A DNA stretch of 64,000 bases. Source: Cymodocea nodosa (lineage: Eukaryota > Streptophyta > Magnoliopsida > Alismatales > Cymodoceaceae). Each line of letters opens with the position of its first letter. The first letter of the stretch is position 1. The stretch is taken from the NCBI GenBank assembly GCA_036874045.1, contig CM072340.1, forward strand, positions 9,935,001-9,999,000, written 5' to 3'. The notes under the pieces were generated by a model. The model was given only the letters and a program-made list of their open reading frames with translations. It did no database searches and was not told where the DNA came from. The translations under genes and the position numbers were made by a program. This document shows positions 1 through 64,000 of the stretch, piece by piece.

Positions 1-455
1 TATTTAATCCCAAATCTCAAATATCTAATCTGAATATTCAATTGCATATCAAATCTAGAAAAATTCTCCAACATCAAAAGAAGTTCGGAATTCCAAGCAA
101 TTTCATAAAAGGAGCTGTAAACGCAAGAAGTTTGGAAATTCGACAACTAGAGAAGAGATACAGAAGCTGAGCAAAAAAAAAGAAAAGGAACTACATGCAT
201 AAAGATCAAGTTTCATACAATTCGAAATTAGCTTTGAATAAGGACTTCATTTTCTATTTGAATTGCATATCGGACATTACTGTATCAAAATCAACAAGAA
301 AGGAATTAAGCTAAAAAGATATTGTAAATTCTTTCTTTAAAGTTTATAAATAATAGAATTTTATTTACGAGTGTTTTGTGCTCTTTTTTATTTGTTAGTA
401 ATTTTAATTACTAAAGACACAATTCACCCCCCTCTTGTGATACAACGATCCTATA
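1..455 (+). repeat. 3' end of a SIRE-type Copia LTR (partial, cut by window edge)
   Basis: The last bases read acaattcacccccctcttgt followed by a cgatcctata end, the same terminal signature as the SIRE-1 LTRs (2090-2129 and 11588-11627). The rest differs from SIRE-1, so this is another family. The following gagtc (456-460) is also present in the uninterrupted copy of the surrounding sequence near 34136-34140, which fixes the LTR end at 455 and makes gagtc the likely target duplication. The other end lies outside the window. Confidence 0.7.
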
Positions 456-548
456 GAGTCGGTGCTTAGAGAAAATGGCTTCCCTTCCTGCAATGTGATC
501 ACTCCTCACAGTGGTTGTCAATCAACGTGTTTGGCTCAGAATCAACTC
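456..548 (-). repeat. Gypsy LTR copy A, first piece
   Basis: This matches 34136-34227 (same direction) and the reverse complement of about 48170-48260, both inside LTRs of the Gypsy family called G2/G5 here. It continues at 11628 on the far side of SIRE-1. Copy A was therefore already present when SIRE-1 and the element ending at 455 inserted. Confidence 0.8.
544..548. repeat. Target-site duplication of SIRE-1, left copy (aactc)
   Basis: The right partner gactc is at 11628-11632. The uninterrupted paralogous site near 34223-34227 reads gactt followed by gacatc, so the duplicated pentamer can be read from an empty site and not only from the flanks. Confidence 0.8.
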
Positions 549-819
549 TGTTGAGTATTTTTGTTTTGATGATGTGTGCTAAATGAAAATAATCATATTT
601 CCTCAATTACTATTGCTTGTGAAAAGAAATTAAAATCATCAATTAATACAGAAAAAGCTTACTGATATAAATACTTGTCTGTATTGGTTTTGAAGTTAAT
701 ATCTAGTCGTTTCGTTGCATTAATTTCTCATTTAGCTAAACGTTAAGTTAACGTGTGTTTTTATTGAAAAGCATGATATGTTTTAATGTTATATCTTCTG
801 TATCATGAACAGTGTACGT

Positions 820-1330
820 TTAGACAACTTGTTAAGTTAGAGTTTTGTTTGTATAGAAGTCACATGAGAACTCGTTAAGTTAGAGGCTTAAAGGTTAAAA
901 TAGGTCACGTGATAACTCGTTAAGTTAGTGAGTAAAAGAAGAGACGAACTCGTTAAGTTAGTGTTATACACATGGTGAAATTATAAGTTACGAATGTTGT
1001 ATTGTATCACGTGAGGTACACATGTGTAACTCGTTAAGTTAACATAACTAAACGCATTGAGTTGCTATATTGAACACTAAGGCAATGCGTTAGGTTAGTG
1101 TTATAAACTTAAGTTGTTATTTTTGCACGTGGTAAAATTCTTATTATAAAAACATTTGTTTATTACTGGTTCGTTGAGTTATCGTAACACAACGAAAATG
1201 GTTCGTTGAGTTATCATAATACCACGGACTTAGTTCGTTGAGTTAGCTACAGTACTTGTCACGTGAAGTGGCACATGAGGAACTCGTTAAGTTAGAAACG
1301 TTAAGTTATATATATACTTGTGTTACTCAT
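820..1330 (+). repeat. Direct repeat array of CTCGTTAAGTTAG with G-boxes in SIRE-1 U3
   Basis: About ten copies of (A)CTCGTTAAGTTAG or its variant TTCGTTGAGTTA occur at 20-60 base spacing, mostly in one direction. They are interleaved with CACGTG or CACATG hexamers a few bases upstream. The array is repeated in the 3' LTR (10290-10810) and in inverted form in SIRE-2 (29090-29610). A position upstream of the TATA box fits an enhancer array; G-boxes and GTTAG-type cores are known bZIP/bHLH and MYB targets. Function is inferred. Confidence 0.75.
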
Positions 1331-1562
1331 TTAGTTAACATTAAAGTAACGACTTCTTATTACACTGATGAAAAACTTTTGGACGAGAAAGTTTATTTTG
1401 CAGGAAATTTTTCAGAGATCTAAGACTGATGATTAAAGAAAATTCGAAATATAAACGTGGGTTAGAACGTGTGTGTTTCGATGAAGGAAAAAGAAAAGAC
1501 GTGGAGAAGTGGAAAACTAGTAGTGGTTAAACGTGAAGGACATGCATGAAATGAAGATACAG

Positions 1563-1570
1563 TATAAAAG
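1563..1570 (+). promoter_or_regulatory. LTR TATA box (TATAAAAG)
   Basis: TATAAAAG lies in a context conserved in the 3' LTR (11061-11068) and in SIRE-2 (28820-28827, reverse). Transcription would start about 30 bases downstream, giving an R-U5 of roughly 530 bases. Confidence 0.7.
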
Positions 1571-2004
1571 GCATAGAATTCTCATTGATCAATTTATCCT
1601 TGCACACAAAACGAAAAATCTTTTCAAGGATCAAACCATCCCTGCACACCAAAAGAAAAATCTTTTTCAGGGATCAAAAACACCTTCTTGGGGAAAATCT
1701 CTCAAGTGGAAGAAAGTTAAGTGAAGCATAAAAAGGTAAGATTTTCGTCACTGAAGATTTGAAGTATCAGAAGAAAGCAAATTCGGTGAAGCATGAAAAG
1801 ACAAGATATTCGTCACTGAAGAATTGCTGAAGAAGAAAAAGAAGAAAAAGAAAGATCTCAAACAGGGATAAAAGTTTTAAATTCCGCAAATTAGTTTTCT
1901 CTATTTGTAGTTATGAAATTGTTTAGATGATACATGGTATCGAAATATAATTGCATCTACAATTTCTGAGGAGAATTGAATTGTATATTGTAATTGAAAC
2001 CTTG

Positions 2005-2010
2005 AATAAA
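2005..2010 (+). promoter_or_regulatory. LTR polyadenylation signal (AATAAA)
   Basis: A canonical hexamer lies about 120 bases before the LTR end, in the expected order after the TATA box, and is conserved in the other SIRE LTR copies. Confidence 0.5.
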
Positions 2011-2131
2011 AATGATTTTATGAAAACAATGTCTCGACTTGTTTTTGAGTTTTAAAGTTTCAATTATATTTCAGAAAATATTAAAGATACACAATTCATC
2101 CCCTTCTTATGTAGCCATACGATCCTACAAG

Positions 2132-2143
2132 TGGTATCAGAGC
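2132..2143 (+). other. Primer binding site, initiator-Met tRNA (TGGTATCAGAGC)
   Basis: An exact TGGTATCAGAGC lies two bases after the 5' LTR end, as is usual for plant Copia elements. Confidence 0.95.
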
Positions 2144-2329
2144 ATTGTTAATAATCTTTGATATAAAATCGATACCAACTTATTTAATATCATTGCTTAT
2201 TCTACCTTCTTTGTTTTTAAACAGAAATTAATATCTGAGCATACATTTAACTTTCTTGATTTAAGGCTCAAATTGTTTTAAAGTTTTTAGATTGTTTAAA
2301 ATTAAAAAGGTTGAAAAATCTAAGGTAAA

Positions 2330-4587
2330 ATGACTACTGGAAATGGTAATTTTTCTTTATATGAAGGCCAAAATCTTAATTGTCCTCCTTTATTTGATGG
2401 AATACATTTTGAATATTGGAAATATAGGATGACTATTTTTCTTCAAAGTATAGATCATAAGTTGTGGTTCATGATTTCTAAACCATATACTCCATTAACT
2501 ACCCCTTATAATACTTGGACAATTACTGAAAAAGAAAATGAAACTCTGAATGCTAAGGGTTTAAATATTTTATTCTGTGTATTGAGTTATGAATAGTTCA
2601 GTAAAGTGTCGGCATATAAATCTGCTTATGAAGTGTGGCAAGCATTAGAAGTTTCACATGAAGGTACTTCTCAAGTTAAAGAGACTAAAATAAACACGTT
2701 GATTCATAAGTATGAACTCTTTAAGATGCATGAAGACGAAAATATTTCTGAGATGTTTTCCAGATTTCTTGATATCATAAACTCTTTAAAATGTTTAGGA
2801 AAGAATTTTGAACATAAGGATTTGGTGAGGAAAATTCTCAGATCCCTAAGTTATAAATGGTCTCAAAAAGTAACATCAATTGAGGAATCACGAGATTTAA
2901 ATGTTTATACTATGAATGAACTTATAGGAAATTTAACAGCTTATGAAGTTCAATTAAATGAATCACTGAGTCACAACAAACTAAAAATGAAGAAAGAAAT
3001 AGCCTTTGAAATTAATTCAGATTCTGTTATATCTATTGATTCTGACGAGGATTTGATTTTGCTGACTAGGAAATTCAAGAAAGCATGGAAAGCTAGGAAA
3101 TAGCAAAGGAACAAAAATGATAAACCCTCAACGTCAAAATCATTGAATGACAAGAATTCTTCATCCAGAAAGTATGTATGTTACAACTGTAAGAAACTTG
3201 GACATCTTTCTCTAGATTGTCCTATGAGGAAAAATGAAAAGCAAAGTAGGACAAATCAGAAGAAGACGGCTCAAAAAACTCAGAAAAAGTTTTACAAGAA
3301 AAGGCTTTGAAGGTCACTTGGGATGACACGTCTGAAGAGTCTAAATCTGAGGAATCAGCATCAAAATCTTCACATTCAGAAGGAGAACAAGAGTTAGAAG
3401 ACGTTGCTCATGTGTGCTTCATGGCAGATGAGTCTAAGGTAATATCTGATCTTGAAAGTCATTCAGATTTCAACTTTGATGAATTATTATGTGCTTATCA
3501 TGCATTATTACAAAAACTTAAAGTATGTAAACTGGAAAATAAGAATATTAGAAAATCTTCATCCATTATGGAAGAAGAAAATTGTTTCCTATCTACTACT
3601 TTAGAAAAGTTTAAATGTGATAATGAAAATCATGCTAGAGATTTGCAAAAATTTAGATTTAATGAATGTATCTTGCATGAACAAATACAGAATATAAATG
3701 CTAAAAAATTAAAGATAGAATCTGAAAATGAAATGTTGAGAAACAATATAAATGAACTTGAATTAGAGATAAAATAATTAAAACTGAGAGAGCAAGATTT
3801 AAATTCTACCTTTGAGAAATGGAATTTAAGTCAAACTAAGTTAGACAAACTAACTAGTACCCCTGCAGTGTCTTATAAATTTGGCTTAGGATTTGATTAT
3901 CCTGAATATCCTGAATCTCAAGCCAATAAAGGATTTATTAGTTGCAGTTTAAGTAAATCTAAGACTAAAATTCCTTTTATTATGAAACAAGGTAATAAAT
4001 ATGTAGAAGTAGGTACTTCAAGGGATGAATCATGTAGTAATAAAATAAATCAATGTGATTTGTCAAATTGTACTTCTAACATGACTATAAATGTTTCTAA
4101 AAATCCTGTTTCTTGTTCTGGAAATTCAGTTTTTAATGTTTCAAAAATTTCAGACAATTGTAGTAAACTGAAAATTCAGAAACCTGAGCATGTAATTCAA
4201 TACACTGGTATTAGACCAATTACTCATTCTACATGTGATAAAACAAAAAATTCTTGTGCAGAAACAGATTTTGTATGTACGGAAAGTGTTAATACAAGTA
4301 CAAAATCTTGGTATAAACTTATAGAAATGTATAAGCATGACCAAAATAAATTAACATCTGATAAAAATATGTTTGGTCTTGATTATACTACATCTGAAAA
4401 TAAAAAGAATGATTGCAAAAGCAATAATGCTATATGTGAGTATAAAGCTAATGATAAATCAATAGTACTTACAACTAATAAGAATATAAATGATAATGTT
4501 AAACTATTTTTAAACAAAAAGAAGAAATATGCGTTTAATGAACTTGATCCTCAACAACATTGGGTACCAAGAAAAAGTTTTTCTTAA
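2330..4587 (+). mobile_element. gag: SIRE-1 gag region
   Basis: The capsid part (2330-3103) starts with PPLFDGIHFEYWKYRM and contains the typical SHEGTSQVKETKINTL segment of the UBN2-like gag family. A CX2CX4HX4C zinc knuckle (CYNCKKLGHLSLDC) sits at 3179-3220. Then follows the long C-terminal extension typical of SIRE/Maximus: an acidic Ser/Glu stretch, a coiled-coil-like Leu/Lys/Glu/Asn-rich part (about 3480-3780) and an Asn/Ser/Lys-rich tail ending near the motif HWVPRKS (3868-4587). It would form virus-like particles and bind element RNA. Broken; several breaks. Confidence 0.88.
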
Positions 4588-4850
4588 TTTGTGTTGCAGG
4601 AGGAAACAACATCAAAATGGATCTTGGATAGTGGAGCGTCAAGTCACATGACCGGATAGAAAAGTCTATTACAAAATTTTACAAATACCATGAAAGGAAG
4701 TGTAACATTTGGAAACAAAAGCAAAGATAAAATCATAGGTATGGGCAATGTTCAAATAACTCCTACTTGTGTTATTTCTAATGTACTATATGTAGAAAAC
4801 CTAAGATTTCATTTGCTGAGTGTCATAAAACTAACTGAAAATGGATAAAG
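4588..4850 (+). mobile_element. pol: SIRE-1 protease stub
   Basis: WILDSGASSHMT (4618-4653) is the Copia aspartic protease active site (D-S-G-A). Downstream, an HLLSV-type motif near 4810 fits the normal spacer before integrase. Integrase and most of reverse transcriptase were not found. Confidence 0.8.
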
Positions 4851-4869
4851 GTATATTTTTTTAAATCAG

Positions 4870-5660
4870 GAAAAATATGCAGATGAAATGCTTAAGAAAT
4901 TTAATTTTAATGATACAAGGATTCGAGGAACTCCTATGAGTATTACTTTAAAGTTAGATATTGATGACATAGGAAAATCTATAGATCAAAGAAAATACAG
5001 AAGTATGATTGGTTCTTTACTTTATTTGACTGCTAGTAGACCTGATATTATGTTTGCTGTGTGTGTTTGTGCTAGATTTCAATCTAATCCTAAGGAATCA
5101 CACTTCATTGCAGTTAAAAGAATATTTAGATATATACAAGGAACTAAAAATTTCGGACTGTATTATTCTAAGGATAGTTCAATAGATCTTATAGGATATA
5201 CTGATGCTGATTATATAGGATCTAAATCTGATAGAAAGAGTACTAGTGGCACATGCCAATTATTGGGAAATAATTTGGTGTCATGGTTTAGTAAAAAGCA
5301 AAACTGTGTAGCACTTTCTACTACAGAAGCTGAATATGTTGTTGTTGCATTGTGTTGCACTCAGATTCTGTGGATAAGGCAAACTTTAGAAGATTTTGGA
5401 TTATCTTATGATACAACTGAGATTTATTATGATAGTAGTTCTGCAATAAATCTTTCCAAAAATCCTGTATTACATTCAAGAGCAAAGCATATAGAGGTTA
5501 GACATCATTTTCTAAGAGATAATGTAATTAAAGGAAAAATTAAATTAGAATTTGTGTCTAGTAAAAATCAATTAGCTGATATATTTACAAAACCTCTAGA
5601 CGAAAATACATTATGCAACATTAGATTAAATTTAGGTATTTGTAGGCTATGTGATGTGTA
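4870..5660 (+). mobile_element. pol: SIRE-1 end of reverse transcriptase and RNase H
   Basis: The frame reads YRSMIGSLLYLTASRPDI and YIQGTKNFGLYYS (the end of RT), then GYTDADYIGSKSDRKSTSG and ALSTTEAEYVV with an IYYDSSSAINLSKNP segment. These are the acidic motifs of the Ty1/Copia RNase H, and the region ends with QLADIFTKPL. This is the best preserved stretch of SIRE-1 pol. Confidence 0.9.
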
Positions 5661-7250
5661 AAATGCTTAAACTCCACATAAAAAAGATAAATATTATTGA
5701 TGATGTTGTTCACCTCATAGATATTATATACTTATTATAAATATCTAAAGTAATATCTAAACTGCTGCTTAAGATACTATGTATTTATTGTAAAATCATA
5801 GTAGTATCTTATTGACTTTAAGTAGTTTATCAATTTTAATAGTTTTTACGATTTTAAGTGGAAGTGTAAATGAAAAACATTAAATACTTCTGACATTCTG
5901 AAATTTTGATTAAATGTTTTCTTTGAATCAAGGAAAATGCATATGATTATGCATAAATTTGACTTAATTGATTAAACTTGTAGAATAAGTTATATGTAAC
6001 TCATCTTAAACTGTTAATCAAAAGTATAAGCTTATTGAAACTGATTCATATTCTCAGTACAATCATAGAAGTAAAAATTGTATGAGATTTGTGTTTTATT
6101 GCATCTGTATTAATGGAATACATATATACTGTGCTTAAAATGAAAAGTGCTTACAAAGTAAAAATCTTTGAGAGTTTATTGATCAGTTTGATCATGAGAC
6201 TTTTGTACTTGAGTAGATAGGTATGTAAGGATTGTTGTCTTGAAAAAGGATTCTTTAAATCTGGCAACCTAAGGTCCTGATCAGATTTGGGATTGTTGAC
6301 TGAAAGCTCATTACACGGGTACATTAGAAAGCTCTTGTATGATTAAAGCTTTTCAAACTAACTTTTAAAGAAAATTATCAATATTTAATGTTTTGAAAAG
6401 AAAAAGTTGTTTCATTAATTACAGATATCTTTGAATCGCATATAGTTTATACCAATATGACTACTAATTTATTGAATCAACATTAGTACTTTTGAAAACG
6501 TTTATTTGAGATACATTCTTTTATTCTCCTTGAATTAATTGAATTGAGTTCAAAGTTGTGTTTTGATTCATATACAGTAGGAATTGATTCTGGAAATCAT
6601 TTTTGATGATTTCAGGATAACGGAAGTCTCTAAAAAGAAAATGTAAAAGTATAGTTATACTTAACATCTATTGTCACTACAAGTATATTTTGTATTTTGA
6701 TTGAACATATTTGAACTATATTTGTAGGGGGAGCATTAAAAATGTCAAAAACAGATTAATATAATTTAAAATACAAATCTTAGTTAATCTGAATTAATGT
6801 CCTCTTAAAATCTTGATGAAATAATTTAAAAAGACAAATAAACTATTTTACATTCAAAGGACAAAATGTTCAAATAGTTTACAATGCTCTCAAGATAATG
6901 TTAAGTTTAGCATGTGTGTTGTTTTCGGAACGTTTCAGTTGGAAGCATCCAAAAATTGTTTTAAGTGTACTAACTAGACGTTATGTTAGATAAGGTGACA
7001 TATAAAACTACCTCTAGACAGCGTTTTACTCGTTAGGTTAGTTAACTCAACGAGTTATACTTGAATATTTCGGGTACCTTGATTGAATAAACTTTATTCA
7101 ATATTTATTTAATTTCTAAACCCGACTTCTCTTCACGTTGAGTTATATGCCTAAAAACCCTATTTAAACACTTATTACACGGGGACTTAGGTTATTTGTA
7201 AACTTTGTCGAGAAAATCTTTCCTGCTTTTTGCTGTTACAACCTACGACG
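5661..7250 (+). mobile_element. SIRE-1 spacer between pol and envelope-like ORF
   Basis: Non-coding. It holds a polypurine-like tract, TGTAGGGGGAGCA (about 6723-6735). Near its end is a dyad-type cluster, ctcgttaggttagttaactc (7029-7048), and a TATA-like tatttaaac near 7162, about 90 bases before the 3' ORF start. About 5760-6830 is recognisably related to Gypsy G5 non-coding DNA at 35280-36330 (reverse complement), and about 6130-6750 to SIRE-2 at about 33190-33796. Confidence 0.75.
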
Positions 7251-9518
7251 ATGGTCTCCAAGTTCTACAAAGATCATGGTAGAGGAAAAGGCAAATGTAG
7301 AAGAGATGCAAAAGGAAAAGAAATAGAGAATGATGAAGTTCCACGTACTTGGTTCAAGAAAATATTTCGAGTGGACAAAAGGTTAGAAGAACTTTATAGA
7401 GATTACTTCTTTTCTCAGGATATATTAGATGAAGTTAGACAAGAACTTCAACATACTGATGCAAGTATTACATACATGGGAATTCAAAGTAAATATGATA
7501 GAGAATATAGAATGAAATGTGCTGAGATTGCATTTTTGGAACAGTATGCAAAATATTTGGAAAAAGGTATAGGTTCATCAAATAGAACTCCTCAAACTCC
7601 TATAAATGGTACAAGACTACATGCATTTGAGGAAGAGCATGAATCAGCTATCCCTACTCCTTTATATTCAAAACAAGTAGAATCATATATTGCTATAGAC
7701 AAAACAAAAGTTGACAGTCTTCGAAAGGCCGTTGCAATAGAAAGTGCCTTAGAAGAATTAAAGCAGAAAACTTTTATGGAGCAATTTGAAAAGAAAACAG
7801 CAATACTTGAAAAGGAGAAACAAAAATGTTATAGAAGAAGGAAAGTCAGAAAAATTATGTCTAAGGAAACAAAGTCTATTGAAAAAGGAAAATCAGATGA
7901 AAATTTATTTCCAAAGGACAATGTATGTCTAGACATTGTACCTTATTGTGCATCTGATAAACTCATCAGTTCCGAACACACTGAAGCTGATGAAGATAAT
8001 GAGACTTTATTTTCCCTTGCTAGAAAACTTGAGAAGAAATCCAAGTCAAATATGAGCTCAAGCTTTTCTATTAGTACAAGTCCTGATGACGTAGAAATTG
8101 ACAAATCAGAGGATCAGGCACCTGACATTGAACAAGTTATTGCAGATATAATTGACAATGTTGAGGCAGTAACTAGTTCAAAGGTTGAATTATCTAGAGT
8201 AGCAGATATTGAAAATGTTAAGACTCTAGAAGAGTTAAAAGTTAACCAGCCTTGTACAAAATCTATAGAAGTAGAGTCTGAGAATTCACAGCATGAATCA
8301 ATGGAATTATCTGTTGAACAAAATGAACAATTACAGACAAATACACCAGTTGTAGAATTTATGGAAAAATTGTACTCTGAACATTCTATAGAGACTGAAC
8401 AGATGAATGTTGAGCATATTGACAATGTTCCTAACACTGTTGAAGCTGAAGAATCAAGCTTACCTGAGCAGCTTCAAGATAATATTTTGGAAGAGGAACA
8501 ACATGACATTCATTTTGAAGAAGAGGTTCCTGAAGATGAATTAAACTCTGAATCACGGCTTTAGGTATCACCTTCTTTGTGTACAATATTAAAAATTCAA
8601 GGTAATGCAATTCATTTTAGATCTGAAGAAGCATTGTAGAAATACAATAATCTGATTACATGTCAGATTCTGCATGCTCGTCTAATAAAATTTAGAAATT
8701 TGATGGAAATAAGAGATTTATTTGAGTTTCAAGGCTTCATTAAATTCTTGCCAGTAGGAACGAAATGGAAGCAATACACAGAGCTTATTACAACTTTTTA
8801 TAGCAATCTGGTCAAGAATGGAAATTTTCTGAAAACTCAAATAAATGAACAGGAGTTTATATTGTCTCCTAAGTTAATTTTTGAAGTTTTAGGATTAAAG
8901 AATGAAGGTGTTGTTGTTACCAACAGATTTGACATAATAAGACAACTGGAATTGAACATTTAGTCTTTATCAAAAATTCCAAATGTATATTCTAAAATGA
9001 GATTAATGGAAAATTTGAATGTAGAGACAAAGTTTATTGCAAATATATTGCATGAAATTTTATTTCAGAAAGTTGGACACAATATGGAAGTCAGCAGAAA
9101 TTGTTTATATGCAACTTATAGCTTGCTGAATAGAATTCAAATCAATTGGTTTGATGTTTTCACTTCTCAACTACAGCATATAAGTTCAAAGTTATTTTAT
9201 GGTGATGCTGTATGTAGACTCATTGCAAGCCAATTGAATTTATCCGACTGGCCCTCTGAAACTAAAGGCATGAGAGCATTTAGTGTCAAAGATTTGCAAA
9301 AATTCCAGGCCATGCATAAACCTCAATGACAACAACAACAACAACCTGATACAGACCATATACAACAACAACAACAAAGTTATTCAGTTCAAGCAGAACA
9401 GCAAACCTAGCTACCTCCTAACTTAGATGCAGTGCTTAACGACATTAGAAATGATATTAGGCATCTAGGAGATAAAATATGTAATGCTATAAGTGATATA
9501 CTTAGGAGGGGTCGATAA
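7251..9518 (+). mobile_element. SIRE-1 envelope-like 3' ORF region
   Basis: The start is MVSKFYKDHGRGKGK at 7251, a start context conserved in SIRE-2 (32677, minus). The N-terminal part is basic and then rich in Lys/Glu. The middle is very acidic (Glu/Asp/Ser). The C-terminal part holds a folded domain (about 8640-9330) with FEFQGFIKFLPVGTKW, GHNMEVSRNCLYATY and NRIQINWFDVF...KLFYGD. This resembles the 'putative plant transposon protein' domain found in 3' ORFs of plant LTR elements. Then come a CAA-encoded Gln tract and a conserved tail (LNDIRNDIRHLGDKI). No clear signal peptide or membrane helix was seen, so 'envelope-like' is positional. Broken; few breaks. Confidence 0.8.
9328..9380 (+). 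repeat. (CAA)n microsatellite within the 3' ORF
   Basis: There are two runs of CAA/CAG triplets coding polyglutamine. They recur reversed in SIRE-2 (about 30550-30605), so the tract is an old feature of the family. Confidence 0.8.
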
Positions 9519-9998
9519 CTGTTTTTGTTTGTTTCTGAATACAAAATGTAATGTTTGTATTAATTGTTTGATTCATTGAACAATACATTTTTCTATAAAT
9601 GTGTTCAATTATTATTCTTGTTTACAGAAATCGTTGTTGTAATTCTCTTATATACATATATATATTCTCTGTAATTATCTTTTTGATTAATGACAAAAAG
9701 GGGGAGAAATATTATAAAAAGATGATTATGATCTTAATTGCATATATATATTATAAAAGGAGATGCTATTTAAATGGTTATTGTAATCTGATAGATGATA
9801 ATTAGAAAATTGATACTTATATAATTATTGACATCTGAGAGTTTTAGTTCTGAGAGGTAAAATTTACACAAACAATAGAAATAAGCTTAAGTGAACTTAA
9901 GTCAACAAACAAGTTTGTTGAATTAAAAGTTAACCCAACGAAGGTGCTTTGTTGAGTTAAACATATTTCATAATTGATTTAATATGGTTTTGTCATCA

Positions 9999-10014
9999 TC
10001 GAAAAGGGGGAGAT
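9999..10014 (+). other. SIRE-1 polypurine tract
   Basis: GAAAAGGGGGAGAT lies directly before the 3' LTR, the expected plus-strand priming site. A near copy (aaaaagggggagaaat) lies about 310 bases upstream, near 9696-9711. Confidence 0.85.
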
Positions 10015-11627
10015 TATTGAGTATTTTTGTTTTGATGATGTGTGCTAATTGAAAATAATCATATTTCCTCAATTACTATTTCTTATGAAAAGAAATTAAA
10101 ATCATCAATTAATACAGAAAAAGCTTATTGATATAAATACTTGTCTGTATTGGATCTGAAGTTAATATCTAGTCGTTTTGTTGCATTAATTTCTCATTTA
10201 ACTAAATGTTAAGTTAACGTGTGTTTTTATTGAAAAGCATGATATGTTTTAATGTTATATCTTCTATATCATGAACAGTGCACGTTTAGACAACTCGTTA
10301 AGTTAGAGTTTTGTTTGTATAGAGGTTACGTGAGAACTCGTTAAGTTAGAGGCTTAAAGATTAAAATAGGTAACGTGATAACTCGTTAAGTTAGTGAGTA
10401 AAAGAAGAGACGAACTCGTTAAGTTAGTGTTATACACATGGTGAAATTATAAGTTACGAATGTTGTATTGTATCACATGAGGTGCACATGTTTAACTCGT
10501 TAAGTTAACATAACTAAACGCGTTGAGTTGCTATATTGAACACTAAGGCAACGCGTTAGGTTAGCGTTATAAACTTAAGTTGTTATTTTTGCACGTGGTA
10601 AAATTCTTATTATAAAAACATTTGTTTATTACTGGTTCGTTGAGTTATCATAACACAACGGAAATGGTTCATTGAGTTATCATAACACAATGGAGATGGT
10701 TCGTTGAGATAGCATAACACCACGAACTTAGTTCGTTGAGTTAGCTATAGTACTTGTCACGTGAAATGGCACATGAGGAACTCGTTAAGTTAGAAACGTT
10801 AAGTTATATATATACTTGTGTTACTCGTTTGGTTAACATTAAAGTAACGACTTCTTATTACACTGATGAAAAACTTTTGGACGAGAAAGTTTATTTTGCA
10901 GGAAATTTTTCAGAGATCCAAGACTGATGATTAAAGGAAATTCGAAATATAAGTGTGGGTTAGAACGTGTGTGTTTCGATGAAGGAAAAAGAAAAGACGG
11001 GGAGAAGTGGAAAACTGGTAGTGGTTAAACATGAAGGATATGCATGAAATGAAGATACAATATAAAAGGCATAGAATTCTCGTTGATCAATTTATCCTTG
11101 CACACAAAACGAAAAATCTTTTCAAGGATCAAGCCATCCCTACACACCAAAAGTAAAATCTTTTTTAGGGATCAAAAACACCTTCTCGGGGAAAATCTCT
11201 CAAGTGGAAGAAAGTTTAGTGAAGCATAAAAAGGTAAGATTTTCGTCACTGAAGATTTGAAGTATCAGAAGAAAGCAAATTCGGTGAAGCATGAAAAGAC
11301 AAGATATTCGTTACTGAAGAATTGTTGAAGAAGAAAAAGAAGAAGAAGAAAGATCTCAAACAGGGATAAAAGTTTTAAATTCTGCAAATTAGTTTTCTCT
11401 GTTTGTAGTTATGAAATTGTTTAGATGATACATGGTATCGAAATATAATTGCATCTACAATTTCTGAGGAAAATTGAATTGTATATTGTAATTGAAACCT
11501 TGAATAAAAATGATTTTATGAAAACAATGTCTCGACTTGTTTTTGAGTTTTAAAGTTTCAATTATATTTTAGAAAATATTAAAGATACACAATTCACCCC
11601 CCTCTTGTGTAGCCATACGATCGTATA
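10015..11627 (+). repeat. 3' LTR of SIRE-1
   Basis: It is collinear with 549-2129 throughout, including the repeat array, TATA box and AATAAA, and ends CGATCGTATA. It is slightly longer than the 5' LTR, in part because of one extra array unit near 10680-10720. Confidence 0.93.
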
Positions 11628-13125
11628 GACTCGACATCTAGAAAGTATCCTCACAAACCTTCGATGGTTGGTGATTTTGGTGGTGTTGTGGAGCTTCAGG
11701 GAACTTCCGACGCTTCCTACAGTTAGCATGGTTCTCCACCTCTCCTCACGTAGTCGTTTTCTTCATCTTTTATGCTTCTTTCAGTAATAACTGCTTCTAC
11801 TTAAATGATCGGTTGGATTTCCTTCATTCATATTAACGATGGTGATTTCTTCTTCATTCCATGAGAGAATTCCTACGCGATATGTGTAATCGTGGTTTTC
11901 CTTTGAATTTTCTATTTCTGCAACTACTATAATAGCATGTTAGAAAATAAATGGTCTATGGAGTTAGTGTAACTCAACAGGCTTACTTCGTTGATTTAAC
12001 TATAAAACATGTGCAAATAAGAAATAACTTATAAGCTTATAACACTAACACAACGCGTTACCTTAGTGTATATTCAAGTAACTCAATGCGTATAGTTATG
12101 CTAACTTAACAAGTTAAACATGTGCAACTCACATGACATAATAAAGCATTTACATTCAACACATGTATAATTCTAACTTAACAAGTTCAGATATTTCAGA
12201 TACTTACAAACCTAACTATCCGATGCTTAAACACATTTCAAATAGTTAGCAAATAACTTATCGAAAATCTACTTAAGTTGTATATTAAGGTTTCAACACG
12301 TGTACTTTAAGAAATAATAAAATATTCTTTAAGCATTTAAAACATAACTGTTCGGTACATAAAATATAACTCTTTAAAATAATAGAAAATTTAGAGACTT
12401 TGGAATTAAAAAGCCTGTAATTCACCAATAGGTCAGAAATGTACTTAATTAACGTTAATTCCCTGAAATTATGCAAATTCTTTCATTAAAGCATATAACA
12501 GTGCAATTATAACATAATGGCTTAATTCTCATATGATAAGCTAAATATTATGCAATTAACCGTCATATAACCATTACTATTATGCACTTTTTCATTCTAA
12601 ATAGTATCTGAAACTTATATGCATTTCGGATAGTTAATACCTACCTTCCGAAAGATAATTAAGTCAAGTTTTTAGAAAATGACACGTGTCAAGAAGTTTT
12701 ATGATAAAAAGATATTACAGATACTTGCAAACCTAACTATTTGATGCTTAGACACATTTCAGATAGTTAGTAAATAACTTATTGAAAATTCACTTAAGTT
12801 GTATATTAAGGTTTCAATACGTGTCCTCTAGGAAATAATAAAATATTCTTTAAGCGTTTAAAACATAACTGTCCAATACATGCAATATAACTCTTTGAAA
12901 TAATAGACAATTTGGAAACTTTGAGAATTAAAAAGCTTGTAACTCATTGACAGTTCAGAAATATACTTAATTAACATTAATTCCTTGAAATTATGCATAT
13001 TCTTTCATTAAAGCATATAATAGTGCAATTATAATATAATAGTTTAATTCTCATATGATAAGCTAAATATTATGTAATTAACCATCATTTAACCGTTAAT
13101 ATTATGCACTTTTTCATTCTAAACA
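11628..13125 (-). repeat. Gypsy LTR copy A, second piece
   Basis: This continues 456-548 beyond SIRE-1 and is collinear with 34228-35188. The reverse complement of its right end reads TGTTTAGAATGAAAAAGTGC, the LTR start seen at 47173 and 35188. No polypurine tract follows, so this is a lone or partial LTR. It differs from the other copies by an internal duplication (separate entry). Confidence 0.85.
12184..13125 (-). repeat. Tandem duplication of about 530 bp inside LTR copy A
   Basis: 12184-12712 and 12713-13125 read the same in order: cagatacttacaaacctaac, a cacgtgt-type block, ataactctttaaaataatag, then attatgcactttttcattct. The first unit runs up to LTR-terminus sequence and then re-enters LTR interior. 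The copies at 33797-35188 and 47173-48602 have one unit only. Confidence 0.8.
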
Positions 13126-14373
13126 CTAACTATCCAAAAATTCAAGGAAATTAGAAAGTTAGGAAGGCTAACTCTTCAAAACTTAAGTCATTCAATTACA
13201 TGTAGAAATTTAGTCGAAAGCTTACAAGAAAATTCAGAAGGTTACTGTAGCTAACTATCTGAAAGTTAAAACACTTCAATAAGTTAATAGCTACAACTAT
13301 TCAAAAGTTAAGTTACTCAAATACACACGTGTAGAATTCAAAAATCCAGTCGGAAGCTTAAAAGGATTTTTGGAGAGTTAGAAAGCTAACTATTCAAAAA
13401 ACAGGAAGTTTCGAAATGTTACAATTTTAACTATCTAAAACTTAAGACATTCAATTATGCACGTGTAGAAATAAAGAAATACATGTTGAGTAGTCAAAAG
13501 CTTTGAAGTATAATTGTTCAAGTTTTTTAGAGGGTTACAAGATAACTATTCGAGTTTTTCGGAGAGTTACAAGCTAACTAACCGAAACTAAGAAGCCTCA
13601 TGTGTATGACTTAAAATCCCACGTGACATAGACAAAATGACTTAAGTGGATTTTTGGTGACTTACGGCTATCCTTTAAAGAGTTACATAGTTAACCATTC
13701 AAAAATCAAAGGGAATCGAAAGGTTACAAGTTGGATAGTATACAGAATGGTAACTTACTATTTTTGAGACTGACTACATAGTAAGTACAACAAAAAACAT
13801 TCATTAGAAGTGAATATGATCATTATATCTCTTGGTATAAATATAATAAGTAAAGGGAAGATAAAAATAACCATTATCATATATTGAGAGCTACTCAAAA
13901 ATTTCAAAAAAAAATACTTAGTCTGCAAATACAAAAGTGATACACTCTTAAGCATATTGAAGTACAAAAGCTCCTTATGCTCAAGTTCTGATTCAAAGCT
14001 CAAAGTTGTTGGTTCGTGAGTTTGTACTTGAAAACTCACTATTGGTTAAGAGCTTGGACCTGAAAGCTTGAGAAAGGTTGGTTGTTGAGCTTCTACTTGA
14101 AAGCTCAAGTATTGGTTATTGCTTTAACCTAAAAGCAAGTGTTGTAAGTAGTTAAATACTTAGTGAAGCCCAAGTGAACCTTGGGGGTGGACTAGCCAAG
14201 TTGGTGAACCACCTAAAATCTCCTTGTGTTCATTATTCTTTATTGCTTTGCATGCATATTCATTAATTAAGCTCATAGTTTAATTGAATCAACTAGTGAA
14301 GTTTAAAAAGAACCTAAAATTACACATAGATCACCATTCACCCCCCCCTCTAGTGAGCCATACGATCCTAACA
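13126..14373 (+). repeat. Partial SIRE-type LTR, relative of the SIRE-NA LTR
   Basis: It ends with a block (about 14338-14373) matching the reverse complement of the SIRE-NA LTR edge at 56630-56665 (C-run, TCTAGTGA...CC, CCTAACA). The lines before it (about 14040-14230) match the reverse of the SIRE-NA LTR around 56790-56900. The left part (13126-13740) is a decayed array of AGTTA/TAACT dyads with CACGTG-type hexamers. No primer site follows. Confidence 0.65.
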
Positions 14374-14616
14374 AGGAGAGCTAGTGACATCCAACTTGAT
14401 AGAAGAAAGAAGGGTGTTTGATGAACTTGGGCTAGATGGAAATGGCTTAACAAATAAGTCATCTAATGAGTGTAGACTAGACAACTAGACAAAGGAGGGT
14501 GAACTACTTATTGGATATCCACCTAGAAAATCCAATTGTTGCAAGGGGGTGATAATGTTAGTAGCTATAATGGTAAGCAATAGGGCCCCTATTGTTGGAG
14601 AAGTAGGTGGGTGGGA
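14374..14616. other. Unassigned sequence, interrupted by the Tork element
   Basis: I recognise nothing here. It continues at 20709 after the Tork-like insertion. No ORF of note. Confidence 0.4.
14612..14616. repeat. Target-site duplication TGGGA (left; right copy 20704-20708)
   Basis: The 5-bp direct repeats match perfectly on both sides of the Tork-like element. Confidence 0.9.
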
Positions 14617-15638
14617 TGTTAGAACTGAACCAATTGTTTAGTCAACTTACTATGGCACGATTCTAAAACACTCATCTCTTAACTCACAGAAACTGGAAAG
14701 TGAAGAGAAAGAGGAAAAAATAACACTGAAGACACAGGATTTACGTGGTTCAGCAACAGCCTACGTCCACGGAGAGTTGAAGGTTCTACTATGAGCTTCA
14801 GCACAATCAACCACAATATTTTACAACATCATAAAGGTTTATATACTACCCAACTTAGGGTTAATAAACATTTAATTACATTTGAGCCATTACAGTAGAG
14901 AAATAATGTTTTGAAGAAGGAACTCTCAATTTCAGAGTCTTATCTTCCTATCTTTCTGAAATCTGCAACACTTCGGATAGTTACAGAACTTAACTATCCG
15001 AAAAAAATTCTTCTTTCTTCATTTGATGTACTAGGTAGTACCGTAGCAGGCTAACTGTCTAGAAAGATTTGGTCTTTCGGATAGTTACCGACTTAACTAT
15101 CCGAAAACTCACTTATGTCTCTCTCTCTGTCCAATCGGAAGGTTCTGCCGTTAACTCTCTAAAAACTATATGTCTTTCGGATAGTTACTAACTTAACTAT
15201 CCAAAAACTCACTTAAGTGTCTCTTTAGTCACTTCAGAAGGTTGTAATTGTAACCTTCTGAAAAACTTATGATTTTTGGATAATTACAGCCTAACTATTC
15301 AAAGATCCACTTAAGTCACTACTTTCGGATACTTGGCTTCTTAACTATCCGAACATCCACTTAAGTGTCTGACTTTTGGATACTTAGTTTCATAACTATC
15401 TGAATGTCTACTTAAGAGTCCTTTAAGTCATTTTGGATGGTTATAGCTAGTAACCCTCTGAAATCTCCTAACTTCTGATAGTTAGCTCAAAGCCTTCCGA
15501 CTGAAAACATTATTATGGATATTTTAACTTGATAACCTTCCGAAATTATAAATTTATTGGAGACTTACTGCTAACAAGCTTTTGATTGAACTTGGACTTC
15601 TTGTGGCATACTCTACACCTGTACCACTTACCCTAACG
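14617..15638 (-). repeat. 3' LTR of the Tork-like element
   Basis: It pairs with 19680-20703 over its whole length. It contains a TATA-like box on the minus strand (14838-14847) and an array of perfect or near-perfect dyads such as TTCGGATAGTTA...TAACTATCCGAA (14972-15002) and TCAGAAGGTT...AACCTTCTGA (about 15234-15260). A purine-rich tract (minus strand) adjoins at 15639-15655. Confidence 0.92.
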
Positions 15639-15959
15639 ATCTCCTACTTGAAGTTTGACACAATGATCACAGGAAAAAAATCTCTACTCTTGGCTTACAG
15701 ATTATTTGTAGTTCAAATAAACATCAACTCCACGTCCCATTTTCCTTAATTATTTAGGAGATCAATTAAGGCCATATAGAGCCTCAATTTCTACATATTT
15801 AGAACTTTAGTTAACATGTCTGCAACATTTTCAACACCGGCAATCTTCTATAGATCTAACCTATTTTGCTCTATCTCTTTCCTTATGAAATGAAACCTCA
15901 TTCTCAAATGCTTAGACCTTGAATGAAACTTCGGATTTTCAGCTAAGTAAATGACACTT

Positions 15960-16300
15960 TGATTGTCATAGAATAGAATATTTCTTTTCTATTTGTGCCC
16001 TAATTCGGCTAGTACATTCTCTAGTTAGATTCTTTCTTTAGCTACCTCTACTACTACAACATATTCAGCTTCTGTGGTCGAAAGTGCACTAATACTTTGC
16101 AGCTTAGATCTCCAGCTTATTGTAGTACTTCCTATATAGAAAACATAACTTGAAGTACTTCTGCTTTTATCTAACTCTCTTCCCAAATCAGCATCACAGT
16201 AGTCAATCAATTCGATTGGTCCTTTCTTGAAGTTCAGATCTACATCTAGGGAATATCTGAGATATCTAAGTATCCACAGCACAGTAGACTAATGCTCAAC
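15960..16300 (-). mobile_element. pol: Tork-like RNase H part
   Basis: The minus-strand translation has ILRYLRYSLDVDLNFKK, IDYCDADLGRELDKSRSTS and ALSTTEAEYVVVVEVAKE, the Copia RNase H signatures. Confidence 0.85.
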
Positions 16301-17320
16301 TCCTGGATTTGCCATATATCTACTAACCACTCCTACTACATGAGATATATCAAATCTTGTGCATATCATGGCATACATTAAACTTTCCATTGTTGAAGCA
16401 TATGGTATTTTGGACATCTTTGTCCTTTCTTCTTCAATCATAGTTGACTAATCTTTAGACAACTTGAAGTGGGGTCCGAGAGGAAATTCAGTTTTCCTCT
16501 CATTTGAGATGTTAAATCTTCTAAGTACATTTTCTAAGTACTTCTTCTGATTTAATCTCAATGTGCTTGCCTTTCTATCTCAGATGATTCTCATACCCAA
16601 GATTTAATCTCAATCCTTCATGTCAAATTCTTTTGATAGTTGTCTCTTTAATTGCTTAATCTGTTTCATACTTGAACAAGCAATTAACATATCATCTACA
16701 TAAATTAGTAGAATAATGAAGCAATCATTAAACAGTTTTATGTAGCAGCAATAGTCTATATCACATCTTTTGAAGCATAGGGTACAAATAAAGGTATCAA
16801 ATCTCTTATACCATTGTTATGGTGCTTACTTCAAACCATACAGACTTTTCAACAATCTACATACTATCTTTCTTTTCTTGCCAGTTACTGCAAATCCTTC
16901 TAGTTGCATCATGTAAAGTTCTTCTTGCAAATCTCCATGTAGGAATGCTGTCTTTACATCCATTTGTTCCAAGAACAAATTTTCTGTAGCAACAATGCTT
17001 AAGACTATTCTTATAGTATTCATCTTCACAATTGAAGAGAATACTTCAATATAGTCTATGTCTTGAATTTGCTGAAAACTCTTGACTACAAGTCTGGCCT
17101 TAAATTTCTTGCTGCCATCTAGTTGTTCCTTCATCCTAAACACCCACTTGTTTCCTAGGATTTTCTTTCCTTCTAGTGATGATGTTAGCTCCCAAGTTTT
17201 ATTCTTCTCTAGGGACATCATTTTTACTTTCGTTGCTAACTCCCATTTATGTGCATCACTTGCACAGATTGCTTCTTGATATGATTCAGGTTCACCATCA
17301 TCCGTTAGCAACAAATAATT
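16300..17320 (-). mobile_element. pol: Tork-like reverse transcriptase part
   Basis: The sequence has KWVFRMKEQLDGS...KARLVVKSFQQ, MDVKTAFLHGDLQEELYM and RLLKSLYGLK. The catalytic YVDDMLIA (about 16681-16704) follows. This is typical Copia RT in the expected position between integrase and RNase H. Confidence 0.9.
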
Positions 17321-17329
17321 GAATGATGG

Positions 17330-18540
17330 TACATACCTTTCTGGTTGTCTGGAAACCCTTCCAGATCTTCTAAGTTGTCTTGTGACAACTTCATCTTCTT
17401 GTTCATCTAGATGTTCTTGTTGTTCAGCCTTTGGAAGTTGAATTTCTTCTGCAGGTTCCTTCTAAAGTTGTTCAACATCATTATCTAGACTGATCTCAAC
17501 AATACTTTTAGACTGAAGCTCAAACTGCTGTTCATTTACACTCTCTTTGTGCTTGTACATCTTGGATTCAATGAATGTGACATCTTTTGCACGGATTATT
17601 TTCTTGGTTTCTTCTATCCAGAATCTGTAACCAAAATAATCATTACCATAGCCAATGAAATAACACTTCTATGATTTTGAATCCAGCTTGTCTCTTTTGT
17701 CACTATGCAAGTGGACAAATGACTTGGATCTAAAGATTTTTAAATGAGCATAGTTGACCTCTTTCCCAGTTCACAATTCTTTAGGGTTTTTGAGCCCCAT
17801 TGGGACAGATGGTCCTCTATTTATTAGATAGGCGACTGTATTGACAACTTCTGCCTAGAATGTCTTGGGAAAATCTGCATGTAGTCTCATGCATCTTGCC
17901 CATTCATTCAAGGTTCTATTCATCCTTTCAGCAACTCCATTTTTTTGTAGAGTTCCAACTACAATCCTCTACCTTCTAATCCCTTGCTCCTCATAGTAAA
18001 CTTTGAATTCATGGCTATCATATTCTCCTCTATTATCTGACTTGATGGATTTAATTTTTCTTCCACTCTGATTTTCCACTTCTGCCTTCCATTTCTTAAA
18101 GACTTGGAAAACTTTAGACTTCTATTTCAGAAAATAAATCCATACCTTCCTTGTACTATCATCAATGAAGGTGACATAATAAAGAGCACCTCCTAAAGAA
18201 CTGATAAGGGCAGGTCCCCACACATCTGTGTAAACCAACTCCAATTTCTATGACTTAGGATTATGAGGAGTCTTGGCAAAGCTGACTTTCTTCTACTTTC
18301 CCTCAATGTAGTCTTCATATATCCCTAAATTAACATTCTTCAACTTAGGGATTTTCCCTTCTGCCACTAAAACCTTCAGTCTTGTCTCACTAAGGTGTCC
18401 TAGTCTTTTATGCCATAAGTTAGTATCTTCAGTATCACTAACTACTGCAATAGTGTCATCTTGATCCGATGTCAAATATAAGGTGTATGTCCTCTATCCT
18501 AAGGCAATAATTCTTGCACCTTTGGTTACCTTCCACTTGC
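17330..18540 (-). mobile_element. pol: Tork-like integrase part
   Basis: LWHKRLGHLSETRLKVL (about 18380-18440) is the GAG-pre-integrase zinc-binding region seen in Tnt1-like elements. Further down (minus direction) come the integrase core and a Gln/Glu-rich linker to RT. Confidence 0.8.
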
Positions 18541-18646
18541 CTGCACCAAAGATAATCTGATAACCATCATTATCTAGGAAACTTATGGAAATTAGTTGCT
18601 TTACAAGATCAGGAATATATTTGACTTCTTGTAATTTCCATATCCC

Positions 18647-19642
18647 TTATTTTGTTTTAATATGTACCTCTCCTTTTCCCAACACATCCAAACTTGTGTT
18701 ATTAGCTAGGTACACTTTCTTCACAAGAGTTGCACGATTATTGTGCAACAAATCTTTCCTATAAGTAGTGTGGAATGAAGCTCCTAAGTCTAGTGCCCAT
18801 GAGTCAATGGAACTGTCCACACAGCATACTAGGGCATCATCTGAATCGTAGGAGACAACATTTGCACCTGCTCCTTCTAATTCCTTCCCTTTGCTGTCTT
18901 TCTTGGGAGCCTTACATTGTGACTTGAAGTGCCCCCATTGACTACAGTTCCAACATTTAATATCTGATCTCACCTTACTAGTACCTCTAGACTTTGACCT
19001 TCCTTTGGATTTAAATTGTTTTGATTTACTTCTCCCTCTACTTTCAACACTAAGGGCAGAAGTTGAAGTTGACAATTCACTTTTCTTGCGAATGTCTTCA
19101 CTCAAAATTAAATCTTGGATGTCACTCATTTTGAGCTTCTCATGACCTAGTGAACTACTTACACTAGTCACAATAGGAGACCAACTTTCTAATAATGAGG
19201 ATAATAAAATCAAAGCCCTGACTTTATCATCAAATACTATATCTACTGAATGCAGTTGATTCAAAATAGTATTTAACTCATTAACATGGTCTGTAACATT
19301 TCCACTTTCATGCATTTTTAGATTGAATAATCTACGCATGAGAAATACCTTGTTGGCGGCTGATGGCTTCTCATACATGTTGGATAGTGCTTTCATCAAG
19401 TCAGCCATTGTTTTCTCCTTGGCAACATTTGAATGAACATTCCTTACTAGTGACAACCTGACGAGACCTAGAGCTTTCTTGTCTAGCAACTCATACTCTT
19501 CCTGATCCATCTTCTCTAGTTTTCTTCTAAACAAAGGTTGATGAAGATCATTTTGATACAAACAGTCTTCTATCTGAGACCTCTAGTATCTGAAATCTTT
19601 TCCATCAAACTTCTCGATCCTAAGCTTTCTATTGTCTACCAT
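18647..19642 (-). mobile_element. gag: Tork-like gag and protease parts
   Basis: It starts at an ATG (19642) 23 bases after the primer site, reading MVDNRKLRIEKFDGKDF. It has the UBN2-type gag core (LMKALSNMYEKPSAANKVFLMRRLFNLKM split over two phrases), a Lys/Ser/Arg-rich stretch and a CX2CX4HX4C knuckle CWNCSQWGHFKSQC. It ends with the protease region ALDLGASFHTT (about 18766-18798). Broken; few breaks in this part. Confidence 0.87.
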
Positions 19643-19664
19643 TCTATTAAACTAAAAAACATTC

Positions 19665-19677
19665 GGCTCTAATACTA
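19665..19677 (-). other. Primer binding site of the Tork-like element (degenerate iMet)
   Basis: The reverse complement TAGTATTAGAGCC lies just inside the 5' LTR and corresponds to TGGTATCAGAGC. Confidence 0.65.
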
Positions 19678-19679
19678 GT

Positions 19680-20703
19680 TGTTAGAACTAAACCAATCGT
19701 TCAGTCAACTTACTATGACACGATTTTGAAACACTCACCTCTTAACTCACTGAAACTGAAAAGTGAAGAGAAAGAGGAAAAAATAACACTGAAGACATAG
19801 GATTTACGTGGTTCAATAATAGCCTACGTCCATGAAGAGTTGAGGGTTCTACTATGAGCTTCGGCACAATCAACCACACTATTTTACAACATCAGAAAGG
19901 TTTATATACTACCCAACTTATGGTTAATAAACCTTTAATTACATTTAAGCCATTACAGTAGAGAAATAATGCTTCAGAGAATGAACTCTCAATTTCGAAG
20001 CCTTATCTTCCTATCTTTCTGAAATCTACAACTCTTCAGATAGTTACAGAACTTAACTATCTGAAGAAAATTCTGCTTTCTTCATTTGATGCATTGGGCG
20101 GTACTGTAGCAAGCTAATTGTCCGAAGAGATTCGATCATTCGGATAGTTACAGACTTAATTGTCCGAAAACTCACTTATGTCTCTCTTTCTATCCAATCG
20201 AAAGGTTTTGCCGTTAACTCTCCGAAAACTGCATGTCTTTCGGATAGTTACTGACTTAACTATCTAAAAACTCACTTAAGTGTCTCTTCAGTCACTTTGG
20301 AAGGTTGTAGCTGTAACCTTCCGAAAAACTTATGATTTTCGGATAGTTACAGCTTAACTATCTGAAGATCTACTTAAGTCACTGCTTTTCAGATACTTGA
20401 CTTCTTAACTATCCGAACATCCACTTGAGTGTCTGACTTTTGGATACTTAGTTTCATAACTGTCCGAATGTCCACTTAAAAGTCATTTAAGTCATTCTAG
20501 ATGGTTATAGCTAGTAACCCTTCGAAATCTCCTGTCTTTCAGATAATTAGCTCAAAGCCTTTTGACTAAAAACATTATTTTAGATACTTTGACCTAATAA
20601 CCTTCCGAAATTATAAATCTATCAAAGACTTACTGCTAACAAGCTTCCAACTAAACTTAAACTTCTTGTGACATACTCCACACCTGTACCACTTACCCTA
20701 ACA
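19680..20703 (-). repeat. 5' LTR of the Tork-like element
   Basis: It runs TGTTAGGG...TTCTAACA on the minus strand. A TATA-like box (agtatataaa, minus, 19911-19920) lies at the same relative position as in the other LTR, and the dyad array is present. Confidence 0.92.
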
Positions 20704-20708
20704 TGGGA

Positions 20709-21098
20709 ATCGCTTAGTCAAGCTAGGGTTGGATTCCAACTTTTAAAACCAAGTTGAGATTAAGGAAAGTTTTGTAGATTAGGGTTTCATTAATACAATA
20801 AAGAGAAACATATAGGTCCATACGTGGATTCCATATATGGGAGAATTCGAATGGTTAATTATGTATGTAACATAACAATTTGGTGTTCATTTATTTTTCC
20901 ATGGAAAATGAATATTTGATCAGGTATGAAAATACTTATTTAACAAGTGCTTACTTTAAAATAAGTTGATATAAAAAATATTTTCTAATGCCACCTTGGT
21001 CATTTTAAAATGTAAAATGAAAGTATCAGCGAAGGAGTAAAAATCTCCCGTCTTCCAATTTGTTTTGCAAATTAATACAGAACGACTTTAGTCACGGC
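20709..21098. other. Intergenic host-like DNA, no gene seen
   Basis: This is the continuation of 14374-14616 after the Tork insertion, then AT-rich sequence with no coding signal. Confidence 0.4.
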
Positions 21099-21219
21099 AT
21101 GAAGAAGAAGAAGATCTTCAATTCCTTTGTTGTGTAAGGTATGGGTTTTATTCTTTGATTTTTTTTATTACAAGCTTGTCGTATTTGATTAATTGAAAAA
21201 AACAAAAATGTGGTTTAAT

Positions 21220-21420
21220 GTCTAATTCCAACTGGGCTTCCCGAACACACGGCCCAGTCAATAATGTGTTAATGTCGTATGCCGTGCTAGTCCATACCAT
21301 GTATGAAGGGTCAGGTCCGGCCCACCCAATTCAAGAAAAAGGAAGAGAATGAATACACAGCTTGGTCTTCGGTCTTCTAATCTTCTCATTCTCGTTCTCC
21401 GTTCGTTTTGATACGAGACG
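21220..21420 (+). promoter_or_regulatory. Possible host promoter with TGGGC-type site II motifs
   Basis: TGGGCT (about 21233), GGCCCA (about 21252) and GGCCCA (about 21319) are the plant site II elements bound by TCP factors, common before housekeeping genes. A pyrimidine-rich stretch (about 21360-21400, ttctaatcttctcattctcg) looks like a plant 5' leader and leads to ATGs at 21422 and 21430. GC content is clearly higher than in the surroundings. This is inference from composition and motifs only. Confidence 0.35.
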
Positions 21421-21429
21421 CATGGCGCC

Positions 21430-21570
21430 ATGGCTGTTATTCGAATTGTCGTGTCTGTGACAGCGACGACGAGGATAAGAAAAGTATCCGCCGGAGGGAA
21501 GGAATCCGGAGCGAAAAGGATGGAGGATGAGACAATCCAGAGCTGTGCATGCACACTAATAATAATGTAA
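21430..21570 (+). pseudogene. Possible first exon or gene remnant (46-codon frame)
   Basis: The frame from ATG 21430 reads MAVIRIVVSVTATTRIRKV and continues to a stop at 21568-21570, in a CG-rich context following the promoter-like stretch. I do not recognise the product. It may be the first exon of a gene (GT dinucleotides inside could be donors) or the 5' stump of a gene displaced by the adjoining foldback (from 21737). Long minus-strand frames over 21258-21759 overlap each other and show no known family, so I do not call them. Confidence 0.25.
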
Positions 21571-21736
21571 AGAAGAGGGACCGATTCCACCAAGGCTGTG
21601 ACGTCCACAGCTTTGTGCATGGTTGGGACGTGCCAACCGGAAACACACTTCTCTTTCCACCAGCCATTTTTCAAAAGGAAGCAACCTGAAGAGGGAATAA
21701 TGGCAGATGAGTGGAACGTTGATCGATGTTGCATAT

Positions 21737-22905
21737 GTTATCATTTTTTGAATTTTCAATGTATACTTTGAAAATTCTAATAATCGTCATAATATTAGTA
21801 AGGAAGTTTACATTTAAAAGTGACACGTGAAAAACATTTTTCCTAATCTATGAGGGTAAGGTACCTGCCAAAGAAGTTTATATATGGTACCTAACCATAA
21901 GTTTATCCTACAACTACAAGTTTGCTACATACAAGTTGTAACAAAAACATAAAAGAAGACTATTAACTCCAAAATTCACCTCAAGCAACCAAAACACTAT
22001 TAGACTCCCTTCATAGCTAATTACCTAATTAAGCTTTGAGATATTAAAAGGCATATAAAAGAATTTAATGAACCACAGTTCAGCAAGTTTCCAAACTATT
22101 CATCTAAAATGATTACAGGTAAGAAATGCATTACTAAAAAAGGCGTAATTAGTCATTTACTACATATATGCAAAAATAGTGCTAATGTCTATGAATGGCA
22201 TGTTATGCATGAAGAGCTAAATTTATGAAGTTAATTACAACTTTTGACTACAATTGCATTTACTCTTGATAGCACGAGTTCAGAAGTCAACTAATCCATT
22301 CTTGAAAATTATTTAATCAGTCAATTAACTTAAAGATGACTTAACATATAATCTCCAAGGTCCTACTTATAATGTATTGTAATTGGGCCCAAGAATCAAC
22401 TAAACATCATAATTATACACAGAATATTACAAATTTATACCTGCAGTTGAATTCTCTAGTGATACTGTAATTATCTAACTATGCAAAGACTACAATCACC
22501 ATTATATGTGATCCATAAATGAATGCACAACCTCTATCAATGCATTTTAATTGGACACATGGATAAACCTTCTTAATAATTTAGTGATTCACATATATAT
22601 GCACTAAATCTTTCATAAATATGCATGTATCACTATATAATGCCAAGCTCACCCATAACTAATGTATCAATAACACTATACATGTTAAAAATGAAAAATC
22701 TACTAATATTCATAATAATCATGTCACGTTTGGCATTTACAACAATACATGCCATTTCAATAATGATGATGCAATACTAGTCAAAAAATGCAAAAATCTA
22801 TGGTAATATGTCATAATCAACATCACTATGCAACAATCATTGATATAATGTAATAATCTCTATTATTAAGCAATAAACCAAAGATATTATGTAAGAATCC
22901 ACATG
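21737..22905 (+). repeat. Left arm of the foldback
   Basis: It pairs over its full length with 22960-24090, estimated at 75-85% by eye with small gaps. No ORF. Confidence 0.75.
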
Positions 22906-22959
22906 TTTTCTTGATATTTAGCCTAAAAATAGCATTTTTAAAGATTAAAGCATATTTAG

Positions 22960-24090
22960 CATGGATTATTGCATAATACCTTTGATTTGTTGCTTTATAA
23001 CATAGATTATTACATGACATCAATGATTATTGAATAGTGATTTTGATTATTGCTTATTAATATTAGAATTTTGCATTTTAGGATCGATTATGCATCATAG
23101 TGTTGAACGTGGCATTTATTGTTGTCAATGCCAACTATGACTTGATTATTATGAATAATAGTGAATTTTGCACTTTTAGCATGTATAGTGTTAATAATGC
23201 ACTAGTTATGGGTGAGCCAAGCATTATTTAGTCATGCCATATATTTTTCATATTTATGAAAGATTTGGTGCATATATATATAAATGACTAAATTGTTAGA
23301 AAGGCCTTTGCATGTGATTAACTAAAATGCAATGAATGCATTGATAGAGGTTGTGCATTGACATGTGACTACAATCTTTTCATAGTTAGATAATTATAAT
23401 ATAACTAGGAAATCCAACTATAAAGGTAAATATTTAGTATTATACGTATAATTATGATGTTTAGTGTCATAAGGCATAAGTGTAACATTAGAAATTATAT
23501 GTTAAGTTACTCTTTAGATGATTAGTCGACTAGATAATCTTCGAGAATAGATTAGTTGACTCTTATATTTATGCTACTAAGAGTAAATACAGTTGTAGTC
23601 AAAAGATGTAATTATCTTTGTAAATTTAATTCTTCATGCATAGCATGCTATTCATAAATATTAGCACTATTTTTGCACATATGTAGTAAATGACTAATTA
23701 CACCCTTTTTAGCTTTGCAGTTCTTACATGCAATCCATTCAGATGAATAGTTTGGAAATTTGTTCATTTGTGGCTTATTAAATCATTTTGTGTGTTTCTT
23801 TAGATTCCAAAGTTTGGTTAGGTAATTGAGTAAAGGAAGGCCGACAATGTTTTAGGTGTTTGAGGTGGAGCTTAGAGTTTATAGTTTTATATTTTTATTG
23901 TAACTTGTATATAGCAATTTTATTATTTTGTGAAAGTATAGTTATAAATTTTGTGATAGAATTATATAAATTTCTTTAGTAGATATCTTAGCATCGCAAT
24001 ATTAAGAAGAAGATTTTTTACGTACTTCTTTTCAATGTGAATTTCTTTATTAGTAATTGTCAAGTTTCATGTATATAGAAAAGAAATAAC
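22960..24090 (-). repeat. Right arm of the foldback
   Basis: This is the inverted partner of 21737-22905. A transcript crossing both arms would form a long, imperfect double strand. Confidence 0.75.
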
Positions 24091-25200
24091 GCCATGATTG
24101 AAAAAAGAAGTTTGAAATTAAATAGAAGCAAGCATCCGAGCAGCCTTGAAGAATATGCGCGTCAGCGATAAAACAGAGGCTTTGGATTGACCCTTGTGGC
24201 GGTGGCTCGAAATGACTTCTTATAATTATTTAAACTTAAATTTGAACTAATTAAGCAAATATTAATATCATCGTTATCAAAAAAAAATATATTTAATATA
24301 TGAGACACGTCCTTTAATTTTGGATGACCTCCCTAGATACACTAATTATTAAGTTTTATTTATTCTTTCACATTTAAAAAAGATGGACAGCATCATCATT
24401 GGTATAATATCAATGATGGCATATGTTTTCTCATGTTATAACTCGATCGGTTGATGAAAAACAACAATATTAGTAATTTTTTTAAATTAAAATAGTTTAA
24501 TTGATCGTTGAGTACGTACTCCGTCATAAAATAACACCGTGTGCATAGTTGTTCCATACGGATGGTCTTATTATATATGTTGGACCATTGATTGCGCTGT
24601 GTCGCTTGCAGACCGAACAAGGAAACATGCATGGAGAAGCTTCTTTTCATCAGGAGGAAGTATTATCATTCGAGTGAAGGTGGTATGTGGTTGGGTTGGG
24701 TATATATAATATTACACCACGAGACTAAAAGATCACCAACCGCTGGAACTTAAAATTAATTTTAAAGAAAAAATTTAATGTTATGTACATATATGTTTGT
24801 TTGTTAATTAATTTCATATTAATTACAATATATCTACAGTATGCATTGCATGCCTTTTGAGAAATATATAGTGAACATTATCGATCCTAATTTTGAAGCA
24901 TTATCTATATCTTTGAAAGATCATGTAGTATGAGTGAGATTGTAGATATATATATATATATAATTCCATATACATATAATCTTAAGTCGACCCAACCAAT
25001 ATGATCCTAAAATTTCAACCTAAAAATATAGATATTTTTATAATATGTTAAAATATCGACATCTAATTTAAAATTACTTGACTTTAAATAAATAAATAAA
25101 TAAATTTAATGTTATGTATATTAATTATTCAAATCTCTTTTTAAAAAAATTTAAAATAAAAAGATCGTAGCCTCCTTTCTTTGCTTGGGAATTAATCAAG
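24091..25200. other. AT-rich intergenic DNA with short microsatellites
   Basis: No coding signal. Simple repeats include a TA run near 24945-24962 and AAAT repeats near 25087-25108. Confidence 0.5.
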
Positions 25201-25786
25201 AGTTCCTTTCGCTCGGTTGGACTGCGACTTCACCACTTAAAATATTGTTCCGGCTGAAGCAAGCAAGCATGTGAATGGCAAATCACAGCTGCCTCACTCA
25301 ATTTGGCGGTGTGCACCACCAGAAGAAGGAAGAAAAAACAAAAAGACCAGTTTGGTTGGCCCAAGCTGGCCAGCGTTGTCCTCTCCTCACCTTCATGATC
25401 ATTTTCTTCCTTTTCTTCTTCAAACCCACGATAATTTGACAAGTCCAGATTACCTAAAAATGAGTGCCTTCCACGTACGTACGTAGTAGAGTCAAAAGAA
25501 AAGGAACACCGGTCTCGGTAAGAAATCAAATCAAACGTTTTCTTCAGAAACCGTGTTGTTGCCGCGCGCACAAGCGGACGTGAGCTTCAAGGGTTTTTCC
25601 TCCCTCAACGAACGAAGGGAAAGGGGTGTATATATTTATATAAAAGAAGAAAGCTAATCTTTTCTTTAAAGTTGAAAAGCTTTCTTGCAAAACAAAGTTT
25701 TTCGATCGGTTGAATAATGGGTCATTCATCACCAAGATCGATCTAATTGAAAAAGGCAGTCCTTTCCTCTCCTCTCCCCGCTGATA

Positions 25787-25789
<3 letters not shown>
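25200..25789. other. GC-richer island, possible gene flank, no gene called
   Basis: Composition is closer to host genes than to the surrounding repeats. Frames occur on both strands (for example about 25230-25571 minus and 25271-25486 plus), but they overlap and show no family I recognise. On the minus strand a TATA-like ttatataaatatata lies near 25628-25642, followed in that direction by the GC-rich sequence, so a minus-strand promoter and 5' leader is possible. An ACGTACGTACG run is at about 25473-25485. Confidence 0.3.

Positions 25790-25817
<28 letters not shown>
25790..25817. repeat. (AT)14 microsatellite
   Basis: An uninterrupted alternating AT tract of about 28 bases. Confidence 0.95.
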
Positions 25818-25821
<4 letters not shown>

Positions 25822-25949
25822 CTTACGGAGATTAATTACGTGTTGGACAATGGAGAGAAGCAGGAATGGCAAACAAGCCTAACCTCTAAATTAATTAATT
25901 AAAACAACAGAGCAAAGCAATCTAGGAATCAGAAAATGAGTTACCAACT

Positions 25950-26362
25950 ATTTATAATAAAAAAGTATATAATATTAATGATTAAATAATAGTTAATTAT
26001 ATAATATTTAAATTATCATATAAAAATTAAGTCGTTATATTATAATTACACTATTATATACTTTAACGAAATAATCTACATAATTTCAAGGAATCAGTAT
26101 TAATTAAGTTTATTTTTTTGCACTGTTAGTGAGTTACTGACTTTATAATTCTTAAGTATCTGAATTGTCTATTATTTCGGAGAGTTACATTTTATGTAAT
26201 GGACAGTTATGTTATAAAGGATTAAAGAATACTTTATTATTTCTTAGAGTACACGTGTTGTAACCTTAATATGTGACTTAAGTAGATTTTCGATAAGTTA
26301 GATGCTAACTATCTAAAATGCGTCTAAGCATCGGATAGTTAGGTTTGCAAGTATCCGAAATA
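25950..26362 (+). repeat. Gypsy LTR fragment (copy B), heavily eroded
   Basis: It is collinear with the first 410 bases of the G2 LTR (47173-47580): aaaaagt...ataatattaatg, then the cacgtgttg block and the gcatcggatagttagg block. Differences from G2 at its start are mainly G to A, the pattern expected from decay of methylated cytosines. Confidence 0.75.
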
Positions 26363-26847
26363 CTTATACAATTCAATTCTCCTTAGAAATTGTAGATACA
26401 ATTATATAATGATATCATATTTCATCTAATCAATTTCACAACTACAAATAGAGAAAACTAATTTGCAGAATTTAGAACATTTCTCCCTATTTGAGATTTT
26501 TCTTCTTCTTCTTTTGCAATTCTTTAGTGACAAATATCTAACTTTCTTTGCTTCACCGAATTTGCTTTCTTCTTCTTCTTCAAATCTTCAATGACATATA
26601 TCTGACTTTCTCTGGTTCACTGAATTTACTTTTATTTGAGAACTTTTCCCTAGAGAGGTATTTTGATCCTTGAAAATATATGCCTTTAGTGTGCAGGGAT
26701 AATTGATCAACGAGAATTCTATGCCTTTTATATTGTATCTTCATTTCATGCATATCCTCCACGTTTAATCACTATCAGTTTTCCACTCTTCATGTCTTCT
26801 CTTTTTCTTTCATCAAAATACACACATTCTGACCCACGTTTTCATTT
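26363..26847 (-). repeat. SIRE LTR fragment (R-U5 part)
   Basis: This is the reverse complement of SIRE-1 LTR sequence about 1440-2000, including the ccttttatattgtatcttca block (reverse TATA region, near 26726-26747). It joins Gypsy LTR sequence on the left and the Gypsy envelope-like spacer on the right without LTR ends. Confidence 0.75.
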
Positions 26848-28246
26848 AACTTAATCCACAAACTAACCTTGTTGAGTTATAGTTAACTCAACAGACTAGC
26901 TTCAGTTACTATTTCTAACTCCACGGACTAACTTTGCTGAGTTACAGTTAACTCAACGGAGTGACCTTATATTTTATTATTGACTTTGTGGAGTTAAGGT
27001 TAACTCAACGGACTTACTCTATTGAGTTAACACTTAGCAAATTTTCTAAAACTTACTCCTTGTATTAACTTTTATATTTTTTTCTTTGCTACATTTTGTC
27101 AACTTAAATAAAGTTAAATACATGTCATTAATGCAGTGTTCTAATTAAAACTCATTTAAATCTGAACATTATATGCATATTTAACTTGTAGTTCATTTCC
27201 TGTTATGCAGAATTTACATTTTACTTTGCAGCATGCAGATATTTTCAGGCACTAACCAATTATCGTGCATTTAATCGTGTCATTCATAAAATTTATAAAT
27301 CTTTTAAACAATCTTGCATATTGTTCAAACAGTTATATAATATTCAATACAGTTCATCAATTCTATCATTCATTCTCAAACACAAATGCAAAAACATCTG
27401 AAATTCAAACATTCATTAATATGAATAGTTTTACATTACATTTAGTCAGATATTTCCCAATACAAATATAAGTAGACGAACAATACAATTTAATCTTTCT
27501 TCCTAATTTCATCTACTTCCTTTTGGAGTTTTTCTAATTGTTGCTCTAATTGATTTATCCTCTCTACAGCTCCAATAATGTCTCTAGAAGGTATACATAC
27601 TTCAACAACTATAGCATTATAGTTTCTGTATTCCTTCAATGAAATAGCTCTTGATTTTATCATTTTAGATGTCCATCTCATGAAGTCAATACAGTCCCCC
27701 ATCAGTATAGGTATCAAATCTCCATAAAATAATTTCTTCTTTGTAGATTTTATCTTGGACAGAAAGACTTGACACCAATTAACTTGGATTCTATTCACAA
27801 TTGCATATGTAGCCCATTTGACAAACTGACTTAATTCAATATCATGGCCTTGTCATTGGTAGACATTTTTAATCAAAATGTTAGCTATCATGTGTGCTTT
27901 CCCATTTAAGTGCTTTAGTTTGTTTAATAATGGCACACTAGGATTGATAGTTAAACTGTCCTTGATTTCCTGTTCTGTCCACTCAATGGCAGTTGTGCTT
28001 TCCATAATTTCTTTTCCTTCATTTCTCAATCTAAAATGTTGTAGAGAAGCTTCGGTGTTATCTGTACATCAACTTGCTCCACGTTGGAAATTAATCCACC
28101 TTCTTCTACTCTCAAATTGGCATAGAAGTAGGGCACTAGATTCTCATACATTGCATGCCCTCTCTACTGAGAAATAAATTGTAGTAAACCCTAGAACTCA
28201 AATAAATCCTTAATTTCTTGCATACCGTCCTAGTTTACTTGTCTAC
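26848..28246 (-). mobile_element. Gypsy fragment G3: envelope-like ORF and downstream spacer
   Basis: It is collinear, reversed, with G2 at about 54750-56145. The coding part (27488-28246) has NRIQVNWCQVFLSKIK, KLFYGDLIPILMGDCIDF and the coiled-coil-like end ERINQLEQQLEKLQKEVDEI. The spacer (26848-27487) carries a dense cluster of dyads of the GTTGAGTTA...TAACTCAAC type (26865-27030). SIRE-2 abuts at 28247, so this was probably its insertion site. Partial and broken. Confidence 0.8.
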
Positions 28247-29885
28247 TATAGGATCGTACGGCTACACAAGAGGGGGGTGAATTGTGTTTTTCAACATTTT
28301 TGAATATAGTTGAAACTTTAAAACTCAAAAACAAGTTAAGACATTGTTTTCATAAAATCATTTTTATTCAAGATTTCAATTACAATATACAATTCAATTC
28401 TCCTTAGAAATTGTAGATGCAATTATATATCGATACCATGTTTCATCTATACAATTTTATAACTACAAACAGAGAAAACTAATTTGCGAAATTTAAAACA
28501 TTTCTTCCTATTTGAGATTTTTCTTTTTCTTCTCTTTGTTTTTCAGCAATTCTTCAGTGACAAAAATTTTGTCCTCTACTTCACCGAATTTGCTTTCTTC
28601 TGATACTTTAAATCTTCAGTAACATAAATCTGACCTTTTCTGCTTCACTGAATTTTCTTCCATCTGATACTTTAAATCTTCAGTGACATATATCTTACCT
28701 TTTTCTGCTTCACTAAATTTTCTTCCACTTGAGAGCTTTTCCCCAAAGAGGTGTTTTTGATCCTTAAAAAGATTTTTCTTTTAGTTTGTAGGGATAACTG
28801 ATCAATGAGAATTCTATGCCTTTTATACTATATCTTCATTTCATGCATATCCTCCATGTTTAATCACTACCAGTTTTCCACTTCTTCACGTCTTTTCTTT
28901 TTCCTTCATCGAAATACACACGTTCTAACCCACGTTTACATTTCGAATTTTCTTTAATCATTAATCCTGGATCTCTGAAAAATTTCCTACAAAATAAACT
29001 TTCTCTTCCAAACTTTTTCATCAAGTATAATAAGAAGTTGTTACTTTAATGTTAACTAAATGAGTAACACAAATAAATATAAAACTTAACGTTTCTAACT
29101 TAACGAATTCCTCATGTGCTAACTCACGTGACAAGTATTGTAGCTAACTCAACGAACTATCTCTGTGGTGTTATGCTAACTCAACGAACCATCTCCATTG
29201 TGTTACAGATAACTCAACGAACCATCTCCGTTGTGTTACAGAAAACTCAACGAACCAATAATAAACAAATGTTTTTATAATAAGAATTTTACCACGTGCA
29301 AAAATAATAACTTAAGTTTATAACGCTAACCTAATGCGTTGCCTTAGTGTTCAATATAGCAACTCAACGTGTTTAGTTATGTTAACTTAACGAGTTAAAC
29401 ATGTGCACCTCACATGATACAATATAACATTCGTAACTTATAATTTCACCACGTATACAACACTAACTTAACGAGTTCGTCTCTTCTTTTACTCACTAAC
29501 TCAACGAGTTCTCACGTGACCTATTTTAACCTTTAAGCCTTTAACTTAACGAGTTCTCACATGACCTCTATATGAACAAAACTCTAACTTAACGAGTTGT
29601 TTAAACGTGCACTGTTCATGATACAAAAGATATAACTTTAAAACATATCATACTTTTCAATAAAAACACACGTTAACTTAACATTTAGTTAAATGAGAAA
29701 TTAATGCAATGAAATGACTAGTTATTAACTTAGTATAATTTTCAGATCTAATACAGACAAGTATTTATATTAGTAAGCTTTTTCTGTATTAATTGATGAT
29801 TTTAATTTCTTTTCACAAGCAATAGTAATTGAGCAAATATGATTATTTTCATTCAGCACACATCATCAAAACAAAATACTCAACA
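28247..29885 (-). repeat. 3' LTR of SIRE-2
   Basis: The left edge reads tataggatcgtacggctaca and the right edge ends CTCAACA, the reverse of TGTTGAG. The TATA box on the minus strand is at 28820-28827. The repeat array of AACTTAACGAG (reverse of CTCGTTAAGTT) with CACGTG hexamers runs about 29090-29610. Confidence 0.9.
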
Positions 29886-29904
29886 ATCTCTCCCTTTTTG
29901 ATGA
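29886..29904 (-). other. SIRE-2 polypurine tract
   Basis: The minus strand reads caaaaagggagagat next to the LTR. A second tract (aaaaagggggagaaa) lies at about 30220-30236, mirroring the two tracts of SIRE-1. Confidence 0.75.
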
Positions 29905-30412
29905 TGACAAAATCATATTAAATCAATTATGAAGTATATTTAACTCAACAAAACACCTTTATTGGGTTAACTTTTAATTCAACAAACAAGTTTGTTGACT
30001 TAAGTTCACTTAAGCTTATTTCTATTGTTTAAATTTCACCTCTCAGAAATAAAACTTTCAGATGTCAATAATTACATAAGTATCATTTCTATTCCTTTCA
30101 TTATATAATTTAATAACCATATAATTTTCTTTCAGATTACATTATCATCTGTCAGATTACAATAACCATATAAATATCATCTCCCTTTATAATATATGCA
30201 ACTAATATCATAATCATCTTTTTCTCCCCCTTTTTGTCATTAATCAAAAAGATAATTACACAGAATATATATATTAAGAGATATATTTACAACAATGCTT
30301 TCTGTAAACAATAATAAGAATTGTAAACATTTACAGACAAATATATTGTTCAATGAATCAAACAATGAATACAAACATTACATTTTGTATTCAGATACAA
30401 GTAAACAGATAG

Positions 30413-32677
30413 TTATCTATTCCTCCTAAGTATATCACTTATAGCATTACATATTTTATCTCCTAGATGCCTAATATCATTTCTAATGTCGTTGAGCACA
30501 TCATCTAGGTCAAGAGGTAGCTAGGGTTGCTGTTCTGCTTGAACTGAATAACTTGGTTGTTGTTGTTGTATATGGTTTGTATAATCAGGTTGTTGTTGTT
30601 GTCATTGAGGTTGATGCATGGCCTAGAATTTTTGCAAATCGTTTACACTAAAAGCTCTCATGCCTTTAGTTTCAGAGGGCTAGTTAGATAAATTCAATTG
30701 CCTTGTAAGGAGTCTACATACAGTATCATCATAAAATAACTTTGAACTCATATGCTGTAGTTGAGAAGTAAAAACATTGAACCAATTGATTTGGATTCTA
30801 TTCAGTAGACCATAAGTTGCATATAAACAACTTCTACTAATTTCTATATTGTGTCCAACTCTTTGAAATAAATTGACATGCAATATATTTGCAATAAACC
30901 TTGCCTCTGCATTCAGATTTTTCATTAATCTTTCAATATATAAATCTGGAATTTTTCATAAAGACTGAATGTTCCATTCCAGTTGTCTAATCAAGTCAAA
31001 TCTATTTGTAACAACAACACCTTCATTCTTTAGTCCCAAAAACTTCAAAAATTAATTCAGGAGACAATATTAACTTCTATTTATTTATTTGAGTTTTCAG
31101 TATATTTTCATTCTTGACCAAATTCCTATAAAAAGCTGTAATAAGCTCTTTGTGTTGCTTCCATTTCGTTCCAACTGGCAAGAATTGAATGAGGCCTTGA
31201 TACTCAAATAGATCTTTTATTTCCATCAAATTTTTGAATTTTATTGGACGAGCATGTAGAATCAGACATGTAATCAGATTATTGTATTTCTGCACTACTT
31301 CCTCAGATCTAAAATGAATTGAATTACCTTGAATTTGTAATATTATACACAAAGAAGGTGATACCTGAAGTTGTGATTTAGAGTTTAATTCATCTTCAGG
31401 AACTTCTTCTTCAAAATGAATGTCATGTTGTTCCTCTGTGAAAATATTTTCTTGAAGCTGCATATGTACACTTGATTCTTTAGCTTCAACAATGTAAGGA
31501 ACATCTTCATTATGTTTAACATTCATCTGTTCAATCTCTATAGAATGATTAGAGTTCAATTTTTCCATAAATTCTACAGCTGGTGTATCTGTCTATAATT
31601 ATTCATTTTGTTCAACAGATATTTCCATTAATACATGTTGTGAATTCTCAAACTCTACTTCTATAGATTCTGAAGAAGGCTGGTTGACGTTTAGCTCTTC
31701 TAGAGTCTTAACTTTTTCAATATCTGCTACTCTAGACAATTCAACCTTTGAACTAGTTATTGCCTCAACATTGTCAATTATATCTACAATAACTTGTTCA
31801 ATGTCAAGTGCCTGATGCTCTGATTTTTCAATTTCTGCATCATCAGGACTTGAACTAATAGAAAAACTTGAGCTCATATTTGACTTGCATTTCATCTCAA
31901 GTTTTCTAGTAACGGAAAATAAAGTCTCATTATCTTCATTAGTTTCAGTATGCTCGGAACTGATGAGTTTATCAGATGCACTATAAGGTACAATGTTTAG
32001 ACATACATTGTCCTTTGGAAATAAATGCTCATCCGATTATCCTTTTTCAGCTGACTTTGTTTCCTTAGTCATAATTTTTTTGATTTTCCTTCTTCTATAA
32101 AATTTCTGTTTCTCCTCTCCAAGTATTGTTGTTTTCTTTTCAAATTGCTCCATAAAAGTTTTCTACTTTAATTCTTCAAAAGTATTTTTTATTGCTATAG
32201 CCTTTCGAAGACTATCAACTTTTCTGTTATCTACAACAATATTTGATTCCACTTGTTTTGAATACAAAGGAGTAGGTATAGTAAATTCATGTTTTTCCTC
32301 AAATGCATGTAGTCTTGTACCACTCAGAGGAGTTTGAGGAATTCTATTTGATGAACCTACACCTTTTTCCATATATTTTGCATACTGTTCTAAAAATGCA
32401 ATTTCAGCACATTTCATTCTATATTCTCTATCATATTTACTTTGAATACCCATGTATGTAATATTTTCATCAGTATTTTGAAGCTCTTGTCTAACTTCAT
32501 CTAGTATACCTTGAGGAAAGAAGTATTCAATGTAAATTTGTGCTAACCTTTTATCTACTCGAAGTATTTTCTTGAACCAAGTGCATGGAACTTCATTAGT
32601 ATATATTTCTTTTCCTTTTGCATCTCCTCTACTTTTGTCTTTCCTCTACCACGACCCTTGTAGAACTTGGAGACCAT
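30413..32677 (-). mobile_element. SIRE-2 envelope-like 3' ORF region
   Basis: It matches SIRE-1 7251-9518 from start (MVSKFYKG) to the tail ILRRNR. The basic N-terminus, acidic middle, FEYQGLIQFLPVGTKWKQ and NRIQINWFNVFTSQLQH...KLFYDD domain and a CAA-type Gln tract are all present. Broken; several breaks. Confidence 0.8.
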
Positions 32678-33796
32678 CGTCGCAGGTTGTAACAGCAACA
32701 AGTGGGAAAGATTTTCTTGACAAAGTTTACGAATAACCTAAGTACCCGTGTAATAAGTGTTTAAATAGGGTTTTTAGGTGAATAACTCAACATGTATAAG
32801 TCAGGTTTGGATTTTAAATGAGTATTGAATATAGTTTATTCATTCAAGGTATCCGAAATAATTAAGTATAACTTGTTGTGTTAACTAACTTAACGAGTAA
32901 AACGTTGTCTAGAGGTAGTTTTACACATTACCTTATATAACATAACGTTCAGTTAGTACACTTTACAAAAAAATAAGTTTCAGATGCTTCCTTCCGAAGA
33001 CAACACACCATCTACACCTAACATTATCTTGAGAACATTGTAAACTATTCTAACATTCTCTTCATATGAATCTAAAATAGTTTGTTTGTCTTTTTAAATT
33101 GTTTCATCAAGATCTTAAGAGGACTTAAATTCAGATTAACCAAGATTTGTATTCTGAGTTATATTAATATGTTTTGGACATTGTTAATCCTCCCTCCACA
33201 AATATACTTCTTATATATTCAATAGCATACAAAATATACTTGTATAACAATAGATGTTAAGTATAACTATACTTTTAAATTTTCTTTTCAGAAACTTCCA
33301 TTATCCTGAATTCATCAAAAATGATTTCTAGAATCAATTCCTACTATATATGAATCAAAACACAACTTTGAACTTAATATGATTAATTCAAGGAGAATAA
33401 AAGAATGTATCTCAAATAAATGTTTTCAAAAGTACTAATATTGATTCAATAAATTAGTAGTCATATTAGTAGAAACTATATTCGATTCAAAGATATCTGT
33501 AATTAATGAAACAACTTTTTCTTTTCAAAACAGTAAATATTGATAATTTTCTTTAAAAGTTAGTTTGAAAAGCTTGAATCATACAAGAGTTTTCTAATGT
33601 ACCTGTGTAATGAGCTTTCAGTCAACAATCCCAAATCTGATCAGAACCTTAGGTTGCTAGATTTAAAGAATCCTTTTTCAGGACAACAACCCTTACATAC
33701 CTATTTGCTCAAGTACAAAAGGCTTGTGATCAAACTGATCAATAAACTCTCAAAGATTTTCACTTTATAAGCACTTTTCATTTTAAGCACAGTATA
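32678..33796 (-). mobile_element. SIRE-2 spacer upstream of the envelope-like ORF
   Basis: Collinear with SIRE-1 about 6130-7250. It includes the TATA-like gtttaaatag block (about 32758-32770), dyad sequence near 32870-32900 and a polypurine-like tract near 33190-33200. At 33796 it stops abruptly against Gypsy LTR sequence. Confidence 0.75.
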
Positions 33797-35188
33797 TTCA
33801 CAATATTAACAATGATAACATTAATCATAATACAAAATAAACAATACAACACTCTAATACTAAATGTAAACACAGATAATTTATTATTTTTGGTGTTTTT
33901 GTTTTGATATGTTCTTGAGGATGAGCGAAAGGTAAAATGTAAAAATCTCTATCGACAATAAAAACTTCTATCACTACATGCGATGCGATTACACCACTGA
34001 AAACTTAATCACTTACAATCTTGCCTCCTCTACTTATAGAATCGCAAATCAAGAATTGTAAGATGATCTCCTCTTCAGCATATTGGCATTAACCCAAAAC
34101 CAAGGCTAGAAGCTTTATGATCTCCTGAGATATGAGTCGGTGCTTGGTGAAAATGGTTTCCCTTACCGTGACGTGATCACTCCTCATAGTGGTTGTCAGT
34201 CACCGTGTTTGGCTTGAAATTGACTTGACATCAAGAAAGTATCCTCACAAAACTTCGATGGTTTGTGATTTTGGTGGTGGTGTGGAGCTTCAAGGAACTT
34301 CCGATGCTTCCTACAGTTAGCACGGTTCTCCACCTCTACACACACACTTTCTCGTCTTTCTCCTCTTCTTTTATATTTCTTTTTGTAGTAACTGCTTCTA
34401 CTTAGATGATTGGTTGGATTTCCTTCATTCATATCAACGATGGTGATTTCTTCTTCATTCCATGAGTGAATTTCTACGTGATACGTGTAATCATGGTTTT
34501 CCCTCGAATGTCCTATTTCTGCAACTGCTATAGTGGCATATTAGAAAATAAATGGTCCATGGAGTTACAAATAACTCAACAGACTTACTTCATTGATTTA
34601 ACTATAAAACACGTGTAATAAAGAAATAACTAATTTAGATGTTTCGGATACTTACAAACCTTAATCATCCGAAATTTATATACATTTCGGATAGTTAGCA
34701 CCTAACCTTCCAAAAGATAACTTAAGTCAAGTTTCCTGAAGGTGACACATGTTCGCAAGCAGTTTTATGATAAAAAGCTATTTTAGATACTTAAAAATCT
34801 AACTATTTGATGCTTAGATGCATTTCGGATAGTTACCACATAATTTACTGAACATTCACTTAAGTCATGTATTATGGTTTCAACACGTGTACTCTAGGAA
34901 ATAATAAAATCTTCTTCTATCGTTAAAAACATAATTGTCCGGTACATGCAATATAACTCTCCAAAATATAGAAAATTCGGATACTTAAGAATTAAAAACC
35001 TACAACTTACCAACAGTTTAGAAATTCACTAAATTAATGTTAATTTCTTGAAATTATGTACATTCTTTCATTAAAGCATATAACAGTGTAATTATAACAT
35101 AATGGCTTAATTCTTATATGATAAGCTAAATATTATGCAATTAACCATCATTTAACCGTTAATATTATGCACTTTTTCATTCTAAACA
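33797..35188 (-). repeat. 3' LTR of G5 (partial)
   Basis: It starts (minus) TGTTTAGAATGAAAAAGTGC at 35188, directly after the polypurine tract, and is collinear with G2 47173-48602. A TATA box (minus) is at 34368-34375, matching 47981-47988. Positions 34223-34232 give the uninterrupted form of the site where SIRE-1 inserted in copy A. Confidence 0.88.
34368..34375 (-). promoter_or_regulatory. TATA box of the Gypsy LTR
   Basis: TATAAAAG on the minus strand, conserved with 47981-47988 in the G2 LTR. Confidence 0.6.
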
Positions 35189-35200
35189 CTTCCCCCATAC
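35189..35200 (-). other. G5 polypurine tract next to the 3' LTR
   Basis: The minus strand reads aagtatgggggaag directly before TGTTTAGAA. A second tract of the same design (ggtatggggggaggt) is at about 36491-36505, both preceded by gcaaaat. Confidence 0.8.
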
Positions 35201-37233
35201 TTAAATTTTGCTAGTCCCTTAGTAAACTAAGATCTAACTAGTTGGTCTTGCTATAATGCTAGAATTAATTCTTCATTTTGTTTCTTCAAAATACATAAAT
35301 TAGATTACTATATAGATATTCTGTATTTTTCTGTAATCTATTTCAACATTGTTTTCTCCTCTTCAACCTACAAATATATTTAAAACATATGTAAATTACA
35401 TACAAAATATATTAGCATAACATAGGTGTTAATTATATTATCATTTTTTCTTCTTTTCAAACATCTGCTATCTTGAATTTTCCAATATGATTTCCAGAAT
35501 AAATTTCAACTACATACGAATCAAAACGCAACCAATTCAATGTGATTAAAACAAGTAGAATAATGAATTGTATCTTAAATAAAAAACTTGAAAAGTCTAT
35601 TCTAGATTCATACTTCAATAATCTTAGATAACAAAAAATATACTTGATTCAAAAGATTTCTGTATTTCACAAAACACTTTTATCTTTTCAGAACAGTATA
35701 TGCATATTTGTACTTTAAAAGTTAGTTTGAAAAGCTTGAATCATACAAGAGCTTTCTAGTGTACCCATGTATCGAGCTTTTAGTTAATAATCTCATATTT
35801 GATCAGGATCTTAGGTTGCCAAATTTAAAGAGTCCTTTTTCAGGTCAACAATCCTTACATAGCTATCTACTTAAGTACAAAAGGCTCGTGATCAAACAAG
35901 TCAATAAACTCTCAAAGTTTTTCTCTTTTTTCCTCTTTTTTTCTTTTCAACACAGTATATATACGTATTTCATTAATACAGATGCAATAAAACACAAATC
36001 TCATATAGTCATGCTTCTATTATTTATTGAAAATATGAATCCATATCAGTAAGCTCATACTTTTTCTCTAGTTTAATAAGATTTACACATAAATCATTCT
36101 ACAAGTTTAATAAATCAAATTAAATGTATCCTTGATCATATGTATTTCATTTAATCCAAAAGTCAACATTTCAGCTCTTTTAGGATTTCAAATAATTTAC
36201 TAAGTTTTAGCTAAGCATTTTGATTCCTTTTTAAAATCGTGAAACTATTAAACTCATAAAATTCAGCAAAAACATAAGATACTATCTCTAGATTTATATT
36301 AATAGTAAAATTTTGTAGCATTTTATATAAGATTCTAACATTCAAGCAGTTATAGAGCTTAAAAATCTTATAGTTTCAATTATCAAATAGTTATAGCAAA
36401 TTCATAAAAATTTTCAATTTCCACAAAACTTTTGCAGCACCATTCTAAGTCCTCTAATTAACAAAATTACTTGGATTTTAATCTAATTACCTCCCCCCCA
36501 TACCTACATTTTGCATTGTCCTCAATGTAGAAGATTTTACAGTAAACATAATAATTGTTAGTAGGCATGAATATTGTTTCATTGACTTAGCACCTAACTC
36601 AACAAATTTAATTCATTGAGTTAATGAATAACTCCACAAACTGAGTTTAAATGTATATTCAGGATAAGTAATCAATTATATACCCCTTTTTTGTATCTCC
36701 TTCAATATCTTCTGACTTTTGATTCTGAAAAACTTTTCATTCATAAATAAAAGTAGAATATATAACAAAATAACTACTTAACAACAAAACATAAATTGTT
36801 AAAATAGTGCCTTGTGTGGAACCCAAGCTCCTATGCCTTTGGTGGCTCACAAGCAAACCAGTTGGTTTCCCAGAATAGATACCAACAAATTGGATTGATA
36901 TTTTATTTTTCTTTTCTTTTTTCTAAAAATAAATGTAGAATACACACAACATTAAAAGCACAAAATCACAGTTTAAGAACATGATTGAAAAGTAGTAACA
37001 AATGGAATAAACGTGTCAGTCCAAGCAAACTTTTTAGGCATAATACTTCTTGCTATTAATTCTGTTTTAATGCAGTCTGTTTTCTTTTTTAACTTGTAAA
37101 CTTGTAGTATGTTATCAATACTAAATATAAGTGTATTACCATTAATAAATTAAAATGCAGAAAGAGATCCATTTCTGTTCCAAGATAATCTAGTTGTTTC
37201 TATTTCTACATATATTTCAATATATTCTTCTTC
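35201..37233 (-). mobile_element. G5 3' non-coding region, includes a block shared with Copia SIRE
   Basis: No ORF. About 35280-36330 aligns with the reverse complement of SIRE-1 about 5760-6830, and directly with SIRE-2 33190-33796. Shared blocks include ttagtttgaaaagcttgaat (35720), the tcaataaactctcaaag block (about 35901) and ttctacaagtttaat (about 36096). The block is bracketed by the two polypurine tracts. 36509-37233 follows the F-box stop and holds a dyad cluster (aactcaac...gttgagttaa... near 36590-36650). Confidence 0.75.
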
Positions 37234-38112
37234 CTACTTCCATTCATTTAGGTATTTCGCAATCCATATTTGAAATTTCATCAATTCATCCCACCATTTT
37301 ATCAGACATAAAGTAGGATCATCATATTCATTATACCACATTCCTAATTGAATTTTATCAAATTCTGAAGATGATGGTTTAGCTATATCACTCGGTATAG
37401 GTAATATTTCTATAAAGTTATCATCATAAATGTTTATGCTTACTTTGTATAAATCAGATCTAAATGCAACTGATATATTTGTCACTAAATATATATATCC
37501 ATCAAGTATGACATGTATGCTGTTAATTAAAGTTTTCTGTCTTAGATATCTCATAGTATTTTCAGTCCAAGATCTATTCAGAAAATTATACACACTTAAA
37601 CATAAATCTTCATCCCAATTTCCAATTGGTCTCCAGTAATACAATTTTTTAGGAATGGTCAAATTTTTATTAGAAAATTTTAAAGTTGACCCACAATTTT
37701 CAGTTGGTACTTCATATCTATTAGACCTTCCAATATTCCATTCTTCTCTAGTGATAAGATTTCTAATCAAAATATTGGGTAATAGAATTGCATACCTTGG
37801 TTTGGTTTTATAAATAATTAATCCTTCATCTATTCCCATAATATGATCTATTCCTTCTAATGTATTGGGTGGAATTCTAGTAGTTTCTTCCATATTCAGA
37901 TATTCATAGCTAATTGAACTACGATTAAATGACTTCCATAAAAATCCATCTCTAATCTTAGTCATTTTTGCAACTTGTAGTCTATGAAAATATTTTTCAC
38001 TAACATAGTCTTTAATTTCCTTTGATACACAACACAATCTGCATAGATCTTTAGTTGACAGGTTACTCAGTACTTCCCTTAGTGCATCCAATGGTAATTT
38101 CACCAATTCCAT
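37234..38112 (-). CDS. F-box protein with F-box-associated-like C-terminus, inside Gypsy G5
   Basis: The open frame gives 292 residues from the ATG at 38112 (MELVKLPLDALREVL). The frame extends upstream to an ATG at 38166, but those 18 residues are hydrophobic and do not resemble F-box protein starts. Residues about 5-45 form an F-box: LPLDALREVLSNL, then STKDLCRLCCVSKEIKD and a YF. F-box proteins bind SKP1 and recruit targets to SCF ubiquitin ligases. The rest resembles the plant F-box-associated domain only loosely (LLPNILIRNLITREEWNI; LSVYNFLNRSWTEN; DGYIYLVTNISVAF). No kelch or LRR repeats were seen. On the minus strand it lies between capsid gag and the polypurine tract and LTR of G5, in the same direction. 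It is AT-rich like its neighbours and shows no in-frame stop, unlike the parts around it. No introns are evident, which fits capture through RNA or an intronless family member. Confidence 0.8.
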   Translation of the reverse strand: MELVKLPLDALREVLSNLSTKDLCRLCCVSKEIKDYVSEKYFHRLQVAKMTKIRDGFLWKSFNRSSISYEYLNMEETTRIPPNTLEGIDHIMGIDEGLIIYKTKPRYAILLPNILIRNLITREEWNIGRSNRYEVPTENCGSTLKFSNKNLTIPKKLYYWRPIGNWDEDLCLSVYNFLNRSWTENTMRYLRQKTLINSIHVILDGYIYLVTNISVAFRSDLYKVSINIYDDNFIEILPIPSDIAKPSSSEFDKIQLGMWYNEYDDPTLCLIKWWDELMKFQIWIAKYLNEWK

Positions 38113-38330
38113 CTGTTGTGATTCTATATAACATAAACAAAAATTTAATAAAGATAAAATTAACATAGCTACTTACTTACCCTCGTAGAGTTAGGTCATA
38201 ACTCAACAGACTAAGTTCGTTGAGTTAAGTAATAACTCTATGATATTACTAACTATAATTAAATTTATATATATATATCTTTTTCTACTTACTATAGTAT
38301 ACATAATTGTTTTAGTTATATTGTTTCATT
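38113..38330 (-). promoter_or_regulatory. Spacer before the F-box ORF with dyad motifs and AT-rich TATA-like run
   Basis: The dyad TAACTCAACGAAC...GTTGAGTTA (minus reading) lies at about 38195-38235, and a TATATATATATAAAT run (minus) at about 38264-38279. This resembles the layout upstream of the other 3' ORFs (7029-7250, 55930-56471). A promoter role is inferred. Confidence 0.35.
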
Positions 38331-39345
38331 CAGCTTCCCTCCCATTAGAGGTATCAATTTCATTAATAGTTTTGTTGACAGGGTTAGGCACTACTTGCAT
38401 TGGCAATCCTCCTGTAGGTCTAACTTCTATTGATTCCTTTTGTCTAGGGGGAAATTTCTATTCATATTTTGATTTTGAATGGCAGTATTTCCAAATACAA
38501 GATCTAGACGATTGTTTAATTATTGAATTATCTTTTCTAACTTCTCTATTCTAGATCCTTGTTCAATTAATGCTTCATAACTTATATTTTTATCATTTAT
38601 ATTTTCTCCTCCCTGGAAATTGTTATTTCTCCAAGATAGATACGAGTGATTTCTCCAATTAGGGTTATAAGAATTTCCAAAGTTATATTTCTGGTTTCTA
38701 GCATAAATAATATCTAAGTCATCAACGTTTGCATTCTTTTCTACTAGTTTTTGATTTAATGATAACACTTTAATTTTCTTTGTTAATTCAGTTAATTTAA
38801 CTTCAAGCATAGTGCTTGAATCTATTTCATGCATTCACCTTGGCAATATTCTTTTATCTGTAATAGCTTCAACTAAATTTTCCCACTATGCAGTTCTTTT
38901 TGCAAAGTTTTCTAAGTATGCCCATGCTTCTTCACTACATAGTTTTAAAAATCCATTATGACAAGTAGATTCTAATAAAGATTTTGTTGAAACATCTATG
39001 CCTTGTTTTTGGCTACACATTAATATTTCCTTTTTCTTTTTAATCGTTTGATGTGTTGGATAATATTTTTCTAGAAAAACAGAGCAAAATTCAGTCCATG
39101 CAGAAATTGAATCAGGCGACAAATATAACCATCTCTTAGCTATGTCTTTTAAAGAAAAATGGATATATCTAAGTTTAATAGCATCAATACTCATGTTCGG
39201 CATTTTCATCATTTGACAAACTTTGTTAAATTCTCTAAGGAAATAATAATCATCTTCTCTTTCTAATCCATGAAAGTGTGGCAATTGACTAATATAATTA
39301 GATTTTAGTTCAAACCTATTGTTCAAGCTTTAATTTTGCCCATTT
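38330..39345 (-). mobile_element. gag: G5 capsid-type gag region
   Basis: The capsid domain is 39326-38886: FELKSNYISQLPHFHGLERE, then REFNKVCQMMKMPNMS, IKLRYIHFSLKDIAKRWLY and EFCSVFLEKYYPTHQTIKK. This is the Retrotrans_gag fold as seen in Athila. Behind it come YNPNWRNHSYLSW (about 38640-38690) and a coiled-coil-like end. No zinc knuckle and no LRSG-protease segment follow, unlike a usual Athila gag-pol. Nearly identical capsid sequence occurs at 56472-56629 and 63622-64000. Broken; few breaks. Confidence 0.85.
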
Positions 39346-39525
39346 TTAATGAATTTTATAAGTAATTTTGCATGATATTATCTATCTATGATGGATAAAT
39401 GATATTAATTATGGGAAATATAAGTCTTGAAATATAGTGCAATATAGAAATTTAATTAACAAGTGCATCCCCCATTGGATATAATTTTACATAGAACTCA
39501 TTGATTTTATTTTAAATGTCTTATG
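39346..39525. other. Unassigned sequence between G5 and G1
   Basis: AT-rich, with a lone tgcatcccccattgg tract near 39472 that could be a reversed polypurine tract. Nothing else recognised. Confidence 0.3.
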
Positions 39526-40921
39526 TTGGCTAACATCTCTTGGAGTTCAATTTCCATTAATTGTAGGTAACACACATATGGAAGGAGCTTAATGCAAAAG
39601 ACCAAAAGAAGATGTAAAGAATCAAAGTTGGTGGACTAAACTTTAAAGAAGAGGACATGCCAACACCTCATTGGCTCCCTTAGATCTATGGACTCTCATT
39701 GGAGGGTGATACATTCGATGTTGGAACGTTGGTGGAAACGCGCGAGAGATGCACGCACGAGAGACGTACGTGGGAGGAAATCCGTTTGCTCGATGGAGAT
39801 ATTTATTTAAGGCCACGTGAAGGAAATACGCGAGATGGGATATGCAAGTGAGAGTCCGGCCATTTGGTGAAGACGCGTGCAAAGGAAGTACGCGAGAGGT
39901 GGAGATGCGGCTGAGAACACAAGCATTCTTGTGGGAGTGAAAGCTCTTCCTAAGCTCCCTAGTAAAGCTCCATTGTGCAAGTTCCTCTACGAAAGATTTT
40001 AAGAGCTCACCAAGGTAGTGACAGCCCTTGGAAAGTTTGTTTTCTTGTAGTAGAGGAAAGCTAGAAGTGTTTGGTAGAGATACACTTCTTGTTTATGATG
40101 TCTCAGTTAGGATTAAATGTGTGTTCAAGTTCAATTACTACATTGTTCTCTTAATTTCATTTTGTATTCACTTGATTAGTTGGGACCATAGATAGGGCTT
40201 CCATAAGAGTGGTCGACACCTATGTATGGTATACTTGGCACATATGAATGTGAAGTGTTGATTAAAGGAGAAGAAGAGGAGTATAAGAACTTGGAAGTAT
40301 ATTGTGTTGAAATTCTTTTAAATGAAGAACCTCTCATTTATCTTAGTTGTTAATTTTAATTTTAGTAGTTAGTTGAGTTTGTTATCTCTTATATTGATCA
40401 CCTTTTTTCATAAATCAAATCCACAAAGAATTCCAAGTACAAGTACAAGTAGTATAGTATAGTTTTTTTTTTAGCTAGATTAGCAAGTAGTTTAGTTGCA
40501 TGCATTTAGTATAAATTAGAATAGAGTAGCATAGTATATTGAACCTTCATATTTTACTTTTCCCTCAATTTTTGTGCATTGATATCACATCTGATCTCAC
40601 ATGGAAGTGGAGTGGATTTCATGCTTGAATGGCTTCATAGATTTACAAGTTAAAGATTGATTCACATCACCATTTTCCACTACACATTACCTTGAAACTA
40701 CATGATTTGTGAGCTTGTGTTATTTTTGATGATTCTACATTCGCATCTCATTAATTTACTGAAGTATAACTAAGAGCTTAAAGAGCAAAGTTGAGTAATA
40801 ATTGATTAAGTCATAAACACAATCCTTGTGGAAGAATGACCTGTATTTGCCATGTACACCAAAGGAACTATGCACTTGCAATAAAGCTTGAGCTAAAAAT
40901 ATAGCTCAACAAGTTTTTGGC
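39526..40921 (+). repeat. Probable 5' LTR of G1 (start uncertain)
   Basis: The end (40921) precedes the primer site by six bases with the same ...aacaagttttt context as G2. A gacctgtatttgcc box near 40839 matches the tcgacctgtacttgc box of the G2 LTR and of the reversed LTR at 41255-43360. The start TGTTGGCTAACATC at 39526 is a guess from the TG end rule. GC-rich leader-like sequence fills 39700-40000. Confidence 0.45.
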
Positions 40922-40927
40922 ACTGTT

Positions 40928-40945
40928 GCCAGGGATTGGCAATTT
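40928..40945 (+). other. Asp-tRNA primer binding site of G1
   Basis: TGGCACTGTTGCCAGGGA matches the Athila/Tat-type site TGGCGCCGTTGCCGGGGA at 15 of 18 positions. Confidence 0.85.
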
Positions 40946-41039
40946 GGCTTAGTTTATTTTTACCATATTTGAAGTTCTTAGTTGGTTGTTTGATAAATTT
41001 TCATAAACATATCTTTCTTGTGCTTAGTTGTGAATTTTA

Positions 41040-41254
41040 TTGCTTCAATTTCTTGCAAGTATGTCAAATTTTCATCATGATGATCCTTTTAAGTTTATAA
41101 ATAATTTTTTATCTGAAAGTGTTTGTTCTTATTACCATGTAAAAGGTCATGATGAAAGCATATGTACTAGCAAGTTATTTAATATAAAAATTCAACTAGT
41201 AGAAGAAACAACTCATGTTAGTGATGAATGTAATGCTTTTATGTATTATTAAAT
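41040..41254 (+). mobile_element. gag: G1 nucleocapsid-like fragment
   Basis: This short frame starts 95 bases after the primer site. It has a knuckle-like CSYYHVKGHDESIC aligned with CEFCNLEGHDISDC of G2 (49370). It continues in sense after the inserted LTR at about 43365. Confidence 0.6.
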
Positions 41255-43360
41255 TAATGGCAAAAGCGAAAATTTTACATTTATAACCACAAGCGCATGG
41301 TGCCTATTGTAATAAGCATGTGCAAGTACAGGTCGAATCCATAAGGAGTTTGTCTTAAATAATTTTTATTAAAATGATTATCTGATTAAATATCCACATT
41401 AAACTAACTCATAATTAAACTCTAATTACTTAATATTAATATACAAAATTCGTAGCATAATTAAGGTTTATAAGATTACCCCAAAATCCAATTAATTCTT
41501 AAGTTATGATAAGATATTCAAGAAATCAATGAGTATCAATCCTGGAATCACAGAATTTATGCTCGACTTTTAACTCTAATAACTTCCAACTTGAATGTTT
41601 AAAAATCTAGAATAAATAACGGTTGGAAAGATCCTCAGAATATCTTTAAAATGGCAGTGATTTCATGGATTAACTCAAATTAAAACGCTGGCAATATCTT
41701 ATTTAAGAAAGGGGTGCAGACGGTTATGGAAACTTTCCAAAAACGCACCTTCGGTGAAAAAATCAAATCTCCATCAAATCTTTATGAAATGATATGAAAT
41801 AAGCATGCCTTGAAAGTCGATCCATTACACTAACAAGGAAAATTTACAGAACTGAATTCTACAAAATACATGATGCAAGCACAGCACAGGCGTCGAGCTC
41901 AAAACTAGCACTTGTTAGAGACTCAAAACCGCTGATACCTTTACAAAATAAAATCAAAAATCTTCGGAAAACATTCTAAAAAATTCTAAAACTTTGTAAA
42001 CTTGTTCTACACTCATTATACTTACAAAATGAAATAAAAAAAAGAATTTAGAGATGATGAACAAGTGGATACAATTTGAACAAAAACTACTAATAATCTT
42101 GCCTTCTAAGAAACGAAAAACTGCCTTCACAATTCACATCAACACATTCATTCACACTATACATATGATATGAACTCAATTCTTATATCAATTAACATCA
42201 AAAAAATATATGATCTTTAATTTAGAACATTTGAAACAAAGATTTATGCATAGACTTTCGTTCTTCCAAATACTCAAACTATACTCATACATATAAAATT
42301 GTAAAACATGAAAACTAGTATGAGGATCTCTCCTTTCCATCATACCTTTTAATCTTCCACATTTCTTCAAGCAAGAACTCCCTAAAGTCCTTGAAATTGA
42401 TGCTCCATAGGGCTGTCACCACCTGTCGCACGTCCAAGTGAAGCTTCTAGGGTTGCTTGAAGAAGAATGGTGCACGTCCTCAAGATCTTGCCTCCAAGAC
42501 CCACAACTTCGGCTTCCACGTCTAAGGATGGTGCTTCCGATGACTCAACCCTGAAGATCCTAACCTTTTGCTCTACTCCAAATCAGTCACACAAGCCTCC
42601 CAATCCACCAAGATCAACGCCCAAGGAGATCCTAACGTATGGCCATCTAAATTGAAGAGAAGGTGTCTTCTAGGAAGAGTGGAAGACGCCAAGGCTCACC
42701 ATTCTTGAAGGGAGCTTGTTCAAGATCAAGGGGAAGATGGGACTTTCCGGATGGAGATGCTAGAATGGCTGGAACTGCCAGCTACAATTTGTTGGAAGAG
42801 GAGGAGATAACCTAGGATTGAGTGGTCAAACACTTTAAATAGTCTAGGCTTTTGTTGCTTGATCTCCAATAAGTTGCATCCAATGGCCCACATTTTTTCC
42901 TCTTTAATCCATCTTGATTTCATGATTTATTGACCTATAAAACTCAAAACCAAGTTGGATGCACATATACATTGAATATAAATCATATGATGAAAATATA
43001 GTATACATGTATGCATGATTTGCCATATATGGAAAGTTGCCAAATTAGGAAGGTTTTGGTCCACAACTTTTTCACATGTGCATACATGAATTACTTAAAG
43101 TTCTTTAGTTTAACATCATATTTAAGTGATTTGGCAATCATACAATGTATATAAAGTCATATATTGAAGAATTATAAAAATCATGTCTAAAACAAGGGCT
43201 ATTGACTAGGTGTTTAATTGATTAAGGATAAATTTGTACATTATCAACTATTTAATCCCTAATTCATGCATATGTCTAAAAATATGATTTTCATGTAATC
43301 CTTTATAAGAACATATATAATGATGACTTATAATCCTTAATATGCATGAATTAACATATA
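41255..43360 (-). repeat. Reversed, probably solo, LTR inside G1
   Basis: The reverse complement carries the gattcgacctgtacttgcac box (about 41313-41332) that lies near LTR ends in G1 and G2, here about 60 bases from the left edge. The sequence is otherwise unrelated to the other LTRs, lacks coding parts and has a GC-richer block at 42400-42800. It separates the nucleocapsid piece from the protease region of G1. Exact ends and duplication were not resolved. Confidence 0.5.
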
Positions 43361-43364
43361 TAAA

Positions 43365-44520
43365 ATGCACAAATTGATACTTTACAATGAATATGATGTC
43401 TTGCATGATGCTAGTGAATTTTCTTATGATTTTGATATGCATAAATCTCAGATTGATGATAGAAATGATGTTCTTGATTGGTATCAAGTTAGTAGTAGTT
43501 CTATAGAAGAGTCCATGAGGAATATAGAGAGAACCATAGAGTTAGGAGATAGCTATTATGTTGCCACTAAGCTCCTACAACAAAAAGAAGATGTAATCGT
43601 CATAGATGACGAAGAAGACTCTAATGTAGATGAAAACATGAATTTAATCTTAAGATCTGGAAAAACCATAGAAAGAAACATATTAGAACATGAAAGTGAA
43701 GAAAAACAAAGTGAAGAAAATGTAGATGAAAAGGAAGAAAATATTTTGACAAGTGAAGAACATAAAGATGTAGTACTAGAACATGAAGGAGTTGAACTTG
43801 AAAAATGTCTAATGGATGAAACTAATGAAGAATTAATTGAAGAAAAGCTTGTTATAGACTTAAAAAAGGATAAAAAGAAAGAAGAAACATCTGAAAATAT
43901 GAACAACAATCCACCATTTCCTAGTCGACTTGACAACAACAAAGAAAATGAAGAAAATGAAGCTATAAGAACCATATTTGAGAAAATCAATGTTAATATA
44001 CCTATGTTAGAATTAATTAGAAAAATTCCAGCATATGGGAGGGTGCTTAAAAACCTTTGTACCAAGCATAGGAAACCAAAAAAAAATTAAGTAAGCAAGT
44101 TTGTTTAACTGAGTTAAGTAGCTCAATGTTGCTTGATAGTTTAACTAAAAAATTCAATGATCCTGGTGTTCCTCTAATAACTTGCTTAATAGGGAATGTT
44201 TTAATTGAAAAGGTGTTATTAGACCTTGGTGCAGGAGTTAACATGATGCCTAAGCACTTATATGAACATTTGGGAATCACAGGAATTAAGAAAACTAGAA
44301 CACTAATTAAACTAATTGATAGATCATATAGGAGTCCCATGGGTATCGTAGAGGATGTCTTAATTAAAATTGAAGATTTTATATACCAGTCGACTTTATC
44401 ATTTTAGAAACCAATACATCAACTTGTGAACCAAATGAATTTACTTTGATCCTAGGGAGACCATTCTTAGCAACTATTAGTGCCCACATTAATTGCAAAA
44501 TGGTAAAATGTCAATCTCCT
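43365..44520 (+). mobile_element. pol: G1 gag C-terminal part and protease
   Basis: There is an acidic Glu/Lys-rich segment, the Athila hallmark NLILRSGKTIE (about 43643-43670), a hydrophobic FEKINVNIPMLELIRKIPAY segment, and the protease region LDLGAGVNMMPKHLYEHLG (about 44219-44277), where D-L-G-A stands for the usual D-S-G-A. Confidence 0.85.
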
Positions 44521-44779
44521 TTAACAATAAGGTGATATCATTGAACATTTTTAAAAGAGATAGGACTATAAACCATCAAGTAGATGACAATATTAGTGTA
44601 AGCATTTCTGAATTATTTGAAGAAACTGATGAAAATAGTAGTAATGAAGAAGAACATAGTGTTGAAATTTGCTTTATAGATGTTCAAGATAATCTAGAAC
44701 ACAAGGCACATTTACAAGAGAATAGTAGTGAGCATGAAATGAATAATGACTTGATTTCAGAAGCTAAGGAAAGGACTCA

Positions 44780-45570
44780 ATTAAAATCACTTCCACAAAA
44801 TTTGAAGTATGCATTTATAGATAAGCAAAATGAATATCCTGTCATAATTGGAGCCAACTTAACTCGAAGCCTAGAAGAAAAATTAATGAAATTATTAAGT
44901 AAACACAAAGGAGCTCTTGGTTGGCAATTGAGTGATATTATAGGAGTTAGTCCCACTATAGTTGAACATAGAATTATCCTAGAAGATGAGAACTATGCCT
45001 TTAGAGAACCTCAACGTAGATTGAATCCCCAAATGAGTGAGGTGGTAAAGAAGGAGATAGTTAAATGGCTTGACAATGGCATTATATACCTTATTAGTGA
45101 TAGTAGGTGGGTAAGCCCTGTGCATGTAGTACCTAAGAAATCGGGCTTTATAGTAGTTGAAAATCAAGATCATGAGTTAGTGCCTACTAGAATAAAAACC
45201 AGTTGGAGGGTATGTATTGATTATCATAAATTGAATTTAGCAACTCGTAAAGATCATTTCCCATTACCATTTGTTGATCAAATGCTAGAAAGGTTAGCTG
45301 GACATGAATTTTATTGTTTTCTTGATGGATACTTTGGGTACAACTAAATACCCATAATCTCTGAGGATCAAGAAAAGACTACTTTCACTTGTCCAAGCGG
45401 AACCTATGCTTTTAGGTGTATGCCTTTCGGTTTATGTAATGCTCCTACAACATTTCAAAGATGTATGGCAAGAATTTTTTATGATATGAATGAAAATTTT
45501 TTAGAAATTTCATGGATGACTTTTCTGTCTTTGGCAAAAATTTTGATAGTTGTTTACATCATTTAGATAT
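44780..45570 (+). mobile_element. pol: G1 reverse transcriptase part
   Basis: The sequence has SPVHVVPKKSG, WRVCIDYHKLNLATRKDHFP, MPFGLCNAPTTFQRCM and MDDFSVFG, the RT motifs of Athila-like Gypsy, in order. Confidence 0.9.
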
Positions 45571-45599
45571 GGTTTTGCAAAGATGTGTTGAAAAGAACT

Positions 45600-46330
45600 T
45601 TATTTTAAATTGGGAAAAGTGCCATTTCATGGTGAATGAAGGCATAGTTCTTGGGCATGTAATATCTAATAGAGGGATTGAGGTGGATAAGGCAAAAATT
45701 GACGCTATATCTCATTTGCAGCCACCTAAATCTGTTAAGGAGGTTAGAAGCTATTTAGGACATGCTGGTTTTTATCGAAGATTTATTCATGATTTTAGCA
45801 AGATAGCAAGACCTATAACTAATTTACTTGCAAAATATTCTGAGTTTATTTTTGATGAACATTGTCTTGCTGCTTTTAATCAACTTAAGCATGCATTAAT
45901 ATCTCCTCCTATAATCAATGCCCCAATATGGGATTATCCTTTTGAAATTATGTGTGATGCCTCCAATTATGCAGTAGGTGTAGTACTTGGGCAAATAATT
46001 GATAAGAAACATCATGTCATATGCTATGCTAGTAAAACTTTGAATGAAGCTCAAGTAAATTATACTACCATAGAAAAATAATTTCTTGCTATTGTTTTTG
46101 CTCTAGATAAATTTAGACCATATTTAGTTTGTAATCAAGTTATTGTGCATACTGATCATGCAGCCATTAAACATTTGATGAGTAAAAAAGATGCAAAACC
46201 AAGATTAATTCGATGGGTTTTATTGTTGCAAGAATTTAACATAGAGATTAAAGATAAGGTTGGAAAAGAAAATTTAGTTGCTGATCACCTCTCTAGATTA
46301 GAAAATATTCCAACATGCAATAATGTGATT
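45600..46330 (+). mobile_element. pol: G1 RT end and RNase H
   Basis: The thumb region VRSYLGHAGFYRRFIHDFSK is followed by [48 protein letters not shown] and [14 protein letters not shown], the Gypsy RNase H motifs. Confidence 0.9.
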
Positions 46331-46379
46331 AATGAAAAGTTTCCTGATGAGAGTTTATTTCTAATTGGTAAGTTACCTT

Positions 46380-47172
46380 GGTTTGCAGACATTGCTAACT
46401 ATCTTGCTACAAGGTTAATACCAACTGATTTATCTAAACTAGATAGGAAAAGATTGAGGTACATGACTAAACATTATGTTTGGATAGAGCCTTATTTGTA
46501 TAGGATGAGTTCTAATCAAATTTTAAGAAGATGTCTTCCTGAAGATGAAATTGCTAATGTCTTAAATTTTTGTCATAATCATGCTTGTGGAAGTCATCTT
46601 AGCCATAGAAAAACTTCTTTGAAAATTCTTGAATGTGGATTTTATTGGCCTTCTCTAATTAAGGACTCTAAAGATCATTATAGACATTGTGATAGATGCC
46701 AAAGAATGGGAAAAATTTCCAAACGAAATATGATGCCTTTGAATCCTATCATTGAAGTTGAAATTTTTGATGTTTGGAACATTGATTTCATGGGACCATT
46801 TCCCACTTCTTTTGGTTATTCTTATATTTTGTTGGCTATTGATTATGTTTCTAAATGGATTGAAGCTATCCCAACTAAGAAAAATGATGCTAAAGTTGTT
46901 GATTTTCTTAGATCTAACATTTTTGCTAGATTTGGTATTCCAAGAGCTATAATTAGTGATAATGGACCTCACTTTTGTAATTGAGTATTTCAATTGGCCT
47001 TGAGGAAGTATGGGGTTACTCACAAGTTAGTAACACCATATCATCCTCAAACAAGTGGGCAAGTTGAGGTATCCAATAGACAAATCAAGCAAATGCTCGA
47101 AAAAGTAATCAAACCAAGTAAGAAGGATTGGGTAGAAAAGCTTAATGATGCACTTTGGGGTTATAGGACAGT
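46380..47172 (+). mobile_element. pol: G1 integrase part
   Basis: The H2C2 zinc domain is [14 protein letters not shown]...CDRCQRMG (about 46570-46715). The catalytic core shows [11 protein letters not shown] (about 46785) and ISDNGPHFC (about 46953). It is then interrupted by G2 in the region corresponding to WAYRTAYKT of G2. The pentamer acagt (47168-47172) is the candidate target duplication of G2. Confidence 0.9.
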
Positions 47173-49218
47173 TGTTTAGAATGAAAAAGTGCATAATATT
47201 AATGGTTAAATGATGGTTAATTGCATAATATTTAGCTTATCATATGAGAATTAAGCCATTATGTTATAATTGCACTGTTATATGCTTTAATAAAAGAATC
47301 TACATAATTTCAAGGAATTAATGTTAATTTAGTACATTTCTAAACTATCGGTAAATTGCAGGCTGTGAAATTCTTTAGTATCTAAATTTTCTGTTATTTT
47401 GTAGAGTTATGTTTAATGTACTAGATAGTTATGTTTTAAAGAATATTTTATTATTTCCTAAAGTACACGTGTTGAAACCATAATGCATGGCTTATGTGGA
47501 TTTTTGGTAAGTTATCTATTAACTATCCGAAATGCATCTAGGCATCGAATAGTTAGGTTCGTAAGTGTCTGAAATATTTGAACTTGTTAAGTTAGAATTA
47601 TGCACGTGTTGAATTTAAATGCTTTAGTATATCATGTGAGATGTACATGTTTAACTTGTTAAGTTAGCATAACTGTACGCATTGAGTTACATGAATACAC
47701 ACTAAGGTAACGCGTTATGTTAGCAGCTTATTTCTTTATTGCACGTGTTTTATAGTTAAATCAACGAAGTAAGTCTGTTGAGTTATCTGTAACTCCACAG
47801 ATTATTTAATTTCTAATATGCCACTATAGCGGTTATAGAAACAAGACATTCGAAGGAAAACCACGATTGCACGTATCATGCAAGAATTCACTCATGGAAG
47901 GGAGAAGAAATCACCATCGTTGATCTAAATGAAGGAAATCCAACCGATCATCTAAGTAGAAGGAGTTACTACTGAAGAAATATAAAAGAAGTGGAGAAAA
48001 AATGAAGAAGGTGTGGTTTGAGGTGTGTGGCAGCGTGTGTAAAGGCGGAGGACTGCACTAACTATAGGCAATGTCGAAAGTTCACTGAATCATCCACACC
48101 AACACCAACATCACCAACATTACCATAATCACCAATCATCGGAGGTCTATGAGGATACTTTCCTGATGTTGGGTCGATTTCGAGCCAAACACAATACTTG
48201 ACAACCACTATGAGGAGTGATTGCATCGCAGGAAGGGAAGCCATTTTCACCAAGCAGCAACTCATATCTTAGGAGATCGCAAAACTTCTAGCCTTGGTTT
48301 CGGGTTGATGCCAGTATGCTGAAGAGGAAATCATCTTGCAATTCTGGACTTGCGATTCTATAGGGAGAGGAGGCAGAATTGTAAGTGATTAAGTTTTAAA
48401 TGGTGTAATCGCATAGCATGTAGTGATGGAAGTATTTATTATCGATAGAGATTTTTACATTTCACCTTTCGCCCATTTTCATGAACATCTCAAAACAAAA
48501 ATACCAAAAACAACAACTTATCTATGTTTATATTTAGTATTTAAGTGTTGTATTGTTTGTTTTGTATCGTGATTAAAGTTATCATTGTTAGTATTGTGAA
48601 TGTTTTATGTTTGTTTGATTCAGAAAATAGAAAATAGTATTATAGTTTACTAAAATCGATTTGTTCCAAATACTTAAAGATTTTAATGGTTACTGTTTGA
48701 AATATTTGAATGTTAGTGTTGCTTAATGATAAATCTAATATTCACTAGCAATAAAGAGCTTAATTGATGTTATTTACAATCTATGGAACCGCCCAATGGT
48801 TGGCCAAATTCTTTTGTAAATAGTAGTATTAAACTGGAAAGATAGGCTTGTGGAGTTAACTTAAGTCCATGAGATTAGTCCGTTGTGTTAACTGTAACTC
48901 AATAGAGTGATGACTGAACACATTAAGTATAATATAAAAAATGGAATAGTACATAATTCTTACTCAATTCTCTATGGGATCGACCTGTACTTGCACACAA
49001 ATACAATATACACTGTGCACTTGTAGTTAAAATACAAATTGGAATTAATGTCTAATTTGTGTGAAAGGTTGTTTGTTTACTTCTAAATAGAAATTATTGA
49101 TATAAGCATAAAGACAAATTAACCAAGTTAAAAACAGAAGTTAACAAATACAAGTTATTTGGTGTTATTGTTTGGGAACCAATACAAGTTCTCTAGTGCT
49201 ACCTAAAGCAACCGAACA
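47173..49218 (+). repeat. 5' LTR of G2
   Basis: TGTTTAGAATG start and ...CGAACA end, nine bases before the primer site. It holds dyads of the TTCGGATAGTTA and CGTTAAGTTA types (47480-47800), a TATA box (47981-47988) and the gatcgacctgtacttgcac box (48979-48997). Other copies are 33797-35188 (reverse), 456-548 with 11628-13125 (reverse) and 25950-26362. Confidence 0.88.
47981..47988 (+). promoter_or_regulatory. TATA box of the G2 LTR (TATAAAAG)
   Basis: Conserved with the G5 LTR (34368-34375, reverse). Confidence 0.6.
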
Positions 49219-49226
49219 AGTTTTTC

Positions 49227-49244
49227 TAGCACCATTGCTGGGGA
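49227..49244 (+). other. Asp-tRNA primer binding site of G2
   Basis: TAGCACCATTGCTGGGGA matches the Athila/Tat site TGGCGCCGTTGCCGGGGA at 14 of 18 positions. The differences are transitions. Confidence 0.8.
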
Positions 49245-49314
49245 ATTGAGAAGCTAAGCAACTATAAATGCTGTTTTGTTTCAATAGCAAGAGTGTTGTG
49301 TATTTTCTTCTATA

Positions 49315-50200
49315 ATGGAGAATATGGCATATGCTTATACTCAAAGATTTTTGAAACCTGTAGTTAGCATATGTGAATTCTGTAATTTGGAAGGTCACGA
49401 CATTTCTGATTGTTTGAAACTAAAACAATTGCAAATGGTTAGATCACATGAACAACAAATGAATTATCTTCACTATAATAGATCTGAGTATGAGAATCCT
49501 ATGGTTTACCCAACTAATGGTCAGCTTAGAATGTGTAACATGTTGAGAGACAAGGAAGTTTGGGATAGGTATGACAGACTGGAGCGTAGCATAGAGCAAA
49601 ACATGGACAAACTGGAACAATTTATGTGTCAGCAACAAGAAGTATAAGGAAGAAGATTCAAAACCTAAAATTGATATCATTTACGAAACTGAAAAAACCT
49701 AGTGAAAATTGATCAAAAATTGAATGCAATGAGATTAGATGATCTAGAAAGAAAACTAAAAGCATTGGACGAATATACAATGAAATTACAAGTTATGCAA
49801 CAAGACAACACAAATGAAAATTATAATGTTATAGATTTGCATAATTTGCAAGACATACAAACAAAAGAAAATACCAATGTAAGAGAATTTAAAGAGTGCA
49901 ATTGAAGACTAAAAATAGTTGAAGATCATAATTACAAAAATGATATACAAGAACATCAAGAAAGTAACGAAAATCTAGAAGATGTATGTATAACATTAAG
50001 ATCTGGAACTAATATACCATCAATAATTCAAAACGAAAATAATATGAAGGTGGATAAGAACAAAAACCAAAATGATAATGAAAGTGTAATATCTGAAAAT
50101 ATAGAAATCAATGAAGAAAAATCTGAATCTACAAATGAGACTAAAATGATCAAACAAATCAAATGAAAGAAAAAGAATCTTTTAAATCATAATTATTAGC
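49315..50200 (+). mobile_element. gag: G2 nucleocapsid-like and gag C-terminal part
   Basis: The frame opens 70 bases after the primer site with MENMAYAYTQRFLKP and a CX2CX4HX4C knuckle CEFCNLEGHDISDC (about 49375-49416). It is followed by a coiled-coil-like stretch (DRLERSIEQNMDKLEQFM; LDDLERKLKAL) and ITLRSGT (about 49993). No capsid domain precedes the knuckle. Confidence 0.8.
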
Positions 50201-50219
50201 ACCCTATCCTGAAAGATTA

Positions 50220-50990
50220 CAACAAACATTTCTTGAAAAATAAGAAAAAATTAGAGAAATTTTTGAAAAAGTACAAGTTAACATTCCTTTGTTAGATTTA
50301 TTGTAGAAAATGCCACCTTGTGCTAAATTTCTTAAGGATTGGTGTACTAAGAAAAGAGAGCGAAAAGTTTTAAGGAAAGTCTTTTTAGCTGAACAAAGTA
50401 ATTCCCTATTTTTGCCACAAATTTCTAAAGAGTTATCTGATCCTGGAATCCCTGTTATATCATGCACCATAGGAAATACCATTCTAGAAAGAACCTTAAT
50501 AGACTTAGGTGTAGGTATAAATGTTATGCCAAGTGATATATTTGCATCCTTAGGATTAGAAGGCTTAATCCCTACTAGGACTGTTATTCAATTAGCTAAT
50601 AGAAGTATAAGATACCCTAAAGGAAAAATAGAGGATGTCTTAATTAAAATCAAAAACTTCATATATCCTATTGATATTGTAATTTTGGATTCCCAACAAA
50701 TTAAGCATAAAAATAGTGATACATCTTTAATTTTGGGAAGACCATTTTTAGCAACATCAGGGGCTGTTATTAATTGTAAAACTGAAGTAATGAAGTTAGT
50801 ATATGGTAATGAGAATACTCAACTAAATATTTTCAAACCAGAAAAGTTTGAGTTAGAAATGTCCTTACATACCATAGATTTTTTAGAGGATGAAGGAGAT
50901 ATGCTAGATGATGTGATTCAAGAAGAGTTAAATAGGCAACTCAATTCTGAAACTTTAAAGGAAAGTGAAAGCATAAATATAGGAGATTAA
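50220..50990 (+). mobile_element. pol: G2 protease part
   Basis: The KDWCTKKRERKV basic stretch is followed by VISCTIGNTILERTLIDLGV, NVMPSDIFASLG and LILGRPFLATSGA, the retropepsin fold of Athila-like elements (D-L-G at the active site). Confidence 0.85.
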
Positions 50991-51099
50991 GAAAAAAATA
51001 ATTTAGAAAATGATGATGTTCAATTAGGAGCTCTAGCTTCTGATAGGCAGCAATTAGAATTAAAACCTATATATTTTTGGAAGAAAAACAAACATGTCT

Positions 51100-51830
51100 A
51101 GTCATTATTGCTTTAGATTTAAAAGAGGATCAAATTACTAAATTAAAAGATGTAGTCAAAACTTATAAAGAAGCAATAGGATAGACTATGACTGATATAA
51201 AAGGGTTAAGTGCAACTTTATGTTGTCACCACATATATTTAGAAGAGAATGTTAAACCTGTTAGAATTCTTGAGAGGAGATTAAATCTAAATCTTAAAAA
51301 AGTAGTTAGGAAGGAAATAGTTAAATGATTAGATAATGACATAATTTATCTGATTTTTGATAGCTCATGGGTTAGTCCAATCCATGTAGTTCCCAAGAAA
51401 TCAGGATTAACAGTTATTAGGAATGAAAGTTAAGACTTGATACCTGCTAGAATTTAATCAGGCTGGAGAGTGTGTATAGATTATAGAAAGCTGAATGCAG
51501 TGACTAGGAAAGATCATTTTCCCTTACCTTTCATAGATCAAATACTAGAAAAATTAGTAGGGCAAGAATATTTTTGTTTCCTAGACAGGTATTCAGGATA
51601 TAACCTAGTCCTAGTAGCATTAGAGGATTAAGAGAAAATAACTTTCACTTGTCCTAATGGAACTTATGCTTTTAAGAGAATGCCATTCGGATTATGTAAT
51701 GCACCAGCCACCTTTCAAAGGTGTATGCAAGGCATATTCACTAGAATGACTAAAGATTTTTTAGAAATATTTATGAATGATTTTACTGTTTATGGAACTT
51801 CAAAGGTGTATGCAAGGCATATGAAGTGTA
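51100..51830 (+). mobile_element. pol: G2 reverse transcriptase part
   Basis: The sequence has SWVSPIHVVPKKSGL, WRVCIDYRKLNAVTRKDHFP, MPFGLCNAPATFQRCM and the MNDF form of the catalytic box. It is followed almost at once by integrase sequence. Confidence 0.85.
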
Positions 51831-51839
51831 ATACAATTT

Positions 51840-52610
51840 ATAAGAACAAATATAATTGCTAGATTTGGGATACCTAAAGCTATTATCAGTGATAGAGGAA
51901 CTCATTTCTGTAATAGAAGTTTTGAAGCCTTAATGAAGAAATATGGAGTAAACCACAAAATTGCAACATCATATCATCCGCAAACTAGTGGACAAGTAGA
52001 AAGTGCAAACAAACAAATTAAGTTAATCTTAGAAAAAGTAGTAAATCCTACTAGAACAGATTGGGCTAATAGATTGATAGATGCACTTTGGGCTTATAGA
52101 ACTGCTTATAAGACAAGCTTAGGTATGTCACCCTTTAGGCTAGTATATGGAAAAAGTTGTCATTTACCAGTTGAAATTGAACATAAAGCTTATTTGGCAT
52201 TAAAAACTCTGAACACTAATTTAAATCAAGCTGCTGAAAATTGGAAAATACAATTGATTGAATTAGAAGAATTTAGGAGTGAACCTTATTCAAAAACTGT
52301 TAGAGAAAAAGAGAAAATGAAGTTCTGGCATGATAGGAAATTTATTCTAAAAACCTTTGAAATAGGACAAGAAGTATATCTTTACATGACTAGACTCCAT
52401 AACCATCCAGGAAAATTAAGATCTAGATGGGTAGGACCTTACATAGTTTGAAATATTTATCCCTATGGAGTGATTGAAATTGAAAATCCTAAGAATCAGA
52501 ATATATTTAATGTAAATGGACAAAGACTTAGGCCTATTTTGAAAATACCAAAAAGTTCCTTTGGAATTATAGAAGAAGTAAGAGTAGAGGATTACTCGAG
52601 CTTCACTTAG
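51840..52610 (+). mobile_element. pol: G2 integrase C-terminal half
   Basis: The sequence has [58 protein letters not shown] and the Athila signature [14 protein letters not shown], then the GPYIV-type end with NVNGQRLRP. Confidence 0.9.
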
Positions 52611-53270
52611 TAAGAAATTTTCTGAGTATAAAAAAAAAAAAGTAAAAAAAAGCCCTTATTTAAAATATAATCACAATTAAATTGAAAGGAATTATCAATT
52701 TTATCGAAATATATTTTAAAAAGAAAAAAATTGTTGCGGTTTAACCGATAGGATCCATCAGTCTAACCGAAACACAAAAATATAAAATAAAAATATATAT
52801 AAATATATGTAATTTAGGTTCAACTGAGGAATATAATGGTTTGACTGAAAAATTTTAAAGTGTTGAAAAAGTAAGATCGGTTAGATTGGAAATTCTTTGG
52901 TCTTGACCGAAGTAAAAATTATTATTATATGCATTTTTATTAGATATAACTTTATAAGAAGTCCGTTGAATCACATGTAACTCAATGAACTTACTCCATT
53001 GAGTCTAGGATAAGTTAACAAATTTACCCCGTTAAGTTAACTCTAACTTAACGGAGTACTGTAGTTAAGTCCATGGACTAAGTCTGTGGTGTTAACCGTA
53101 ATTCCGCGGATGAGAGAGTGAGAGTTTTGCATAGGAAGTGACCCGATTACCTGCCTAAACTTAAGGTTTATTTATACTAAACTTAGGGTTTGAGGGCATT
53201 ATCCACAGAATCATTTAGAACTTAGAATAGTAGAGATCAGAGTGATTCTGTTCCGTTGTGTAACTCCACG
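52611..53270 (+). mobile_element. G2 spacer between pol and envelope-like ORF
   Basis: Non-coding: an A-rich tract (52629-52655), then imperfect copies of CGGTTTAACCGA-type dyads (52735-52920), then GTTGAGTTA/TAACTTAACGG dyads (52960-53105). Confidence 0.65.
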
Positions 53271-53271
53271 A

Positions 53272-55484
53272 TGAGGAAGATGGCACCTGAGTTCTAGGAA
53301 AATGCAATTGACACGTCAAAAATTCTTAAAGATTCAAAGGAATGGCACACGAGGCAGAAAATCAGGAATACGACGAGGGAAAAAGAGCTACAAAAGGTAG
53401 AATCTGACCTTTTCTATTGGAGGAAAGTGTTAGTAGATTTGGGTATACAAATACCTCAAATAATGGAAACTAGAATCAAAGTTGCTTCGGAAGTTGCTGT
53501 AAGTAGAGAGAGAAGAATTAGGCCAAATAATGAAGTTGCCCTAGAACTAATCCAACGTAAGTCCCAACTCTAGTTCAAAACGTGCATAGGTAGACGGGCT
53601 CAGTGGGTAATCTAAGAGCAACAAAGAAAAGAAAATGAAGAATAAGAGGAATCGATTGCTGAAAGACCTATTTTTGAGGAATAGTAGCCAGAACCTTTAG
53701 TTCTACACCAAGGCTATTGGAACAAGCAGCAATTTTGGAGCCTTCTACTAAGGAAGAAAGAAGAGAATTTCAAGAACTGGTTCAAATAGGAAAAGACCAA
53801 GGAGAACTAAAAGAATTGGCAGTAGCTATAGTACATCTAGTGTTTGATGCACGGTACAAAAAGAGGGATGCAGAAAAGTTGAAAGCCTAATATAAAATCA
53901 AAGTGGAACAACATCAAGAAGCTACTACCAGACCTACTGCAAAAGGAGATGAAGTTGGTCTTTCAAGACTAGTAATTATGGAAAGAGTTAAATAGGAAGA
54001 GCTAGTACCTATGGCTCAAAGGCCTGTAGAGCCCATTTTTGTAGATTTAATCTTAGAAGAAAAAGAAGAAGACCAGGCACAATTAATTAGAAGAAGGAAA
54101 GGAAAAGAGATAGTGTCTGAATATCAAGAGGAGATTAAATCTGAAATACCAAGATCAGTAGGGCCTATAGAGCCGATTTTTGTAAACCTGCTATTCAATT
54201 CTGAAGAGGAGCAGGAGCAACAACAGTAAGAGCAAAGAGAAGAAGAAAAATAGGTTGAAACTAGTCTACAGCCTATACAAGAAGAAGAAATAGAAATTAG
54301 GGCAGAAGCTGATTTGCCCGTAGCTTCATCCCAATCTACCACAGAATCAGAAAGAACAGTGACATTGTAGATTGGTAGTCAGGAGGAAGAAGAAAAGGAA
54401 GAAAATGAACAAGAAGTTGAACAATTACATATGAAAAGAGATGACTCAATAGATTCCACTGAAGAGCAAAGAACTCTTCAGCAAATTTTGGACGGTATTG
54501 AAGATAGAGTGGAAAGTTCTACCAGCTCACCACCATAGACAAAAGCAAAAGCAAAAATACAAGAATTTGTGGAGCATTTTTAGTTAGTTCAAGTTCAGCA
54601 TATGGAAGAAGAAGTTCAAGAACAAACCCCTCTAGAGCAACAAATTCACATTCCTGACCCGATTGAAACAACAATTATAAATGAAGTATACTTTTGGAGT
54701 CAGAAAGCTTATAATAAATACCAAGAGATAAGGGATTGTGATATCATTTACAGTAGACTAGTAAATTGGGACGGAATGCAAGAAATCAAAGATTTAGTTG
54801 AGTTCCAAGGTCTATTGCAGTTTATTTCTCAACAAAGAGGGCATGTAGTATATGAAAATCTAGTACCCTACTTTTATGCAAACTTAAGAGAAGGAGGAGG
54901 ATTAATTTCCAACATGGAGGAAGCTGATGTACAGATAACACAGCATTTTAGGATTGAAGAATGAAGGACTAGAAATTCTAGAAAGCACAACTACAGTCGA
55001 GTGGATAGAACAGACCATAAAGGATCGTTTAGCTATCAATCCTTGTGTGCCATTATTAAATAAACTAAAGCAATTAAATGGTAAAGCACACATGATAGCT
55101 AACATTTTGATTAAGAATGTTTACCAACGACAAGGCCATGATATAGAATTGAGTCAGTTTGTCAAATGGGCCACATATGCAATTGTAAATAGAATTCAGA
55201 TAAATTGGTTTGTAGTTTTTATCTCCAAGTTGAGAATAGTGAAGAAGAAATTATTTTATGGAGATCTGATTCCACTACTGATGGTGGACTGTATCGATTT
55301 CACTAAATGGGCATCCAAAAGGATAAGATCTAGAACCATTTCAGTAAAAGAGTACAGAAATTATGCGGCTGCAAAGATTGCTGAACCTTTTGGAGGAGTT
55401 ACAGGAGCTGTAGAAAGGATTAACCAATTAGAAGAAGTAGAAAGACTCTAGAAGGAAGTAGATGAAGTTAGAAGAAAGGATTAA
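53272..55484 (+). mobile_element. G2 envelope-like 3' ORF region
   Basis: A long Glu/Gln-rich acidic N-terminal part (53272-54680) leads to a folded domain (54690-55430). This has YNKYQEIRDCDIIYSRLVNW, KDLVEFQGLLQFISQQ, GHDIELSQFVKWATYAIVNR, INWFVVFISKLR and KKLFYGDLIPLLMVDCIDF, with a coiled-coil-like tail (GAVERINQLEEVERL). It is the same family as G3 (27488-28246) and related to the SIRE 3' ORF domain. No signal peptide or membrane helix was evident. Broken; several breaks. Confidence 0.8.
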
Positions 55485-56471
55485 ATTGTATTGTTCATCT
55501 ACTTGTATATATTTGTATGAAAAATATCTAATTGATGTAATGTAATGTTATTCATATAAATCAATGCATGTTTTTCAGATGTTTTTGTATTAGTATTGGA
55601 GAATGATGTAATGGTTGAATTATCTTGAATATTATATAATTGTTTGAACAAGATGCAAGACTGTTTAAAAGATATATACAAATTTGCTAAATGACAAGAT
55701 TAAATGCAAAATAACCGATTAATGTTGAAAATATCTACAAGCTGCAGAGTAAAATATAAATTTTGCATAATATGAAATGAACTATAAGTTAAATATTTAT
55801 ATAATGTTCAGATTCAAATGAGTTTAATTAGAACACTTCATTCATGACATGTATTTAACTTTATTTAAGTTAACAGAATGCAGGAGAGAAAAAAAAAAAT
55901 ATATATAAGTTAATACGATGAGTAAGCTTAGAAGTTGCTAAGTGTTAATTCAACGAAGTAAGTTTGTTGAGTTAACCTTAACTCCACGAGGTCAATAATA
56001 TAATATAAGGTCACTCCGTTGAGTTATCTATAACTCAATGAAGTTAGTTTGTTGAGTTAGCAATAGTAACTGAAGCTTGTCCGTTGAGTTAACTATAACT
56101 CATCGAGGTTAGTTCGTGGATTAAGCTAAACGATTATTCTTTTAGCCACGAACGAAACTTCATAGATCTAGTGGTTATTAAAATTTGAAATTAGAAGCGA
56201 CACACGTACCCATAAAAATAGGAACTGCACTACACGTTACAAAATACGTTCTTGCAACGAGATTCATTTGCTTTATGGACGTGCATTATAAATATAGAAC
56301 AGAATGTTATTTACGAGTTACCAGCACTTTTGAAAGAAAAGGAACTTCGTTAGGGAACTGGAAAGAGAAGCAGCTGATTCAACTTCATCCGTCAACAACT
56401 ATTTACTAAGTATAAAGCTTCAGATTGGTATGTAATTAATCTTTTATTATTTTACTTTATGTTAAGAGTTT
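55485..56471 (+). promoter_or_regulatory. G2 spacer before capsid gag, with dyad cluster and TATA box
   Basis: 55485-55900 is AT-rich. 55930-56140 has about five dyads of the GTTGAGTTA...TAACTCA type. TATAAATA lies at 56287-56294, about 180 bases before the capsid ATG (56472). The first 650 bases are shared with G3 (26848-27487). A separate promoter for the downstream gene is inferred. No primer site was seen. Confidence 0.4.
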
Positions 56472-56629
56472 ATGAGCACATGGATTCGTTCTCCTAGCAC
56501 TAAAAGATTAGTTAGAACACCTACACAAGATTCTTCAACATAGAGACATATTGAAGTATTTTCTGAATTAGACTTTAACGAAATCCTTAGGAGTGTAGCT
56601 GACCTTTCTTTAAAAGAGAACGAAGATAT
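56472..56629 (+). mobile_element. gag: G2 capsid gag, first part
   Basis: The frame from ATG 56472 reads MSTWIRSPSTKRLVRTPTQD and SELDFNEILRSVADLSLKEN before the SIRE-NA insertion. It continues at 63622. Confidence 0.75.
56625..56629. repeat. Target-site duplication GATAT of SIRE-NA (left; right copy 63617-63621)
   Basis: Perfect 5-bp repeats. On both sides the flanking sequence is G2 capsid gag in the same direction. Confidence 0.93.
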
Positions 56630-56909
56630 TGTTAGGAACGAATGGCTTCACTAGAGGGGGGGTGAATGGAGAACAGTGTGAATTTAAGCCTATTTTTCAC
56701 TTTACTAACTAATTTGATTAATCAGTTTGCACAAGTAATAATTAGATAAAAATATCATGCACAACGGAAATAAAGGTAAGAAACACAAGAGAATTTTAGG
56801 TGGTTCACCAACTTGGCTAGTCCACCCCCAAGGGTCACTTGGACTTCCCTAAGTATCTTAACACTTACACACTTGCTTTCAGGTCGAAGCAAGAACCAAC
56901 CACACAGAA

Positions 56910-57060
56910 GTTTTCAGGTATAAACTCCAGAAAACCAACACTTAGAAGTTTTTAGGTATAAACTCCAAAAATCAACACTTAGAAGTTTTCAGGTATAAAC
57001 TCCAGAAAACCAACACTCAGAAGTTTTCAGGTATAAACTCCAGAAAACCAACTTCTTGAG
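56910..57060. repeat. Tandem repeat, about 38-bp unit, four copies
   Basis: The unit begins aacactcagaagttttcagg and continues tataaactccagaaaacc. The other LTR has about three to four units at 61970-62080. Confidence 0.85.
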
Positions 57061-57449
57061 TTTTCAGGTTGAAACTCAAACCAACAACTGAATGAAGCTT
57101 TAAGGTTGAAGCCACGAACCAAATGATCCTTCTTGGATCAAACTTTCAACACATGGAGAGCTTTAAGAATCTTCTTGTAAATCTAGCTTTCAATTGATTA
57201 TTTGTTGAACTGAATTTGAGCTTTCTTCTATATCAATAATTGATCTGCAATGTATATTGTATCTCTGTATGTAATTGTATCTGTAATCTCACTTGTAAGC
57301 TCTACTGAATATTGAAAGATCTGTCTGTATTTATGCTAGAATATCCAACGATCATATTTTCTCCTCAATGGATGTATTCTGTTGTACTTGATTTGACTTC
57401 AGTCCCAAATATGGTAAGTTACCGTTCTATCTGATGTTCAGTAAGTAAC

Positions 57450-58440
57450 CTTCCGATAATCTGACTTTCGAATGGTTATATAAATAACTTGTCGAAATGC
57501 ATCCATAACTTACCGATTCTTTACTCATATCCTGTTATCTGCGTCACATGAGGATTTTAAGTTGCTCACATGAAATGTCAAGTGTTCGGAGACTTGTATA
57601 TTAACTCACCGAAAAGAGCTCCTGACTTTCAGATAGTTAACTACTGTAACTCTCCGACATTTCTTTTAATTCTCCGACAGCTGTCTCTTCAATTCTGCAC
57701 GTGCATAAAAGAATAACTTAAGTTTCGGATAGTTAAGAATGTAACTCACCAAAAATTTCCCATTGTTCGGATAGTTATCTTTCTAACTCTCTAAAAACCC
57801 ATTTGAGCATTTGTCTGGAATTCTACACGTGGGAAATTCAATGACTTAAGTTTCGAATAGTTAAACTGTAACTCATCGAAACTCTCTTGAAATTTCGGAT
57901 AGTTATCTTTCTAACTCTCCAAAAACTTATATGAGCTTTTGTTTGAAATTTTGCATGTGGGAAATTCAATGACTTAAGTTTCGGATAGTTAAAATGTAAC
58001 TCACCGAAACTCTCTTGAAATTTCGGATAGTTATCTAACTATCCGATTTTTCCTTTTAAGCTTTTAACTGGCATCTTCTCCATTCTGCACGTGCGTAATA
58101 GGATAACTTAAGTTCCGAAAAGTTATACCTGTAACTCACCGAAAAAGTCAGATAGTTATCTTCCTAACTCTCCGAAAAATCCTTTAAGCTTCTATTCTGA
58201 ATTTCTACATGTGGTTAATTGAATGACTTAAGTTTCGGATAGTTAGCCTTTCTAACTTTTCGATTTTCCTTTTGCTTTTGGATAGTTAACTCCTTAACTC
58301 TCTGATCATTCAACCAACTACCTTTCATAACTCTCCGAAGGCTTTATAATTTCGGATAGTTATTCTTCTAACTGTCCGATAGTATTACTATTGCTTTAAA
58401 CTTGCTCTTCGGATACTTAAACCTGCAACTGTCCGATTTT
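57450..58440. repeat. Hairpin array of TTCGGATAGTTA...TAACTNTCCGAA in SIRE-NA LTR
   Basis: There are more than ten dyads, most with 10-12 bp arms and 2-10 base loops, for example TTCGGATAGTTA-tc-TAACTATCCGA (58022-58046). They recur in units of about 110-120 bases together with CACGTG and aattcaatgacttaag. The array is repeated at 62490-63440. Confidence 0.85.
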
Positions 58441-58585
58441 CCTATAGCTCTATAATAGTATCTTCTAGAACTTTCTCCATCTATTCGTCTACTTTCTGAT
58501 CTTTTGTTGAGCTATCATATCTGTGAAATACAATTTGATTTCCTCACATAGGTTTTTGCATTATCAAAATACTAGGGTCCTAACA

Positions 58586-60113
58586 ATCTCCCCCTTTTTG
58601 ATAATGAGAAAATCCTTTACATTAAATTACATGTATTTCACTCCCTAGATTGTTGCTATACATTCAATCACACAGAAACTAAGTAAAGCAAAGATTTACA
58701 ATGAATATAATACAATGAAGTTAAATTCTTGCCTTGTTTGTGTGTTGGGAATGCTCCCCCTACCTTCTATGTAATTTTCTATATTCTTCTCCCCCTTTTT
58801 GTCATTAGATAAAAGGAGTTCCACAATTTTTTTTTGCTGAATTTTCTTCTCCCCTTTTTGTCATTAAATTTGTATTTGATGATATACCAATTTTCTGATC
58901 TCTATAATCCTGTTAGATATCAAGTTGTGGAAAGAATCAAATGCATCAATATCTTCAAATACCAATTTTTGATTTTCCATCAAATGTAGACTGTTGATGT
59001 GTAAATCTCAATTGTTGAGATATTTTCATCATTGCAGTCTATTTTCTTCTTTTCCTTTGATGTTGTGCTGCTTTTCTTCTTTCTTATTTGAGCATAGTAT
59101 CAATTGAAGTGTTAATTTCCTTAATCCTTGTCTGATGCCAATTATTGACATTCTATCATCTGAGAAGTCAGTAATTGCTCTCCTGATTTGTGATATTTCT
59201 TCCTTTGTTTTCGTGTAATTACTACATCATTTGTAAAAATTGAAAATAGTGAAATGCCAATAGTTAATGTAGCAATTTATAAATATGTAGTTAATAGTAA
59301 TTTCTGCCACATGCTCTCCCCCTATCTGTATGGAGGTTCTCTGATTTATAATAGCAAGCTATAGGCTCTCCCCCTATATGCATGCCCTCTTTATACACTT
59401 TTATTTTGTACTGAAGTAACATTCTGAATTATCTTCATATAGTAGGTTCTCCCCCTACTTATATGTTTTTCCTTGCAGACAAATTTGTTGCACCTATTCT
59501 GCAAAATGAATGTCATATATGATACCAATTGAACTAAATACCAATTGTTAATCAAAAATATCATAAAAGATTTTCAATCAATTTGCTTCTGACTCCAATT
59601 CGTTTATCTTCTCTTGGATCTTTATTTCAAGTGGTTCTTCTATTTGTAGAAGATAATTTGAAGACTGTAATCTATCTACTACAGATTTTGGTTGTCCTTT
59701 GATGAATCTGATTTCCTTGCGTTTGTAGTCATTCAACTTGGCTCGTGCAAGCCTTGTTTCCTTTAAAGAACATGATTCAATCATTGATGCTACTTTTGAT
59801 GCCAATTGTTAATTTCAGAATATCATAACTGATTCTTAACTGATTGCCTTCTGATTAGCAACTGTTTAGCTTCTTAAACTCTCTCTTCAATAGATTCCTT
59901 CAAAACATATGTAGAGAGCAATTTGTGATTGTAGTCTGGTTGCTGCAGATTTTGCCCTCCTTGAGCATTAAGATTTTAGGCACAATTTCCACTCAGTCTA
60001 AGTGAGCACTTTCTACCAATTTATGGTGCCTCTTGTAATACCAAATTTTTACTGTCATAACTGGTTTGGAGCTATAGATCAACTACTCCCCCTAAACCAT
60101 ATAATCCTGTAAT
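58586..60113 (-). mobile_element. SIRE-NA internal non-coding region with repeated polypurine tracts
   Basis: The polypurine tract next to the LTR is at 58586-58602 (minus: caaaaagggggagat). Similar tracts, seen as CTCCCCCT or TCTCCCC on the plus strand, occur near 58755, 58790, 58850, 59325, 59370, 59450 and 60086. A 75-codon minus frame (59578-59805, with LQIEEPLEIKIQEKINELE) has a decayed relative next to it at 59830-59960. I do not recognise it. Confidence 0.65.
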
Positions 60114-61644
60114 TCAAACAGAAATAGATTTTGGTACCCATACTTTCTTGGGTCCATAAGTGTTAGTCCTGACAATATTTAGTTTACTGCCTTTTGGTAG
60201 CCACATTGAACCAAATCTTCTTTTCATGGCAAACACTATTGTACCATCTCTATAAGATCGGATAACACCATCACAGTAGAGTATTTTCTGTAGAGTAGCA
60301 TACCCTAGGCCAAATCTATTTGAGCCATGTCTCTGTGAACCAATGATTTGATCTAATCTTTTTTGTCCATTGGTAAATTTATGCACAGAATTTTTCAGAT
60401 CAGTGATTTCTGATTTCAAATTTTCATTTTCATTTATCAATTTATCATTATTGCATTTTGTATCTTCAGCATGCAAATTTTCAAGTTTATTATGTGCTTC
60501 TTCTAAGCATGCAGTTAAATGCTTAATTTCCTTTCTATACTTTTTGCATTTAACATATAAGCTGTCAACAGTAGACAAAGGAATATTTACATCTAGATTA
60601 TCATTGTCTACATCAGAATCACTTTGAGATGAAGTGGAACATACCTCTTGTGCTGTATAGCACACGTTTACTGGTACCTCTTCATCTGAACTAGATGAGC
60701 TACTAGAAGAACTACTATCATCCCAAGTAGCCTTCAATGCCATTTTCTTTTTGTAGCTCCTCTTCTTCTTCTTCATTTCTTTTTCTTCTTCTTGTTGCAA
60801 AGGACAATCAGGTTATATATGTCCCTGCTTCTTGCATTTAAAGCATATTGGTGCATTGCTTTTTGATGTGCTGGCATGATTCTTTTTCTTCATCCATTTT
60901 CTGAATTTTCTAGCGAGTAGCACAACTTCATCATCATCCAAGCTTTGAAGTTCCTGTATTGATGGAAAGGCTAGTTCTTTCTTTGTTTCAGTTTTCTTTT
61001 TACCACTACCTTCCTCAACTTTCCATTCCTTCATTTGAACTTCATGGGCCAGTAGGTTGCCCATTAGATCTTCTACTGAGTATTTGTTGAAGTCTTTGGA
61101 ATCTTATATCGATGTGGACTTTTGCTTCCATTCCACAGTTAAGCTTCTGAGGATTTTCTATACCTATTCATGGACAAAAAATTCCTTTCCCAAACCTCTT
61201 AAGCCATTAATAATCTTAGTGAATCTTGAAAACATATCAGTGATAGTTTCATCATCAAGCATTTTAAATAATTCAAGCTTTCTAAGTAAAATGCTTATTT
61301 TAGTGTCTTTCACTTGGCTGGTTCCTTCAAAGGTTAATTGAATAGTGTTCCAAGCCTCGTGAGCAGATTTACAAACTAAAACTTTATTATATTGTTCAGT
61401 AGATATGGCACAGTAAATAATATTCAGCCCTCGAGCATCCATTTGAATGATTCTCTCATCCTCCTCAGTCTAGTCATCCTCATGACTAGGTGGAATAGGT
61501 GTTCCTAGAACAACCATTTTCCATAAACTCACATCTGAGCTTTTAAGGAAACATTCCATCTTGTTTTTCCAATAATTATAATTAATACCATCAAACAAGG
61601 GAGGGACGATGGATGTTCTGACCCTCTCTGTGAAAAGATTCCAT
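60114..61644 (-). mobile_element. gag: SIRE-NA gag region
   Basis: From the ATG at 61644: PPLFDGINYNYWKNKMECFL, ARGLNIIYCAIS, LTFEGTSQVKDTKISIL and LQSLDDDEVVLLARKFRKWM. A knuckle start CFKCKKQGHI (about 60815-60845) follows, then a Lys-rich and Ser-rich stretch, a coiled-coil-like extension and the end GPKKVWVPKS. The same gag type as SIRE-1, with SIRE-1's C-terminal extension. Broken; several breaks. Confidence 0.88.
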
Positions 61645-61682
61645 GATCTCAAATGGTTAAATCTATAAAAAGAGATCAACCT

Positions 61683-61694
61683 GCTCTGATACCA
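61683..61694 (-). other. Primer binding site of SIRE-NA (iMet tRNA)
   Basis: The minus strand reads exactly TGGTATCAGAGC, two bases inside the 5' LTR. Confidence 0.95.
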
Positions 61695-61696
61695 AT

Positions 61697-63616
61697 TGTT
61701 AGGAACGAATGGCTTCACTAGAGGGGGGGTGAATGGAGAACAGTGTGAATTTAAGCCTATTTTTCACTTTACTAACTAATTTGATTAATCAGTTTGCACA
61801 AGTAATAATCAGATAAAAATATCATGCACAACGGAAATAAAGGTAAGAAACACAAGAGAATTTTAGGTGGTTCACCAACTCGGCTAGTCCACCCTCAAGG
61901 GTCACTTGGGCTTCACTAAGTGTCTCAACACTTACACACTTGCTTTTAGGTCGAAGAAAGAACCAACCACACAGAAGTTTTCACGTATAAACTCTAGAAA
62001 ACCAACACTTAGAAGTTTTCAGGTATAAACTCCAGAAACCAACACTCAAAAGTTTTCAGGTATAAACTCCAGAAAACCAACCTCTTGAGTTTTCAGGTCG
62101 AAACTCAAACCAACAATTGAATGAAGCTTTAAGGTTGAAGCCACGAACCAAATGATCCTTCTTGGATCAGACTTTTAGCACATGGAGAGCTTTAAGAATC
62201 TTCTTGTAAATCTAGCTTTCAATCGATTCTTTGTTGAACTGAATTTGAGCTTTCTTCTATATCAGTAATTGATCTGCAATATATACTGTATCTCTGTATG
62301 TAATTATATCTGTAATCTCACTTGTAAGCTCTACTGAATATTGAAAGATCTATCTGTATTTATGCTTGAATATCCAACGATCATATTTTCTCCTTAACGA
62401 ATGTATTCTACTGTACTTGATTTGACTTCAGTCCCAAATATGGTAAGTTACCATTTTGTCTGATGTTCAGTAAGTAACCTTCCTACAATCTTTGACTTTC
62501 GGATGGTTATATAAATAACTTGTTGAAATGCATCCATAACTTACCGATTCTTTACTCATATCCTGTTATCTATGTCACGTGAGGATTTTAAGTTGCTCAT
62601 GTGAAATGTCAAGTGTTCGAAGACTTGTATATTAACTCATCGAAAAAAGCTCCTGACTTTCGGATAGTTAACTACTGTAACTCTCCGATGTTTCTTTTAA
62701 TTTTCTAACAACTGTCTCTTCAATTCTGCTCATGCATAAAAGAATAACTTAAGTTTCGGATAGTTAAGAATGTAACTCACTGAAACTTTCCCATTGTTCG
62801 GATAGTTATCTTTCTAACTCTCCGAAAACCCATTTGAGCATCTGTCTGGAATTCTGCACGTGGGAAATTCAATGACTTTAGTTTCGGATAGTTAAATTAT
62901 AACTCACCGAAACTCTCTTGAAATTTTGAATAGTTATCTTTCTAACTCTCTGAAAACTTATATGAGCTTTTATTTGGAATTCTGCACGTGGGAAATTCAA
63001 TGACATAAGTTTCGGATAGTTAAACTGTAACTCACCGAAACTCTTTTGAAATTTTGGATAGTTATCTAACTCTCCGATTTTTCTTTTTATGCTTTTAACT
63101 ATCGTCTTCTCCATTCTACACGTGCATAATAGGATAACTTAAGTTCTGAAAAGTTATACCTGTAACTCACTGAAAAAGTCGGATAGTTATCTTCCTAACT
63201 CTCTGAAAAATCCTTTAAGCTTCTATTCTGAATTTCTACACGTGGTTAATTGAATGACTTAAGTTTCGGATAGTTAGCCTTTTTAACTTTTCGATTTTCC
63301 TTTTGCTTTCGGATAGTTAACTCCTTAACTCTTCGATCATTCAACCAACTACCTTTCATAACTCTCCAAAGGGTTTATAATTTCAGATAGTTATTCTTCT
63401 AATTGTTCGATAGTATTGCCGCTGCTTTAAACTTGCTCTTCAGATACATAGACCTGTAACTGTCTGATTTTCCTGTAGCTCTATAGTAGTATGTTCTAGA
63501 ACTTTCTCCATTTGTTTGTCTGCTTTCTGATCTTTTGCTGAGCTATCATATTTGTGAAATACAATTTGGTTTCCTCACATAGGTTTTTGCATTATCAAAA
63601 TACTAGGGTCCTAATA
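61697..63616 (-). repeat. 5' LTR of SIRE-NA
   Basis: Collinear with 56630-58585, including the 38-bp tandem repeat and the hairpin array. Confidence 0.93.
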
Positions 63617-63621
63617 GATAT

Positions 63622-64000
63622 GACTGCTCTAGTAGAGAAACCATTAGGGGAAATTCTGTATCCTGAATTAGTTGATGAACCTTCATGTATTCGATTGCCA
63701 AACTTTGAGGGAGACAGGTTTAAACTGAAATCTAATTATGTTAGTCAATTGCCACATTTTCATGGATTAGAAAGAGAGGATGCCTATTATTTCCTTAGAG
63801 AATTTAACAAAGTTTGTCAAATGATGAAAATATTGAACATGAGTATTGATGCTATTAAACTTAGATATATCCCTTTTGCTTTAAAAGACATAGCTAAGAG
63901 ATGGTTATATACTCTGTCGCCTGATTCAATTTTTGCATGGACTGAATTTTGCTCTGTTTTTCTAGAAAAATATTATCCAACACATCAAACGATTAAAAAG
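63622..64000 (+). mobile_element. gag: G2 capsid gag, second part (runs off the window)
   Basis: MTALVEKPLGEILYPELVDE leads to the capsid domain with KLKSNYVSQLPHFHGLERED, EFNKVCQMMKILNMSIDAIK, KDIAKRWLYTLSPDSIFAW and FLEKYYPTHQTIKK. This is about 90% alike to G5 at 39326-38990. The domain continues past the window. Confidence 0.88.

What the first reader, a model, noticed from the sequence alone, without database searches (positions are those of the whole stretch)
47173..64000. Athila-like Gypsy family with the capsid gene downstream of pol and the envelope-like ORF
In both G1 and G2 the Asp primer site is followed within about 100 bases by a zinc-knuckle frame and then LRSG-protease, with no capsid domain. 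In G2 a capsid gag starts at 56472, about 1 kb after the envelope-like ORF, with no LTR or primer site in between. G5, whose 3' LTR is the same family as the G2 5' LTR, shows the same capsid followed by an F-box ORF, polypurine tract and LTR. Overlap at the capsid gives the order LTR, NC-PR-RT-INT, env-like, CA, F-box, LTR. Known Athila elements carry capsid at the front of gag-pol. A capsid moved behind env, probably made from its own transcript, would be a new layout.
Basis: partly seen in the sequence, partly recalled or inferred. Interest (0 to 1): 0.9.

Follow-up and report, generated by a model that had tools for sequence, protein, structure and literature searches.

The report
Retrotransposons with capsid gene moved last
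A plant genome carries an abundant group of virus-like jumping genes in which the shell-protein gene sits behind the enzyme genes instead of in front of them, a gene order we found described nowhere in the papers we could search.

Summary
Confirmed and extended. The window lies in a 374.6-Mb genome. G2 is one element with LTRs at both ends, in the order LTR-PBS-NC-LRSG-PR-RT-INT-(env-like)-CA-Fbox-PPT-LTR; it sits in G1's integrase, with a copia nested in CA and a Sirevirus in its 3' LTR. Copies E1-E4 show the same order; E4 is uninterrupted with both LTRs. No credible CA match lies between PBS and protease in these 5 copies. Of 30 CA-centred loci, 26 have env-like upstream, 28 F-box downstream and 0 PR, RT or INT within 1.5 kb. 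CA shows purifying selection.

In G1's family too, CA lies behind integrase: 51 of 54 pairable copies at 0.97-1.18 kb, none reversed; one copy was read on to PPT and LTR. One copy each of two more families has integrase, then CA. The four group on a CA tree (92/94), apart from 8 canonical gags.

How CA is made is inferred: it lies in another frame than pol, so its own mRNA is likely. A protease-centred genome search did not complete, so canonical copies are not excluded.

The parts
47173..49218 (+). G2 5' LTR (TGTTTAGAATG...CCGAACA), inserted in G1 integrase; left 5 bases ACAGT at 47168-47172
49227..49243 (+). G2 primer site, tRNA-Asp type, 2 mismatches to the pattern
49288..49644 (+). G2 zinc-knuckle (NC) frame directly behind the primer site; knuckle read by eye; no capsid match
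49906..50163 (+). G2 LRSG linker
   Evidence: motif by eye
50307..50987 (+). G2 protease
   Evidence: PF13650, E 0.0012, below the curated cut-off; 48% to G1 PR
51185..51859 (+). G2 reverse transcriptase pieces; RNase H deleted behind them relative to E1
   Evidence: (below cut-off)
51825..52448 (+). G2 integrase, part
   Evidence: (rve, just below cut-off)
53298..55448 (+). G2 envelope-like region, broken frames; no Pfam match; 36-40% to the env-like frame of the Sirevirus at 549-11628 over the 54.6-55.4 kb part
56472..56629 (+). G2 capsid gene, first part (ATG at 56472), 5-base duplication GATAT at 56625-56629
56630..63616 (-). copia-type element nested in the G2 capsid gene (LTRs about 56630-58583 and 61695-63616; gag in 60117-61763)
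63617..64000 (+). G2 capsid gene, second part, continuing beyond the window
   Evidence: (Retrotrans_gag)
39320..40911 (+). G1 5' LTR (ends by eye), inserted in G5 capsid
40918..40934 (+). G1 primer site
41034..41228 (+). G1 zinc-knuckle frame (by eye)
41229..43387 (.). insert in G1 (92% to L012:4140-6289)
43388..47172 (+). G1 LRSG-PR-RT-RH-INT; integrase broken by G2 and continued at C12:10015848; the G1 capsid-NC gene starts at about C12:10016645
38329..39317 (-). G5 capsid gene (broken frames)
37237..38112 (-). G5 F-box gene
   Evidence: PF00646, 6.5e-10
35189..35198 (-). G5 polypurine tract before its 3' LTR
33797..35188 (-). G5 3' LTR, same family as the G2 LTR, cut off at 33797

Best explanation
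This is a group of Athila-like Ty3/gypsy retrotransposons whose gene order is permuted: pol comes first and capsid last. Shown: behind the LTR and tRNA-Asp-type primer site comes a pol frame (zinc knuckle, LRSG linker, PR, RT, RNase H, INT), and the capsid is a separate frame between INT and the 3' LTR. In the G2 family an env-like frame stands before CA and an F-box gene after it; in the G1 family CA-NC follows INT directly, then a polypurine tract and LTR. In two more families INT followed by CA was seen in one copy each, without their ends. The four form one group on the CA tree, so one origin is likely. Inferred: gag was copied or moved behind pol once (for example by template switching) and the front copy lost its CA but kept knuckle and LRSG. 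Inferred: capsid protein is made from its own mRNA (spliced from the LTR transcript, or started inside the element), which would set the Gag:Pol ratio at RNA level, while the genomic RNA is translated into NC-Pol. Inferred: particles form from CA supplied this way, and the F-box protein acts on host SCF ubiquitin ligases, perhaps against silencing. The confidence given is for the layout; for a separate CA mRNA I would say about 0.75, for splicing in particular about 0.5.
For: Order in single copies: G2, E1 and E2, E3 and E4. E4 has primer site, all domains, PPT and both LTRs, and the element it sits in resumes at the next residue (RNase H 154|155; flanks CATCG/CATAG). Front stretch: no CA match better than E 0.87 from the two family capsids in 5 of 5 G2-family copies and in the window's G1; canonical gag-PR frames match there only with residues behind LRSG. 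Counts: env-like upstream in 26 of 30 CA loci, F-box downstream in 28 of 30. G1 family: 51 of 54 pairable CA rows lie 973-1175 bp behind the integrase match, 0 in front; 13 of 112 integrase rows lie in a frame of 1,489-1,491 aa without stops and 11 of 70 CA rows in one of 454 aa, as the tool reports. L061 shows CA, 1.6 kb, PPT, LTR. L059 and L060: integrase then CA. CA tree: permuted rows one group, 92/94. Selection: dN/dS CAmid 0.15 and CAc 0.33, against 0.59-1.07 in shifted frames. Fold: best PDB matches are capsids (dArc1, PNMA2, Arc).
Against: No RNA or protein data, so expression is untested. In the G1 family 60 of 112 integrase rows have no listed CA within 3 kb downstream and 16 of 70 CA rows no listed integrase within 15 kb; deletions, nesting or unscored candidates may explain this. 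The protease-centred control search did not complete by the machine, and only 150 of 5,421 CA candidates were scored, so canonical copies may exist unseen. The splice hint before CA is weak: one subgroup lacks the 15 bases holding the AG. Foldseek gave no PDB match with E <= 0.001. RT-based lineage placement was not done. F-box dN/dS (0.45) hardly differs from one shifted-frame control (0.49). Loci were picked by CA2 similarity, which biases CA2 and its high nucleotide identity. The tail of back CA resembles canonical gag tails only weakly in G1. On the tree 11 rows of unknown layout and one canonical row (P0003) lie in the same unresolved fork as the permuted group.
Confidence: 0.9

Rival explanations
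1. Chimera or nesting: the capsid belongs to another, truncated element that landed between G2's env-like frame and its 3' LTR.
For: The region is heavily nested; copia and Sirevirus inserts sit in G2.
Against: E1-E4 at other chromosomal places have the same junctions; E1 is colinear with E2, E3 and E4 in pieces at 77-88% identity (one 353-bp piece 70%); 26 of 30 CA loci have env-like upstream; in a second family 51 of 54 pairs have nearly one spacing.
Confidence: 0.02
2. CA behind pol is real but is an accessory or interfering Gag; particles use Gag from a canonical element in trans (partial autonomy).
For: [quoted passage not shown] A canonical family in this genome was not ruled out.
Against: CA is under purifying selection with long CA frames in four families, and is the stretch with the highest identity between copies (95% against 82-92%; copies picked by CA). 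No listed CA lay in front of a listed integrase on the same strand within 15-20 kb.
Confidence: 0.12
3. CA is translated from the full-length RNA by reinitiation or internal ribosome entry, not from its own mRNA.
For: In the G1 family only about 310 bp separate the pol stop and the CA frame.
Against: In G2-type copies about 4 kb and an env-like gene lie between integrase and CA, which makes simple reinitiation unlikely.
Confidence: 0.2
4. CA is expressed from an internal promoter between env-like (or INT) and CA, not by splicing.
For: A roughly 1-kb spacer precedes CA in G2-type copies.
Against: No start-site data. In G1-type copies only about 310 bp are available. A T-rich tract plus AG before the F-box ATG in 22 of 23 distinct copies (counted by eye) hints at splicing for at least that gene.
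Confidence: 0.25

Closest known systems
Athila lineage of plant Ty3/gypsy elements (Athila4, Calypso, Diaspora)
   Same: tRNA-Asp-type primer site a few bases behind the LTR (Diaspora and Calypso: PMC1142308, passages); PR-RT-RH-INT order; gag with NPxWRNHPNFSW and LRSG motifs as in the homologues (that these motifs mark Athila is recalled); env-like frame
   Different: Diaspora is one gag-pol frame of 1,892 codons with gag in front (abstract and passages). Here CA is a separate frame behind INT, and the G2 family adds an F-box gene
Canonical gag-protease frames of other plants (Papaver, Orobanche, Cannabis, Prunus, Tasmannia, Artemisia)
   Same: CA relatives: 31 proteins, 25-51% identical to the G2-family CA
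   Different: Of the 8 long ones read, 7 carry an LRSG-type motif and 6 an LDLGAS-type protease motif downstream of CA in the same frame (by eye). The 10 are mostly shorter and their layout is unknown
Plant elements with additional frames between pol and 3' LTR (env-like, antisense TRP28, transduced genes)
   Same: Extra genes between pol and the 3' LTR
   Different: The review PMC7264820 and the Retand survey PMC11963269 (passages only) describe extra genes there; the passages seen do not mention gag there
Ty1/copia EVADE, shGAG spliced mRNA
   Same: Gag made in excess from its own spliced subgenomic mRNA (PMC8892269, abstract and passages)
   Different: There gag still stands in front of pol; only the RNA differs
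Polerovirus P0, F-box-like silencing suppressor
   Same: An F-box-type protein carried by a parasite of plants (PMC6593998 and others, listing and start of abstracts)
   Different: No function is known for the F-box here; no sequence relation was tested

Membership tests
Athila lineage | primer site for tRNA-Asp | tested here: met
   E3 TGGCGCCATTGCCGGGGA; its fit to the tRNA-Asp 3' end is recalled, the use of tRNA-Asp by Calypso and Diaspora is
Athila lineage | gag motifs NPxWRNHPNFSW and LRSG shared with Athila-type gags | tested here: met
   by eye; the name Athila for these motifs is recalled
Athila lineage | RT/RH/INT phylogeny within Athila | not tested
   no named reference RT sequences were at hand
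Athila lineage | gag-pol order with CA in front of PR | tested here: not met
   (G2 family, 5 copies read over the front); for the window's G1; for CA behind INT
Ty3/gypsy (Metaviridae) | PR-RT-RH-INT order with LTRs and target duplication | tested here: met
   target duplications imperfect (ACAGT/ACAAC, CATCG/CATAG)
Retroviral/Ty3-type capsid | CA fold and Retrotrans_gag profile | tested here: met
   above the curated cut-off; capsids rank first, best E 0.0045
SCF-type F-box protein | F-box domain at the N-terminus | tested here: met
   the single-sequence fold was useless (mean pLDDT 32)

The most novel reading that the evidence does not exclude
A clade of LTR retrotransposons has uncoupled capsid from polymerase: the genomic RNA encodes only NC-Pol, capsid is a last, separately expressed gene, and one family also carries an F-box gene that may blunt host silencing. 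This would be a gene order not described for LTR elements, in which the Gag:Pol ratio is set at RNA level.
Probability: 0.55. Interest if true: 0.9.

Novelty: new variant of a known kind. Interest (0 to 1): 0.85.

Why it matters
From general knowledge, gag before pol is among the most constant features of LTR retroelements and retroviruses, and is tied to how they make much Gag and little Pol by readthrough, frameshift or maturation. A successful, high-copy group with capsid last would show that the coupling can be given up, and offers a natural test of what it is for. It also means that annotation which defines an intact element by the order GAG-PR-RT-RH-INT, or calls elements without a front gag non-autonomous, could misread such families.

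Tried and rejected
Rejected: nesting artefact (see rivals). The F-box had no match in 5.8 billion proteins at E<=0.001, so that database says little about plant F-box genes; its host relative in this genome could not be sought because the search stayed busy. The protease-centred genome search (a control for CA in front of PR) was tried 13 times and never answered. No relative of CA in viral contigs. The first genome query wrongly included copia LTR; its matches were not used, only its placing of the window. One search printed nothing usable; one search replaced it. One search failed; one search replaced it. One search used a wrong frame; one search corrected it. An LRSG remnant at the end of back CA is only weakly supported. 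The viral fold search gave a fungal metavirus ORF1 first (E 1.8e-04). Paper searches (listings) showed no report of gag behind pol in an LTR retrotransposon; the one hit is about HIV. PMC155253 (the Athila4/Calypso paper) is not held.

Rows dropped before counts: one search used 70 of the 150 CA rows (81-100% identity) and 112 of the 131 integrase rows (75-100%); the others are at most 49% and 63% and belong to other families. Four of the other CA rows were paired apart with all integrase rows: one pair, CA 915 bp downstream, three without. One search used all 150 x 150 rows: 9 pairs within 20 kb, all with CA downstream (1,776; 4,052; five at 4,131-4,187; 11,171, the window's own, because of the copia; 19,531), 0 upstream. 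Five further CA rows were picked by eye and are not counted.
Full report
WHAT WAS CHECKED. The window is C12:9935001-9999000 of a 374.6-Mb genome in 28 contigs; that it is a plant is inferred from its repeats. With up to 3 mismatches primer-site-like matches occur only at 40918 and 49227. G2's capsid start at 56472 is exact.

G2 AS ONE ELEMENT. Extending the contig gives the rest of CA, F-box (L009:2000-2758), a polypurine tract and the 3' LTR, the latter split by a Sirevirus (name by eye from its copia genes and env-like frame). The LTR ends at L010:7839 and G1's integrase frame resumes there. The five bases on the two sides are ACAGT and ACAAC, two transitions apart. The LTR pair differs at 95 of 1,253 and 48 of 777 aligned bases, so G2 is old. 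It is defective: about 1.3 kb with RNase H is deleted, and its capsid frame has an early stop.

OTHER COPIES. The CA protein matches at least 150 places; all but the window's own are 88-94% identical (150 of 5,421 candidates scored). In the 30 loci fetched with 1.5-kb flanks (L015 is the window's own), env-like lies upstream in 26 (not in L015, L033, L035, L039) and F-box downstream in 28 (not in L027, L043); none shows PR, RT or INT. Four copies were read over about 19 kb each, as two separate stretches. E1 and E2 and E3 and E4 all run NC, LRSG, PR, RT, RH, INT, env-like, CA, F-box behind a primer site (E1, E2: by eye; E3, E4). E1 and E4 show the PPT and the 3' LTR; in E3 part of a 3' LTR is seen; in E2 a Sirevirus lies in the way. 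E4 is uninterrupted, and the element that it entered (reversed) continues at the next RNase H residue. Between primer site and protease (about 1.1 kb) the two family capsids give nothing better than E 0.87 in these copies.

GENOME-WIDE PAIRING, G2 FAMILY. Of 150 CA rows and 150 integrase rows, only the best of a very large family, 9 pairs lie within 20 kb on one strand, all with CA downstream, 0 upstream.

FRAMES. In E4 pol, env-like, CA and F-box are separate frames; CA is in another frame than pol and env-like, about 0.95 kb behind the env-like stop. The CA ATG is kept in 28 of 29 distinct copies and a T-rich tract with AG before the F-box ATG in 22 of 23 (counted by eye; E1 and L024 are the same copy). 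CA lacks the zinc knuckle that canonical gags have between CA and NPxWRNHPNFSW; a knuckle stands in the front frame (by eye).

SELECTION AND FOLD. dN/dS in frame and in two shifted frames: CAmid 0.15 (0.59, 1.07), CAc 0.33 (0.89, 0.95), CA2 0.23 (0.37, 0.76; biased by selection of loci), F-box 0.45 (0.49, 0.69); 28-30 copies each, pairs not independent. I take this to mean that CA was used as protein while the family spread; for the F-box the case is weaker, though stops are rare (0.58 per 100 codons against 8.7 and 11.6). The modelled CA has a confident helical core at about residues 90-265; the best solved matches are capsids of dArc1, PNMA2 and Arc, none with E <= 0.001.

OTHER FAMILIES. 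G1's own CA (47% identical to G2's) starts about 310 bp behind the integrase frame. In the genome 70 of 150 CA rows are of this family; 54 have an integrase row on the same strand within 15 kb, 51 of them at 973-1175 bp (the others at 2.5, 10.5 and 14.2 kb), and none has it on the other side. Seen from the integrase, 52 of 112 rows have a listed CA within 3 kb downstream, 60 have none listed, and 0 have one within 8 kb upstream. All 6 fetched loci, G1 itself among them, have integrase end and CA 310 bp apart. One copy shows CA stop, 1.6 kb without an env-like or F-box match, PPT and the start of a G1-type LTR. The front of this family was read only in the window's G1 and in part in L054. In one copy each of two more families (39-41% to G1 CA) integrase is again followed by CA frames of 469 and 482 aa; their ends and fronts were not seen. 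On a CA tree the four permuted families group together (92/94; 2 of 500 shuffles as low), the 8 canonical rows outside; 11 rows have unknown layout, and the fork that joins the permuted group with canonical P0003 is unresolved. One origin is therefore likely, not proved.

COMPARISON WITH WHAT IS KNOWN. Of 8 canonical homologues read (Papaver, Orobanche, Cannabis, Prunus, Tasmannia, Artemisia and two unnamed), 7 keep LRSG and 6 a protease motif behind CA in one frame (by eye). Diaspora, of the Athila/Calypso lineage, is one gag-pol frame with a tRNA-Asp primer site (PMC1142308, abstract and passages). The plant-wide survey PMC6317226, the review PMC7264820 and the Retand survey PMC11963269 were seen in passages only; those passages mention no such order. 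Eight paper searches showed none in their listings. Supplementary files and most subscription journals were not searched.

HOW IT MAY WORK (inference). A separate CA mRNA is the simplest account; plant copia elements already make Gag from a spliced mRNA (PMC8892269, abstract and passages). Splicing is my first guess, an internal promoter the second. F-box-type proteins of plant viruses can act against ARGONAUTE1 (listing and start of abstracts); that the element's F-box does the like is speculation.

LIMITS.

Noticed in passing
window 54584-55448 against 8511-9311 and 30620-31325: The env-like frame of the Ty3/gypsy element G2 is 31-40% identical to the env-like frame of the Sirevirus (copia) elements in the same window: the two superfamilies seem to share an env-like gene here.
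   Followed up: partly
window 35367-36284 against 5802-6728 and 33198-33797: The stretch between F-box and 3' LTR of the G2 family is 75-77% identical to a stretch between pol and env-like of the Sirevirus, so DNA seems to have passed between a gypsy and a copia element.
   Followed up: partly
L011:2298 to L012:541: An Athila-like fragment (NC with two knuckles, LRSG, PR, RT, INT) without a 5' LTR lies inside a Sirevirus gag, flanked by a direct repeat of about 45 bp, unlike an LTR-type insertion.
   Followed up: no
window 41229-43387: 2.16-kb insert in G1, also found at L012:4140-6289 (92%) and in pieces in L046; kind unknown.
   Followed up: no
window 12189-13131: Tandem duplication (521-bp spacing) of the first part of the G2-type LTR in a minus-strand copy.
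   Followed up: no
L050:1309-1908: In copy E3 the first part of the capsid gene is duplicated in frame, inside a 380-aa frame.
   Followed up: no
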